Made by a program: the position numbers and the translations under genes. A model generated the notes under the pieces. The model was not told the DNA's origin, did not search any database, and saw only the letters and a program-made list of their open reading frames with translations. Positions 1-64,000 of a stretch of DNA of 64,000 nucleotides are shown piece by piece. Each line of letters opens with the position of its first letter. Within the stretch, counting starts at the first letter, position 1. Origin of the DNA: Histomonas meleagridis (Eukaryota; Parabasalia; Tritrichomonadida; Dientamoebidae); the NCBI GenBank assembly GCA_020186115.1, contig WSYJ01000135.1:124001-188000 (forward strand). The letters run 5' to 3'.

Positions 1-570
1 AGTTTCGTATCGATTGTGTAATTCTGTAAACCCATATACTGGATGTGGCGCTAAATGTTCTGGATCAGGAGCTTCACGGCAGATGTTGGTCCAATCTTGC
101 TGCATGATATTTTCTGGACATGTGGGATAATTTTGACCTGCTTTGTTATAGAATATAAAACAAAATTTGTAAGAAGGAGAATCCTTAGTATATGAATTAA
201 GTAATTTCCAGATGCGCTTGAAGAGATCATCGTCTTGAATTACTGATGCATTTTGGGTTTTGGTTTGTGTGCCAGTAAAACTACCCCAACTAGTTTTTTG
301 TTGTGAACCAAACGCTCCTTTGTTTGTACCAAATCCACCTGTATTACTTGTACCAAATCCACCTATATTACTTGTACCAAATCCACCTGTATTACTTGTA
401 CCAAATCCACCTGTATTACTTGTACCAAATGCACCTGTACTACTTGTACCAAATCCACCTGTATTACTTGTACCAAACCCACCTGTATTACTTGTACCAA
501 ATCCACCTGTATTACTTGTACCAAATCCACCTGTATTACTTGTACCAAATCCACTTGTGCTACCAAACAT
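1..570 (-). CDS. NUP54: FG-repeat nucleoporin, NUP54/NUP57-like (5' part, runs off window)
   Basis: The frame is open from the ATG at 570 to base 1, giving exactly 190 codons, so the C-terminus lies outside. The first ~85 residues are near-perfect 8-residue repeats of the type GFGTSNTG, that is, FG/GFG repeats of the nuclear pore permeability barrier. After a short linker comes a segment with the pattern DSPSYKFCFIFYNKAG, then a W residue, APDPEHLAPHP and VYGFTELHNR. This matches the conserved start of the structured NUP54/NUP57 region that follows the FG domain and leads to the coiled coil binding NUP62 and NUP58. The family assignment is from motif order and recalled family patterns, not a search. 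It is divergent to the PP2C gene, with 169 bp between the two ATGs. Confidence 0.75.
   Translation of the reverse strand, partial: MFGSTSGFGTSNTGGFGTSNTGGFGTSNTGGFGTSNTGGFGTSSTGAFGTSNTGGFGTSNTGGFGTSNIGGFGTSNTGGFGTNKGAFGSQQKTSWGSFTGTQTKTQNASVIQDDDLFKRIWKLLNSYTKDSPSYKFCFIFYNKAGQNYPTCPENIMQQDWTNICREAPDPEHLAPHPVYGFTELHNRYET
326..560 (-). repeat. 24-bp tandem repeat coding for the FG repeats
   Basis: There are ten head-to-tail copies of a 24-bp unit starting at 326, 350, 374, 398, 422, 446, 470, 494, 518 and 542. Each encodes eight residues with one GFG. Copies differ by only one or two bases, so the array is young or being homogenised. The length is a multiple of three, so copy-number changes keep the frame. 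Confidence 0.9.
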
Positions 571-739
571 TGTTTATTGGAGGGCTTCCTGTTTCTTAAG
601 AATTTTTTTCAATGTATACCTGGTCAAATCATCTCGAGTTTTTTTTGAGTTTTGAGTGATGTTCACAAAAAGTTTATTCTGATACAAAAGTTTATTCTGA
701 CAAAAAAATTTGAAAGGCAACAGTTATCGTTAACAAACG
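571..739. promoter_or_regulatory. Divergent promoter region between NUP54-like and PP2C genes
   Basis: This 169-bp gap separates two outward-facing ATGs and must hold both promoters. Just upstream of the PP2C ATG lies TTATCGTTAACAAACG, whose reverse strand reads TAACGATA. This resembles the Myb-binding element known as M3/MRE in Trichomonas vaginalis. A direct repeat of AAAGTTTATTCTGA with a variable spacer lies at about 670-700. No obvious TCACTTTT initiator is seen. Confidence 0.4.
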
Positions 740-1534
740 ATGGTGATAAGCGCCAGAAGAAAGGTTCAGGAAAAACATTTCTTCCTTCAAGGGAAGCAAA
801 TATTTCCGGGTGGCCATGCAGAAGCAACTGGTAAACGTCCAACAATGGAAGATGCAGCAACAATTATTGGAGAATTTTCTGGACCAAACACTCAATTTTA
901 TGGCGTTTTTGATGGACACGGAAGTGCAGAGCCATCACGTTTTGCTGCACAAAAACTCCCCTCATTAATTTCTGATAAGTTATCAAAGAACATCGACATT
1001 AAAGAATCCATCGTAAGTTCAATTAAAGAACTCAACGAAACTGCTGTTGAAAAATGGCGAACCAGTGGTACTACAGTTGCTATAGTTATCATCATGAATA
1101 ATAAATTATATACAGCCAATGTTGGCGACACGAGAATCATCTTAGTTCAAAACGGTATTGCCAAACGACTCTCTCAAGATCATAAAATCTCTGATCCTAA
1201 TGAACAAAAATCTGTATGTGATCGAGGTGGAGTCATTTTCCAAGATCGAGTGAATGGAATCCTTGCCTTAAGCCGTGCAGTTGGAGATGGCAACATTGCA
1301 GACTGTATTTCTTGCGAACCTTTCATTAACGAATCTGATTTTGACGATAACTGTAGTTTGATCATTGCATGTGATGGCGTTTGGGACGTAATGGAGGACC
1401 AAGAAGCAGCCGAGATCCTTTGCAGTGCTTCTGATGCAGCAGCGGCGGCTCGAGCAATCAAGGAAAAAGCAATTCAAAAAGGTACACAAGATAATGTAAC
1501 TGTAATCTGCGTTACTCTCAAGCCAAAAGAATAA
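740..1534 (+). CDS. PP2C-family serine/threonine protein phosphatase
   Basis: A 264-residue metal-dependent phosphatase (PPM/PP2C) with all the family blocks in order: TMEDA at about 35-39, FDGHG at 57-61, VGDTR at 128-132, LSRAVGD at 177-183, ACDGVWDV at 210-217 and DNVTVI at 251-256. The Asp residues of DGHG, GD, DGVWD and DN are the expected Mn/Mg ligands. The protein is essentially only the catalytic domain, with about 25 extra N-terminal residues and no targeting signal or regulatory domain. It should dephosphorylate phospho-Ser/Thr in the cytosol or nucleus. The usual FDGHGG is FDGHGS here. The stop is followed directly by AATAAAAT, close to the TAAA polyadenylation signal typical of trichomonads. 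Confidence 0.93.
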   Translation: MVISARRKVQEKHFFLQGKQIFPGGHAEATGKRPTMEDAATIIGEFSGPNTQFYGVFDGHGSAEPSRFAAQKLPSLISDKLSKNIDIKESIVSSIKELNETAVEKWRTSGTTVAIVIIMNNKLYTANVGDTRIILVQNGIAKRLSQDHKISDPNEQKSVCDRGGVIFQDRVNGILALSRAVGDGNIADCISCEPFINESDFDDNCSLIIACDGVWDVMEDQEAAEILCSASDAAAAARAIKEKAIQKGTQDNVTVICVTLKPKE

Positions 1535-2129
1535 AATACCATTATATTGGTTAAGCTTTTATTTACTACAACACCAAAATGAACCTTTTACGAAATAGGT
1601 TCAACTAAGTAATTATTATTGAGATGGCGTAGAAGTTTATGTGTTATACCTTCAAAACAATCAGAGCTAAGATGTAATGGACTGATGTTATAGTAGCTGA
1701 TTTAAATCATCAATTGGTGGAAATTAAATGGTACAAATCTTCTTTTTAGCTTGATAAAGTTGTATATTTGTTGAATGAATATACGATTAATTTGAATGTT
1801 TAACATGGCAAAATGCTTTGTTTATTTGTCATTACTATTGCAACTTAAAGGTTGCAATGATTTGGAAGAAATACATTTCCATAAAAATCATTGAAATAAA
1901 AAATTATTATTCTTAAAAGAAAACGAATCCCATGAAAACAAAAAGAAATTAAGCAAATGTTTGGAAACCAAATAAGAATTTTATTATCTAAATGAGTAAT
2001 TCTTTTTTTCCAAAGTTGAAAAAGACAGTTTTTATCACTTCATCTCACAACCGTCACATTGTGCATCGTTCCTGACAATTTTGATTCAATTTCCCATTGT
2101 TCAACAACCGTTGACTGCCAACCGACATT
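1535..2129. promoter_or_regulatory. Intergenic region with two AACCGT motifs before the S9 peptidase
   Basis: No gene is visible in this ~600-bp AT-rich gap. Two Myb-like elements stand near its downstream end: ACAACCGTCAC at about 2046-2056 and CAACCGTTG at 2105-2113, the latter 17 bp from the ATG. Such AACCGT/AACGGT boxes recur before other genes in the window. Confidence 0.4.
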
Positions 2130-4169
2130 ATGAAAGCCAGCCTCTTCATTCTGTCACTCGTGATGACATTAACATCCAGTGCAGGCGTCCTGACACCCGA
2201 GATCCTTTGGTCAATGGGTCGTCTTGGAGATGTAGCAGTTTCACCCGATAATACAAAAATTGCATATGCTATTAGTAATTATAGCGTCGCAGAGAACAGT
2301 GGTCGTAGCTCTATCTACGTTATGAATGCTGATGGTACAGGTAATGTACAAATTACTGATGGAACATATTCAGAAAGCACACCTAGATGGATTAAACAAG
2401 GAACTAAGATTGCCTATCTTTCCAGCGAAAGTGGTCAATCACAAGTATGGGAAATGAATCCAGATGGTACAGAACGTAAGCAACTTTCTCATCATGAAGG
2501 AGATATTGAAGGATATGCTTTTTCACCAGACGGCACCAAACTTCTTTACATCTCTCAAGTTAAGACAGTTCAAACCACCGTTGATAAATATCCAGATCTT
2601 CCTTTATCCAGTGGAAGAATTATCACAGATCTTGCGTATAAGCATTGGGATGAATGGGTTACCACAGCTCCACATCCATTCATTGGTGATTTTGATGGCA
2701 ACACCGTCACCAATGTTATTGATATAATGGAAGGTGAACCTTATGAAAGTCCAAACAAGCCATGGGGTGGCATTGAAATGCTTGGCTGGAGTCCAGCGTC
2801 TGACAAAGTTGCCTATACCAGCCGTAAGAAGACAGGTATGGCCTATGCCTTTTCAACCAATTCCGACATTTACATTTATGACATTGCCACAAAGAAGACC
2901 ACAGACATCACAACTGACAACAAAGGCTATGACACCAATCCACAATATTCACCCGACGGCAAGTTCATTGCATGGCTCAGCATGGAACGCGACGGTTATG
3001 AAGCCGATCAAAACCGCCTCATGATCATGAACATTGAAACCAATGAAAAGCGCTTTGTCAGTAAGTCTTTTGAGTCCAATGTTGATCAATTTGTATGGAG
3101 TTCTGATAGCAGCAAGATTTATTTTGTTGGCGTATGGCATGGAGAAAGTCATATTTATATCATTGATCTCAAAGACAATGATAAACTTACCCAATTAACA
3201 GATGGGATGTATGATTATATATCCGTATCATTATTTGGTGACAAGTTACTTGCCAAACGTCAATCGATGAGTATGGCAGATGAATTTTATTCAGTAGAAA
3301 CTACTCGTACCACCGAAGCATCTGCCAAAGTCACACAATTATCATTCATTAACAAACATATCTATGATTCTTTAACCTTTGGTAAAGTCGAAGGCAAATG
3401 GATGACGACTACAGACAACAAGCAAATGTTAGTCTGGGTAATATATCCACCAAACTTTGATCCCAAACTTAAATATCCGACATTACTCTTCTGTGAAGGC
3501 GGTCCACAAACGCCAGTTAGTCAAGCGTGGAGTTATCGCTGGAATTACCAAATCATGGCCGCCAACAATTACATTGTTGTTGCACCAAATCGCCGCGGAT
3601 TACCGGGCTTTGGAATGGAATGGTTAGAAGAGATCAGTGGCGATTACGGAGGCCAATGCATGAGAGATTTATTAACAGCAATCGACACAATGGCGAAAGA
3701 GTCATATGTCGATTCGGATAAATTAGGTTGCGTTGGCGCAAGCTTCGGTGGTTACTCAGTGTATTGGTTAGCAGGGCATCACGAGAAACGATTCAAGGCA
3801 TTCATCGCACACGACGGAATATTCAACGTGGAAATGCAATATTTGGAAACTGAAGAGAAATGGTTCGTGAATTGGGACTTAGGAGGTGCGTATTGGGAAA
3901 AGAATAATACAATTGCACAAAGATCTTACGAAAACTCGCCGCATAAATTCGTTGATAAATGGGATACGCCAATCCTTTGTATACATGGCGAAAAAGATTA
4001 CCGAATATTGGCAAACCACGCGATGGCCGCATTCGACGCAGCAATAATTAGAGGAGTTCCAGCAGAGCTACTCATATTCCCTGATGAAAATCATTGGGTG
4101 TTGAAGCCACAAAACGGAATGCTTTGGCAAAGAACATTCTTTGAATGGTTGGATAAATGGCTCAAGTAA
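2130..4169 (+). CDS. Secreted prolyl-oligopeptidase-family serine peptidase (S9, DPP-V/acylaminoacyl-peptidase type)
   Basis: 679 residues. The start MKASLFILSLVMT is a good signal peptide, so the enzyme is likely secreted or vesicular. The N-terminal two thirds carry TolB/WD-like propeller blades (repeated SPDGTKL, SPDGKFI, SSDSSKI motifs). The C-terminal third is an alpha/beta hydrolase domain. The nucleophile motif GASFGGYS puts the catalytic Ser at about residue 538, HGEKDYRI gives Asp at about 623, and DENHWV gives His at about 655, so the triad is complete. The upstream NRRGLPGFG matches the conserved substrate/oxyanion region of S9C enzymes. It should cleave dipeptides or acyl-amino acids from peptide N-termini. 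Upstream AACCGT motifs may regulate it. Confidence 0.92.
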   Translation: MKASLFILSLVMTLTSSAGVLTPEILWSMGRLGDVAVSPDNTKIAYAISNYSVAENSGRSSIYVMNADGTGNVQITDGTYSESTPRWIKQGTKIAYLSSESGQSQVWEMNPDGTERKQLSHHEGDIEGYAFSPDGTKLLYISQVKTVQTTVDKYPDLPLSSGRIITDLAYKHWDEWVTTAPHPFIGDFDGNTVTNVIDIMEGEPYESPNKPWGGIEMLGWSPASDKVAYTSRKKTGMAYAFSTNSDIYIYDIATKKTTDITTDNKGYDTNPQYSPDGKFIAWLSMERDGYEADQNRLMIMNIETNEKRFVSKSFESNVDQFVWSSDSSKIYFVGVWHGESHIYIIDLKDNDKLTQLTDGMYDYISVSLFGDKLLAKRQSMSMADEFYSVETTRTTEASAKVTQLSFINKHIYDSLTFGKVEGKWMTTTDNKQMLVWVIYPPNFDPKLKYPTLLFCEGGPQTPVSQAWSYRWNYQIMAANNYIVVAPNRRGLPGFGMEWLEEISGDYGGQCMRDLLTAIDTMAKESYVDSDKLGCVGASFGGYSVYWLAGHHEKRFKAFIAHDGIFNVEMQYLETEEKWFVNWDLGGAYWEKNNTIAQRSYENSPHKFVDKWDTPILCIHGEKDYRILANHAMAAFDAAIIRGVPAELLIFPDENHWVLKPQNGMLWQRTFFEWLDKWLK

Positions 4170-4251
4170 AAAGATGAAATTTTATATTTTTCGATATAGA
4201 AATTTATATAAATTTTAGATGAAGTACGAACAGATTCAAACAAAAATTTAA

Positions 4252-4681
4252 TTGGTTTGTTGTTTGTTTATTTGATCATTTACTTTGATGAAATGCTTAT
4301 TCAGAGAAATTATTTTTCGTTATATAAGGAAATTTAATGAATTTGTTGTTTGTTTATTTGATCATTTACTTTGATGAAATGCTTATTTAGAGAAATTATT
4401 TTTCGTTATATAAGGAAATTTAATGAATTTGTTGTTTGTTTATTTGATCATTTACTTTGATGAAATGCTTATTTAGAGAAATTATTTTTCGTTATATAAG
4501 GAAATTTAATGAATTTGTTGTTTGTTTATTTGATCATTTACTTTGATGAAATGCTTATTCAGAGAAATTATTTTTCGTTATATAAGGAAATTTAATGAAT
4601 TTGTTGTTTGTTTATTTGATCATTTACTTTGATGAAATGCTTATTTAGAGAAATTATTTTTCGTTATATAAGGAAATTTAC
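4252..4681. repeat. Five-copy 86-bp tandem repeat
   Basis: The string TTTGTTGTTTGTTTATTTG recurs with starts at 4256, 4342, 4428, 4514 and 4600, an exact 86-bp period. Copies differ by about one base (for example TTATTCAG versus TTATTTAG). It lies between the S9 peptidase stop and the 3' end of the ankyrin locus. It has no long ORF, so it is probably a non-coding minisatellite. Confidence 0.95.
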
Positions 4682-4976
4682 ATTTATATATTGAAATATG
4701 TAATTTTAATCGCAATCATAAGTGCTGTACCAAATTTTCAAACAAACAGAATATCGAAACAAAAATAGTTAAAACAAATTTTAAATAGAATAAAATTCAT
4801 GTAAACCAAAATTCTGCAAACCCAGTGAAACCAGAAAAGTTATACCCCTTTCTAAATCAATGTTTCACTTTGTGGTTTTCATCATGAAGTGTTTCATATC
4901 TATTTCAATTCTTGCATGTTTATGTACAAAAATGATAAATATTTTGAATTTTAGAAAAACAGTTTATAAAAATTTT
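4682..4976. other. AT-rich gap with a degenerate ankyrin-like trace
   Basis: No gene is seen. A piece reading AAGTGCTGTACCAAATTTT at about 4720-4740 resembles the edge of a minus-strand ankyrin unit, but no module can be read next to it. Confidence 0.4.
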
Positions 4977-7900
4977 TTATTTATATTTTTCTAGTAAATT
5001 TATGATTTCACTATTTCCCTTTTTTAATGCATGTGTAAAAGTTGTTTCATTTAATCATAATAAATTCCAAATTATATTTTATGATTTTAATTATTTAAGA
5101 GCAAATAAAAATGAAATATTTTAATATCACATATATTTATATCAAGATTATCTTTTTTTAATAGTAATTTAATAACTTTTATTCTTTCATTTTCAATGGC
5201 TTTTATAAGTGCTGTTTTAATAAATATAAATAAATTCCAAATATTATATCGAAATCCAAAATAATTTATATAAATATTATTTGAAAAATATATAAATTTT
5301 TAGCATTAATATCAATTCCTTCTTGTTCAAGAAGTAATTTAACTATTTTTGTGTGACCATTTTCAGATGCATTAATAAGTGCTGTATCAAATTCTTTAAA
5401 TAATTTCCAAATATTATTTTGAAATATAAAATTATTAAAATAAATTTTTAAATAAAACAGATAAATATCTTTAGCATTAATATCAATTCCTTCTTGTTCA
5501 AGAAGTAATTTAACTATTTTTGTGTGACCATTTTCAGATGCAAATATAAGTGCTGTTTGAAATAATTTAAATAATTTCCAAATATTATTTTGAAATATAA
5601 AATTATTAAAATAAATTTTTAAATAAAACAGATAAATATCTTTAGCATTAATATCAATTCCTTCTTGTTCAAGAAGTAATTTAACTAGTTTTATATGTCC
5701 ATTTTCAGATGCAAATATAAGTGCTGTTTGAAATAATTTAAATAATTTCCAAATATTATTTTGAAATATAAAATTATTAAAATAAATTTTAAATAAAACA
5801 GATAAATATCTTTAGCATTAATATCAATTCCTTCTTGTTCAAGAAGTAATTTAACTATTTTTGTGTGACCATTTTCAGATGCATTAATAAGTGCTGTATC
5901 AAATTCTTTAAATAATTTCCAAATATTATTTTGAAATATAAAATTATTAAAATAAATTTTAAATAAAACAGATAAATATCTTTAGCATTAATATCAATTC
6001 CTTCTTGTTCAAGAAGTAATTTAACTATTTTTATATGTCCATTTTCAGATGCAAATATAAGTGCTGTTTGAAATAATTTAAATAATTTCCAAATATTATT
6101 TTGAAATATAAAATTATTAAAATAAATTTTAAATAAAACAGATAAATATCTTTAGCATTAATATCAATTCCTTCTTGTTCAAGAAGTAATTTAACTATTT
6201 TTTTGTGACCATTTTCAGATGCAAATATAAGTGCTGTTTGAAATAATTTAAATAATTTCCAAATATTATTTTGAAATATAAAATTATTAAAATAAATTTT
6301 AAATAAAACAGATAAATATCTTTAGCATTAATATCAATTCCTTCTTGTTCAAGAAGTAATTTAACTATTTTTATATGTCCATTTTCAGATGCAAATATAA
6401 GTGCTGTTTGAAATAATTTAAATAATTTCCAAATATTATTTTTGAAATATAAAATTATTAAAATAAATTTTTAAATAAAACAGATAAATATCTTTAGCAT
6501 TAATATCAATTCCTTCTTGTTCAAGAAGTAATTTAACTATTTTTTATATGTCCATTTTCAGATGCAAATATAAGTGCTGTTTGAAATAATTTAAATAATT
6601 TCCAAATATTATTTTGAAATATAAAATTATTAAAATAAATTTTAAATAAAACAGATAAATATCTTTAGCATTAATATCAATTCCTTCTTGTTCAAGAAGT
6701 AATTTAACTATTTTTGTGTGACCATTTTCAGATGCAAATATAAGTGCTGTTTGAAATAATTTAAATAATTTCCAAATATTATTTTTGAAATATAAAATTA
6801 TTAAAATAAATTTTTAAATAAAACAGATAAATATCTTTAGCATTAATATCAATTCCTTCTTGTTCAAGAAGTAATTTAACTAGTTTTTATATGTCCATTT
6901 TCAGATGCAAATATAAGTGCTGTTTGAAATAATTTAAATAATTTCCAAATATTATTTTGAAATATAAAATTATTAAAATAAATTTTAAATAAAACAGATA
7001 AATATCTTTAGCATTAATATCAATTCCTTCTTGTTCAAGAAGTAATTTAACTATTTTTGTGTGACCATTTTCAGATGCATTAATAAGTGCTGTATCAAAT
7101 TCTTTAAATAATTTCCAAATATTATTTTGAAATATAAAATTATTAAAATAAATTTTAAATAAAACAGATAAATATCTTTAGCATTAATATCAATTCCTTC
7201 TTGTTCTAGAAGTAATTTAACTATTTCTGTATAACCTTTTGAAGATGCAAATATAAGTGCTGTTTGAAATAATTTAAATAATTTCCAAATATTATTTTTG
7301 AAATATAAAATTATTAAAATAAATTTTAAATAAAACAGATAAATATCTTTAGCATTAATATCAATTCCTTCTTGTTCAAGAAGTAATTTAACTATTTTTA
7401 TATGTCCATTTTCAGATGCAAATATAAGTGCTGTTTGAAATAATTTAAATAATTTCCAAATATTATTTTGAAATATAAAATTATTAAAATAAATTTTAAA
7501 TAAAACAGATAAATATCTTTAGCATTAATATCAATTCCTTCTTGTTCAAGAAGTAATTTAACTAGTTTTATATGTCCATTTTCAGATGCAAATATAAGTG
7601 CTGTTTGAAATAATTTAAATAATTTCCAAATATTATTTTGAAATATAAAATTATTAAAATAAATTTTAAATAAAACAGATAAATATCTTTAGCATTAATA
7701 TCTAAAATTATTAAAATAAATTTTAAATAAAACAGATAAATATCTTTAGCATTAATATCAATTCCTTCTTGTTCTAGAAGTAATTTAACTATTTCTGTAT
7801 AACCTTTTGAAGATGCAAATATAAGTGCTGTTTGAAATAATTTAAATAATTTCCAAATATTATTTTGAAATATAAAATTATTAAAATAAATTTTAAATAA

Positions 7901-10900
7901 AACAGATAAATATCTTTAGCATTAATATCAATTCCTTCTTGTTCAAGAAGTAATTTAACTATTTTTTATATGTCCATTTTCAGATGCAAATATAAGTGCT
8001 GTTTGAAATAATTTAAATAATTTCCAAATATTATTTTGAAATATAAAATTATTAAAATAAATTTTAAATAAAACAGATAAATATCTTTAGCATTAATATC
8101 AATTCCTTCTTGTTCAAGAAGTAATTTAACTATTTTTGTGTGACCATTTTCAGATGCAAATATAAGTGCTGTTTGAAATAATTTAAATAATTTCCAAATA
8201 TTATTTTGAAATATAAAATTATTAAAATAAATTTTAAATAAAACAGATAAATATCTTTAGCATTAATATCAATTCCTTCTTGTTCAAGAAGTAATTTAAC
8301 TAGTTTTTATATGTCCATTTTCAGATGCAAATATAAGTGCTGTTTGAAATAATTTAAATAATTTCCAAATATTATTTTGAAATATAAAATTATTAAAATA
8401 AATTTTAAATAAAACAGATAAATATCTTTAGCATTAATATCAATTCCTTCTTGTTCAAGAAGTAATTTAACTATTTTTTGTGTGACCATTTTCAGATGCA
8501 TTAATAAGTGCTGTATCAAATTCTTTAAATAATTTCCAAATATTATTTTTGAAATATAAAATTATTAAAATAAATTTTAAATAAAACAGATAAATATCTT
8601 TAGCATTAATATCAATTCCTTCTTGTTCAAGAAGTAATTTAACTATTTTTATATGTCCATTTTCAGATGCAAATATAAGTGCTGTTTGAAATAATTTAAA
8701 TAATTTCCAAATATTATTTTGAAATATAAAATTATTAAAATAAATTTTAAATAAAACAGATAAATATCTTTAGCATTAATATCAATTCCTTCTTGTTCAA
8801 GAAGTAATTTAACGATTTCTGTACGACCATTTTCAGATGCATTAATAAGTGCTGTTTGAAATAATTTAAATAATTTCCAAATATTATTTTGAAATATAAA
8901 ATTATTAAAATAAATTTTAAATAAAACAGATAAATATCTTTAGCATTAATATCAATTCCTTCTTGTTCAAGAAGTAATTTAACTATTTTTATATGTCCAT
9001 TTTCAGATGCAAATATAAGTGCTGTTTGAAATAATTTAAATAATTTCCAAATATTATTTTTGAAATATAAAATTATTAAAATAAATTTTAAATAAAACAG
9101 ATAAATATCTTTAGCATTAATATCAATTCCTTCTTGTTCAAGAAGTAATTTAACTATTTTTATATGTCCATTTTCAGATGCAAATATAAGTGCTGTTTGA
9201 AATAATTTAAATAATTTCCAAATATTATTTTTGAAATATAAAATTATTAAAATAAATTTTAAATAAAACAGATAAATATCTTTAGCATTAATATCAATTC
9301 CTTCTTGTTCAAGAAGTAATTTAACTATTTTTGTGTGACCATTTTCAGATGCAAATATAAGTGCTGTTTGAAATAATTTAAATAATTTCCAAATATTATT
9401 TTGAAATATAAAATTATTAAAATAAATTTTAAATAAAACAGATAAATATCTTTAGCATTAATATCAATTCCTTCTTGTTCAAGAAGTAATTTAACGATTT
9501 CTGTACGACCATTTTCAGATGCATTAATAAGTGCTGTATCAAATTCTTTAAATAATTTCCAAATATTATTTTGAAATATAAAATTATTAAAATAAATTTT
9601 AAATAAAACAGATAAATATCTTTAGCATTAATATCAATTCCTTCTTGTTCAAGAAGTAATTTAACTATTTTTATATGTCCATTTTCAGATGCAAATATAA
9701 GTGCTGTTTGAAATAATTTAAATAATTTCCAAATATTATTTTGAAATATAAAATTATTAAAATAAATTTTAAATAAAACAGATAAATATCTTTAGCATTA
9801 ATATCAATTCCTTCTTGTTCAAGAAGTAATTTAACTATTTTTTTTTGACCATTTTCAGATGCATTAATAAGTGCTGTATCAAATTCTTTAAATAATTTCC
9901 AAATATTATTTTGAAATATAAAATTATTAAAATAAATTTTAAATAAAACAGATAAATATCTTTAGCATTAATATCAATTCCTTCTTGTTCAAGAAGTAAT
10001 TTAACTATTTTTGTGTGACCATTTTCAGATGCATTTCGAAGGGCTGTATCAAATTATTTAAATAATTTCCAAATATTATTTTTGAAATATAAAATTATTA
10101 AAATAAATTTTAAATAAAACAGATAAATATCTTTAGTATTAATATCAATTCCTTCTTGTTCAAGAAGTAATTTAACTATTTTTATATGTCCATTTTCAGA
10201 TGCAAATATAAGTGCTGTTTGAAATAATTTAAATAATTTCCAAATATTATTTTGAAATATAAAATTATTAAAATAAATTTTAAATAAAACAGATAAATAT
10301 CTTTAGCATTAATATCAATTCTTCTTGTTCAAGAAGTAATTTAACTATTTTTGTGTGACCATTTTCAGATGCAAATATAAGTGCTGTTTGAAATAATTTA
10401 AATAATTTCCAAATATTATTTTTGAAATATAAAAATTATTAAAATAAATTTTTAAATAAAACAGATAAATATCTTTAGCATTAATATCAATTCCTTCTTG
10501 TTCAAGAAGTAATTTAACTAGTTTTATATGTCCATTTTCAGATGCAAATATAAGTGCTGTTTGAAATAATTTAAATAATTTCCAAATATTATTTTGAAAT
10601 ATAAAATTATTAAAATAAATTTTAAATAAAACAGATAAATATCTTTAGCATTAATATCAATTCCTTCTTGTTCAAGAAGTAATTTAACTATTTTTGTGTG
10701 ACCATTTTCAGATGCATTAATAAGTGCTGTTCTAAATAATTTAAATAATTTCCAAATATTATTTTGAAATATAAAATTATTATAATAAATTCTAAATAAA
10801 ACAGATAAATATCTTTAGCATTAATATCAATTCCTTCTTGTTCAAGAAGTAATTTAACTATTTTTGTGTGACCATTTTCAGATGCATTAATAAGTGCTGT

Positions 10901-13311
10901 ATCAAATTCTTTAAATAATTTCCAAATATTATTTTGAAATATAAAATTATTAAAATAAATTTTAAATAAAACAGATAAATATCTTTAGCATTAATATCAA
11001 TTCCTTCTTGTTCAAGAAGTAATTTAACTATTTTTATATGTCCATTTTCAGATGCAAATATAAGTGCTGTTTGAAATAATTTAAATAATTTCCAAATATT
11101 ATTTTTGAAATATAAAAATTATTAAAATAAATTTTAAATAAAACAGATAAATATCTTTAGTATTAATATCAATTCCTTCTTGTTCAAGAAGTAATTTAAC
11201 TATTTTTGTGTGACCATTTTCAGATGCAAATATAAGTGCTGTATGAAATACTTTAAATAATTTCCAAATATTATTTTTGAAATATAAAATTATTAAAATA
11301 AATTTTAAATAAAACAGATAAATATCTTTAGTATTAATATCAATTCCTTCTTGTTCAAGAAGTAATTTAACTATTTTTGTGTGACCATTTTCAGATGCAT
11401 TAATAAGTGCTGTATCAAATTCTTTAAATAATTTCCAAATATTATTTTGAAATATAAAATTATTAAAATAAATTTTAAATAAAACAGATAAATATCTTTA
11501 GCATTAATATCAATTCCTTCTTGTTCAAGAAGTAATTTAACTATTTTTATATGTCCATTTTCAGATGCAAATATAAGTGCTGTTTGAAATAATTTAAATA
11601 ATTTCCAAATATTATTTTGAAATATAAAATTATTAAAATAAATTTTAAATAAAACAGATAAATATCTTTAGTATTAATATCAATTCCTTCTTGTTCAAGA
11701 AGTAATTTAACTATTTTTTGTGTGACCATTTTCAGATGCATTAATAAGTGCTGTTCTAAATAATTTAAATAATTTCCAAATATTATTTTGAAATATAAAA
11801 TTATTATAATAAATTCTAAATAAAACAAATAAATATCTTTAGCATTAATATCAATTCCTTCTTGTTCTAGAAGTAATTTAACTATTTCTGTATAACCTTT
11901 TGAAGATGCTACCATAAGTGCTGTGTAAGCATTAATTTTGATTTTATTTTGCTTGAATAAGAACTTATACATTTCTGTAGAACTAAAATTAAAATTATTT
12001 ATAATTTGTAAATAAAATAATTAAATAAAACGTTAATTAAATTTTTGATACATTAAATTTTTGATATAAAACTATAAATAAATTAATTAAATATCATCAT
12101 TACTTTTAATCAATATAAATTTATTTTTAAGAATATCTTTAAAAAGTTCTTTATTTCTTGCAATTAAAATTAAACTTAAAACATTTTTAGGGATTTTATC
12201 TATATTATTATTTACAAAATATTTAAATAAAAATATATTTCCAGTTTTAATCGAAGTTTTGATAAGTTCCTCAAAATTTTTATTTTCTTTATCAATTAGA
12301 AATGAAAGTATTTCAAAATTATAATAAAAAACACATTCAATTAATAAATCAGTATGCATAATATTTTCTGATTTATTTTCATAGATGTATTTAAAAAATA
12401 TCATTTCGATGAAATATAATTGCTGCTTCATATGCGCCTTCAAATGTTGAATGATTTTGTTCACATAAATGAACGATTTCTTCATTCCCACTTGCACCTG
12501 CATATTTACCTGTATTTTCTACATTAGCACCATTCATAAGTAAATATTTAAAACATTGAACTGAAGAAAAAAATGCTGCATAATCAATTAATGTAACATT
12601 TTCTTCATTTATAAATGAACAACTTTCATAAAGTGATGGTTCAATTTTTTGATTAAAATCAAAAATTTATTTGTGATGATATTTCTTGAAGTTTTTCTAC
12701 TTCATCATTTCGAATTGTTTTTGCTATTTCTTTTGGATTATGTACTTCTTTAATTAATTTCTTATGAAGTTCAAAATCATTCTTTGAAAGCTCTTTGTAA
12801 TTATCTAAAATTGATTGTAGAAAATTAGATTTTATATTTTTAATTTCGCTTTTTCTTTTATAGTGAATAAATAACAACGAGTTTATATATCTAATCTTAT
12901 TTTCTTCAATTATTTTATTTTCAATTAATCTTTCGAGAATATAATTCGATTCTTGTGTTTTAAAAAAAAAAAAAAAAATCTGTAAAAATATTAATGATAT
13001 TATCTTCTTTCGTTTCATTATTTGTATCTTTTTTTTTTTTTTTATAATTCTTCTTCTTTCATTTTAAATAATTTTATATATTCAAAAATTAATTGAATAT
13101 TTTCATTTCCCATTAAAAAATACGAATAAAGTAATTGACAAATTATAAGCTTAAATGAATATGGATATTGATGGATTTTAATAAATAATGTTGATTCAAC
13201 TGTTTCTGGAATATTATTTTCGTTCATTTTAAAGATATAATTTTCTATTTGTTGTAACATTCCTATTGAATCTATATTTTCTTCTTTGATTTGCGTTTGA
13301 CTATTTCCCAT
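4977..13311 (-). pseudogene. Giant ankyrin-repeat locus, DUF3447-type N-terminus, about 40 homogenised units; frameshifted
   Basis: The locus reads right to left. It begins MGNSQTQIKEENIDS at 13311 with a helical region typical of trichomonad DUF3447/ankyrin proteins (blocks ELSKNDFELH, NPKEIAKTIRNDEVEKLQEI, ENVTLIDYAAFF, YAVASGNEEIIHLCEQ). About 40 ankyrin modules of the pattern TALIFASENGHIEIVKLLL...GIDINAKD follow, every ~170 bp. It ends with a diverged module and an in-frame TAA at 4977-4979. The N-terminal part is broken by long A/T runs near 12961-12978 and 13030-13047 and by single-base additions near 12665 and 12390, compared with the second copy at 24-26 kb. At least seven modules carry 1-bp homopolymer changes. 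Spacers between modules contain stops or shift the frame (see findings). The breaks could be true decay or sequencing error in homopolymers. Ankyrin proteins usually mediate protein-protein binding; the role here is unknown. Confidence 0.75.
5300..11950 (-). repeat. Homogenised tandem array of ~170-bp ankyrin units (~39 copies)
   Basis: Each unit is a 90-nt ankyrin module plus a spacer of about 80 nt. The anchor TTTAGCATTAATATCAATTC recurs every 170-173 bp, for example at 5470, 5641 and 5811. Neighbouring units are almost identical. Differences cluster in a few positions (GTGTGACC versus ATATGTCC; GCAAATATAAG versus GCATTAATAAG) that reappear in shuffled order, as expected from unequal exchange or gene conversion. 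One short partial unit sits at about 7681-7740. Assembly copy number is uncertain in such an array. Confidence 0.9.
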
Positions 13312-14460
13312 TTATCTTATAATTGAAACAGGATAAGTGAGAAAATGTTTTTGAAAGACGGCTAGGCCACCCCAAAATTAAACGATAGAAATCTCAGTCT
13401 TATCGGATATGTTCAATTGCAATTGAAGCAAATAATGTCATATAATCTACTTGATTAAATTCTATAGCACTAACTAATTAATTTTTTACATCATAATAAT
13501 AGATTTCTAATATCTTCGTCAATATAAAATCTAATATACATGAATCTAAATTATCATGAAAAAATCATAATATCCAGATGATGTCTTACGAACTGACACT
13601 AATAGTATCCTATTTAAAAAAGATTGTAGACGAATGACATTCACAGGACTGAAGACATTTGACTTCTTCACTGGAATTGTCGTGTTCAATGGAATTAACA
13701 TTCCACCCCCTGTTTCGAAACCTGGTTTAAAACATCAAGTGTAAAACATCAAAATCAAAGATATGAATATTACGCTCTGAATACAATGAAACAAATTGAA
13801 ACAAAGAAAAAGAAATTAAAATGAATAATTATAAATTAATTAATACATGATTTTTTTTATATAATACTGTTTGAATTTTCTTTAAAAATATTTGACTTCT
13901 TTTGTGTTTCATTGTGATAAATGTTTGTATTTTCTCCACTATTACCAATATATCTAAAAAGACATCTTATTAAGGTGCATAAAGTAAAAAACAGGTTCTA
14001 ATTATTCAATTTGAACGGTAGAAACAGTTCAAACATGGAAATCAAGTTTATCTTCTCATAAATAATTTTTTTTAATATTCATTGTTTCGGTACATGCATA
14101 TGATCGCAAATCCAAAAACAAAAATAAAAAGATAAACAATATGCAAAAAAATTTAAGTCATTTAATCCAAATGGGAAATAATACAAAATGGTTCACAAGG
14201 AAGAGAAGTTCAATTTTGGATAACTTTGCATATCGATAACAAAAATTGTGCATGCAATTATAAGAAAATGCTTTTGGGATGTTGCGTTCGTATAGCTTCC
14301 CACTGCAAATGGAAAACGCCCACATTATACGCATCTTTTTTAATAACTCGAACATTTTTAAAATTATCTCAAAGACAATTTGAAAAAAAAAGTATCGTTT
14401 TTTTCTTTACAAAATGCACTAAATCGCATTCTGTAGTTGAATGCCATGTAACAAACATAT
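13312..14460. other. Intergenic region, no gene seen
   Basis: Apart from the putative promoter near 13331-13364, this 1.1 kb is AT-rich and non-coding. The short ORFs overlapping the 3' end of the 7TM-RGS gene (14158-14552) have no domain-like composition and are not supported. No tRNA or rRNA is apparent. Confidence 0.5.
13331..13364 (-). promoter_or_regulatory. Putative initiator plus Myb-like box of the first ankyrin locus
   Basis: Read on the minus strand, AGCCGTC (around 13364-13358) is followed by TCACTTATCC at 13340-13331. The ATG is 20 nt further at 13311. TCAY(T/A) is the core of the trichomonad Inr. The order box, Inr, ATG is the same as before the gene starting at 32131. Confidence 0.45.
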
Positions 14461-15831
14461 TTAACGATTTCCAGTTGAAACACCCTCGAGAATTTGCTTT
14501 CGTATATTTTCTTGTTGCAATTCTTTCTTTCTCTTTTCAACTGTTTCCCTAAACTCGTCGAGGTTCATTACATCTCTAAGGTAATTTGTATTAATTAATT
14601 TTGTAACTTCTTGATAAGCACGATTAAAGATATCACTTGTTGGGTTTTCAAGCCTTGCGGTAATATCGTCGACCATAGCAGCTGGTAAGTTGTTTTGATG
14701 TTCAGATCCGGGTTTTATATACATATCATAAATTTCTTTTGCTTTAACTCGGATTTGTTCTTGATCCTCCAACTGCCTGAAGCGTAAGATCTCACGTGCA
14801 AATGGTGGCGCTTCTGGCGCTCGCTTTAACGTCGCAACTTTAAGCAAATGACCATACGCTTCATCGTCATTCAGAATTTGTTCAATGGTTGACAAAACCG
14901 TTTGTTTCGTTCCTTCCTCTGGCGGCTTTTTGAATGAGAGTGAAATCGGGTAAATCACCGATGTGAAGTAACCAGTTGCAAATAAGATAAACATTAAAAG
15001 GGCTAAAACAGCATCAACTGTTTCAATTAGGCCATCACCTTCATCTGTGAAGTCAATAGAATAAAGAATAAGATATGGTGTCAATATTATTAACCATGAA
15101 ATAAAGCAGGAAATGAGCTCACCTTTGACACCATATGGATCTGGAATCTTTCTAATAAGAAATAGACCAATAATAACTATTATAAGACATAAAACTAAAA
15201 GAACAATTAAAATGGGAACTGTAACTTCATTGAGATCACATCCATAAGAATTTACGCATGTGTTGAGAACTGTGTATTGTAAAATAACAGCAATTGCCAT
15301 ACATAATGAAATGAAAATTCCTAATATAGCTGCATATGTTCTTTCTTGGAGAAGAGGACCGTCTCTTACTTCGGAGATTTCGTGGTTTTTCCATTTTTCT
15401 AATTGAATCATCGTGTAGAAATATCGTATAAATCTGAGGATAAATGGAACAATATAAAGTGGTAAGAAGATAAGAATATAAAACAAATCAAGAAAGCAAG
15501 GGAAACATTCGGGTGTAAGTGCTAATTTCCAAATAAAGCATGTTAAACATATCTCTGAACCTATTGCTGAAAGCAATGAAAGAACTGGAGATCGCATTAA
15601 AATCATTGTGTCACCTGTGTGCCATCTAAAACAATATAAAATAAGACCTGCAAGCCACATGATAGACCATGCAACCCAAACATAAAAGAAGAACAAAGAA
15701 ATTGGTGGCATAAGGAAGATGCTTTCCCCAATTGAATTATTTCCTGGAAAGAAGTCCCATTGGTCATCTCCAATGACACTAGGCATTTGAGGCAACCGAA
15801 AAGTGCTAATTTGACAAAAGCTGAACCTCAT
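14461..15831 (-). CDS. Seven-transmembrane RGS protein
   Basis: 456 residues. Seven hydrophobic stretches are visible at about 43-70, 82-106, 110-136, 165-190, 204-228, 240-262 and 273-300. A cytosolic tail follows with the helical pattern of an RGS domain at about 318-430: AYGHLLKVATLKR, PFAREILRFRQLED, KAKEIYDMYI, ARLENPTSDIFNRAYQEV and LINTNYLRDVM. The PTSDIFNRAYQEV and tail segments match RGS helices VII-VIII. The architecture is that of Arabidopsis AtRGS1, and 7TM-RGS proteins are known from Trichomonas. It should accelerate GTP hydrolysis on a G-alpha at the membrane. A second Met at residue 16 is an alternative start. The C-terminus is charged (KKRKKELQQEN type). A membrane receptor role for a ligand is inference. 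Confidence 0.78.
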   Translation of the reverse strand: MRFSFCQISTFRLPQMPSVIGDDQWDFFPGNNSIGESIFLMPPISLFFFYVWVAWSIMWLAGLILYCFRWHTGDTMILMRSPVLSLLSAIGSEICLTCFIWKLALTPECFPCFLDLFYILIFLPLYIVPFILRFIRYFYTMIQLEKWKNHEISEVRDGPLLQERTYAAILGIFISLCMAIAVILQYTVLNTCVNSYGCDLNEVTVPILIVLLVLCLIIVIIGLFLIRKIPDPYGVKGELISCFISWLIILTPYLILYSIDFTDEGDGLIETVDAVLALLMFILFATGYFTSVIYPISLSFKKPPEEGTKQTVLSTIEQILNDDEAYGHLLKVATLKRAPEAPPFAREILRFRQLEDQEQIRVKAKEIYDMYIKPGSEHQNNLPAAMVDDITARLENPTSDIFNRAYQEVTKLINTNYLRDVMNLDEFRETVEKRKKELQQENIRKQILEGVSTGNR

Positions 15832-16150
15832 TTACCTTTGGGAAAAATTGTTTAAATCAATTATATCGAGTTAATTCATTGTTTAAAAGAATATATTATA
15901 TGGTTTAATGATTTTTTTTCATGCATTACTTTATATCAAAATTAATATATCGAAATTGCAAATCAAATCTTTTTCAATAAGTTTAAAAAAAATATTAAAT
16001 AATCTATAGGATAGCATTAGTGAGAATATTTAATGAGTAAAATTACTTTAAATACTTTAAAAATAATGAACTTGTAATTCATGAATTACAAGCCATTGAA
16101 AAGTCAATCTATAAAAGTGACAATTCTTGACAACTTTATATCAGCTACAA
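15832..16150. promoter_or_regulatory. Divergent promoter region, 7TM-RGS / ASH-domain gene
   Basis: The gap lies between two outward-facing ATGs (15831 minus and 16151 plus). It is AT-rich. On the minus strand it holds a GTCACTTTTATA element at about 16110-16121 (seen as TATAAAAGTGAC on plus), resembling the trichomonad Inr but far from the minus ATG. An ATTCATGAATTACAAG duplication stands near 16070-16095. Confidence 0.35.
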
Positions 16151-19100
16151 ATGGATCTGGTGTCTATAACACCAAATATTCTTGATTTTGGGCTAACATC
16201 AGAAAATTACAGGCCTGTCTCTGTTAATTTTACCATTAGGAACGAAACAAATGATGATCTCCAAATCAACTTCGGAGATATCTCATCAAGTTCAATGTGG
16301 TTTACACTCTTCGACCAAGTAATCGAACAACAACGGAACCTTGGATTTGACATTTTTTATCACTATGAGAAAATCGATAATTTGAAGTTATTTGCTCAAG
16401 AAGAACAAATGTTAAGTCTAGTTATGATTCCAGTATGTTGCGCAATATCATTCAATCCATCATTATCGATTCCAATTATGAAATTTAAGGATGATGAGCT
16501 TCAAACAGATGAAAAATTTTATTATCCTATCAAAGTTCAATCAACAATATCTGATGTCTCTTTCAAGATTTCGCCTCAATATCTATTTCTTAATGAATGC
16601 TGTAACTTTCAACCTCAAACAAAGTCATTTCAAATCAAAAATACATCAGATCGTGAGTTACCAATTGTAATTTATCCTGATGAATCTATTACAGTTGATA
16701 CTCCAGAGTATCCCAATTATATTTTGCTTAAACCAAAATCTATATCAACATTAACATTACATCATATTCCAACAGAAATTGGTCAATTTGATCATAAGAT
16801 CATCTTTGAATGTCTTTTAGATCAACTATCTGACCCTAAAGTTATGCATGTTAATTCGTCAGTATCACCAGCAGAAGTTCCAGATGATTTCCCAACGATC
16901 ACACCTCAAAATGCCGAAATTGATTTCGGAGAAGTTAACGCAGGAATTCCAGTCGAATCTTCATTCACATTAACAAATCACAGTGAAGTCACTTATTCCG
17001 TATCGGTTAACGGTGTCCTTGACACTTTTACAGGCTCTTTACCTTCAAGCGAATCACTTTCAAGTGCTATTTTTATACCACATGCTTCAAGTTCACAACT
17101 TTTATTTAAAGGAACTGCTTCATCTAAATCTGAATCAAAACTTGATATTACTTTAAGATCTCATTCAGCATTAACAATTTATGCAACTTATGTCCCTTCT
17201 TTCCATTTATCAGCAGACTCGACTTCATTTGAACATCGTACGTTTATGATCACTTTGACATTTGCTGATAAGTCAACTTCAAATGTTTTTTATCGTCGTA
17301 TCAAATGTAAGTCAGCTGTATGTCATCCAACAATTTCTATATCCCCATCACTTATAGAGTTTGGAGATACAATAGTTGGGCAAACTGATAAATCTGCTGA
17401 AATTATTATTCGAAATCATTCACCATTACCAACCACGGTTTCAATTTCTACATCTTCCCGATCCCTTACAGTTCCTTCAATACCTGTAGAAATTGATGGC
17501 CATTCCACATATAAGTATAAATTCAAATTTTATCCACGTCGAGTTAGTCCTGATTATACAGCGTCCATTAAATTTACCAATAACAATAATATTTCCAATG
17601 AAGTTCAATTAAGTATTTCTGCCATTATTGTTGCAAACTCATCTGAATCAATTCATTCAATGAGTTATAACATATTAAGTGATGGACAACATGTATCATC
17701 ATTTGATTTCCAAAATTGTTCTATTAATTATCCATCATTAAAATCATTTGTTATCAAAAACCGTTTAAACACACCGTTAAAGTTACGGTTTTCAGCGTCA
17801 ACGGATGAAATCAAGTTTTATCAAGAAGATTCTGTTTATTTATTAAACTCATCATCATTTGGGAATTATTCTAATTCATCAATCGTATCAGTCACTAATC
17901 AACCTAATGAACCAACTTCTACCACATTATTAACACCGACACAAACATATTCATTAAAACAATTAGAACAATCTATGCAAATTAACTCGGAATTCTTTAT
18001 GAACCAATTCATATTATCCCAAAAATATAGTGATCAACAAATCATTGAACATTTTGATACTGCATACCAACAAATTAATAAACTTATTGAAAATGGCTCA
18101 TTAATAAACTTAGAAAACTTAACAATCGAAATCCCACCACAATTTAAATTCGAGATTACAATATTATTAAAGCCTCGATCAATCAATGGAGAAGAACCAA
18201 TGTTTTGGAAACATCGAGAAGAGAAAATCTTTGTTCATTTAATTGACCAAAATCAAAATATCGAAGCACGTACGATCCCATTAAAGTTTAATGTTGTCCA
18301 ATCTAAGTCATTTTTATCCACACGACATTTAAACTTTGGCAATATCTTATGTAATACACGATATCAAAACAAGTTATATATTAGTAATGAATCAGCGTTA
18401 CCATTTTTATTTGAGTTAGAATCCAAAAACATAAACTTTGATAATCAATCATATTGCATAGCATTTCCAATTAGTACGTATTCAATTCCATGTCATTTCA
18501 TTCGTAACATTGACGGGAAATTCACCGAGGAAGTGATTATAAAAAACGTATTAAATCCTGAAGAAAAACATACGATTATATTTAAAGGTAAAGCTTCTAG
18601 AAGAACAAACTCATTCATAGATCCATTATTATTAGACTTTGGAGATATTGTTGCATGTTCTTCATCAAAACGATTACGATTATTTATTACAAACACATCA
18701 AACGAAGAAATTGAATTCACTTTATCACACGTTCAAAAAGAGACGCTGATGTGTAAACCATTGATTACCTATCAATTCAAATATTTGAATAGCCGACGAT
18801 TGACAGAAAACGTTCAACTCCAAATTGAAAAGTTAGGCTGCAAATTGAGATGTTTACAACGAAAGAACAAAATTGAATATGCGCAAAAGATTCAACGATT
18901 AATTGATAATTTATCTAATACAACAATTGATAATACCAGTACACAATTAAAACAAATGGATGCCAAATATATGGATTGTTTTACATTCCGATGTGCACCA
19001 TTACAAATGGTGTGTATTGAATTACAATTAATTCCATCCATTTTATCAGGTAAACGAATTAGTATTAGTATCCCATTAGAAGGCGCGATATTAATATATG

Positions 19101-21253
19101 AAAACAAAAGAATTGAAACCCAAAAAATTGTACATTATAAAGCGCATTTAATACCAAACACACAACGATTATTAGATAGTGTTGTACAAAAATCATTAAT
19201 AGTTGAGCCAACATTTATCGAAATTAATGATATTTTTGTACATGAAAGTGTTCGTACACATATTAAATTAAAGAACATTTCAAACACATTACAAAACTAT
19301 TGGATAAGTTCCGACGGTAATAATAACAATTGTATTATCTCATCACCTAAAAGTGAAGGCTCCATTAAAACTCAAGAATCATTAGAATTAGCAATTGATA
19401 TCTTTCCATTAAATCCTGGCAAAATCACCAAAATCATTAACATCACAACACAAACATCAGTTATTAACATAACATTACAAATACATTCCGAGTTCAAACC
19501 AGTTTTATCATTTCCTTCGTTACCTGAAAACAGTACAATTGACTTTGGTTATATACCATTAACATCATTACAAGTGATTGAAGAACGTTCTGCGTTTAAT
19601 ATCTTTAATATCTCCAACAACATATTATATTTATCCATTCTAAATGATCATCAAAAAGAAATCATTGTATATGAAAAAGATTCACGTCAACCACAAACTA
19701 AAGAATTTATGTTAAATCCACATCAATTAATACGAATGAACGTGTTATTACAACCAGAAATTGATTTAATACATTATCAAAAATATTTAACAACATTAAT
19801 CAATGGCAAACTTTTAATCAAAGCTTATGAAACTCTTGAAGAAGCTCAACACTCAACAATACAACCAGCAATATTCGAAAAAGAAATCACTGTAAACGCT
19901 GCTTTTGGTCGTATTGGAATTTCATGTTCTGAACAAAACATTGACTTAGGTACAGTTTCAAAGAAACTAATGAACGCTAAAGTATTCATTAAAAACCGAT
20001 CAACTCATATACCAATTGAAATAATTACGACATGTTCACAAGGATTAACTTGTGAACCAACGACGTTTACAATACCTGGAAATAAAGTTAACAAAGAGCC
20101 TCAAGAAATCACTTTACATTACCAACCAAATTCAATAGGAATTAATGAGGCCAAATTACAATTGAATATCAGTGGGTACCCAAATTATTCGAAAACGATC
20201 AAATTGAATTGTTTTGTGGATCCGTTATATTTAGATACTGATTTACCTAAAGACTCAAAGCAAACAGACTTATTGAATCTGGGACAATTATATGTTATTG
20301 ATAACAAACCGATACCGATCAAAAGTAAAATCAAATTTACTAATAAAACGACAATTAACGTCTCCTTCGAAATATGCGGGAAACGTTTAAACATATCGGC
20401 TGGCAGATTCCAGACATTTCAGTTCACATTTCCCTTACAACCTAATTTTTATGATCCTGAAACACCAAAGTTTTTATATAAAATATATTGCCGAAGTTTA
20501 ACAACACAACAAATATTGAAGATCATTAATGTTATTGGGGAATTTGTTGAATCATATTTTGAGATTTCGACAGATGTAATTAATTTAGGAAGTTTTGGAA
20601 AAATTAATAATTGGCAATATGAGAACACAGAATTAATAATATATAACAAATCGAATATTAATTTAGATGTAACGATTGAAAACAATTCGAATTTATTACA
20701 ATTACCAGAAACTATTAATAACATATTACCTAATTCGGAATATAAATTAAAGATAATTCCATCGATTAAAGAGCTTGAGAATGTATTAGGTCGACAAAAC
20801 ATTAACATTAAACTCATTAATCAAAATAATCCAAATAATATCAAAGAGTTAAATGTAATGTTCGATGTCATTGATTCGTTATTAAGTTTCGATCGAATTA
20901 TTAAAGATGATAACAATAATATGTTAATTAAGTTATGTAAATTTAAACAATTGTTACAAGATGATAACAAATTCACTTCTAACGCATGGTTCCAAATCAC
21001 AAATAAATTGTTGGACGAGTACAGTATCAACATAACAACAGAGTGTTTGATACCAGAAGTGACTGGAGTAGAAATATTCATGAGAAAAACAGAGATCAAA
21101 ATTGACTCACTCGACTTACAGCCAAATGAAACAGTGGAGGTCAGAATTAAGGTGATGGCCGAAAAGTCTGACGGATGGAGCTCGAGCGTGTTGGCAAGAA
21201 TACACTTCGTGTCAGATGGAGAAGAAGTGGCAAAGTTGGATGTGACCGTTTAA
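16151..21253 (+). CDS. Large ASH/MSP (Ig-like) domain protein, probably flagellar or ciliary
   Basis: 1700 residues from the first ATG (MDLVSITPNILDFG). The frame opens 24 nt earlier, but only with a TTG. The protein is built of many beta-sandwich repeats, each with a strand like [LI]DFG[DE]... followed by xxFxLxNxS: ILDFGLTSE, IDFGEVNAG, IEFGDTIVG, LNFGNILCN, LLDFGDIVA, IDFGYIPLT, IDLGTVSKK and INLGSFGK. This is the signature of ASH (ASPM-SPD2-Hydin) or MSP-like domains found in HYDIN, CFAP47, CFAP65 and TMEM131-type proteins. No signal peptide or transmembrane segment is clear. A flagellar or basal-body role is inferred from the domain type and a flagellated host. I cannot decide which family member it is. 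Confidence 0.75.
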   Translation: MDLVSITPNILDFGLTSENYRPVSVNFTIRNETNDDLQINFGDISSSSMWFTLFDQVIEQQRNLGFDIFYHYEKIDNLKLFAQEEQMLSLVMIPVCCAISFNPSLSIPIMKFKDDELQTDEKFYYPIKVQSTISDVSFKISPQYLFLNECCNFQPQTKSFQIKNTSDRELPIVIYPDESITVDTPEYPNYILLKPKSISTLTLHHIPTEIGQFDHKIIFECLLDQLSDPKVMHVNSSVSPAEVPDDFPTITPQNAEIDFGEVNAGIPVESSFTLTNHSEVTYSVSVNGVLDTFTGSLPSSESLSSAIFIPHASSSQLLFKGTASSKSESKLDITLRSHSALTIYATYVPSFHLSADSTSFEHRTFMITLTFADKSTSNVFYRRIKCKSAVCHPTISISPSLIEFGDTIVGQTDKSAEIIIRNHSPLPTTVSISTSSRSLTVPSIPVEIDGHSTYKYKFKFYPRRVSPDYTASIKFTNNNNISNEVQLSISAIIVANSSESIHSMSYNILSDGQHVSSFDFQNCSINYPSLKSFVIKNRLNTPLKLRFSASTDEIKFYQEDSVYLLNSSSFGNYSNSSIVSVTNQPNEPTSTTLLTPTQTYSLKQLEQSMQINSEFFMNQFILSQKYSDQQIIEHFDTAYQQINKLIENGSLINLENLTIEIPPQFKFEITILLKPRSINGEEPMFWKHREEKIFVHLIDQNQNIEARTIPLKFNVVQSKSFLSTRHLNFGNILCNTRYQNKLYISNESALPFLFELESKNINFDNQSYCIAFPISTYSIPCHFIRNIDGKFTEEVIIKNVLNPEEKHTIIFKGKASRRTNSFIDPLLLDFGDIVACSSSKRLRLFITNTSNEEIEFTLSHVQKETLMCKPLITYQFKYLNSRRLTENVQLQIEKLGCKLRCLQRKNKIEYAQKIQRLIDNLSNTTIDNTSTQLKQMDAKYMDCFTFRCAPLQMVCIELQLIPSILSGKRISISIPLEGAILIYENKRIETQKIVHYKAHLIPNTQRLLDSVVQKSLIVEPTFIEINDIFVHESVRTHIKLKNISNTLQNYWISSDGNNNNCIISSPKSEGSIKTQESLELAIDIFPLNPGKITKIINITTQTSVINITLQIHSEFKPVLSFPSLPENSTIDFGYIPLTSLQVIEERSAFNIFNISNNILYLSILNDHQKEIIVYEKDSRQPQTKEFMLNPHQLIRMNVLLQPEIDLIHYQKYLTTLINGKLLIKAYETLEEAQHSTIQPAIFEKEITVNAAFGRIGISCSEQNIDLGTVSKKLMNAKVFIKNRSTHIPIEIITTCSQGLTCEPTTFTIPGNKVNKEPQEITLHYQPNSIGINEAKLQLNISGYPNYSKTIKLNCFVDPLYLDTDLPKDSKQTDLLNLGQLYVIDNKPIPIKSKIKFTNKTTINVSFEICGKRLNISAGRFQTFQFTFPLQPNFYDPETPKFLYKIYCRSLTTQQILKIINVIGEFVESYFEISTDVINLGSFGKINNWQYENTELIIYNKSNINLDVTIENNSNLLQLPETINNILPNSEYKLKIIPSIKELENVLGRQNINIKLINQNNPNNIKELNVMFDVIDSLLSFDRIIKDDNNNMLIKLCKFKQLLQDDNKFTSNAWFQITNKLLDEYSINITTECLIPEVTGVEIFMRKTEIKIDSLDLQPNETVEVRIKVMAEKSDGWSSSVLARIHFVSDGEEVAKLDVTV

Positions 21254-22057
21254 TCAATAAAAGTATAATGTACAATTGTGTGGCACTTTTCGTTTTTCAC
21301 ATCACAAAATGAACAAAAACAAATCACCGGAAAAGGTGCGGAGCGACTTCAGTGTTCCTTAGGATGATTTGTTGGTTATGAAAGCTAATGATTGGAGAAA
21401 GAGAACTTGTGGAATTGTTTTGAATCGCTGATTAAAAAAAGTTTGGTCGAATTCGTAACCCAATTTGTGACAAAGTGTAGAATTGTTTATGAGAGGATCA
21501 TGGAATCATTCGAAAAGTCGACTTTTACAAAAATTTATCAAGTAAATTAATCAAAAAGTCATCGAAAACGTTTATTTTTAATGAAACAGAATTCATATTC
21601 TTTTCTCAAATAGTTTATTTTTAACATTTATTAATAGTAAATAAATTATGAAATTTTTGATTAAAGAATTGTAATAATAATATGTTCCTCAAAAAAAATG
21701 AGTACACTAATTTAGCACTATTTCAAATAGACAATATAAGCCCTAGAATATAATCACCATGATTGGATTTAAAAAAAGATATTCATTGATATTTTTGAAT
21801 TTTTCCAACATGTCCTATTTTTAAATATAAAACTTTGTGGGGAAGGTCAAAAATCATTTAACTTCAAATTTTACATTATGAATATTTTCGGTATGAGATT
21901 TATCCCTAATAATAAGTTGATCCATATTTTTTTATTGCTGAAGAGTGGACTTTAAGCATATTGGAATTTCGATTTAGCTTTCAATTTTACTTGGAATTTT
22001 AATAGGAAGCCGTTTAATCTAAATCGGCTAAAGTAAGCCAATTAAAATCCAAGGAAA
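21254..22057. promoter_or_regulatory. Intergenic region with GCCGTTTAAT box before the IBP39-like gene
   Basis: About 800 bp without a convincing gene. AAGCCGTTTAATC at about 22007-22019 stands ~40 bp before the ATG at 22058 and matches the CCGTTTA motif found before several other genes. A small in-frame string after the ASH gene (about 21309 on) ends quickly in stops. Confidence 0.4.
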
Positions 22058-23473
22058 ATGTCGATGCAATGGCCAGAAACACTAGATGATCTACAATTCT
22101 TTGTATCTCGAATGAATACTTTACGCCCAAAGTTTGCTGCTAAAATTCTAGCTATTTTGCATTTTACTAAAGATCATCCAGAATATATTCCAAAAGTCGG
22201 TGGAGCATGGATGAATGATGGACGACATTTTATTATTAATTCAAAAATAGTTGGAAATTTTCTTGATTTAAAAGCAAATTCAGTTAATACTAATTTTCGT
22301 GATCACGATTTTAAAATCTTCAATAGTGAAACAGATAAAATTCGTAAACAATTTCCTGAACTTGTTGACGTTCAACACTGGAAAATGAGAATGCATACCA
22401 CTGAAAATTTTTCTTCAGAAACGACACTTCAAGCCGCAAATGATTTACCGTTTGCACAAAGCATTCCTTCTCAGGCAGACTTTTCCGACAAAATCATACC
22501 CAAAGAGCTAATGACCACATTTTTAAGACCAGAAATCGATAAGGAAATTATTTATTCATTATATCAGATTTACAATTCGCTAGAACCACAAGATCAACAA
22601 GCTAATCTTGATGAGAAATGGTATTCCAATCTTCTCTTACACTTATGTCGTGTTTGGAAATCAACAATCTCCCAAACGCCTGAAACAGATTTCGTTACTG
22701 CTGTCAATTGCCTTCTTTCTCTTGACGACAGTCTTATCGAAGAATTCAAGCTCCAACTTGATACCAACCTTACTTTTTTCTTTGAGCAACGAGAAGATTG
22801 TTCACAATTATCAGATACCTTTTCCTTTGATTCTTTTGTCAAGTACTTCATTCGTTATGGGTGTACCACTGATCTTCTTCAAACCCTTAAAGAAATAACA
22901 TATTTTGATCAATCTGGTTTTGAACCATTATACTTTCCATTAACCTCATCTGACATAAAAGCAAAGTTTGTTGGATGGTTTTCTCCATATCATCGGAATG
23001 ATCATCTCATTCCTAATCCCGGCGATTGGATTTGCAACCCGTCAAATAAAATAAACGTCTTCTCGCTTCACTGCCGACAAGAAGACGATACGATAATTTC
23101 AATACACATTTATCACAATCCAACGGAAGACGATCAAAACCGTCGATACTCAGTGAATTTTAAAGATGGTGTTAAAACTAGTCCAACACTTGATATTATG
23201 TTTAGAGATATACTATCATTAAGGTACACAAACACAAGACCAAACACACACGCAGAGAACTCGCGTGGGTATGAAAAATATGCCGATGTGATTGTGAATA
23301 AAAATAAAGAAAATCAACAGACAGAACAACAACAAAATGAACATGAAGAAGATAAATTCGCATCGGGCTCACAGATAACAGATTCCCAATTTCTTCCGTT
23401 TATGCAATTTAGCGGTACACAGAACTCACAAAATGGTTTTGGGCCATTCGATAGTCAGTCAACGTTTTTCTAG
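22058..23473 (+). CDS. IBP39-like initiator-binding protein
   Basis: 471 residues. The N-terminus (about residues 15-85) has KFAAKILAILHFTKDHPEY, then KVGGAWMNDGRHFIIN and LKANSVNTNFRDHDFKIF. The spacing W-x-x-D...F-x-I-N...N-T-x-N-F-R-x-H-x-F fits the winged-helix initiator-binding domain (IBD) of Trichomonas IBP39, which binds the Inr and recruits RNA polymerase II through its C-terminal domain. A middle region of about 200 residues and a segment RRYSVNFKDGVKTSP could be the matching C-domain. The tail is Q/N/S-rich (QQTEQQQNEHEED, then SGTQNSQNGFG), like an activation region. IBD genes form a family in trichomonads, so this need not be the IBP39 orthologue. Assignment is from recalled motif pattern. 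Confidence 0.65.
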   Translation: MSMQWPETLDDLQFFVSRMNTLRPKFAAKILAILHFTKDHPEYIPKVGGAWMNDGRHFIINSKIVGNFLDLKANSVNTNFRDHDFKIFNSETDKIRKQFPELVDVQHWKMRMHTTENFSSETTLQAANDLPFAQSIPSQADFSDKIIPKELMTTFLRPEIDKEIIYSLYQIYNSLEPQDQQANLDEKWYSNLLLHLCRVWKSTISQTPETDFVTAVNCLLSLDDSLIEEFKLQLDTNLTFFFEQREDCSQLSDTFSFDSFVKYFIRYGCTTDLLQTLKEITYFDQSGFEPLYFPLTSSDIKAKFVGWFSPYHRNDHLIPNPGDWICNPSNKINVFSLHCRQEDDTIISIHIYHNPTEDDQNRRYSVNFKDGVKTSPTLDIMFRDILSLRYTNTRPNTHAENSRGYEKYADVIVNKNKENQQTEQQQNEHEEDKFASGSQITDSQFLPFMQFSGTQNSQNGFGPFDSQSTFF

Positions 23474-23979
23474 TTATGAATTTATTAAAAGTCTTTGAAA
23501 ATAATTTCTCTATGTAAAAGTTTCGACTTTAGGTATTTATATTAAATAAGTAAATTGTTTTTGATTTTGATTTGATAATATTTTTAGCACATAAATATCA
23601 TTTCATCAGTTTTATATTGAATCCGTTTAAGAGGCAGTAGTTAATCGAAATGTTCTCGACTGGTCCAAAATGACTATTTAGCTTTTTTTGCCCCGCCTCA
23701 GGGAATACGTTTGGATTAGATAAATTTGCTTTACAAAAACTGAGTAAAGACTATTTAATTATTTGGAAATGAATACCTGGGAAATACTTTAATTTCATTT
23801 GTCTGATTAAAACCGTTGTCCTGCTATTCAAATTTAGAAATGTTCAATTTCCAAACATTTTGCGTGTTTTACTTAAGTAAACAATTCATTACATTCAAAA
23901 TTACCCAAAATGTTCGATAGATCTTGTGTGCATAAACATTTTCTTATGAGAAAAATTCAAAAATATTCTACCATCCAAA
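23474..23979. other. Intergenic region, no gene seen
   Basis: This ~500-bp AT-rich gap lies between the IBP39-like stop and the 3' end of the truncated ankyrin copy. No ORF, RNA gene or repeat is evident. Confidence 0.5.
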
Positions 23980-26190
23980 TCAGTTGTATTGATATCCTTG
24001 AACATCAATTCCTTTTTGTTCAAGAAGTAATTTAACTATTTCTGTATGACCATAATAAGATGCATACATAAGTGCTGTTATAAATAATTTAAATAATTTC
24101 CAAATATTATTTTGAAATATAAAATTATTCAAATAAATTTTAAATAAAACAATTAAATATCTTTATCATTAATATAAATTCTTTCTTGTTCAAGAAGTAA
24201 TTTAACTATTTCTGTATGACCATATAAAGATGCTAAAATAAGTGCTGTTTCAAATAATATAAATAATTTCCATATATTATTTTGAAATATCAAATTATTA
24301 AAATAAATTTTAAATAAAACGAATGAATAGATGTAAAATTAATATCAATTCCTTCTTGTTCAAGAAGTAATTTAACTATTTCTATGTAACCACATCTAGA
24401 TGCTACCATAAGTGCTGTATCAAATTCTTTAAATAATTTCCAAATATTATTTTGAAATCCAGAATTATTAAAATAAATTTTATATAAAACAAATAAATAT
24501 TTTTAGCATTAATATCAATTCCTTCTTGTTCAAGAAGTAATTTAACTATTTTTATATGTCCATTTTCAGATGCAAATATAAGTGCTGTTCTAAATAATTT
24601 CCAAATATTATTTTGAAATATAAAATTATTAAAATAAATTTTAAATAAAACAGATAAATATCTTTAGCATTAATATCAATTCCTTCTTGTTCAAGAAGTA
24701 ATTTAACTATTTTTATATGTCCATTTTCAGATGCATTAATAAGTGCTGTTCTAAATAATTTAAATAATTTCCAAATATTATTTTGAAATATAAAATTATT
24801 AAAATAAATTTTAAATAAAACAAATAAATATCTTTAGCATTAATATCAATTCCTTCTTGTTCAAGAAGTAATTTAACTATTTCTATATAACCTTTTGAAG
24901 ATGCTACCATAAGTGCTGTGTTAGCATTAATTCCTATTGCTTTTTGCTTGAATAAGAACTTATACATTTCTGTAGAACTAAAATTAAAATTATTTATAAT
25001 TTGTAAATAAAATAATTAAATAAAACGTTAATTAAATTTTTGATACATTAAATTTTTGATATAAAACTATAAATAAATTAATTAAATATCATCATTACTT
25101 TTAATCAATATAAATTTATTTTTAAGAATATCTTTAAAAAGTTCTTTATTTCTTGCAATTAAAATTAAACTTAAAACATTTTTAGGGATTTTATCTATAT
25201 TATTATTTACAAAATATTTAAATAAAAATATATTTCCAGTTTTAATCGAAGTTTTGATAAGTTCCTCAAAATTTTTATTTTCTTTATCAATTAGAAATGA
25301 AAGTATTTCAAAATTATAATAAAAAACACATTCAATTAATAAATCAGTATGCATAATATTTTCTGATTTATTTTCATAGATGTATTTAAAAATATCATTT
25401 CGATGAAATATAATTGCTGCTTCATATGCACCTTCAAATGTTGAATGATTTTGTTCACATAAATGAATGATTTCTTCATTCCCACTTGCAACTGCATATT
25501 TACCTGTATTTTCTACATTAGCACCATTCATAAGTAAATATTTAAAACATTGAACTGAAGAAAAAAATGCTGCATAATCAATTAATGTAACATTTTCTTC
25601 ATTTATAAATGAACAACTTTCATAAAGTGATGGTTCAATTTTTTGATTAAAATCAAAATTTATTTGTGATGATATTTCTTGAAGTTTTTCTACTTCATCA
25701 TTTCGAATTGTTTTTGCTATTTCTTTTGGATTATGTACTTCTTTAATTAATTTCTTATGAAGTTCAAAATCATTCTTTGAAAGCTCTTTGTAATTATCTA
25801 AAATTGATTGTAGAAAATTAGATTTTATATTCTTTAATTTCGCTTTTTCTTTTATAGTGAATAAATAACAACGAGTTTATATATCTAATCTTATTTTCTT
25901 CAATTATTTTATTTTCAATTAATCTTTCGAGAATATAATTCGATTCTTGTGTTTTAAAATTAAAAAGAAAATCTGTAAAAATATTAATGATATTATCTTC
26001 TTTCGTTTCATTATTTGTATCTTTTTTTTGATTATATAATTCTTCTTCTTTCATTTTAAATAATTTTATATATTCAAAAATTAATTGAATATTTTCATTT
26101 CCCATTAAAAAATACGAATAAAGTAATTGACAAATTATAAGCTTAAATGAATATGGATATTGATGGGTTTTAATAAATAATGTTGATTCT
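23980..26190 (-). pseudogene. 5'-truncated duplicate of the first ankyrin/DUF3447 locus
   Basis: Minus-strand sequence nearly identical to 12.0-13.2 kb over about 1.2 kb (blocks NYKELSKNDFEL, VHNPKEIAKTIRND, LCEQNHSTFEGAYE, IPKNVLSLILIARN), then six ankyrin modules and a TGA at 23980-23982 after GIDVQGYQYN. Identity with the first locus stops abruptly at about 26190 in GTTGATTC, so the first ~40 codons and the promoter are missing. A 1-bp insertion near 25833 (TATTCTTTAA versus TATTTTTAA) shifts the frame between KSEIKEYKI and the rest. Downstream the frame is open from there through the DUF3447 region to 25082. Later modules are more diverged than those of the big array and separated by the same kind of spacer. 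Probably a non-functional partial duplication. Confidence 0.8.
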
Positions 26191-26548
26191 TTGAATTTTT
26201 CTCCTCAACTTTGTATACAAATGACTTACCTTGAAAGAACCATTATTAACAGCAATAATATTTCTTAGGTTGGCAACCTTATGATTTTACGATTGATTTG
26301 ATATCCATTGAGCAAACGTTCGTTTTTTAAAATTAACGTACAATTTCCGACCGTTTATTTATTCGGTGTTACCTTTTTTTGAGACATTGGGTGCTTGTGC
26401 TTTTGTATTTTTGTATTTTTAGAAATTGTGTGTGTTATTTTGGTTAGATATCGTCCAAATTTGGGTGTGAGATTCCTCATATGGCTCACGATTTGGTCTG
26501 TGACCGTTTAATTTCTGACGAATTTTTTAAAATAGCAATCGGGAGAAC
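26191..26548. promoter_or_regulatory. Upstream region of the intact ankyrin gene with two GACCGTTTA boxes
   Basis: Non-coding gap between the duplication breakpoint and the ATG at 26549. GACCGTTTATTTATTCGG is at about 26349-26366 and GACCGTTTAATTTC at 26502-26515, the second ~40 bp before the ATG. Both match the recurring Myb-like motif. Confidence 0.45.
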
Positions 26549-29300
26549 ATGCAAAAACGCGAAACAAATTCAAGTAAAAAAGAAAAAATATTTCCCCAAA
26601 ACAAAGGACTAGAATTGTTCTCTGAGCTTGAACAAATCATAATGAATCTAACAGAAGAAAATATAAATTTTTCAGCTATCCATACAACAAAATTATTTGA
26701 TTTTTCTTTACCATATTCATTTAATCTTGTTATAAGTCAATTAATTTATTATGCATTTTTATCACAAAGAAATAAGTGTACTACGTATTTTAAATTTTTT
26801 GAAATTATTCAAAAGAAAGAAGAGGAAAAAATTGGTTCTAAATACAATATTATTGAAATATTTCTGAATTATATCATAAAAAATAATTCTCAAGAAGCTC
26901 TATATCTAATTGAGCAAATGATTAGACAAAATTTAATTGATGCAAATATTACAAAGATAATTCCTTCAAAATATTTTGCTCATTACAAAACTACAACTGA
27001 AAACAAAGAATGGATTAATGATCGATTTTTTTCTACTTTTATAAAAAATTTTGAAGAATTATCAAAGAATGATTGGGAGCTTCATCAGCAATATGTTAAA
27101 GAAGGACATAATCCAAATGAAATTGCAAAAATAATTCGAAATGATGAAATAGAAAAACTTCAAGAAATATCATCACAAATAAATTTTGATTTTAATCAAA
27201 AAATTGAACCATCACTTTATGAAAGTTGTTCATTTATAAATGAAGAAAATGTTACATTAATTGATTATGCAGCATTTTTTTCTTCAGTTCAATGTTTTAA
27301 ATATTTACTTATGAATGGTGCTAATGTAGAAAACACAGGTAAATATGCAGTTGCAGGTGGAAATGAAGAAATTATTCATTTATGTGAACAATGTTGTTCA
27401 TCATTTAAAGGGTCTTATGAAATTGCGATTGAATTTCATCGAAATGATATTTTTCGTTATCTTTATGAAAATAAAATGGATAATTTGTATGAGGTACATG
27501 ATACAGAACCTCATAGAGATTTTCTGAAATATGAAGATTTAATAAAATTTTGTGTTATAAGTGGAAATTATGAAATCCTATCATTTTTAGAAGGAGAAGG
27601 AACAAAAATCAATGAATCTATTATCAATGAATCAGCAAAAATTGGTAATGTATATCTACTCATTCATTTTCTTCATAATAATAAGAAAATACCAAAAAAT
27701 ATTTTAAGTTATACTATTGAATCAGAGAATGTTGAAGTTGTGGAATATATCATTCTTAAACATAGAAAAGAAATCAATTTTAATTCTGTAAATATTTTTT
27801 GTAAAATTTCAATGTTTTCATATCATATTTAATAATGAATTATTAAGTTATTTAAAACACCTTTGTTATATGTTGCTGAAAAAGGTTACACTGAAATAGT
27901 TAAATTACTTCTTGAACAAGAAGGGATCGATATTAATGCTAAAGACATTTATTGGTTTTATTTAGAATTTATTTTAATAATTTTGGGATATTTCAAAATA
28001 ATATTTGGAAATTATTTAAATTATTTAGAACAGCACTTATATTAGCATCTGAAAAAGGTCATACAGAAATAGTTAAATTACTTCTTGAACAAGAAGGAAT
28101 TGATATTAATGCTAAAGGTATTTATTTGTTTTATTTAATATTTATTTTAATAATTTTCTATTTCAAAATAATATTTGGAAATTATTTATATTATTTGAAA
28201 CAGCACTTATAAATGCATCTAGATATGGTTACATAGAAATAGTTAAATTACTTCTTGAACAAGAAGGGATCGATATTAATGCTAAAGATATTTATTTGTT
28301 TTATTTGAAATTTATTTTAATAATTTTGGTATGTTTCAAAATAATATTTGGAAATTACAAAAAATATTTAAAACAGCACTTATTTTAACATCTAGAGATG
28401 GTAATTTAAAAGTAGTTAAATTACTTTTGGAACATAAAATAATTGATTTAAATGTTAAAGATGATATTTATTTACTATAATCGATATTATATAATGTAAC
28501 TTTGGTTTTTAAGCCAAAATTTGAAATTTTACTGTATAATTTGAAACACCATTAATTTGGGCCTCAAAATATGGACATAAAGAAATAGTTAAAATACTTC
28601 TCGAAAAAGAAGGAACTAATATTAATGCCAAAAATTTTTATGTATTTTATTTAAGGTTTAAACTAATTAAAATGGATTTCTTAATGATGTTTGGAAAATA
28701 TTCATATTGTTTCAAACAGCACTTATAAAGGCATCTTCAAGTGGATACACTGAAATAGCCAAATTACTTTTAGGAAAAAAAGGAATTGATGTTAATGTTC
28801 AAGACATTGTTTTTATGTTTTGTTTAGAATTTATTTATACAATTTGATATTTTAAGTGTGTATTTGGGTTTTATTTAAAATACTTGAAACACCAATTGTG
28901 TTTGCAGCTAAAAATGGTCACACAGAAATAGTTAAATTACTTCTTGAACAAGAAGGAATTGATATTAATGCTAAAGATAAATTTTTGTTAATTTATTTGA
29001 TAATTATTTTAACGATTTGATATTTTAAAATAATATTTGGAATTTACTTAAAATATTTTGTACAGCACTCATGAAAGCATCGAGAAATGGTTATGCTGAA
29101 ATAGTTAAATTACTTCTTGAACAAAAAGGTATTAATATTAAAGCTAAAACTATTCACTAAATTTATTTAAAATTCAATTAAATGATATAATATTTCAAAA
29201 CAATATTTGGAAATTATTGAAATTATTTGAAACAGCACTTGATTTAGCATCTTCAAAAGGTAATCAAAAAATTGTTGCGTTATTTCATGAATTTTTTTAA
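26549..29300 (+). CDS. DUF3447/ankyrin protein with spacer-interrupted modules
   Basis: The first 427 codons (26549-27832) are an uninterrupted N-terminal domain. It starts MQKRETNSSKK and has a DUF3447-type helical region (FEELSKNDWELHQQYV, NPNEIAKIIRNDEIEKLQEI, LIDYAAFFSSVQCFKYLL, YAVAGGNEEIIHLCEQ). Then come nine ankyrin modules of ~30 codons. I read each of them and found no internal stop or frameshift; the last closes with HEFF and TAA at 29298-29300. Between modules lie spacers of 63, 83, 80, 83, 83, 80, 83, 83 and 80 nt, several with stops in every usable frame. Intact modules plus a proper start and stop argue that the gene works and that the spacers are removed or bypassed. Without that, translation ends at 27832. 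Molecular partner unknown. Confidence 0.7.
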
Positions 29301-29352
29301 AAAATTTACTGTCAATAAAAACATTATTGAATAAAATCGTATTTCCATGGCG

Positions 29353-29361
29353 AAAACGGTC
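29353..29361 (+). promoter_or_regulatory. Orphan AAAACGGTC box
   Basis: This motif has no gene start nearby. It is preceded by ATCGTATTTCCAT at 29336-29348. The same 13-mer followed by an AACGGTCG box occurs at 42026-42056. The pair may be leftover promoter or 3' sequence of ankyrin-gene copies. Confidence 0.3.
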
Positions 29362-29457
29362 GCAAGAAGGTTTTTTTCCAGAAAAAACGAATCCTAACAT
29401 CTAACTAAATGTGATTTATAGGTAAATTTTAGTCTAAAATATTATATTATAACAATT

Positions 29458-29542
29458 AAAATTTATATCAATTCCTTTTTATTGAAGAAGTGATTTAACT
29501 ATTTCTGTGTGCCATTATAAGATGCTCTAATAAGTGCTGTAT
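29458..29542 (-). pseudogene. Single ankyrin-module relic
   Basis: On the minus strand it reads TALIRASYN, then a 1-nt loss before the usual TEIVKSLL...GIDIN block, so the module is frameshifted. It is directly joined to the alpha-actinin fragment at about 29543, with no spacer. Confidence 0.65.
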
Positions 29543-30010
29543 TTGTTCATCGTTGGTTATTGGGCTATTTTGATGGATAGCTCTGAATGCCTCCTTTGTT
29601 GCGTCTGCCTGAAAGAATCTGTTGAGCATGTACTTGACGTAGTTATCGAAGTCCAGTGTACTTCTTGATGATTTCCTTGCATTCATCTTCGGTAGAAATC
29701 TCACCGAGTGATGTAAGGCACGAGTTAAGTTCGTATGGCTCGAGCGTCTTGCTCTTGTCCTTGTCGAAGAAGTAGAATGTTTTAAGGAATTCGTTAAGTT
29801 GTTCTTCAGAGATTTCGATACCTTTAGCATCTGCAATTGCTTTGTCTGCTTCTTGGATTAATGTCTTAATATGTGATAATGTGTTGCCGAATAATTGTGA
29901 GATAGCTGATGGTGAGTTCTCGACTTCAAATTCGAGTGAATCCTTTTCAAGTTCTTCGTATGATGGAAGGATTTCTTCGACTTTGTCCTTTTGCTTCTGG
30001 AAGCGACTAA
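29543..30010 (-). pseudogene. Alpha-actinin C-terminal fragment (EF-hand region), truncated and frameshifted
   Basis: From about 30010 the minus strand reads SRFQKQKDKVEEILPSYEE, then LIQEADKAIADAKGIEISEE, FLKTFYFFDKDKSKTLEP, YELNSCLTSLGEIST and ECKEIIKKYTG. A shift occurs near 29650, and LDFDNYVKYMLNRFFQAD continues in the next frame. The FDKDKSKTLEPYEL loop is an EF-hand; order and wording fit the end of the last spectrin repeat plus calmodulin-like domain of alpha-actinin, an actin cross-linker abundant in trichomonads. The actin-binding domain and most spectrin repeats are absent. Codons such as CTC, GAC, AAG and TTC are commoner than in neighbouring genes, as in highly expressed genes. 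The right end stops at an AATTAATTAATT stretch and the left end joins an ankyrin module. A displaced, dead fragment. Confidence 0.75.
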
Positions 30011-30094
30011 TTAATTAATTCTTTTCTTTAAGCACTTATCTGTATAATTCATTTAAATCAAAAAATAACTCAAAAAGATAATTGATTGCGTTGT

Positions 30095-32131
30095 TTATGT
30101 AAATGCTATGAATACGCAAACTGCTTTTCCGTTCTCTCTCTTTGCGCACAGTGGATAAGCACCGTCTCCATAACCACTGAATGTAATAGCGCCTCCAGGA
30201 ACCACTCTCATTAGTGGTGCGTCTCTATCTTCAAGTAAAGATGTGTATAAAATGGAAAACTCTTGTTTGATTTTTTGATCTTCCTGATTTGCCATAAAAA
30301 ATCCATCTCTTACCACATATTTTCCGAACCTATTCAATGCCTCCTTATCTTCAGCCATTACAACGTCATTAGTATTAAAGAAATGTGACTGTGTAATTAG
30401 CATTGACATTGCAATATCACTACCAACCAATCCGGACACTTCAAATCCAGGCATATCATCCACAGGCGTTATCTTGTTTCTCTCAATATTCTCATGATTT
30501 CCAACAACTTTCTTATATAAGTTTTCATCTGGGATTTCCTTGAGCACTTTTTTGTAATCCTTATGAACTAATATGAGTGAATTCACAACCGAATCTCTGT
30601 ATTGAATTTTTGCCACCCATTTACCCCCTAAACAATTCAGTACTTTAGGCGACTTTTCTTCAGTGGCCCATAAGTCGCCAGGGTCGATTCCAAATATTGT
30701 TTCACCATCAACCACGTCAACCTCATTATAATCCCTTGGAATTTCTTTCTTCCATTTCGTCACGGGGATTTCATCAACATTTTTACGTTTATCTTTATCA
30801 ATAGCTTCAACAATTCCAAGCCATAAAAGCTCATCTTTTCGAAGACAAGAACCGCTATGATGTGATGAAGATAACCTCAAACTTGATAAGTCTGACATGT
30901 TATCTGGCAGATTTATCATTGCTGCATGGATAACATTATTCTCATTAGTGGTGACGAACCTTGTGTTTTGGGACTTATAAAAGATCGGGGCTCCAATTTT
31001 GGTTAATATTTCGATCTCATCAACTTCTTTGTAATCCTTTGATTTAAATTCTTTTGGTACTTTTCCAAACCCTTTTACGACTTTATAATTACAATACGGC
31101 TTTGCTGGGAGATACATATCGTATTTATTTTCTTCTTTTTTCATATCAAATGCTTCTGGATATTTCGGAATATATTGAACATAATTAAGTTCTAATGGTG
31201 GTTTGTATTTATATTGATTACTAAGTTCAAATTGGATGTCATTAACGTTAATAATTTTCCCAAGTTTATAATTATATCCCGAAATAACATGATAATGTTG
31301 ATGTTGTTCAACAATGGCTTCTTTAAATACAATTGCAATGCGATCATTGCTAATGATTGAGATACAATACACTTCGGATTTAATGGCAATGTTAGTAATT
31401 CCATGAAATAGCTCATGCGTATTCGGATTATAAAGCGTAAACTCAAGATCGGCATCGGAGTTATGCGGAAACATCATATTGGATGGCCTGTTAATGGAAA
31501 GAAGACCTTTTGTTGGTAATGAAATTGTTGTGAATCCAAAATATTCTGCTGACTCATCAATATGTTGAATAATCAGTTCGTCTGACTTAGGAACGAAAAG
31601 GAAAAGATGGTGGTCATTAGTAATATAGTATTTACCATCAAATTGTTGAGGAATAATAATTGGAATATTTTCATTGTCATGATTACGAGAAGAGAATTTG
31701 GAATTACAGTATATGCGTTCAGGTGGAATTGGTTTGCCACTGGATGACATGGCTGTGAGATTGATCGGCTTGATTTCGGTTTCGGTTATTAATAAAGTTT
31801 GATGTGATTTGGATAAAATGTAATAATTGCCTTCGAAGTTGATGAGGGATAAATCGTAATTACTATCAACGTTCTCTTGAAATGTGGATAATATTGTATC
31901 AGTATCACGATATAAAAGAAATGCATTAACTCCGTTACAACGAATCCAAAGAAGGTTTAGGTCTTGAGATAATTGAATTTGCAAATTAGAATATGATTGT
32001 TGAAGAAAATCATACTTGGAAAGTAATGGGGACTGTTGAGCATCGAAGAAAGCAACATTTTTGCTTTTGATGAATTGTACGTCTTCACCATTTTCAATGA
32101 TTTCGCCAAATGGAGTTGCGTATTTCTGCAT
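30095..32131 (-). CDS. DUF4241-like C-terminal domain protein with long N-terminal region
   Basis: 678 residues if started at the Met at 32131 (MQKYATPFGEI). An upstream Met exists at 32158, but an initiator-like TCACTTTT lies only 5 nt before the 32131 ATG, which favours the shorter form. The C-terminal ~170 residues contain GGKWVAKIQYRDSVVNSLIL and finish with PGGAITFSGYGDGAYPL and a short beta strand (KAVCVFIAF). The GDGAYP...VFIAF ending is the pattern of DUF4241 proteins, whose function is not known. The N-terminal two thirds look beta-rich, perhaps a degenerate propeller, without a motif I recognise. No signal peptide or membrane helix is seen. Confidence 0.6.
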   Translation of the reverse strand: MQKYATPFGEIIENGEDVQFIKSKNVAFFDAQQSPLLSKYDFLQQSYSNLQIQLSQDLNLLWIRCNGVNAFLLYRDTDTILSTFQENVDSNYDLSLINFEGNYYILSKSHQTLLITETEIKPINLTAMSSSGKPIPPERIYCNSKFSSRNHDNENIPIIIPQQFDGKYYITNDHHLFLFVPKSDELIIQHIDESAEYFGFTTISLPTKGLLSINRPSNMMFPHNSDADLEFTLYNPNTHELFHGITNIAIKSEVYCISIISNDRIAIVFKEAIVEQHQHYHVISGYNYKLGKIINVNDIQFELSNQYKYKPPLELNYVQYIPKYPEAFDMKKEENKYDMYLPAKPYCNYKVVKGFGKVPKEFKSKDYKEVDEIEILTKIGAPIFYKSQNTRFVTTNENNVIHAAMINLPDNMSDLSSLRLSSSHHSGSCLRKDELLWLGIVEAIDKDKRKNVDEIPVTKWKKEIPRDYNEVDVVDGETIFGIDPGDLWATEEKSPKVLNCLGGKWVAKIQYRDSVVNSLILVHKDYKKVLKEIPDENLYKKVVGNHENIERNKITPVDDMPGFEVSGLVGSDIAMSMLITQSHFFNTNDVVMAEDKEALNRFGKYVVRDGFFMANQEDQKIKQEFSILYTSLLEDRDAPLMRVVPGGAITFSGYGDGAYPLCAKRENGKAVCVFIAFT

Positions 32132-32136
32132 TTGGA

Positions 32137-32170
32137 AAAGTGAAGTCAGCAAATACAAATTTAAACGGCT
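32137..32170 (-). promoter_or_regulatory. Myb-like box and initiator of the DUF4241-like gene
   Basis: On the minus strand AGCCGTTTAAA (around 32170-32160) is followed by TTCACTTTTCC with TCACTTTT at 32144-32137. The ATG is at 32131. This is the clearest box-Inr-ATG arrangement in the window and decides the start choice. Confidence 0.6.
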
Positions 32171-32517
32171 GTGAACTCACTTTTGAACGCAATCAGCTGA
32201 CCAGATATCAATTCAAAAATTTACCATCAACGATTTGTACAGTTAAACCCTCTCTATATTTATCATTATTTTAGAAATGTATAAAAGCTTTTGGTAATTG
32301 TCTGGGTGGATAAGAAAGCAGAACTTAAAATATATGGAATAATTATTATTAATTATTAATTTTTATCAAGATCAAAAACTTTGTTAGCTTGAGTGCTAGG
32401 CTACATTGGCCTTTTGAAATTGGTTGATATTTATTCTATTTTGAATTCTATTTTGACAAATATGTGGATTTGTTCCAAATTATGAAATGTCATGTGAAAT
32501 AGATATTAGACCAATAA
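32171..32517. other. Divergent intergenic region, DUF4241-like / poly(A) polymerase
   Basis: Holds a second TCACTTTT on the plus strand at 32178-32185, ~330 bp before the poly(A) polymerase ATG. No ORF is seen. Confidence 0.4.
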
Positions 32518-34020
32518 ATGTCTGTTCTTTTAAGCGGGCCACTAATTAAAAGACATTTACCAGAAAATGAAGATCCTCCAACAGAAACAGATCGCGTTAC
32601 TACAATAAGTTTAGAAGAGTTTCTTCAAGATAATGGATCTTTTGAATCCGATGAACAAAAAGAACGACGTTCTGAAGTTTTATTCAAGTTAGAAGATTTG
32701 GTCAATCAGTTTGTCCGGGAAGTTTACGTGAAAAATTCTAATGATATTTCTGGAGCACAAAATTATTATGGAAAATTAATTGCTTTTGGTTCTTTTCGAT
32801 ATGACGTATCGAGCCCCGAATCAGACATTGATTCTTTGTGTATTGTCCCACAATTTGTCAAAAGAACTGATTTCTTTACAATTTTTTACAGACTTTTATC
32901 AACAAATCAACTTGTTAAAAACCTTGTCAAAATCGAAAACGCGTATGTTCCAATCATTACCATGCAATTTCAAGGGATAGATGTTGATATTTCATTTGCA
33001 CAACTTGCATTACCAAATATTGATCCTGAAATGGACATTAGTCTTCTTGACGATGATAACATTCTTTCTAATGTTGATGCCCAATCTATGCGATCTCTTA
33101 ATGGTGTTCGTGTTAGTAATATGATTGTTCGTCTTGTTGATGATAAGGCAAATTTTGCACTATTTCTTCGATTTATTCGTATGTGGGCCAAAAAGCGTGG
33201 TGTATATGGTAATGTTTATGGGTATTTAGGTGGAGTTAATTGTGCATTATTATGTGCATTTATATGCCAAAGATATCCAACTGCACTTCCATCTAAACTT
33301 GTCCTAATGTTCTTTAAGGACTTAATGTCATGGAATTGGCCTGATCCAATCTACATAAATACCCCTGCAATCGGACCTTTGCCATCTTGGGATAACAATC
33401 AAGGTTCACCGGGGAAGAACGATAAGATGCCGATCATAACCCCCGCGTATCCTGCGATGAACTCAATGGCCAAAGCTACCAAGTCCACTCGAGATAGGAT
33501 GGTACACGAATTTAAGAGAGGTTATAAGTATACATTAAAAGTATTCCAAGAAGGTGAAGAATGGAAATGTTTAATTCAGCCCACGCACTTTTTCGTAAAC
33601 TGCAGAAAATATGTACGAGTTCAAGTTTGGGCTTCAACTGCAGAAGAACTTAATAAATGGGTACAAACGGTAGAGGCGCAGATAAGAAAGCTAACACTAG
33701 CATTAGAATCGGTAAGATTCATGAATGCTGTTTATGCATATCCGAAACATTTCGATCGACAAGATGATGAAGGTCATGAATTCTCAAGCAATTTCTTCCT
33801 TGGATTGGAATATTGTATTCCAAAGGAAGAAAGTGTGGAAAGAAGAATTGACATATCGGAATATGCACAAAAGTTCATCGATGATATGTATGACTCGCCA
33901 AACAGAACACCACAGATGGGGCTGTTCATGCATTTGATTGATAGAATGTTGATGGTTCCATATGTGTTTGAAGATGGAAGACCAGTCAAAAAACACAGAA
34001 AACAGAAAACTGCACCTTAA
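32518..34020 (+). CDS. Nuclear poly(A) polymerase
   Basis: 500 residues with the canonical eukaryotic poly(A) polymerase order. The nucleotidyltransferase core has GSFRYDVSSPESDIDSL at about 91-107 (the two catalytic Asp in SDID) and the third acidic position in GIDVDISFA at about 153-161. The central domain has FLRFIRMWAKKRGVYGNVYG and YLGGVNCALLCAFICQRYP, followed by FFKDLMSWNWPDPI and MPIITPAYPAMNSM, typical of PAP. The C-terminal RNA-binding domain covers about 340-490. It adds poly(A) tails to pre-mRNA 3' ends. It is shorter than animal PAP because it lacks the Ser/Thr-rich tail, ending with basic KKHRKQK. The stop TAA is followed by ATAAATAATAAA. Confidence 0.95.
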   Translation: MSVLLSGPLIKRHLPENEDPPTETDRVTTISLEEFLQDNGSFESDEQKERRSEVLFKLEDLVNQFVREVYVKNSNDISGAQNYYGKLIAFGSFRYDVSSPESDIDSLCIVPQFVKRTDFFTIFYRLLSTNQLVKNLVKIENAYVPIITMQFQGIDVDISFAQLALPNIDPEMDISLLDDDNILSNVDAQSMRSLNGVRVSNMIVRLVDDKANFALFLRFIRMWAKKRGVYGNVYGYLGGVNCALLCAFICQRYPTALPSKLVLMFFKDLMSWNWPDPIYINTPAIGPLPSWDNNQGSPGKNDKMPIITPAYPAMNSMAKATKSTRDRMVHEFKRGYKYTLKVFQEGEEWKCLIQPTHFFVNCRKYVRVQVWASTAEELNKWVQTVEAQIRKLTLALESVRFMNAVYAYPKHFDRQDDEGHEFSSNFFLGLEYCIPKEESVERRIDISEYAQKFIDDMYDSPNRTPQMGLFMHLIDRMLMVPYVFEDGRPVKKHRKQKTAP

Positions 34021-34789
34021 ATAAATAATAAATTGTTTCGCTAAATAAATTTCTTTTATTCTTAATTTCATATAAAAATACTTTAAATTAATTGTAAAAA
34101 TGTTTTGTTCAGTATTTCTTAATTAATTAAAAAGTATATTTAAATTAAAAATTTTATAATAAATTAATTTTTTATAATATTCTATTAATTATATCCCAGT
34201 CGGCTTTCTTGTGAGAAAATTAACTTTCATTAAGTATTTGCGATTGGTATTGGATTCAATTCTTTTTTGTTCAATTTGTAAGTGAACTATTTTTATTTAC
34301 TTTAAAATAGAGAGTTCTTCACTCAAAACTACTTTCATTTTTTCAACCAACATGTAATGGTGTTAAATGTTCGATATCAACTTTTACTTTTTATCCACAT
34401 TAAATTCCTCAATAAAATATTTCACTTATGAAATAAAACTTTCAACATGTACATGTGTAATCGCTGCTTCATGGAAAAAAAATCAATTTCTTTATTAGAT
34501 ATTTTTATTATATATTTTATGATTAGAATTCATAACATTTTTCACACTTATGACTCATTAAATGGATGTAAAAGAAACCCTCAATGTATAACAACATAGA
34601 CAATAATCAAAATCAATACTTTCCGGTTTACAACAATTAGTTAAAATCCACTCACATATTTAATATCAATGAAATTTTATAGCAATATGTAGAAATTTTT
34701 CACATTTTTTTCCCCTGCGTTTATAAAATATGAATATTTTATTAATTTGGTGATCACCAAAAAAATGTTTATTAAGGAGTTATCCTTTA
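34021..34789. other. AT-rich intergenic region, no gene seen
   Basis: About 770 bp. Only faint ankyrin-like traces are visible (TTCAATTCTTTTTTGTTCAA near 34258). No RNA gene or regular repeat is seen. Confidence 0.45.
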
Positions 34790-36352
34790 TCACTTAAAAT
34801 TTAAACCAAAGGGACTCGGGAAACGCATCTGATTAAATCCATTGTTGTTTGGTCCTTTTTCATTAAGTAATTGTTTTATTTCTCTGAGACCTAACTGTTG
34901 AGCAATTTCAATATGAAGTGCTGTTTCAAGTGATTAAAACATATTCTAAATTATTAAAACATATTATAAATTATTCAAATGAATATCTTTTGCATTCACA
35001 TCAATTCCTTCTTTATCTAAAAGTAATTTTACTATTTCTATATTATTATTTCTAACTGCTATATGAAGTGCTGTTTCAAATTATTAAAACATATTCCAAA
35101 TTATTAAAACATATATCAAATTATTCAAATGAATATTTTTTGCATTAACATCAATTCCTTCATTATCTAAAAGTAATTTTACTATTTCTATATTTCTTGA
35201 TTTAACTGAATATGGTAAAATTGTATTTGGAATTTGTTGACTTTGTATATCACTTTCTATTATGAATGTATTTCCTTTTGATGCTATTTCTTCAATAATT
35301 TCATTATTCATTTTCATTCCTTCTTTTACTAAAAACATTAAGATTTCATAATTATTAAATTCCATACATTTTTTTCCAAGATATATTAAATTTTCTTCAC
35401 TTAAATTACAATTATCTTGACTTTCGATATTGGAATTCGATTTTTTAAAAGAAAATGATGAAGATGACTTTTGTTTATCATTGGAAATTTTTCCAATTTT
35501 ATTTTCATAAAGATACGAAAAATTTCATTTTGATGAAATTCTATCGCTGTTTCATATGCGTTTTCAAATGATGAATTGTTTTGTTCGCATAAATGAATAA
35601 TTTCTAAGTTTCCACCTGCAATTGCATATTTAGGTGTATTTTTGATATTCGAATTATTTAACAACAAATATTTAAAACATTTAATCGAACCAAAAAATGC
35701 GCAATAATCAATTAATGAAACATTTTCAGTATTAACAAATGAGCATCTTTCATAAAGTGATGGTTCAATTCTTTGATTAAAATTAAAACCATTTTGTGAT
35801 GATATTTCTTGAAGTTTTTCTAAATCATCATTTCGAAGCACTTTCGCAATTTCTGATGGATTAACTCCTTCTTTTACATATTGAATATGAAGCTTCAAAG
35901 CATCTTTTGATAATTTATGAGGTTCTGCCCATTTGTTCATTAATTCATTCATTTTTTCTTTTGTTTTAAATTGAGAAAAATATAATTTGCTCATGCTGTT
36001 TACGGTAGATGGTTCAGGTATTTCTTCTTCGATCATCTTTTCAAGAAGGAAATATGATTCTTGATTTTCTATTCCAAGCAAATATTCACAAAATATTTGC
36101 ACAAGATTAGCTTCAGTTAAACTTTTGTTTTTTGCTTTTTCTTCTTCTTTTGCTTTTAATGTAAATAAATATTTAACATATATATTTTCATTATTATGTT
36201 GAGAAACAAAAGCTGAGTATATAAATCTGGAAATAAGATAGTTAAATGTATAAGGTAGATTATCAACAAATAAATTAATTGTTGCTTGAACAGATGTTTC
36301 AAAATTTTTTTCGTTGAGATTGAAGACAATGGATTCTAATGATTTCGATCAT
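34790..36352 (-). pseudogene. Decayed DUF3447/ankyrin gene (no start codon, one frameshift)
   Basis: Open from about 36352 without an in-frame ATG at its beginning, reading SLESIVFNLNEKNFETSV. The conserved DUF3447 blocks follow: LSKDALKLHIQYVKEGVNPS, IAKVLRNDDLEKLQEISSQ, LIDYCAFFGSIKCFKYLLL, YAIAGGNLEIIHLCEQ. Near 35517 one T is missing in TTTCGTATCTTTATG compared with paralogues (TTTCGTTATCTTTATG), shifting the frame. The rest is open in the next frame (KKCMEFNNYEILMFLVKEG). Ankyrin modules with 60-nt spacers follow, then a tail ending NQMRFPSPFGLNFK and TGA at 34790-34792. A single sequencing error plus a missed start is the alternative to real decay. Confidence 0.7.
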
Positions 36353-36598
36353 TAACAAAATAATGGTCGAAAAGTTTTTGTAAGACGATAAAAATATCAA
36401 ATACTTTACAGCATGCTGAACAACGTTAAAATATTTTGTTTAATGGCCACTTTTTGAATGCGTATCTATCGGTGAAATGGGGTGCCTTTTTCGCTTTTCA
36501 AATGTTCCAATAAGATAAAATTTGTCGTAAACAAGAGCATCCAACCAATATTAAGTTGATGACATGCTTAAACAGATCACAAAATGCTTAGGGCTGGA
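36353..36598. other. Gap upstream of the decayed ankyrin gene
   Basis: No coding sequence. It separates two outward-facing gene relics. Confidence 0.4.
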
Positions 36599-37080
36599 TG
36601 AATCAAAATACAGATCTTCTTGAAAAATCAATACAAGAAATAAAAGAAAGTTTTGAAAAAGAATACCAAAGGATAAATGACTCAAGGAAAAATTCAAGAT
36701 CGTGTTTTTCATCAATTTGGTGATCTATTGAAACAATTTGGAAAAGAAATTGAATAAATATTATTAATTCCACCCGAAAGACAGCAACTGCATGCTTCCC
36801 TTTCATCAAAAATTCAAAGGCCTACAAAAATCAATATTTCTAAAACCACAACACCATCTTCAGATTTTAAGAAGATTTCTCTAAAATCATTTCACAAATA
36901 CAAGCAGGTGGCATAAACACAAATGGAATGACAATGATTGCAGAGAGAGCAATGTTTTATAAAATCATGATCAAGTTTTCTTTAAGCGTTGAAACAAGAA
37001 TTAAAAATAAATTAAGCGGAACAATAGGCACAATAGCAAAAGGAGAAGTTGTAACACATTTGCATAAGAAACTTGTTTAG
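36599..37080 (+). pseudogene. Unrecognised gene relic
   Basis: Starts ATG with MNQNTDLLEKSIQEIKESFE and hits a stop near 36720. The reading then moves to another frame (MTQGKIQDRVFHQFGDLLKQ, stop). A final stretch reads IQAGGINTNGMTMIAERAM, YKIMIKFSLSVETRIKNK and GEVVTHLHKKLV, then TAG at about 37078. Coding character in successive frames suggests one ancestral ORF of about 160 residues broken by at least two indels. I do not recognise the family. Confidence 0.5.
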
Positions 37081-37491
37081 ATCAGTAATCGATAAAATAC
37101 GAAATTAATCTAAGGTAAAAATCAGGATCGTTTTTGTGTTATCGGGTATGTTGATTTATGATTTGTTCATTGTTTTTTCTCCTATTGAAAACACTAAATA
37201 AATAAGTTCGTTTGTTTCTTTGAAGTATTATTTGTAATCTTCTTGCTGTAAACATCAGAAAAAGTTTGAAGCTTTTCATACAAATCACAAATTAACGTAC
37301 ATTAACGATAACAACCGTATAAAACGATTAAAAAAATTTGAAAAAAAGAAGATAATTATCCTCAAATTTACTAAAAACTTGCTAAAGAATACAGAAAAAA
37401 GACAAGCTCTTGAATGAAAAGGAGTTATACATTTTATAAATTTTGTCAATAATTTCAAAATCATTTAAAAGAAAACAACAATTTTTAATAG
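37081..37491. other. Intergenic region, no gene seen
   Basis: AT-rich and non-coding. A cluster of AACGT, AACGATAACAACCGT and AACGATTA strings at about 37300-37330 resembles repeated Myb sites, but no gene start faces it. Confidence 0.35.
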
Positions 37492-38055
37492 TTAATGAAT
37501 AAGTGTTATCCAAGAAATGACTGTGTACAATAGGCCACATGGAAACAACCCAAGTAATTTTCGATCTTCTGAAATATGTGAAGCAATGAATCTTGAAACA
37601 GAATGAATTGACCATACTAAGGTCAATGGAACCGTAATAACTTTTATAATGGTCCATGACAAAATTGCAGTGATCAATGAACCGCATGCAATTGGGAATA
37701 AGCAATAACCTATTGCACATATTGCTTGGAAAAATGAAACTGTGCTCCCAAGAAGCATGAAATTTATTGAAACAATTGCACCACCAATTGTAAGAATAAT
37801 GAAAACACCAGTAAATAATAAAGTAGTTTGTCCTACCGGTGCTGTTATGGCGAGAACTGTTGACAGTATCAAGCAAATAAATAATGGACCCCAAAGATCC
37901 CAATTTCTTAAAGCGTTTTCAGATGATGCCTTTGGATTCAAAACAACCAATGTTTTACTCTTGATTCCGTTAAGATCTTTCATTAAAGTTTCCCAAACAG
38001 TTTCTGTTAAGAGTTCTGAGTCAACATTTTGGTAAACAAGTGGTTCTTGTTCCAT
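37492..38055 (-). CDS. Yip1-domain (YIPF-type) Golgi/ER membrane protein
   Basis: 187 residues. A ~55-residue soluble N-terminus ends in NWDLWGPLFICLILS, the DLWGPL signature that opens the Yip1 domain of YIPF proteins. About five hydrophobic segments follow (57-77, 80-104, 107-135, 138-150 and 166-185), with IGYCLFPIACGSL in the middle, another conserved Yip1 block. Length and motif are closest to YIPF6/YIPF5-like proteins. These membrane proteins act in ER-Golgi vesicle transport and bind Rab GTPases. A TAAACGGTT box (38089-38081, minus strand) stands ~26 bp upstream. It is divergent to the CFAP57-like gene with 124 bp between starts. Confidence 0.8.
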   Translation of the reverse strand: MEQEPLVYQNVDSELLTETVWETLMKDLNGIKSKTLVVLNPKASSENALRNWDLWGPLFICLILSTVLAITAPVGQTTLLFTGVFIILTIGGAIVSINFMLLGSTVSFFQAICAIGYCLFPIACGSLITAILSWTIIKVITVPLTLVWSIHSVSRFIASHISEDRKLLGLFPCGLLYTVISWITLIH

Positions 38056-38080
38056 TTTTCAATTTTATTTGGCTAAAATA

Positions 38081-38160
38081 AACCGTTTATGTTCAACACT
38101 TTTATTTACATTTTTTTCTGTGATTTACAACTTATCGTTACCAAGCAATTTGTCACTTTT
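38081..38160. promoter_or_regulatory. Divergent promoter with Myb-like box and Inr
   Basis: AACCGTTTA at 38081-38089 faces the Yip1 gene. TCACTTTT at 38153-38160 on plus lies 19 nt before the ATG at 38180 and matches the trichomonad initiator. TTATCGTTA at about 38132-38140 is a TAACGATA on the reverse strand. Confidence 0.5.
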
Positions 38161-38179
38161 TGAAATACGTTAGTTCAGC

Positions 38180-41100
38180 ATGTCGGGATATACTGGACTA
38201 CGTCTTGAACCAGTAACAGCGCTTGGTATAAATATCCTTGATAACAAAACAATACACTGGAATGGGTCAAGACAATTTTTTTATCCTGTCGGTATTCACA
38301 TTCAACAATATCAATTAGAAACTAATCAAACACAATTTTTATTTTCAGAACGATTCGAGCAAAACAGTGCCGAAACAATCAAAATTTGTGATGTATGTAT
38401 TTTTGGAAATGGTCAATTCATAGCAATATCAGAAGTATTTCGTCCAAAGCATGGAATTCTTTCAATATATGACACTGAAACTCAAATGCTACACACTCGT
38501 TTGAGGCATGACAAAGTGAATGAATTCGTTTCTCTTACATTCTCATATGAAGATGGAATGATTGCAGCTATCGGAAAAGGAGAAGAAGAAAATAAAGTTT
38601 TTGTTTGGAAGATGGGACGTCAGGTTGGTCTTGCAGCTACATTTCAAGTTTCTAAGGATATTACATCGATTTGTTTTGATCCTCAAAATTCTTTTCGTCT
38701 TCTTCTTTTTAGCAAAGAACAAATATTAATTGTTCTCATTGACACACCAGATCGTACACAGACTGTTATTGACACCAATGATATAAGAAATTATAATTGT
38801 TATTCATTTGTTCCTTCAATTCGTAACCTTTTACTTGTTTCATCTAATAACACGCTCATAACAATTTTAGGTGAAACTGTTGTTGACATGCAAGAACTCA
38901 TTTCAACAAATATTGATCAAATCGAATCAGTGAGAAATTTTGTTTTTCTTATCTCAAAAAACGTAATTCACTGTTTTAAAGCATCCCAAAGTTATCCTTA
39001 CTTAGAGTTTATCGGTCCTTTAAATCTTCAAGCAGATATAATAAATGAATTTTCCCCATCACCAGATGGAGATTTGGCAATTGTTTTATACAATAACTCA
39101 TTTACGTATTTACTTGATTTTAACATTGCCCAAAAGTACATTCGACAAAGAAATGAAATGAAGAATAAAAATGGAGTATCATTAGATAGCGGCCGTATTT
39201 ATTCTTTTGATGACTTTTTGGAAATTAAAACTAAGAATGATAATCAATTTCTTGACATATATGAAATCGAACAATACATTGGTTTATTAACTCCATTACC
39301 AATGTGTTTTCAAATGGGCCCGATTACAGCAATTGCAAAATGTCCAAGAAAGCCATTAATAGCAACATGTGGGAAAGATTTAACATTAATGATTTGGAAT
39401 TTAGCTAAAAAAACCGTTCTTTCGACCGTTAGGCTCTCGGAGACCGTTAACAGTTGTAGCTTTCATCCATCAGGAGATTTATTAGCTGTAGGGAAATCGA
39501 ACAGTTTATCATTATATTCATTATCATTTAATTCTCTTATACTTAATCATAAATGGGAACCATTATCATGTACATGTGTCAGTTTTTCAAATGGAGGTCA
39601 TCTTTTAGCAGTTGGTTCTGTAATGATAAAAGTAATTTCCACTTATACAAATAAAACGGTAGCATCATTACGAGGCCATAATTTATCCATCAAATCTATT
39701 GCATGGGCTAATAATGATTCATTTTTTATCTCTGCAGGATTAGATGGTAATATATTTAAATGGTCTGCGAAATCATGGGAACGTACATGTGAAATAACGC
39801 AGCCATATCAATTTATAAATGCTATTTTAACGACACCAAACATACATGAAGAAGAAACGACTTCGAATAATTATAATATTTTAGCATTAACTTCAAACAG
39901 TTTAATTTATGATAAAGAAAACTCAAACGGTCGCAGCCCTAACAAAAAGTGCAAATTAACCGCCATGTGTTTACCTGTCAATTTTTCTATCGTTACTGGT
40001 GATCAAAGAGGTAATGTTCAAGTAATCCCTTATCCATTATTACCATTTGAAAAAGATAATCCATTTCATATTGGTATTGAAGTCTCAGTTCATACATTAC
40101 CTGTCAATTATATAATGCATAATAATGGACAAACATTATATTCAACATCAGAAGATTCATCAATTTTTATATTTAATATAATTCAACCACATCAAATGGT
40201 ATTAACAGCACCAGTATCAATAGCATTATCACGAGAAGAACAAAGTTTTTTAGTGGATAAAGAAATATTCACCGAAAAACAAGAAACGATTTTACATTTA
40301 CGTGAAATGTTAAATTTACATCGATCACAATTTAAGACATCGAATAATAAATTAAATGAAGAACAAAATAAAGAAATCGAGAAATATAAAAATAAATGGA
40401 AAATGACTTTGTCATCATTAAAGAAACAATTGACAGCACTTTCCAATGAGAAAGAAGAACAAGAAAGAAAAGCAACGCAAATAATAATCGAAAGTGAAAA
40501 TGAACATAATGAAAAGATGAAAAAAGTTAAAGAATTATATGAAAAAAAATTGGCAGAACAAACTCAAGCTTCTGCTGAACTAATGAAAGAGAAAATTAGT
40601 ATTCAAGCTGATTACGAAGATAAAATACATAAAATGACTGAAGAGTTTAAAGCGAAATTAGTCGAACGGAAAGAATCAGCTAAAAGACAATTAGAAATTC
40701 AGGCTTCTGATAATGTAGAAGCTGAAAAGGAATTTAAGCAAGTAGAAAGATTACAAGTCGAAGAAAAAATTACATTGCAACATGAACATGAATTAGAAAT
40801 GGAAAATTTTAAACAAAAATTCGAACAAGAAATTAATAATTTAAATAACGAAATTGATATCGTACGAACAGACTTAGTCAATCACCAAGATGCTTATGAT
40901 GGTAACATAGAACAAATTTCGTCAATGAAATCAAATATTGTTAGTATAACTAATGAAAATAAGTTACTTGAACAAAAGAAAAGAGTTTTGACTGAAAAAA
41001 CAAATCAAATACAAAACGATCTTTTAGGTCGAAATGAACGAGTGACACATCAAACAACAAATTTGCTTGAGCTTAAATCTAAAAATGATGAGTTACAAAA

Positions 41101-41863
41101 ATGGCGTGCAGTTATGGACTTCAGATTATCGGAGCTTAAAACTCAAGTTGAACCAAATTCACAAAATATCGAAAATCTTAGGAAACAAATTTCGGATAAT
41201 GAAATTCTATTGCGGCAAATGAAACAAATCAATACTAAAGACTCACAACAACTCGAGAAAATGGAGAACAAAATCAACGATTTATATAACAACATCATAA
41301 AAACCGAAAATCAAATTCAAAAATTTGAATCGACGATAAATATTTTCAAAAACAAAATTCGTTCTTTATATACTGAAGTTAAACCCGAGAATTGGGTAAC
41401 AGAAATTGAACAATTTTATAAGAACTTCATTTCTAACATCGAAGTCGAAATTAATGATAATGAGATTGAAATCGATGATGATAATAATATGTTAAAAGAA
41501 ACTATTGACGAGTTTGATCGACATAAAGATACTCTCTCCAATAAAATCATCAAGTTAAGGGTTAAAGTTGAGGATAACGTCGAAAATTCGGGATTATCAT
41601 TCTTGAAGCAAATCGACAAAAATGAAGAATTGATAAACGAATTGGCGAAGTTAAGAAAAGAAAACAGAAATCTGAAGTCGAACTTGCACTTGGCGCAGAC
41701 AGAAATTAATACATTGCTGAGACAATGTTCACATGAATCGAAATCGTTGGAAACTAAGGTGAAGACTTTGTTTAAGTCCTCGAATATAATTCAGCCCGTA
41801 CCACAAATTCAAAAGAGAACAACAAAAACGGGCGTACCTGTTACTGTGGAACATTTTACATAG
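38180..41863 (+). CDS. CFAP57: CFAP57-like WD40/coiled-coil flagellar protein
   Basis: 1227 residues. The N-terminal ~680 residues form two WD40 propellers. Diagnostic stretches are PITAIAKCPRKPLIATCG, SCSFHPSGDLLAVG, CVSFSNGGHLLAVGS and LRGHNLSIKSIAWANNDS, which closely follow the central part of CFAP57 (WDR65). From about residue 690 to 1200 it is almost continuous coiled coil (EEQNKEIEKYKNKWKMTL, EKEFKQVERLQVEEK), again as in CFAP57, whose length is about 1250. CFAP57 helps anchor a subset of inner dynein arms on axonemal doublets. A flagellar role fits a flagellated trichomonad. An Inr-like TCACTTTT lies 19 nt before the ATG. Confidence 0.82.
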   Translation: MSGYTGLRLEPVTALGINILDNKTIHWNGSRQFFYPVGIHIQQYQLETNQTQFLFSERFEQNSAETIKICDVCIFGNGQFIAISEVFRPKHGILSIYDTETQMLHTRLRHDKVNEFVSLTFSYEDGMIAAIGKGEEENKVFVWKMGRQVGLAATFQVSKDITSICFDPQNSFRLLLFSKEQILIVLIDTPDRTQTVIDTNDIRNYNCYSFVPSIRNLLLVSSNNTLITILGETVVDMQELISTNIDQIESVRNFVFLISKNVIHCFKASQSYPYLEFIGPLNLQADIINEFSPSPDGDLAIVLYNNSFTYLLDFNIAQKYIRQRNEMKNKNGVSLDSGRIYSFDDFLEIKTKNDNQFLDIYEIEQYIGLLTPLPMCFQMGPITAIAKCPRKPLIATCGKDLTLMIWNLAKKTVLSTVRLSETVNSCSFHPSGDLLAVGKSNSLSLYSLSFNSLILNHKWEPLSCTCVSFSNGGHLLAVGSVMIKVISTYTNKTVASLRGHNLSIKSIAWANNDSFFISAGLDGNIFKWSAKSWERTCEITQPYQFINAILTTPNIHEEETTSNNYNILALTSNSLIYDKENSNGRSPNKKCKLTAMCLPVNFSIVTGDQRGNVQVIPYPLLPFEKDNPFHIGIEVSVHTLPVNYIMHNNGQTLYSTSEDSSIFIFNIIQPHQMVLTAPVSIALSREEQSFLVDKEIFTEKQETILHLREMLNLHRSQFKTSNNKLNEEQNKEIEKYKNKWKMTLSSLKKQLTALSNEKEEQERKATQIIIESENEHNEKMKKVKELYEKKLAEQTQASAELMKEKISIQADYEDKIHKMTEEFKAKLVERKESAKRQLEIQASDNVEAEKEFKQVERLQVEEKITLQHEHELEMENFKQKFEQEINNLNNEIDIVRTDLVNHQDAYDGNIEQISSMKSNIVSITNENKLLEQKKRVLTEKTNQIQNDLLGRNERVTHQTTNLLELKSKNDELQKWRAVMDFRLSELKTQVEPNSQNIENLRKQISDNEILLRQMKQINTKDSQQLEKMENKINDLYNNIIKTENQIQKFESTINIFKNKIRSLYTEVKPENWVTEIEQFYKNFISNIEVEINDNEIEIDDDNNMLKETIDEFDRHKDTLSNKIIKLRVKVEDNVENSGLSFLKQIDKNEELINELAKLRKENRNLKSNLHLAQTEINTLLRQCSHESKSLETKVKTLFKSSNIIQPVPQIQKRTTKTGVPVTVEHFT

Positions 41864-42310
41864 ATTTGTTTGTATAAAATTTTGTATATTATTTTTTTAA
41901 TGATAAAATCAAATTGCGAACATAAGAATTCCATTTAATTTTGTGCTATTTGGAATCTCATGTTATGTATGATTTAAATCAAAACAAAAGTTTTTTTGAC
42001 GATATGATTAAATGAATGAAAAAACATCGTATTTCCATTCAAAAACTATAACGGTCGACAAGAATAAAAGCAACCGTTTAATTTCTTATGAATCGTCTCA
42101 AAATATATTCGTAAATATTTCATATATCTCTGTGTGAATCTGACTTTGCTTTGCTTACGCTTTGAAAAAAATAAAATTGAAAACCATCAAAAAAAAAGTC
42201 AATTTTTTTTAACTAAAAATCTTATTAAATATATAAAGAAAATATTAGAGAAAAGAAAAAGATGTTATTAATTTCATAACATTTTTATATAATTATCAAT
42301 AATTTTTTTA
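41864..42310. other. Convergent 3' intergenic region with orphan AACGGTC/AACCGTTTA boxes
   Basis: The region lies between the 3' ends of the CFAP57-like gene and the big ankyrin gene. TAACGGTCG at about 42049-42057 and AACCGTTTAATTTC at 42072-42085 stand here although no gene starts nearby. The second closely resembles the box before 26549. Confidence 0.4.
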
Positions 42311-45300
42311 TTAATAACAAATACATTTCGCAGGAGATTTCTTACTAATTAAATCCGCGATGTTGGTATATGAATTTTTTATTGCAAGGGAAAGAGCTGT
42401 GTCAAACTATTAAAATGAATTCCAAATATCATTTTAAATCATCACGTTACTAAAATTAACATTATCTACAACATTAATATCAATATTTTCTTCATCAAGA
42501 AGAATTTCTACGATTTGGAAAAATCCATTTTCAGATGCCTTCATAAGTGCTGTTTGAAATATTTTAAGTCAATTCCAAATAAAATTTTGATATCCGAAAT
42601 AAATAAAAAAAATATCAAAACAAGTAAACAAATATCTTGAGCATTAATATCAATTCCTATTTGATACAGAAGTATTTTAACAACGCCTTTGTTTCCTTTT
42701 TCAGATGCTTTTATAAGTGCTGTTTGAAATATTTTACGTCAATTCCAAATAATATTTTGATATCCAAAATAATTAAAAAGAATATCAAAACAAGTAAACA
42801 AATATCTTTAGCATTAATATCAATTCCTTTTTCAAGAAGTAACCGAACAACGCCCATATTTCCTTTACTAGATGCACAAATTAGTGCTGTTTTATAAATT
42901 TTTATCAAATTCCAAATAATATATTCGAATATAAAATATTTCAAGTTTACAATAATTAAGACAAATTGATATCCCTTACATTTATATCAATATTTTTGTG
43001 TTTAAGAAGGAAACCAACAATTTCATATTGGCATGCTTCAGCTGCAAATATAATTGCAGTTTCATATCATTTTAATATATTCCATGCAATAATAAGTAAT
43101 TCCAAATAATTTATATACACTAAAAATAAGCAAATAATACACTTTTCGCATTTATATCAATACTTTCTTGTGCAAGTAGTAATTTAACTACATCAATATT
43201 ACCCATTAAAGATGCTTTCATTAATGATGTATAAAATATTTCAAATAAATACAAAATTTAATGACAAAATCAGAAATTATTTAAATAAACATTATAATCA
43301 GTAAAGCAAAAATCTTTAGCATTAATATCAATTCCTTCTTGTTCAAGAAGTAATTTAACTATTTCTATATGACCATTTTTAGATGCTATGATAAGTGCCG
43401 AATCAAATAATTGAAACAATTACCAAATATTATATAAAAATACCAAATTATTTAAGCAAAAACCAAATAAACTAATTAAATATTTTTAGCATTAATATCA
43501 ATTCCCTCTTGTTCAAGAAGGAATTTAACTGTTTCTGTTTTGCCATTTTGCGATGCAATAATAAGTGCAGAGTCAAATAATTAAAACAATTACCAAATAT
43601 TATATCAAAATACCAAATTATTAAAATAAATATTAAATAAACAAATCAAATATTTTTAGCATTGATATCAATTCCTTCTTGTTCAAGAAGTAATTTAACT
43701 ATTTCTATATAACCATTTTTAGATGCTAAAATAAGTGCTGAATCAAATAATGTAATTAATTACCAAATATTAGTTTAAAGCAGAAAATTATTTAAACAAA
43801 AATCAAATAAACAAATCAAATATTTTTAGAACTAATATCAATTCCCTCTTGTTCAAGAAGAAACTTAACTGTTTCTAATTTACCATTTTTAGATGCGGAA
43901 ATAAGTGCTGAATCAAATAAAATAAACAATTGCCAAATATAATTTTGAAACAGAAAATTATTTGAATAAATTTTATTTTTATCATTAATATCAATTCCTT
44001 CTTGTTCAAGAAGTAATTTAACTATTTCTATATGACCATTTTTAGATGCCACAATAAGTGCTGAATCAAATAATATAAATAATTACCAAATATTATATAA
44101 AAATACCAAATTATTTAAACAGAAATCAAATCAAACAAACAAATACCTTTAGCATTGATATCAATTCCTTCTTGTCCAAGAAGAAACTTAACTGTTTCTG
44201 TTTTACCATTTTTAGATGCGGAAATAAGTGCTGAATCAAATAATTTAAACAATTACCAAATATAATTTTGAAACAGAAAATTATTTGAATAAATTTTATT
44301 TTTATCATTAATATCAATTCCTTCTTGTTCAATAAGAAACTTAACTGTTTCTGTTTTACCATTTTTAGATGCTACAATAAGTGCTGAATCAAATAATATA
44401 AATTATTACCAAATATTATATAAAAATATCAAATTATTTAAACAGAAATTAAATAAACAAATTAAATATTTTTAGCGTTAATATCAATTCCTTTACTAAG
44501 AAGAAATTTAAACATTTCAATATGGTCATATTTTGACGCCAAAATAAGAACTGTATTAAATAACTTCAATAATTTCCATATGAAATATTGAATTATCAAT
44601 ATATTAGAAGAAAAATCAAATAGTATATATAAATATCTTTGGTATTAATATTAATCAATCCTTGAGTTAAAAGATTTTGAATTGTTTTAACATTTCCCTT
44701 TTCTAATGCTTTATTAACTTTCTTGAGAAATATTTTGATGAGATTTTATATTTTATTATTAAACCCAAAATTAACAAAATAAATATTTTTCATACTATTT
44801 ACGTCAATTCCATTTTGTTCAAGAAATAGTTGAAATATTTCTCTTCGATTTTTTTTTGCTGCCCAAATAAGTGCTGTTCTAAATATTTAAAACAATTTTC
44901 ATATGTTATTTTGAGACTTTAATTTGTTAAAATAAAATTTAAATAGAGCAAATAAATATCTTTAGCATTAATATCAATTCCTTCTTGTTCAAGAAGTAAT
45001 TTAACTATTTCTATATGACCATTTTCAGATGCTAATATAAGTGCTGTATCAAATAATTTAAATAATTTCCAAATCTTATTTTGAAATATAAAACCATTAA
45101 AATAAATTTTAAATAAAACAGATAAATATCTTTAGCATTAATATCAATTCCTTCTTGTTCAAGAAGTAGTTTAACTATTTCTATTTGACCATTTTCAGAT
45201 GCTAATATAAATGCTGTTTTAAATAATATAAATAATTTTCAAATATTATTTTGAAACCCAAAATTATTAAAATAAATTCTAAATAAAACAAATAAATATC

Positions 45301-47878
45301 TTTAGCATTAATATCAATTCCTTCTTGTTTAAGAAGTAATTCAACAATTTCTGTGTGACCATTTTCAGATGCCAAAATAAGTGCTGTATCAAATAATTTA
45401 AATAATTTCCAAATATTATTTTGAAATATAAAATTATTAAAATAAATTTCAAATAAAACAAACAAATACTTTTAACATTAATATCAATTCCTTTCTGTTC
45501 AAGCAATACTTTCGTTATTCCTATTATACCTTCAGAACAAGAAACCATAAGTGGATTTTGTAATATTAAGAATAATTTTTAAATATTATTTAGAAATACT
45601 TAATAATGCTTAAAATACATAGGAAATAAATCAAATAAATATTTTTGATATCAATATCAACGTTTTTGTACTTAATGAGTAATTTTAATAGTTCTGACTG
45701 ATCATTCCACGTTGCCCACCAAAGTAACTTTTCAAATTTTATAAATAAATTCCAAAAATCAACAAAAAATCTTATATTAAACAAATTAACACTTTTAGAA
45801 TCAATATCAAAATTTTTATGTTTAAGAAGTAATTTAACTATTTTCATGTTACCTTTTTGAGATGCAATCATAATTGCTGTAAGAAATATTTCAAATAGTT
45901 TTTAAATAACTTAATAAAATTTTGAATATCAATAACAAATTGCAAATAAAATAATTTGATATTTTGTGCCATTATATCAAGTTCATCTTTTTTAACAAGC
46001 AATTTTATAATATCAACATGTTGATTTTCGGCTGCCCATATAAGTACTTTCTCAAATATTTTAAATAATTACCAAATATTTCTTTAAAGCATTAAATCAT
46101 TATGATAAATTTTATATAAAATAATTATAATATTTCAACATTAGCATCACAATTTTTATGTTCAAGAAGTAATTTAAATATATCAAAATAATTATTTGAA
46201 AATGCCTTCATAACTGCTGTTTCATATATTTTGAATAATTATTAAATATTATATTAAAATATATAATCAATAAGATAAACATAAATTTTAAAATGTAAAT
46301 ATCTTTGGAATTTATGTCAATATCTTCAAATTCAAGAAGTAATTTAACTATATCAATATGGCCTTTTTCAGATGCATACATAAGTGCTGTTCTAAATAAT
46401 TTAAATAAATACTAAATATTATTTTGATATCAAAAATCATTAAAACAAACAAAAAAAATAAACAATAAAACACCATTAGCATAATTAATATTAATATCTT
46501 TATGTTTAAGAAGTAATTTAACTACTTCTGTATGACCTTTAATAGATGCAATTATTAATGCTGGATAAAATATTTTAAATAATTTTTATAAAATATGTTT
46601 AAATATGATGAGAACATTAAAATAAATATTAAGTAAAACAAATAAATATCAATTGCATTAATATCAATTCCTTCTTGTTCAAGAAGTAATTTAACCATTT
46701 CGATATCACCTTTTTCAGATGCTTCCATAAGAAATGTATAAAATAATTTAAATAATTTCCAAATATTATTTTGAATCACGGGTTTATGATATTTTGAAAT
46801 ATCAAGACAAATAAATAAATAATTCTGCAATTTATATCAATTCCTTTTTGTTTAAGAAGTATTTTGAACATTTCTACTTTACCATTTTTGAATGATTCAA
46901 TAAGTGCTGTTTGAATTATTTTGAATAATTTCCAAATATTATTATGAAATATAAAATTATCAGAAGAAATTTTAAATAAAACAAATAAATACTAAAAGCA
47001 TCAATATCAATTCCTTCTCGTTCAAGAAGTAATTTAACAATTTCTGCATAACCTTTTCCAGCAGCAATAATAAGTGCTGTTTCAAATAATTTAAGTAATT
47101 TCCAAATATTATTTTTAAGTATCAAAATATTGTCATAAATTTTAAATAAAACAAATAAATATCTTTAGCATTAACATCAATTCCTTCTTGTTCAAGTAGT
47201 AATTTAACCATTTCTACATTACCTTTTTTAGATGCCATAATTAATGCTGATTGAAATAATTCGAATAATTTCCAAATATTATTTTGAAATAAAATATTAA
47301 TCAAATAAAACTGAATTAAAACAAATAAATATCTTTAGTATTAACATCAACTCCTTCTTTATTAAGTAATAATTTCATTATTTGTGTGTGGCCATTTTGA
47401 TATGCTTTCATAAATGCTGTTTCAAATGTTATGAATAAATTCCAAAAATTATTTTAATACATGCAATCATAAGAACAAATACTAAATCAATTAAATAAAT
47501 ATCTTTAGAATTAACATCAATTCCTTCATGTTCAAGTAATAATTCAACTTTTTCTGTATAGCCTTTTATGCATGCCCATATTAGTGCTGTAAAAAATTAT
47601 TTTAACAATATCCAAATTTTATTTGAAAATATAAAATTATTAAATTAATCTGAAAATGAAATTTTGAGATATCTTTAGCATTTACATCAATTCTTTTTTG
47701 ATCTAGAAATAATTTAAAGTTTTCTGGAGTCAATCGATTAACAGCCTTTATAATTTTTGGAAAAAATAAATCAAATAATCTCCTAATATGATTTTGAAAT
47801 ATCATCCCCTTTAGACTCGTTTAGGAACTTCATATAAGAAATTTGATCTTTAAATGGAAATATGTTTTCTTTTTTCAT
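42311..47878 (-). CDS. Long diverged ankyrin-repeat gene, ~33 modules each separated by a spacer
   Basis: Reading right to left, a short opening ORF MKKENIFPFKDQISYMKFLN starts at 47878. About 33 ankyrin modules follow (examples TALIWACIKGYTEKVELLL, TALIIAAGKGYAEIVKLLL, NPLMVSCSEGIIGITKVLL), and the last reads TALSLAIKNSYTNIADLIS and ends KCICY with TAA at 42311-42313. Modules differ strongly from each other, yet the many I translated keep a clean 29-31 codon frame and the ankyrin core residues. Spacers counted by hand are 80 nt (13 cases), 83 (3), 63 (2), 60 (1) and 84 (1). Most contain stops or break frame. No DUF3447 N-terminus was found. Intact modules imply selection on a spliced or otherwise joined product of ~1000 residues or more. 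Exact exon edges cannot be set. Confidence 0.65.
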
Positions 47879-48245
47879 TGATTTGGTGGGGAACAAGACT
47901 GCAAAAAATTCAATGATACGTCATAAAAATAAACATATCAATTTTCAATCAAACGATCAAGACTCTTTCAAAAATGTTTTATACTCTCAAAAGAGCCCTT
48001 ATGCAAAAAGTGGCAAATTGCGCTATTTCATGAAATAGCAAAAAATGTGGGATATAGAGATAACACTATATGCAATTTCTATTTCAGGGAGTGAAAAAAC
48101 ATAAACCCAGTTTAAAAACAAATATCATTTTTATTTAATCTTGATTTTTTTTTTCAAAAATTGATTCAGTATAAATTTCATGAAATAGCAAAAAATGTTT
48201 CACAAACAAATAGAGGTAATGGAATTCACGTGTAAAACAGAAAAA
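47879..48245. other. Intergenic region, no gene seen
   Basis: AT-rich. TTTCATGAAATAGCAAAAAATG occurs twice within it (about 48027-48048 and 48177-48198), a ~20-bp direct repeat 150 bp apart. No Inr-like element was found close to the ankyrin ATG at 47878. Confidence 0.4.
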
Positions 48246-48638
48246 TCAGTTGAAACCTGTGTCAGGATTAATTAAATTTTGTGGTTGCTGATTTTGATGA
48301 TATAAAAATGGAACACTTTGAGCTTGCATCATGAGTGAATTCATTTGAGTACCCATAACTGGAGGCATTAAAGTTTGACCATAAATTTGAAGTTGTTGGA
48401 CTGGTTGATCTTTTTTGTTTCCACCTGATATTCTTATTTGAGGTGGAAGCTCTTGGAATTGATTGTTGGCCATCATATTTGGTTCAGGATTATATCCATT
48501 AAAGCCATTATTTTGCAAAACAAAAAATCTGTGAAAATTTTTGAGAGCCGCTTCGGCAATTTCGGAATGTATTGGACTTGATTGAGCGAGATCCATTATT
48601 TCTTGTCCATATTTTTGTAAGACTTCTATTCCTTTCAT
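48246..48638 (-). CDS. Small Q/N-rich protein, unknown function
   Basis: 130 residues starting MKGIEVLQKYGQEIMDL. The first ~45 residues look alpha-helical. The rest is rich in Gln, Asn, Met and Pro (NNGFNGYNPEPNMMANNQ, QLQIYGQTLMPPVMGTQM), probably disordered. No known domain, signal peptide or membrane segment. It is transcribed in the same direction as the hydrolase, 302 bp downstream of its stop. ATG start and base composition support a real gene, but this is the weakest of the intact ORFs kept here. Confidence 0.5.
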   Translation of the reverse strand: MKGIEVLQKYGQEIMDLAQSSPIHSEIAEAALKNFHRFFVLQNNGFNGYNPEPNMMANNQFQELPPQIRISGGNKKDQPVQQLQIYGQTLMPPVMGTQMNSLMMQAQSVPFLYHQNQQPQNLINPDTGFN

Positions 48639-48939
48639 TTTTATTAATTGAATAACTCTGTTTGATTTTGGATCAAAAAAAATATGATTTTCTCAATACA
48701 AATTCATTCTTTATTAATATTTAATTTCTAATATTCACGAAGGTTGACATTGCCTTTCGTCAAAAAATTTGAGATCTTATAAATGAAGAATGGAAATTGA
48801 TTATAAATGGATAATTGCTATTTTAGCTTCAAACATTGATCAAATTCATTTTTTTTAACTGTAACAATAATTTCATTTATTTTTTTCACCATTTCGAAAT
48901 AATTTATAAAATCAAAATTCGTTATTTACAAAACATTAA

Positions 48940-49893
48940 TTATAAAGATGACATTAAACTTGCAGCATTTGAAAAATGCTGATTTGAATTCTGACTAATT
49001 TGTTCTTGATGATTTTCTTCTTCTTCGTCATCATTAAATTCTATCTCTAACCCAACAGCTTTGCACAAGAAAACAGTCGCATCCATTATAACTTTCGTTG
49101 GTCTGTCGTCGTTGTGTTTCCCAGGCACCAAATGCAGTTCCTTATTTGGCGAATCGATTGCTTCGAATAATCGTTCGCTGTTCGTTTTATCCACGAAATC
49201 GTCATCTGTTCCATGTATGAAGAAAACTGGCGTCTGTATCATCTGACATGATTCAATCGGATTGACATCAAATATATCAAATTTGGCTGTTTTGAGAATT
49301 GCCTTGCGAGCTTTCTTAATGGCTTTTTTAGCAACCCATTTGGGCACCTTTTCGTTCTCTGCGATTTGTAAAAAGAGATCTTTTAAAGAACAATATGGAG
49401 AATCAACAACAGCGGCTGAAATAAATCTGTTCTCTGGTATGGTCATAAGTGTTACAGCTGCACCCATTGAACGACCCCAAAGTAAAATCTTTTGTATTTG
49501 GAAATCGGTCCGTAATAAATCAATAACTGAACGAACATCGTTTTTCTCAAAATATCCTAAGGAAACGTATTTACCAGGAGAACACCCGCATCCTGAAAAA
49601 TCGAAGCAAAAGACATTAATACCAACAGGTACAAATAATGAAACCAAATATCGGCCTTCAAGTTGATTGGATGCATTACCATGAAGATAAATTATACATG
49701 TTTTTGGGTTGTATTGTTCGGGTGCTGCATAATATGATCCATATATCAATGTGCCAAATGAATTTGGAAATGCAATTGATATCCGTTCTACATTTCCAAA
49801 CCCTTGAACTTCAGCTATGTGAGGAATAGAGCTTTCGTCATATTGGGCTCGAGGTGGGCGAATGACAGCGCGTGCTATTTTTTTGGTTATCAT
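48940..49893 (-). CDS. Alpha/beta hydrolase, ABHD17-like
   Basis: 317 residues. Order of motifs: IIYLHGNASNQLEGR (HGN oxyanion region, about 68-81), FCFDFSGCGCSPG (about 95-107), LLWGRSMGAAVTL with nucleophile Ser at about 142, FFIHGTDDDFV with acid Asp at about 231, and LVPGKHNDDRP with His at about 260. The DFSGCGCSPGK and GRSMGAA patterns fit the BEM46/ABHD13/ABHD17 group of serine hydrolases, which include protein depalmitoylases. There is no Cys cluster at the N-terminus, as in ABHD17, so substrate is unknown. The tail is acidic (NDDEEEEN) and Q/N/S-rich. Divergence from neighbouring genes is normal. Confidence 0.88.
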   Translation of the reverse strand: MITKKIARAVIRPPRAQYDESSIPHIAEVQGFGNVERISIAFPNSFGTLIYGSYYAAPEQYNPKTCIIYLHGNASNQLEGRYLVSLFVPVGINVFCFDFSGCGCSPGKYVSLGYFEKNDVRSVIDLLRTDFQIQKILLWGRSMGAAVTLMTIPENRFISAAVVDSPYCSLKDLFLQIAENEKVPKWVAKKAIKKARKAILKTAKFDIFDVNPIESCQMIQTPVFFIHGTDDDFVDKTNSERLFEAIDSPNKELHLVPGKHNDDRPTKVIMDATVFLCKAVGLEIEFNDDEEEENHQEQISQNSNQHFSNAASLMSSL

Positions 49894-50793
49894 TATGTTA
49901 TTGAGAGAGATTTTTACAACAATACAATCAACAAGTTCTTAACAGAAATTTGAATGATTACAAACGTAAACCTATAAAAAGTGTGATATTCTGGAGAATT
50001 GGATTTACAAAAAATTAACGTTCACATTTTCGGTGACAAATAGACGTTTATTTTTTTTTTTTTTTAGATGGTTGAAAAGTGGCTGACAGTCGCAATTACG
50101 AACGTATAGGAATGAACTTATCGTGATTTGATTTTTAACTTTTCATATGGTTTTATTTGCATTCCAATAATGATTTAACTATGTTGAATATGCATCAGTT
50201 AATTTGTGAACCACTGGTAGAAAAAGTCAAATGACAAAAAAAAAAATGTTACAATTTTATAGAATGGGATTCTGAAAATAAAGGCTAGGATGACTAACTA
50301 CTAAATGCCAAAAATGTATTTTCTTCATATAGTTTAAATATATTTACTCGTGGATCCTTTTAAATGTAATGAATTTTTTAAGAATTTTATATTTTACTGA
50401 TTCATTCAGTTAAGTATTTTAGGTATTGTGTATATGTGTTAAGTAACTTTTAGCTTTAATGTTCTTCATTGTTTGGATCTTGTTAGAAATCAAAGAATAA
50501 AAAAATAAGTTTTTTGTTAGGAAAACATTTTTAAATTTAAAAAAAAACAATATTAGATAATATTTCATTCCTTGTTTATTTAACAAGATCAATATAATAA
50601 ATTTGGCTGATAATAGAAAAAATTTCGTTTATTTGCTTAAGAAATACCTAAAAAAGTGATAAAAAATATTTAATTTAACCAAAAGAAGTGCTTTATATTC
50701 TTATAAATTTGGTTATTCATACTTTTTCCGATATTAAGAAAAAAATCATATATGGTTCCATATTTAATTAGCTGTTCTTAAAATAGAGCAATG
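49894..50793. other. AT-rich intergenic region, no gene seen
   Basis: About 900 bp with many homopolymer runs. No ORF, RNA gene or clear motif apart from scattered AACGT strings near 50018-50050. Confidence 0.45.
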
Positions 50794-50945
50794 CTACATT
50801 AAATTTGATCCTGATTGTGCGAATAAATCAGCCTCTATTTCGTCATTCCGATTTATTTTTGATATTTCATATGGATGATATCCATCTTTAATTAAAGTTG
50901 TTGTCACAAGAAGTTCCATTCATTTTGAAAGTTCTTCATAATTTC
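50794..50945 (-). pseudogene. DUF3447 fragment relic
   Basis: On the minus strand: EELSK, stop, MELLVTTTLIKDG, then YHPYEISKINRNDEIEADL and FAQSGSNLM, TAG at 50794-50796. It lines up with the block ELSKNDWELHQQYVKEGHNP / EIAKIIRNDEIEKLQ of the intact ankyrin genes. It is an isolated 50-codon remnant with an internal stop. Confidence 0.6.
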
Positions 50946-50974
50946 TTATGAATAAAAGTTATATTATTTGATTT

Positions 50975-51319
50975 TTATTTAAAATCAGCTTCAAACAGAT
51001 GTGTAAAAATATAATTTTGTCTTTGTGAGTAAAGACATGGTTTTAATGGAACCAAACGAGAATTAGTCTGAAAATTAAAATCAGAACTTTTTGAATTTGG
51101 ATTTTTTTCTACATGCAAAGATTGCCTGTGTTGTTGCAAGTGTGTTGCGCTTATAGGTTTTCCACAATCAGGGCAATGTATTATACGAACAGGTGTTTCT
51201 GATGGTGCATATCCAAAAAATGGGCTTTCACTCTCTTGGCTTTGTTGTATGTAATTTACATCATTTATGTCATTGATTGCATAGAGATGTCTTGGAACTT
51301 GAATCACCTTCTCCCCCAT
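50975..51319 (-). CDS. Small C2H2-type zinc-finger protein
   Basis: 114 residues from the ATG at 51319. One zinc-binding motif, CPDCGKPISATHLQQHRQSLH (C-x2-C-x11-H-x4-H) at about 52-72, stands in an otherwise low-complexity protein. The short hinge and single finger suggest a nucleic-acid or protein-binding adaptor rather than a multi-finger transcription factor. An Inr-like TCACTTTTATTCATT is about 50 nt upstream on the minus strand. No orthologue recognised. Confidence 0.6.
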   Translation of the reverse strand: MGEKVIQVPRHLYAINDINDVNYIQQSQESESPFFGYAPSETPVRIIHCPDCGKPISATHLQQHRQSLHVEKNPNSKSSDFNFQTNSRLVPLKPCLYSQRQNYIFTHLFEADFK

Positions 51320-51854
51320 TCAAAGAACACGTTACCACTTGATATTCAAAAAGTGGCCGAAATGAATAAAAGTGACACTGGGCACTTTAACAGGGTTCAA
51401 GATTCTTTCTAATTGAAAACATCTCAATTTATAATCATTCACTATTCCTTCATGGGTTGCCTAGGATCAACTTGCAAGGTATGATATTATATTCAAATTT
51501 AAAGTCTTTTTATTCTCACTTTTTTAGATTAAATTCCGGATTTTTGCTAAATCCCCAAAGGACTTTTAAGTTTTTTTAAAAAAAATTATCAGTAGCTTAT
51601 ATGAGCACACGATGTATGTAATTATCGAATATATATATGATGAGAAAAAAATTAAAAGCCTAACACAGGAAAGATCGCAATTGAAATATGATGTCTTATG
51701 ATCAGAAAAAATTAAGGAATATATGATATTTCCTATTTTTTTCATAGTCAAATGATTGAAATTTCCATAATCTATCATAAGTTTTTATCTTTTTCTTTAT
51801 TTATCAAATCTATGACTAATAACAATGTTTTTTTATGAGAAAAATAATATTACT
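51320..51854. promoter_or_regulatory. Upstream region of the zinc-finger gene and 3' side of PCID2
   Basis: Holds the TCACTTTT element at 51375-51368 (minus). The rest is AT-rich. The 70-codon ORF at 51566-51778 is hydrophobic low-complexity without support. Confidence 0.4.
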
Positions 51855-53009
51855 TTATTCATCAGGTTCAGTATCTAATTTTATTTTCGGAAATGGATTA
51901 TCTTTGCTAAACACAACTTTCTTTTTGTAGTGATAAATATAAGCCCTTACGAGGCCATTTCCGATCAAGTTTGCCAAAATCAATTCAACCTCTTCAATCG
52001 AAGGGTTATCGAAAAACATCGCAAATGCAGCTTGGAATACCTCAATATCTATTATATTATTTGCGTATGCGTGGTGTACAATTTCGACTATTCTTCGCTC
52101 GACCAAATTTCTGATTTGTGCAATAATTTCCCAAACGCCAAGTCGAATGAAAACCATCTGATTTTGCTCAAGTGAAGCTTCATACAATGATAGATCGCCG
52201 ATTTGCATCGCTATGACCAATTCATTGTAAATATTCATTGAATAATTTTCCAATAATTCTTTACTTGGAATTTGCCCAAATAACATGTTCACAGGGATCA
52301 AGAAAGAATACACAAGCCTTCTATCCCGTGCGTTAGAGTTGGGAATATGACTAAGCGCTTTTGTGAGATTTGTTTTTGAATTAGTATATCGACCAAAAAT
52401 TGCATCAACTTTGCCTAGATTGAAGTAAAAACTAGCAACTTCACTCGAAGAAAAAACGTCTTCATTGATTAAATAGAATCCTTTTTTTAATGATTCGAAT
52501 TGCTGATAAGCAAGATTAAAGTTATTGCGTATAAAATAAAAGTTTATGAGTGTGTTAAACGTGGTTAAGAAAGGAGAATCATTCATTGTTTTTTGTTTAG
52601 GCTTTGTATCTCGTACTAATTTTTGGAAGTATTGCACTGGTTCATCTGAAATTTGTCCAAATTTAAAAAGAGACTTAACTATTGATTTAACTATTTTCGT
52701 GTAAATTTCGGGATTTGTTGTAATTGGATGATATTTTAATAATTTTTGAAAAGCTTTTGCATATAAAGAAAGGGATTCTGATGCATCTCCAATGGAAGAT
52801 TTTAGCAAATTCGAAATTACTTTTTGAAATAATCGTTCTGAAATATAAACATGAATTCCTTCTGATAATAATCTTTTACATATTTCTTTATGTGAAAGTA
52901 ATTGATCAATATCCAACAAATATCCCAAAAAGGAAAAATCTTGCCTATTGATCATTGAATTTAATTCTGTTCCAGCATTTTGTGCAGAGCTGGAAAGAAT
53001 GCTCCACAT
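51855..53009 (-). CDS. PCID2: PCID2/Thp1-like PCI-domain protein (TREX-2 mRNA export)
   Basis: 384 residues from the first in-frame ATG (MWSILSSSAQNAG) at 53009. The frame opens 18 nt earlier but only with a TTG. The C-terminal half is a PCI domain. RRLVYSFLIPVNMLFGQIP, FIRLGVWEIIAQIRNL, and the end VELILANLIGNGLVRAYI followed by VVFSKDNPFP closely follow PCID2/Thp1 (vertebrate members are about 400 residues). The N-terminal half is helical TPR-like. PCID2 with SAC3 and DSS1 forms TREX-2, which links transcription to mRNA export at the nuclear pore. It shares a ~50-bp divergent promoter with the next gene. Confidence 0.82.
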   Translation of the reverse strand: MWSILSSSAQNAGTELNSMINRQDFSFLGYLLDIDQLLSHKEICKRLLSEGIHVYISERLFQKVISNLLKSSIGDASESLSLYAKAFQKLLKYHPITTNPEIYTKIVKSIVKSLFKFGQISDEPVQYFQKLVRDTKPKQKTMNDSPFLTTFNTLINFYFIRNNFNLAYQQFESLKKGFYLINEDVFSSSEVASFYFNLGKVDAIFGRYTNSKTNLTKALSHIPNSNARDRRLVYSFLIPVNMLFGQIPSKELLENYSMNIYNELVIAMQIGDLSLYEASLEQNQMVFIRLGVWEIIAQIRNLVERRIVEIVHHAYANNIIDIEVFQAAFAMFFDNPSIEEVELILANLIGNGLVRAYIYHYKKKVVFSKDNPFPKIKLDTEPDE

Positions 53010-53059
53010 TTCAGTTGCATCGAACAAAGGTAGTCAAATAAACGGTCTCCCACTACCAT
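53010..53059. promoter_or_regulatory. 50-bp bidirectional promoter with AAACGGTC box
   Basis: Only 50 bp separate the PCID2 ATG (minus) and the ARM-protein ATG (plus). AAACGGTC at about 53040-53047 lies in it. If both genes start here, their 5' untranslated regions must be very short, as is usual in trichomonads. Confidence 0.5.
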
Positions 53060-54499
53060 ATGATATCATATAAATCAAGTTTTGATAAACGTTTATCAAA
53101 ATATGAAAAAATGACTTACTTTAAACCATCAACAAAAGCAAATAGCAATGATAGTGATGTACAAGATGATTTTGAAGAAGAAGATTCATATCAAGAATTA
53201 GAAAAGTCAATTCAATTGTTTTCGCAAATGGGTGAAGATTGTGACCATGAACAATTAGATCACTGCGTTTGGGAACTATCAAGAAATGCAACTTATTCAG
53301 GTGAAGGATTTTTTGGTCATCAATCTTTTTTTAAAAAAGACACTTACAATCATCTATTATTTATTATTCAAAATGATTTTATTCCTATTAGCCCTCGTAT
53401 AGCATCAATTTGTTGTCTTACGTTAATACTTAAATCCTTAAAAGTTGAAGATTGTGAAGACTTCTCAAAGCAAGATGTTATTTCTAAAATCAGTGAATTA
53501 TTGTCATTATGTGAAACACCAAGCCACGCTATCAAAATACTTGATTTTTTTTCTCATCTAGCTTCAATCAGTGAAGAATGTCGAAATTCTGTATTAAATT
53601 ATTTTGAGCTCCAACAAATATTTGAGCATATAGCTGACATATCAGATCTATCGAAATCGTATTCGGTACTTCTTCAAATAATTTCCTCCTACCCTTTAAA
53701 TGACGATGCCATTCAAAACATCGTAAACTTTTCAATTCACGTTTTTGTGAGCATAAAAGAACCGTTTATTTGGGAACGATTTATTATAATTCTTTTAAAT
53801 TTCTGTGAACTTGGTTATACAGAATTAGTCTCTAATGATATATTATTGGAACAAATTCCTCGATTATTACGAAAAGGAAATCACAAAATTATAAAGAATG
53901 TAATAAGTTTAATATTTTTGTTGGGCGATAAAATTAATTTTTCATATTTCGACTTTAAGCAAATAGTTGAAAAGTTATTAGACGAAAATAAATCTATAGC
54001 ACGCTATTATGCTAGATTTATTAAATATATTATAAGTATAAATGAGGAGTTAGCGATTTTCTTGATTCGAAACGATCTTTTTACTACATTAAAAAAGTTT
54101 TTGATGGAAAGTAGCGCGAAAAATAAAACTGTTGCATTGGACATAATTGTGGAAATTGTTGAGCATTGTGGTGTAAATTTGCTTTCGTTAATTGTGAAAT
54201 ATGGTTTAGTCGAAGAAATGGTTCCGTTGTTTGAGTTGGATATTTATGAGATTAATATGTCGCTGCTAAAGATATTTTCCAGACTTTTTAATGAGTGTAA
54301 TGATAATGGAATAGTCATCGCATTAAAACAAAAGTTTGATGAAAATGATGGTGTAACATTTTTGGAAAATTTGATGCAAAGCGAAAATGACGAAATTGCT
54401 ACTGGAGCAGAATTACTGTTAAATACTTATAATGAAATTAATACAGACGAATTTTCTGATGTTGGAACAATTTTGTTTGACTCTGATGATGATATATAA
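53060..54499 (+). CDS. ARM/HEAT-like helical repeat protein, unknown function
   Basis: 479 residues starting MISYKSSFDKRLSKY; a second Met (MTYFKPSTKAN) follows at residue 18. After an acidic N-terminus (DVQDDFEEEDSYQELE) nearly the whole protein is amphipathic helices with leucine/isoleucine spacing of ARM or HEAT repeats (for example VISKISELLSLCETPSHAIK and LDIIVEIVEHCGVNLLSLI). The acidic tail ends ILFDSDDDI. Importin-alpha-like architecture is possible, but the basic importin-beta-binding N-terminus and the Trp/Asn NLS-binding ladder are not evident. Function open. Divergent to PCID2. Confidence 0.65.
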   Translation: MISYKSSFDKRLSKYEKMTYFKPSTKANSNDSDVQDDFEEEDSYQELEKSIQLFSQMGEDCDHEQLDHCVWELSRNATYSGEGFFGHQSFFKKDTYNHLLFIIQNDFIPISPRIASICCLTLILKSLKVEDCEDFSKQDVISKISELLSLCETPSHAIKILDFFSHLASISEECRNSVLNYFELQQIFEHIADISDLSKSYSVLLQIISSYPLNDDAIQNIVNFSIHVFVSIKEPFIWERFIIILLNFCELGYTELVSNDILLEQIPRLLRKGNHKIIKNVISLIFLLGDKINFSYFDFKQIVEKLLDENKSIARYYARFIKYIISINEELAIFLIRNDLFTTLKKFLMESSAKNKTVALDIIVEIVEHCGVNLLSLIVKYGLVEEMVPLFELDIYEINMSLLKIFSRLFNECNDNGIVIALKQKFDENDGVTFLENLMQSENDEIATGAELLLNTYNEINTDEFSDVGTILFDSDDDI

Positions 54500-54533
54500 A
54501 TAAATAAATAAAATATATTATAATTTAATAATA

Positions 54534-54942
54534 TTTCTGTTATATAAAAAAAATATCAATATGAATAAACAATTTATTACAAGAAACATTAATGATTTTC
54601 CTTCAAAGCTCATTTTTCTTTGTTTGAATAATTATAAAATAATATAAAATAGAAATACAAATACTTTTTACTTATTTAATCAATGTATGTATGAACAAAA
54701 CATTCGCATTTATAATATTTTTTATTTTCATTTATGCATGAATATATCTGTTATATAAAAGCATCAATATGAATAAACAATTTATTTAATGAACCATTAA
54801 TGATTTTCCTTCAAAAGTCTTTTTTGTTTGTTTTAATAATTATAAAATAATATAAAATAGAAATACAAATACTTTTTATTTATTTAATCAATGTATGTAT
54901 GAACAAAACATTCGCATTTATAATATTTTTTATTTTCATTTC
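54534..54942. repeat. ~200-bp imperfect direct duplication at the 3' end of the coiled-coil gene
   Basis: Copy one is about 54534-54733 and copy two about 54748-54942. Both share CTGTTATATAAAA, ATCAATATGAATAAACAA, CATTAATGATTTTCCTTC, TTATAAAATAATATAAAAT, TTAATCAATGTATGTATG and CATTCGCATTTATAATATT. Copy two runs into the stop codon region of the minus gene at 54936, so the gene's 3' untranslated sequence has been tandemly duplicated. Confidence 0.85.
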
Positions 54943-56282
54943 CGATTCTTCTCCAAATATTCGTTCATATATTTTATCGAATTTTCCAATTCGTTAACTT
55001 CGATTCCGATCGATTTAATGTTATCCAAATTGCACTTATTTTGCACGTAAATATCATTCGCTAATTGCTCAAAAGCTTTCAGCGCTTTGTCGTCTGTTAT
55101 ATTCTTTGCGTTCGGATTCCCGATTCGCTCCAACTCTTTAATTATCATCGACTTTCGCTCTGATTCGAATTGAAGCGATTTTAACTTTTGTTCAATTTGT
55201 TGATTCTTTGTTTCGATTTCTTCATTTTCCGATATGTAATTATCAATTAAGTTACTTAGCTCAATAACTATGGGCGAATCAATGTCTGTTACTGATCTAT
55301 TTTTTCGTTCAATAATAATTCGTTTTTCTAATTGTTGTATCAATTCAATCTTTTTTTGAGTAGACTTCTTCTTATTAATCTCACTGGCTTGGATTTTACT
55401 TTGAAGTTGATTGATTTCGGTCTGTAATTCATTAAGTGTATTCTTTTGTCTTTCAATTTGTTCAAGAATTTTCTTGATCTCAGAGTTGTCACTTTTGCTC
55501 ATTTCATTGGCTTTATTCAATTTTTCATTGACTTCTAACAAATGCTCTGAAAGTTCATAACTTAACTTGTGATAAATGTCACTTTTTTGGCTTAGTTCAC
55601 TTTTCTTTTGAGATATTTGCCATTCGATTTCTGATAATTCGCTTTCAAGGCTTCGAAGATTGTTTTCTTGTGCATCAGTGACGGTCTTGGTTTGCTTAAT
55701 CCAATTATTTAAGCGGTTTCTTTTCCCATTTTGTAGATCTTTAAGATGTTTTAAATCTTCATACTGATAAAGTAAATCTTGGATATATAAACCATGGAAA
55801 GAACATGCCTGGATTTGAGGAATAAGAGCTCTGAATTTAGAAACAATCAATTCGGATTTTTCAAGTTGAAATGTTATTTGTTGTTCTGCTGTAGCTGCAT
55901 TTGCTAGATTCATTGCGACTTCTGTTTCTTCATTTTCAAGTTGCTCTACTTTTTCTAATTCAGCATGTAGTTTTTGTTCTAAAACATGAACTTGGTTATC
56001 TTCCGATGATCCAAATAATGAGTTTAAACTTAATGATTTCTGTGCAACAGGGTTAGCCAATTGCGCGTTAAGGATTTTTTCTTCTTTTTCATAAGCTTCT
56101 CTTTCTATTTCTAGTTGTTTTTGACTTTCTTGTATTGATTGCTCAAAAATGGGAATTTGTGTTTCATTTGCTTGAAGTTTATCTATTTTGGTCAGTATGT
56201 CTTCTTTTTGATTTGTTAGCCTTACCATTTGCTCTTGGAACACTTCGAACTCTTCGTTGGAGATCATTTGCCACTTTTCCAT
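54936..56282 (-). CDS. Coiled-coil protein, unknown function
   Basis: 448 residues starting MEKWQMISNEEFEVF. Heptad-rich coiled coil spans most of the sequence (VHVLEQKLHAELEKVEQLEN; EIKKILEQIERQKNTLNE; QKKIELIQQLEKRIIIE). Breaks occur near a conserved-looking central part (ACSFHGLYIQDLLYQYEDL). Ends NEYLEKNRK, TGA followed by AAATAAA. The layout (helical start, long coiled coil) occurs in many flagellar and basal-body proteins, but no specific family can be named. The antisense ORFs overlapping it are shadows. Confidence 0.7.
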   Translation of the reverse strand: MEKWQMISNEEFEVFQEQMVRLTNQKEDILTKIDKLQANETQIPIFEQSIQESQKQLEIEREAYEKEEKILNAQLANPVAQKSLSLNSLFGSSEDNQVHVLEQKLHAELEKVEQLENEETEVAMNLANAATAEQQITFQLEKSELIVSKFRALIPQIQACSFHGLYIQDLLYQYEDLKHLKDLQNGKRNRLNNWIKQTKTVTDAQENNLRSLESELSEIEWQISQKKSELSQKSDIYHKLSYELSEHLLEVNEKLNKANEMSKSDNSEIKKILEQIERQKNTLNELQTEINQLQSKIQASEINKKKSTQKKIELIQQLEKRIIIERKNRSVTDIDSPIVIELSNLIDNYISENEEIETKNQQIEQKLKSLQFESERKSMIIKELERIGNPNAKNITDDKALKAFEQLANDIYVQNKCNLDNIKSIGIEVNELENSIKYMNEYLEKNRK

Positions 56283-56422
56283 CGTTCATTTTATAAACGA
56301 AAGAAGTATTCGTACTAAATGTCATTTCAGACACAATTCCGTCGACAATTTATATCACATTTCATAACAAATTCGTAATTAAAAGTATTTATTTATTTAT
56401 TAAGAAACTATTTACATTTCAA

Positions 56423-58888
56423 TCAATGTCGTCTTCTTCCATTTGGATTATGTCGATGCGTTCTCTTGTGCCAACTCATTTGTCTTTCGGCGTTTTCATT
56501 TCTTCGCATGAAGTAACCTTTCGACTTAAAATTACTTCTTTCTCCTTCTTCACTTTCACTACTGTAATATGATCGATCGCTTTCGTTATCATTTCTCGCT
56601 TCGTTTTTGCTTTCGTTTGTTTCGCCCAATATGCTTTTGTCTTCATAAATGTCCGAATCGGAGCTGAATCGGTCATCGTCGGGTGTGATCGCCGGCGGCA
56701 TTTTGATTTCTTTATTCGATTCATTCTTACGTCGATAATATGTTTCGTCGGTTGAATTACTTTCACTGTCGGATCTTGTTTTCCTTTTGCCGTAATATCG
56801 GTCGCTGTATTCGCTTGTTGAATAACTTTCGCTGTCGGAGCTGTAGTCAGCGTCTCTATGATATCTGCTCCTGCCGTATGAAGTCGTTCGATGACGTTTT
56901 CCGTGGTCTTCGGCGCGGTCATATTTGGGCCTGATGCTGCGCTTTTCATATCGGTCGCTTGGACGCCTATGATATGATCTGCCGTCGTCTGAATCGTCGT
57001 TGCGATCATGTGACGGACGGCGGAAAGTTCTATCGTTGTCATATGGCTGCACGCGATATCTGTCATATGAATTGCGGTAACTTCTGTCATCATCATAAGT
57101 ATCGTTGCGATCACGCAATTGCTTGCGATAGCTTCGATCATCATCATAAGTATCATTGCGATCATTTGATGGCCTACGACGCGATCTGTTTTCGTATGTT
57201 TCATTTCTATTGTGTGATGGCTTGCGGTAACTTCTGTCATCATCATACGTTTCTTCTCTATCATACGATTGTTTGCGGTAACTTCTGTCATCATCATAAT
57301 CATCATCTCTATCATACGATTGTTTGCGGTAACTTTCGTTTCTATCATATTTTGGTTTAAGGTAACTTCTGTCATCATCATAATCATCATCTCTACCATA
57401 TGTTGGCTTGCGGTAACTTTCGTTTCTGTCATACAATGGTTTGCGATAGTTTTCGTTTCTTTCATACTTTGGCTTGCGATAACTTCGATCATCTTCGTCA
57501 TATGACTTTCTGCGGTATGCTTTATCTCTGTCATAATCAGAGCCGGAGTCGGAGTAATAACCATCTGATTCTGAGTTCGTTTTCCTTCGATATCTTCTAT
57601 CATATGAATTATCTTTTTCCTTATTTTCGTATTCGAATTTTCGTTTCTGTCTTCTTGTGTCCATTTGATCTTTGTCGTACTCAGAAGAACTATCATATTC
57701 GTAACCTGTTTTCATTTCGTAATGTTTGTCTTTATTTTTGGATTCGTATTTTTGATTTTGTTCGCTTACATTTGGTTCATCTTCTTTGTGATTGTAATCA
57801 AATTCGAATTTATTTATTTCATTTTCTTCTTCATGTTTAACTTCATCTTCGTTATGTTCTGTTTGTATTTCATTTTGTTGAATTATTTCTTTTCTTTCAT
57901 TAACTTCAATTTGCATTTCGTTTTGTGTTTGAGGTGTTAATGTGTTTTCATTAACTTGTGGCTTAACTTCAATTTGTATTTCGTTTTGCGTTTGTGGTAT
58001 TAATGTGTTACTCATTTGCAAATTAGTAATTGGCAACTCATTTTGTTGCGCTATCTTCTCGGTTCTATGGTGCGCCCTCTTTGACGATTTATGTCTATGC
58101 GATTTCGAATGCGGATTTTCGCTTCCGTTATTTTCTGAATCTGATTTATGCTTTCGTGATTTTTTGTGATGATGTCTATGATGCTTATGACTACTGTGAG
58201 GCTTATGATGCTTATGACTACTGTGATGCTTGTGGTGTCTGTGAGAATGCTTTTCTTGACTTCGATACTGATACCAAACTGGCTGATAATTATTATTATG
58301 ATTTTCATCAGTTGTTGTAGGCGTGGTTTCTATTGGCATGGGAGCTGGCTCTTGTTCTGGTTGTTCGGTTCTCGCAGGTGGAGGCGATGGTATGTTTGGT
58401 TGATCGCCTATATCAGAATATGTGGAATAATCTGTGTCAGATGAAGAGTCACTGGATACTTCATCGAGTTTTGATTTAATGGCTGCAGCTTGACGCATCT
58501 TTTCTTGAATGGATCTTTTGGATTCTTCCAAAATTCTTGTTGGTATTCCAATTCCATTTGTTTTAGCATCAATAAGCAAATCCCAAAGAGCTGTTACAAA
58601 TTCAGTAGTATGTTCCTTTAGATCTTCCCGTAAAGAAAGACCAAATTCTTGTGAATTAATTTCTTTCCCTTGAATGAAACCAAGTACAATTTGTGGGAGA
58701 AAATCATCATCAGTATATTTTTGAAGCTCCTTAGTAATCCAGGGTTCAAAAGCTTCTGCATTTATATTTTCAAGATTTAATGTTTCTGTTACACTTGGAG
58801 GATAATCAATGTGATCATCAATGTGAGCGTTTTTAAAGCGTGGGTCGCGCTGCGCTGTAATTCCGTGATAAAATTTAACTCTTGACAA
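56423..58888 (-). CDS. SRRM1: SRRM1-like PWI-domain and RS-rich splicing factor
   Basis: 821 codons open to 58888. Residues ~5-135 match the SRRM1/SRm160 N-terminus: FYHGITAQRDPRFKN, then a PWI domain (FEPWITKELQKYTDDDFLPQ, LWDLLIDAKTNGIGIPTRIL). Then a His/Ser/Lys-rich stretch (HRHHKHHSSHKHHKPHSSHK), a Glu/Asn-rich stretch, and from about residue 420 an Arg/Ser/Tyr/Asp-rich repeat region (RSYRKQSYDRDDDYDDD type, ~15 copies). SRRM1 binds RNA via PWI and bridges splicing factors and 3'-end processing. Problem: no in-frame ATG is near the start; the first codon is TTG. A run of nine A after ATG at about 58924 would be in frame if it were eight, so a 1-nt error or polymorphism is likely. Confidence 0.82.
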   Translation of the reverse strand: MSRVKFYHGITAQRDPRFKNAHIDDHIDYPPSVTETLNLENINAEAFEPWITKELQKYTDDDFLPQIVLGFIQGKEINSQEFGLSLREDLKEHTTEFVTALWDLLIDAKTNGIGIPTRILEESKRSIQEKMRQAAAIKSKLDEVSSDSSSDTDYSTYSDIGDQPNIPSPPPARTEQPEQEPAPMPIETTPTTTDENHNNNYQPVWYQYRSQEKHSHRHHKHHSSHKHHKPHSSHKHHRHHHKKSRKHKSDSENNGSENPHSKSHRHKSSKRAHHRTEKIAQQNELPITNLQMSNTLIPQTQNEIQIEVKPQVNENTLTPQTQNEMQIEVNERKEIIQQNEIQTEHNEDEVKHEEENEINKFEFDYNHKEDEPNVSEQNQKYESKNKDKHYEMKTGYEYDSSSEYDKDQMDTRRQKRKFEYENKEKDNSYDRRYRRKTNSESDGYYSDSGSDYDRDKAYRRKSYDEDDRSYRKPKYERNENYRKPLYDRNESYRKPTYGRDDDYDDDRSYLKPKYDRNESYRKQSYDRDDDYDDDRSYRKQSYDREETYDDDRSYRKPSHNRNETYENRSRRRPSNDRNDTYDDDRSYRKQLRDRNDTYDDDRSYRNSYDRYRVQPYDNDRTFRRPSHDRNDDSDDGRSYHRRPSDRYEKRSIRPKYDRAEDHGKRHRTTSYGRSRYHRDADYSSDSESYSTSEYSDRYYGKRKTRSDSESNSTDETYYRRKNESNKEIKMPPAITPDDDRFSSDSDIYEDKSILGETNESKNEARNDNESDRSYYSSESEEGERSNFKSKGYFMRRNENAERQMSWHKRTHRHNPNGRRRH

Positions 58889-59653
58889 TTTGTTGAAGAA
58901 AGAAAGTTTAAAATTTTTTTTTCATACTTTTTTCAAAAGAAAACGGTCCCCACCATGTAAAAATTGACAGGCAGATTACCTCACTTGTCATTGTAAACCA
59001 TACATTAGAATAAACGGCCATATACTTATAAAAAAAATTGATTTTAGAAGCAGATAGAAATGGTATTAATCATAAATAAAATAGAACAAAGATGTGCTTT
59101 TTAGTTTTTATTAAAATATTAAACAACATCAAAGTGTATAACTTTTGGTTTAAATTTTATTTTAAGGATTGAAGAATTGGAGTTCTTATGTTTATCTAGA
59201 AAATAGCATTTATATAAACTTGATTAAGTTATCAGCTCAAACTTGATGAATATGGATTTTTTAAATCAGTTAGATGTGTAGAAATTAGAAAGGTGAAAAG
59301 AAGGTTTGAAGTTGATGAAGTTATCAGATTTTAGTCATATGTAAAATGGTGATTATTTGGGCATGAAAAAATATAAATATCATTCATTTACATAAATATG
59401 GGAAATACAATAATGATGAAAAACTAAAAATTATCCAAAAATGTTTTAGTTCATTACTAATGTTCCATGGGTATCATAGGAAAAAAAGCTTATGGGTTAT
59501 TAAGAAAAACCAAAGAAAACAAAAATACAAGTAAAAATGATTTGGATATGCACATGTTATAATAAAGAATGAGGTAATTGATGAAAAAAGTGTCTGATCA
59601 TCACACCACTTTTAATATAAAATATTGAAAAACAACAAGTAAAAATTTAACTT
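58889..59653. promoter_or_regulatory. Upstream region of the SRRM1-like gene
   Basis: AAAACGGTCCCC at about 58940-58951 and TAAACGGCC at about 59011-59019 are Myb-like boxes oriented for the minus gene. The remaining ~600 bp holds no gene, RNA or repeat I can see. Confidence 0.45.
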
Positions 59654-60244
59654 TTAGCAGCATGCTCCCCCATTTATTTCGTTGCTAGGCTTCACAGTTG
59701 TTACATTGTTGTCATTGTTCCTTGAATTTATCTTCTTCTCTAAAGCAATTTTTGCAAGATACATAAATGCGTCTTCAATTCCCGAATTCTCTTTGGCAGA
59801 TGTTTGGAAGTATGCAATTCCGTAGCTGTCTGCTAATTCTTTTGCCTCTTGTGGTGTTACGGCATTTTCAAGATCAGCTTTATTTCCAACCAAAATCATA
59901 TCTATAGGGTCTGATGAAGCTTCCTTAATTGAGTCAATCCACATTCTTGTTTGATTGAATGTATCTCTTCTAGACAAATCAAAAACGACAAGAATTCCAT
60001 GAGCTCCACGATAATAAGCTTTAGTAATTGACCTGAATTTTTCTTGTCCTGCTGTATCCCATATCTGGAGTTTTACGTCTTTATCATCAACTTTGATATG
60101 TTTTGTTTTAAAATCAACACCTATTGTTGTCATGAATGATTCCTGAAATTTTCCATCAGTATACCTAAGGAGCAGGCAGCTTTTCCCGACAGCACTTTCT
60201 CCAATTAAGAGGATTTTAAGCAATTGTTCGCTTGTTGCAGCCAT
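59654..60244 (-). CDS. Rab-family small GTPase
   Basis: 196 residues with all G motifs: GESAVGKS at 15-22, TTIGVDF at 39-45, WDTAGQEKF at 62-70, GNKADL at 120-125 and TSAKE at 148-152. YYRGAHGILVVFDLSRRDTF fits RabF4-type sequence. It ends GGACC, a double-cysteine geranylgeranylation site, so it is membrane-anchored and acts in vesicle traffic. Subfamily looks like Rab1/8/13-type by the GESAVGKSCLLLRY and IGVDFKTK segments but is not decided. The ATG follows directly after an Inr-like TCACTTTT. No missing catalytic residue (Gln in TAGQE present). Confidence 0.95.
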   Translation of the reverse strand: MAATSEQLLKILLIGESAVGKSCLLLRYTDGKFQESFMTTIGVDFKTKHIKVDDKDVKLQIWDTAGQEKFRSITKAYYRGAHGILVVFDLSRRDTFNQTRMWIDSIKEASSDPIDMILVGNKADLENAVTPQEAKELADSYGIAYFQTSAKENSGIEDAFMYLAKIALEKKINSRNNDNNVTTVKPSNEINGGACC

Positions 60245-60252
60245 AAAAGTGA
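60245..60252 (-). promoter_or_regulatory. Initiator (Inr) of the Rab gene abutting the ATG
   Basis: On the minus strand GGGTCACTTTT runs directly into ATG at 60244. With A of TCA as +1, the 5' untranslated leader would be about six nucleotides, typical of trichomonad mRNAs. The remaining ~340 bp upstream, to the stop of the next gene, holds nothing obvious. Confidence 0.6.
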
Positions 60253-60595
60253 CCCAAAATTCAGTTTTTGAATTAAAATTAAAATAATTGAAAAAGTGTT
60301 GTTTCCATTAACGTTCGCCATAAAATCTCAATGATTTGATCGAAAAAGGATTATAAATCTTGAACAAATAAATGTAAACGATATTGTATTTTATTTTTCA
60401 GTGAAATAGATGTATTTGTTATTAACATTCTTGATTTTTATTAAAAGGAAAAGTTAAAAACATAATTTTAATGATTTTTCAACAAAAATTAATTGCTGCC
60501 CTTTTTTTTAAAAAAAAATTTTACTTAAAAAAAGTCCGTTTATTTACAACAATATAAAAAATATGTTATTCGTTCGATGAATTTAAAGAAAAAAC

Positions 60596-61258
60596 TTATT
60601 TGCTTGAATTAAGAATTTCAATTTCATCTTCAGCAATCTGTATGTTCTTTTTTAAGGCTTCGATTTTCCCTTGTAATGATTGAACATGAGTTCGTAAGGT
60701 GATGATTTGTGGTGCATCTGCTGACTTTTCTTCTGTTTTTGGTGTGATTGGTTCATCAAGCATTACAAAGAGGTTACTAAGATCGTTATCTATATTTCTA
60801 TAGTCTTCAAATAACTCCGATTTTTGACGTATGTATGCTTCCAAATCTTTTATTTCTTTCTGTTTGATATTGATTTGATTTTGCATTTCTTGAGATTGTT
60901 GTTTTGCTCTTTCATTCTCTCTTTCAACTACTTCTACCTCTGTTTTTAATTCGTCTACTTTTTTTTCGAGGGCCATTAATCGTTGTAATGCTTGAATTTC
61001 AGATGGAGAAGTTTCACGTTCTTTTTGAAGATCATTCAATGCTTTTTCAACAAGAGATCCAAAAATTTGATCCGAGTCTGCAATTTTTTTTAGCATTTCA
61101 ATAAAAATATTAATTCTTTCTTCACTTCCCATTCTTGAATTCCTTGCTCTTTCACGAAGATTCCTTTCGAGCCATAGCTCTAATTTCACTTGTGGTGCTT
61201 TATCCTTTGAATATATATCACGAGAATTTGCATTTGTTTTTAAAGCACTCGAATTCAT
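60596..61258 (-). CDS. Coiled-coil protein, possibly TSNAXIP1-N-like
   Basis: 220 residues from the first ATG (MNSSALKTNANSRD) at 61258; the open frame extends to 61291 only with a GTG. An Inr-like TCACTTTT at 61282-61275 is 16 nt upstream of the ATG and supports this start. Residues ~25-75 (VKLELWLERNLRERARNSRM, EERINIFIEMLKKIADSDQI, FGSLVEKALNDLQ) resemble the N-terminal domain of TSNAXIP1-like ciliary proteins in pattern. This is a weak impression. The rest is coiled coil (LEKKVDELKTEVEVVEREN and similar). Function open; a flagellar role is only a guess. Confidence 0.6.
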   Translation of the reverse strand: MNSSALKTNANSRDIYSKDKAPQVKLELWLERNLRERARNSRMGSEERINIFIEMLKKIADSDQIFGSLVEKALNDLQKERETSPSEIQALQRLMALEKKVDELKTEVEVVERENERAKQQSQEMQNQINIKQKEIKDLEAYIRQKSELFEDYRNIDNDLSNLFVMLDEPITPKTEEKSADAPQIITLRTHVQSLQGKIEALKKNIQIAEDEIEILNSSK

Positions 61259-62282
61259 GTGGACGTTTACATCGAAAAGTGACAATTTCACGAAAAAAAC
61301 CCTTAAACTCGGCAGGAGGAGTTTTATGGCAAAAAAATAGAGAGGTTGCAGAAGGCTATGTTATATATAAAATGGATAAGAAAATTGAATTTTTTTCAAA
61401 TTTGGGGGTTTTGACTTCATGATATTTGGACAAATGTTTCTTGAATTCCTAGGTAGCAATATGCTATTAGTGTTTTTTTTTACAAAATTCCTTAAATAAT
61501 TTTTTATGAAGAATTTTCTTTTTGAAACGAATTTTTAATTTTTCTCAAAATTAGTCAAAAGAATTTCTTAGATATCCGAGAGCCTTAGATATTCTCATAA
61601 CTGTACTCCACAACATGAACCATATAAATTTTTATTTGTCCAATTTTTTAATCATGGAGCTTTCCTTTGAACCATGTTGGTAAAACGATTAAATTCTTCA
61701 CAAATGTAAAAATTGTTTTTTTAGGATTCAAATGAACTCAACAAATCGATGCAGACTTTTTTTTTTTGAATCTATATCATAAACATTATCAAAAAGATAA
61801 GTAGTGTTCATAATATCAATCAAGAAAACAATAATTTTCTTCAAAATAACGAGCCGAATTAACGATCAAAAATGATTTAATACCCATAAAAATTAAAATT
61901 TAAATTTTTAAAAACTCCACGAACAAATTGTGCTTATCCTTCAATATAGAAATATAAATGCTGATTTTTTGATTATTTTGATCTTAAAACTTTCTTCACA
62001 ATTTTTAAATTTTTGATTCCCAAGCACCCAAAAATCCCCATTTTATGACAACGGTTGTTTATTTTACAACCATTCAATCCATCAAAAGCAAATTTGTGCA
62101 AATCGTTCGAAAATTGAGTAAATTGAATTCATGTTTTTGAGTTTATTGTTCGTTGGGAATCTGTCAATTTCTGCCGCTAGAAAGTGAAACCAATATTCAA
62201 AAAAAAAAGAGCATTTCGATGGAATTTTGAAACGATATTTTAGGATTCAATTTATCGTTCTGACTTACCAATTATCATTTTT
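61259..62282. promoter_or_regulatory. Divergent ~1-kb intergenic region before the BspA-like gene
   Basis: TCACTTTT at 61282-61275 (minus) belongs to the coiled-coil gene. CAACGGTTG at about 62049-62057 is a Myb-like box ~225 bp before the BspA-like ATG. The rest is AT-rich with no gene. Confidence 0.4.
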
Positions 62283-64000
62283 ATGTTTTTGGTGAATCAT
62301 TTTGTTGCCATCGTTTCTTTTATATATTTCATACATGAATTTAGAGCTTCACATACTAATGTCAGTTCAAACATCAATAAAATCTTATATCTACACACCA
62401 TTAAAAAAGATTATAATAAAATTGGAAAAGAATCACATATTTCAAGATTTCCAACATATGTTGGATGTAGTTCTTATTGTGATTTTTCATTTTGGAAAAT
62501 GCATTTTTATGATAAATCTTATAATGATTATACTTACTTATGTTTTCATACCAATGACATTAATAAATTCAAGAAGAATATAGCAGCAAATAATTATTCT
62601 TCCATTATAACATTCATAATCTTAGCATTAGCTTCAGCAGAAATTTTGTTCGAATCAAAGGAGAAAAAACTCAAAAACTTATTGAATGATTTGAAAATGC
62701 CAAATTTATTATTTCACATATTTTTCATAAATTCATTTCAAAGTTTTGAATCAGGCACACTCACAATTAATTCTGATGATGATTTCCTCGAAGATTATAG
62801 CCAATTTATGTATTCAACATATCATGTTGTTATCGGAAATGGAGTAACACAAATTCCAGATGCAGAATTCGCAAATTGGAATATAAACACAGCTTATATT
62901 GGTGATTCAGTTACGAGAATTGGTGTTATTGCTTTTCAATCATGCAGTTATCTGCATTCAATATACATCGGGAAGAGTGTTACAAAAATTTATGCAGCAT
63001 CCTTTTCGGGTGTTTCAAATCTAAAATGCATATTTTTTAGTGGTGTGAAAGAGCCAACAATATCGCAATATCGGTGGTTCACAACTGCTTTTGATGATTA
63101 TTTAGAAATGATAGTAATGGTTCCTTCAAATTATGAAGGAAATAGTTTTGATATTTTTGATGTTACCAAAGGAATAATTCTTGATGAGTGTCGCGATTTG
63201 GGATGGGAAATTCCAACTGTTACTCCAACAAATACGTTTACCAAATCAAATGCATTTACCAAGTCAAATACTTTCACTAAATCAAATTCATTTAGTATAT
63301 CAAATACATTCACTAAATCAAATTCATTTACTAAGTCAAATACATTCACTAAATCAAATTCATTTACCAAGTCAAATACATTCACTAAATCAAGTGCATT
63401 TACCAAATCAAATACATTCACTAAATCAAATGCATTTACTAAATCAAATACATTCACTAAATCAAATGCATTTACTAAATCAAATGCATTTACTAAATCA
63501 AATACTTTTACCAAGTCAAATACATTCACTAAATCAAGTTCATTCACTAAATCAAGTTCATTCACTAAGTCAAATGCATTCACTAAGTCGAATACTTTTT
63601 TTCAGTCAAATGCAATTTCAGATTTCACTTTCACATTTTCATATATTTTAACTCATTCACTACGAATTACAGAAACATTTTCATTCACATTAATCATTTC
63701 GAATTCATTTGTAGTTACGATGTACAATTCGAGTTATTTCTATACATTAACCAAATTTTTAAATTACAATTATACAATAATTAAATATTCTCAATACTTA
63801 ACTATTATTTCCAATTACTTTACTATTTATCAACAAAATTACAAAACAAATAATCAGAAAAATGACACAATAATCATTGTAATTGTTGTAATAATAATTG
63901 TTGTAATTATTTTGGTTATAATTTCAATTTTCTTGATAAGGAGAATAAAAATCACAAAACAAATAACATCAGAAGTTATTACCGAAGAAGAAAATAATTC
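62283..64000 (+). CDS. BspA-like (TpLRR) surface membrane protein with FTKSN stalk (3' end outside window)
   Basis: Open from the ATG at 62283 to the window end (572 codons). The N-terminus (MFLVNHFVAIVSFIYFI) may be a signal peptide. Residues ~175-260 hold BspA-type leucine-rich repeats: AEFANWNINTAYIGDSVTRI, GVIAFQSCSYLHSIYIGKS and AASFSGVSNLKCIFFSG. A stalk of hexapeptides (FTKSNA, FTKSNT, FTKSSS; ~21 units at about 63236-63610) follows. Then a Ser/Thr/Tyr-rich part and one transmembrane helix (IIIVIVVIIIVVIILVIISI, about 540-559) with a basic, then acidic cytoplasmic tail. BspA-like proteins are a very large family in trichomonads and thought to act at the cell surface in host or microbe contact. 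The short LRR part relative to the stalk is notable. Confidence 0.85.
   Translation, partial: MFLVNHFVAIVSFIYFIHEFRASHTNVSSNINKILYLHTIKKDYNKIGKESHISRFPTYVGCSSYCDFSFWKMHFYDKSYNDYTYLCFHTNDINKFKKNIAANNYSSIITFIILALASAEILFESKEKKLKNLLNDLKMPNLLFHIFFINSFQSFESGTLTINSDDDFLEDYSQFMYSTYHVVIGNGVTQIPDAEFANWNINTAYIGDSVTRIGVIAFQSCSYLHSIYIGKSVTKIYAASFSGVSNLKCIFFSGVKEPTISQYRWFTTAFDDYLEMIVMVPSNYEGNSFDIFDVTKGIILDECRDLGWEIPTVTPTNTFTKSNAFTKSNTFTKSNSFSISNTFTKSNSFTKSNTFTKSNSFTKSNTFTKSSAFTKSNTFTKSNAFTKSNTFTKSNAFTKSNAFTKSNTFTKSNTFTKSSSFTKSSSFTKSNAFTKSNTFFQSNAISDFTFTFSYILTHSLRITETFSFTLIISNSFVVTMYNSSYFYTLTKFLNYNYTIIKYSQYLTIISNYFTIYQQNYKTNNQKNDTIIIVIVVIIIVVIILVIISIFLIRRIKITKQITSEVITEEENN
63236..63610 (+). repeat. 18-bp tandem repeat encoding the FTKSN stalk
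   Basis: The unit is about 18 bp: CATTCACTAAATCAAATG with T/C and A/G changes, about 21 copies. It encodes six residues, so length changes keep the frame. The unit-to-unit pattern (A, T, S alternating in the last residue) hints at a 36-bp higher-order unit. Confidence 0.85.

Follow-up and report, generated by a model that had tools for sequence, protein, structure and literature searches.

Euglenids possess non-conventional nuclear introns that have neither GT..AG ends nor any invariant terminal dinucleotide, and whose ends are said to be paired. The translational bypass elements of T4 gene 60 and of yeast mitochondria (byps) are non-coding gaps of some tens of nucleotides, and the known take-off codons are directly followed by a stop. 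In other eukaryotes, genes for repeat proteins may consist of tandemly duplicated exon-intron units, with conventional introns and unequal exchange. Parabasalids, which include the poultry parasite Histomonas meleagridis, count as intron-poor.

According to portions of one published account, the spliceosomal introns of Trichomonas vaginalis and T. stableri (types A and B) are short, combine GT/AG ends with extended 5' and 3' motifs and lie in a few cases in ankyrin genes, and 63 introns of T. vaginalis are active (PMC12316389). The published Histomonas annotation was produced by a trained predictor and, in the sections on which we draw, comprises 573 introns in the virulent strain with at most one per gene (PMC8529796); the word "ankyrin" does not occur in the main text of that paper.

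The intervening sequences described here, which we call spacers, resemble the Trichomonas introns of those portions in being short, in residing in a parabasalid and in having ankyrin genes among their hosts; unlike them, the Histomonas spacers number in the thousands, occur in almost every repeat and carry neither motif. With the tandem exon-intron units known elsewhere they would share one exon per repeat and an identical intron position, whereas the introns of those units are conventional. The reading we prefer, with a probability of roughly one half, is that the spacers are short, AT-rich, non-canonical introns that would have been multiplied jointly with the ankyrin module, as an exon-intron unit, and would be removed from the RNA. 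The annotated maximum of one intron per gene counts against this, with the caveat that a trained predictor produced it. If the reading is correct, thousands of intervening sequences lacking known splice signals, all in a single superfamily, would alter both the number and the models of Histomonas genes and would reveal a route of RNA processing; neither such a route nor spacers of this kind were found described for parabasalids in titles, the beginnings of abstracts, or portions of PMC8529796, PMC11978803, PMC10063853 and PMC12316389.

An interrupted ankyrin gene of 33 modules

Within the window, the whole 64-kb stretch of DNA that was analyzed, the principal gene occupies positions 42311..47878 of the minus strand, from an ATG at 47878 to an in-frame stop ending at 42311. 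The original prediction had placed about 33 ankyrin modules with interrupting spacers here, and this was confirmed, with the coordinates exact; the stops and frame shifts that it reported in the spacers are present. The components that follow all lie on the minus strand. The first coding segment (47801..47878, MKKENIFPFKDQISYMKFLNESKGDD) is a short N-terminus of 26 residues in place of a DUF3447 domain. Behind it lies the shortest spacer of the gene (47764..47800), which is 37 nt long (17 + 20) and resembles the 3' part of longer spacers. The interval 42464..47763 holds 31 modules detected by HMM, each of 30-31 codons, with their spacers and one 230-nt gap; some of these modules score weakly, the lowest at 2.7. 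The gap (45561..45790) resolves into a 57-nt spacer, a strongly diverged module of 93 nt and an 80-nt spacer. A 60-nt spacer (42404..42463) precedes the terminal module (42311..42403, DTALSLAIKNSYTNIADLISKKSPAKCICY), which carries the in-frame stop, so that the 33 modules comprise 31 found by HMM, the weak one in the gap and the terminal one. When single modules were compared with the Ankyrin repeat family (Pfam PF00023), all four of those submitted matched at 27.0-37.9 bits (cut-off 21.1).

Spacer length was counted between the D codon that closes one module and the E codon that opens the next. Twenty-nine spacers resolved in this gene measure 77 nt (22 cases), 60 (3), 80 (2), 78 (1) and 81 (1), to which are added those of 57, 80 and 60 nt and the 37-nt spacer behind the short first segment. 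The lengths given earlier (60, 63, 80, 83 and 84 nt) are the same values plus the 3-nt D codon.

Spacers recur throughout the genome and are built of 20-nt units

A genome-wide search for the spacer core, allowing up to 2 mismatches, returned 4,395 matches (2187 + 2208), and the reversed-pattern control returned none (0 + 0). The ankyrin-repeat family with spacers is very large, and the spacer sits at the identical point in almost every repeat. The array at 5-12 kb of the window, which may contain assembly noise, was set aside in the main counts of junctions, stops, pN/pS, splice sites, spacers and hops, as were, script by script, low-scoring modules, junctions beside stop-bearing modules and near-identical copies. 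At the 439 junctions sampled outside that array, gaps of 77 nt (269), 60 nt (67), 80 nt (28), 9 nt (17, the unspaced junctions) and 63 nt (11) were most frequent; 57 nt (6), 97 nt (5) and 78 nt (5) were rarer and the rest were scattered. Unspaced junctions, with a 9-nt loop, and spaced ones coexist within one gene at loci L004 and L006. Contiguous genes read at L001/L005, L020 and L023 look divergent from the spaced modules, an impression that is not systematic.

The spacers are AT-rich, degenerate tandem repeats of 20 nt. Because they are built of such units, their "fixed length" is partly mutational in cause. A frame-preserving (3n) constraint on length seemed apparent at first, but the other length classes differ by steps of 20 or 14 nt, which are not multiples of 3. 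Among 27 unique 80-nt spacers the extra 3 nt fall at the 5' edge, as an extra codon, in 12, at positions 34-48 in 12 and elsewhere in 3. Positions G58 (84%), G59 (78%) and C45 (65%) carry the most information in the spacer. The rate of change in the 3' half of the spacer is about one-half to two-thirds of that in the middle and lower than that of all synonymous module sites, although not clearly lower than that of synonymous sites of framework codons alone; constraint on the spacer sequence is weakly supported.

Modules remain open while their surface positions vary

On average, modules of the 42311..47878 gene are 30% different from one another. All 32 internal modules (31 by HMM and the weak one) are free of stops, in keeping with the open frames of about 30 codons that had been noted in those translated earlier. 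Neutral drift was simulated for the 28 modules of 93 nt with scores of 5 or more, at the divergence of each (mean 20%); it would place a stop in 17.4 of the 28, and the minimum in 2000 simulations was 9. In the genome sample, 5 of 439 non-terminal modules contain a stop.

Whole-module pN/pS is 0.75-1.34 in the genome sample and 0.94 in the 42311..47878 array. Hypervariability at surface positions 5, 10 and 13 (pN/pS 1.28-1.39) brings it close to 1; framework codons yield 0.57-0.67 in the genome sample and 0.81 in the array. A dN/dS near one had been named beforehand as the mark of a pseudogene array, and numerically the whole-module value falls there, while the framework codons of the genome sample do not. 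Since the whole-module ratio mixes hypervariable and framework codons, the case for coding rests on the missing stops. These data bear on the proposal that the arrays are pseudogenes whose modules seem intact only through youth. The whole-module ratio, the framework value of 0.81 and the internal stops or frameshifts present in some arrays are what such decay would leave, but the absence of stops from the 32 internal modules, the lower framework ratio in the genome sample and the recurrence of these spacers in another species make it very unlikely.

Coding ends and resumes one codon inside the spacer

Stop profiles were compiled for 81 representatives out of 342 junctions. In the module frame at the 5' side of the spacer, stops occur in 0 of 81 first codons and 7 of 81 second codons; at the 3' side they occur in 0 of 81 last codons and 8 of 81 codons before it (chance about 9.7%). 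By these profiles the coding edge lies one codon inward from either spacer end, the first codon being mostly ATT and the last mostly TTT. Coding thus ends and restarts at a constant place and in a constant frame, as expected of introns. If 6 nt are retained per junction (71 of 77 removed), there are no stops in 362 junctions and the period is 33 residues, which agrees with the single intervening sequence of about 71-74 nt per repeat that had been deduced from that period; with 9 nt retained there are at least 10 stops. With 3 or 0 nt retained there are likewise no stops, so that the exact position of the cut is not fixed. These edge tests leave out junctions flanked by stop-bearing modules. 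The in-frame 60-nt spacers are not simply translated as linkers, because 22 of 51 unique ones hold in-frame stops. A signal in the exon close to the junction was likewise rejected, because the bias to ATT at Ile29 is just as strong in unspaced genes.

Under the intron reading, with 3 + 3 nt kept, 71 of 77, 54 of 60, 74 of 80 or 91 of 97 nt would leave the RNA and the protein would form an uninterrupted solenoid that repeats every 33 residues. The candidate signals inside the spacer differ from GU..AG and may be AUU|UAUUU at the 5' end, UUA|UUU at the 3' end and an internal AUUUC..AUUUGGAA about 20 nt upstream of the 3' end. The removing activity could be the spliceosome or another.

Few spacers carry conventional splice signals

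For 62 junction representatives we scanned GT-AG, GC-AG, AT-AC, GT-AC and AT-AG pairs over frame-consistent offsets, and no invariant splice dinucleotides were found in these spacers. An in-frame, stop-free combination of GT in the first 30 nt with AG in the last 20 nt is available in only 4 of the 62, and no fixed GT..AG pair fits more than 40% of them. AT..AG and AT..AC pairs fit 69-73%, but they do so by borrowing letters from conserved module codons, and the repeat that they leave would be far shorter than 31 residues. There are 3 copies of the fused branch/3' motif ACTAACACACAG in 43 Mb (control, 2), against 4,395 spacer cores. Canonical trichomonad introns do exist in the Histomonas genome but look rare; one with the form GTATGT..ACTAACACACAG was read at L032 (71 nt by hand count), and one more genomic place fits the full canonical pattern. 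A PROCN domain, presumably that of Prp8, lies in a 2333-aa open frame, and a U6-like RNA scores 43.7 bits, just below the 44-bit cut-off. These findings fit the proposal that the spacers are ordinary spliceosomal introns with splice sites that are degenerate or located elsewhere; given the scarcity of usable GT..AG pairs and of ACTAACACACAG, and the reliance of the AT pairs on module codons, we regard this as improbable.

The absence of the usual trichomonad signals was thus borne out. The original interpretation as a whole is partly supported: one insert per repeat, of about 71 nt if the 33-residue period is preserved, no usual signals and stop-free modules all held, while the whole-module dN/dS near one did not favor it.

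A more far-reaching proposal, possible but doubtful in our estimation, is that Histomonas and a close relative may possess an RNA removal system, independent of the spliceosome or radically altered, that is dedicated to one repeat-protein superfamily. It would remove several thousand 20-nt-quantized spacers, as many as tens from a single transcript, in genomes where conventional introns otherwise seem to be few. It would thereby serve ankyrin proteins that form a large repertoire and whose binding surfaces are hypervariable.

RNA structure, possible ribosomal bypass and possible removal from DNA

The best score for a conserved spacer helix was 0.268, below the 95% permutation level of 0.305, and there was no covariation. 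Folding z-scores of 0.53, -0.08 and 0.12 gave no sign of a stable fold, and direct pair tables likewise revealed no conserved hairpin. The spacers therefore resemble euglenid non-conventional introns in the absence of GT..AG or invariant end dinucleotides, and differ from them in showing no covariation or fold, in lying at a fixed position within a single repeat family and in their 20-nt length steps.

These results also bear on whether ribosomes hop each spacer, by translational bypass or programmed frameshifting. Like the gaps of T4 gene 60 and the byps, the spacers span some tens of nucleotides within otherwise open genes, and in the related species the first spacer codon is often followed at once by a stop, as known take-off codons are. 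Unlike those elements, the spacers have no hairpin by permutation test or folding z-score, and matched take-off and landing triplets, found at 14 of 81 junctions, are class by class close to or below random pairing. Moreover, at least 32 successive hops per protein would be required. Bypass is not favored, and we judge it highly improbable.

T/A-rich short direct repeats occur at both spacer ends, as excision of the spacers from DNA in some life stage might use. The assembly holds the spaced form, however, and we know of no programmed DNA elimination in parabasalids, so that excision of this kind seems extremely improbable.

A typed consensus of joined modules, run against 5.8 billion proteins, yielded 1498 matches. 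The joined product of the spaced family was not among 12 inspected of the 120 matches listed, and proteins of the related species among those 12 still contain the spacer, an outcome that speaks against the intron reading.

N-terminal reading frames and a possible module archive

Judged by eye, 38 of 43 DUF3447 ORF ends are directly followed by spacer-like sequence. A general terminator directly behind the N-terminal ORF is not indicated in Histomonas, where codon 2 of this first spacer is a stop in 3 of 43, though such stops are frequent in the related species: 7 of its 14 N-terminal ORFs that reach the first spacer stop right after its first codon. That species has the same spacer peptides, and of its 9 complete in-frame read-throughs 7 have a length of exactly 20 codons (60 nt). 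A scan of viral contigs for relatives found none.

The main rival to the intron reading draws on these stops. Only the DUF3447 N-terminal ORF would be translated, and the downstream modules would be silent, untranslated cassettes that recombine with one another and occasionally with expressed copies, exchange keeping them intact. The hypervariable surface positions and the strong homogenization of the 5-12 kb array are consistent with this. Against it, Histomonas has no such enrichment of stops, the contiguous genes mentioned above look divergent from spaced modules in that unsystematic comparison, and the modules of 42311..47878 differ by 30% yet are without stops. We consider the archive unlikely; if the arrays are untranslated, they would represent a large recombining store of binding modules.

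Other arrays in the window

Besides 42311..47878, the window contains four further spaced ankyrin arrays. The second, set aside above, lies at 5126..11927 on the minus strand and consists of nearly identical units with gaps of 77 nt (20), 78 (12), 79 (4) and 76, 80 and 134 (1 each); several of its modules are frameshifted, possibly through assembly errors. The third (23989..24922, minus) has 6 modules with spacers of 77 (4) and 68 nt (1). A DUF3447/ankyrin N-terminal ORF of 427 aa (P0001; 26549..27832, plus) runs into a spacer and matches DUF3447 (PF11929) at 34.1 bits (cut-off 26.9); it lies upstream of an array. The fourth array (27854..29300, plus) has 9 modules, the last shortened by its stop, and spacers of 77 (3) and 80 nt (5). 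The fifth (34790..35227, minus; edges and second spacer counted by hand) comprises two modules and a terminal segment with a stop. Upstream of it is a 233-aa ORF at 35401-36102, and its 57-nt spacers are built of overt 20-nt repeats.

An ankyrin gene interrupted by spacers of recurrent length

The window corresponds to C72:124001-188000 in the 43.28-Mb, 121-contig assembly (G000) that was searched. On its minus strand, from an ATG at 47878 to a stop ending at 42311, lies an ankyrin gene with a short first segment followed by 33 modules of 30-31 codons. For the 28 modules of 93 nt with a score of at least 5, pairwise nucleotide divergence averages 30%, and none of the 32 internal modules contains a stop. 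The original prediction of about 33 strongly diverged, open modules is therefore borne out, as is its claim that a few spacer lengths recur: of 29 spacers resolved by HMM, 22 are 77 nt, with three of 60, two of 80 and one each of 78 and 81 nt. Additional spacers measure 57, 80 and 60 nt, and one of 37 nt follows the first segment. In a drift simulation that started from the array consensus and mutated it to the divergence observed for each of the 28 modules, a mean of 17.4 modules gained a stop (minimum 9 in 2000 runs). A pseudogene array, in which the modules would no longer be coding, is contradicted by the missing stops.

The pN/pS values speak less clearly. In a set of 407 intact modules, all unique, with at most 800 pairs taken from each divergence class, the whole-module ratio was 0.75-1.34, varying with divergence; framework codons gave 0.57-0.67, codons 5, 10 and 13 gave 1.28-1.39 and the others 0.84-1.50. 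In the 42311-47878 array the values were 0.94 for all codons, 0.81 for the framework and 1.20 for hypervariable positions. By this usual measure the evidence of coding is weak, and the missing stops are the stronger sign. Repeat positions 5, 10 and 13 (3.4 bits each in the 407 modules) are hypervariable on a conserved framework, a pattern that resembles a binding-protein repertoire; the matching DUF3447 family has, by our own count, about 100 members.

Coding edges and the proposed removal of spacers

A set of 81 representative junctions shows no stop either at the first spacer codon, read in the module frame (mostly ATT), or at the last, read in the frame of the next module (mostly TTT); the second and penultimate codons are stops in 7 and 8 cases, and the chance rate is about 9.7%. 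Scanning pairs of cuts over 362 junctions, we found no stops with 6 nt kept (3+3 or 4+2), equally none with 3 or 0 nt, and 10 at best with 9 nt. Keeping 6 nt restores the 33-residue period. Unspaced junctions of the family, which coexist with spaced ones within one gene in loci L004 and L006, mostly keep 9 nt (34 residues), and most 60-nt spacers have one extra codon at the 5' edge. Taken together, the stop profile, the scan, the period and these two kinds of junction place the edges approximately, after ATT and before TTT.

The spacers have constant coding edges, occur in a relative and carry no known signals. We give a probability of about one half to the reading that they are non-canonical introns; a 71-nt cut would then be removed from the RNA. 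Translational bypass, with the spacer left in the message, is opposed by the lack of matched codons. The strongest rival, an archive of untranslated, recombining module cassettes, seems to us rather unlikely.

Conventional splicing

The genome encodes a PROCN domain, which we take to be Prp8, and a U6-like RNA scoring slightly below the family cut-off. A canonical GTATGT..ACTAACACACAG intron can be read in locus L032 (C91:123554), where the gene carries a DHHC-like motif, and a second full-pattern site (motifs 20-50 nt apart), GTATGT..CTAACACACAG, lies at C92:731632. Such introns look rare in Histomonas. The 12-nt 3' motif has 3 genome hits vs 2 for the control, and the looser YTAACACAYAG 119 times vs 100. 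An in-frame, stop-free GT..AG is present in 4 of 62 ankyrin spacers, in agreement with the predicted absence of conventional splice signals. Conventional recognition therefore fails to explain the spacers. According to the genome paper (PMC8529796), the virulent strain has 573 introns, with no gene containing more than one; the word ankyrin is absent from the paper's main text. Among our literature search results, no title or abstract beginning treats these spacers.

Make-up and constraint of the spacers

T makes up 53% of the spacer sequence and A 36%, with most information at G58, G59 and C45. In 53 representatives of 77 nt, self-identity is 0.52 at lag 20 (z = 11.0) and 0.53 at lag 40 (z = 10.5); one 20-nt unit more or less accounts for the length classes of 57, 77 and 97 nt and the single 37. 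Overt 20-nt spacer repeats lie near 34911-35194. Across three divergence classes, the amount of change is 0.073, 0.140 and 0.184 for positions 41-77, 0.157, 0.222 and 0.284 for positions 11-40, and 0.105, 0.207 and 0.331 for whole-module synonymous sites. Constraint on the spacer is suggested by these values, and no more than suggested, because framework-codon synonymous sites alone change about as slowly as positions 41-77 (0.049-0.229 in similar classes). A search for RNA structure in the spacers found no supporting fold or covariation.

Spacers in a relative

Proteins from ENA contigs match the Histomonas N-terminal ORF, the DUF3447/ankyrin ORF upstream of an array. The best full-length identities of the two proteins compared with Histomonas were 60% (P0003) and 66% (P0009), with partial matches up to 71%, so that the ENA proteins belong to another species or several. 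Of the relative's 14 N-terminal ORFs extending as far as the first spacer, 7 end just past its first codon, and short ORFs read INAKD-IYLLYLMFISIF and NDIWKLLKLF-ETAL, the two ends of this same spacer. The nine complete read-throughs, a set skewed to in-frame, stop-free spacers, span 20 codons (60 nt) in P0035, P0038, P0049, P0121, P0132, P0145 and P0151, 17 in P0163 and 26 in P0087. If the relative is a separate species, the spacer predates the split.

Genome-wide extent

With up to 2 mismatches allowed, a 24-nt spacer core has 2187 + 2208 genome matches, compared with 0 + 0 for the control. Since it matches only 159 of 217 spacers sampled independently of it, the true number must be higher, and we estimate it at about 6,000. 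In the 20 loci selected by means of the core, 12 core matches (up to 4 mismatches) lie outside module-to-module gaps: 6 with 0-1 mismatch adjoin a module on one side; the 6 without an adjoining module have 2 mismatches (one) or 4 (five).

The junction sample comprised the window and 52 loci with 538 modules, 498 of them outside a second ankyrin array at 5-12 kb. Outside that array, the 439 gaps were 77 nt (269), 60 (67), 80 (28), 9 (17), 63 (11), 57 (6), 97 (5) and 78 (5), the rest being scattered. Stops occur in 28 of the 498 modules. Within the reach of the loci, 23 of these are the final module of their array, and 5 of the 439 non-terminal modules are interrupted. In 20 of the 23 the stop is at residue 20 or later. 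A stop in the last module is compatible with a genuine C-terminus; a truncated module running into random DNA would also produce one.

P0003 and P0009 have 117 and 118 scored genome matches, some of them fragments of a single gene matched in two pieces, from which we count about 100 DUF3447 genes. The sampled loci yield 43 distinct ends of N-terminal ORFs; 38 of them, judged by eye, lead directly into spacer-like sequence. In L005, L020 and L023 the ORF passes straight into ankyrin repeats; a longer AT-rich stretch comes after the end of the window copy near 25 kb, and no module follows one of the ORFs in L044.

Other repeats and assembly features

In the second array (5126-13018 including its N-terminal ORF) the units are almost identical, and many differ in length by 1 nt (gaps 77, 78, 79). 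T-run differences from the copy near 25082-25800 break up the N-terminal ORF; these irregularities are possibly residual assembly errors. Immediately past the array's end, at 4244-4680, lies a tandem repeat with 5.1 copies of an 86-nt unit, 98% identical. The sequence CTAACACATAG, found at about 825-nt spacing in contigs C9, C53, C55 and C84, is a long-period tandem repeat, perhaps subtelomeric; its C84 and C55 copies are near a contig end. Another tandem repeat (63229-63599; 18/36-nt unit, 10-20 copies) overlaps the open frame 62283-63998.
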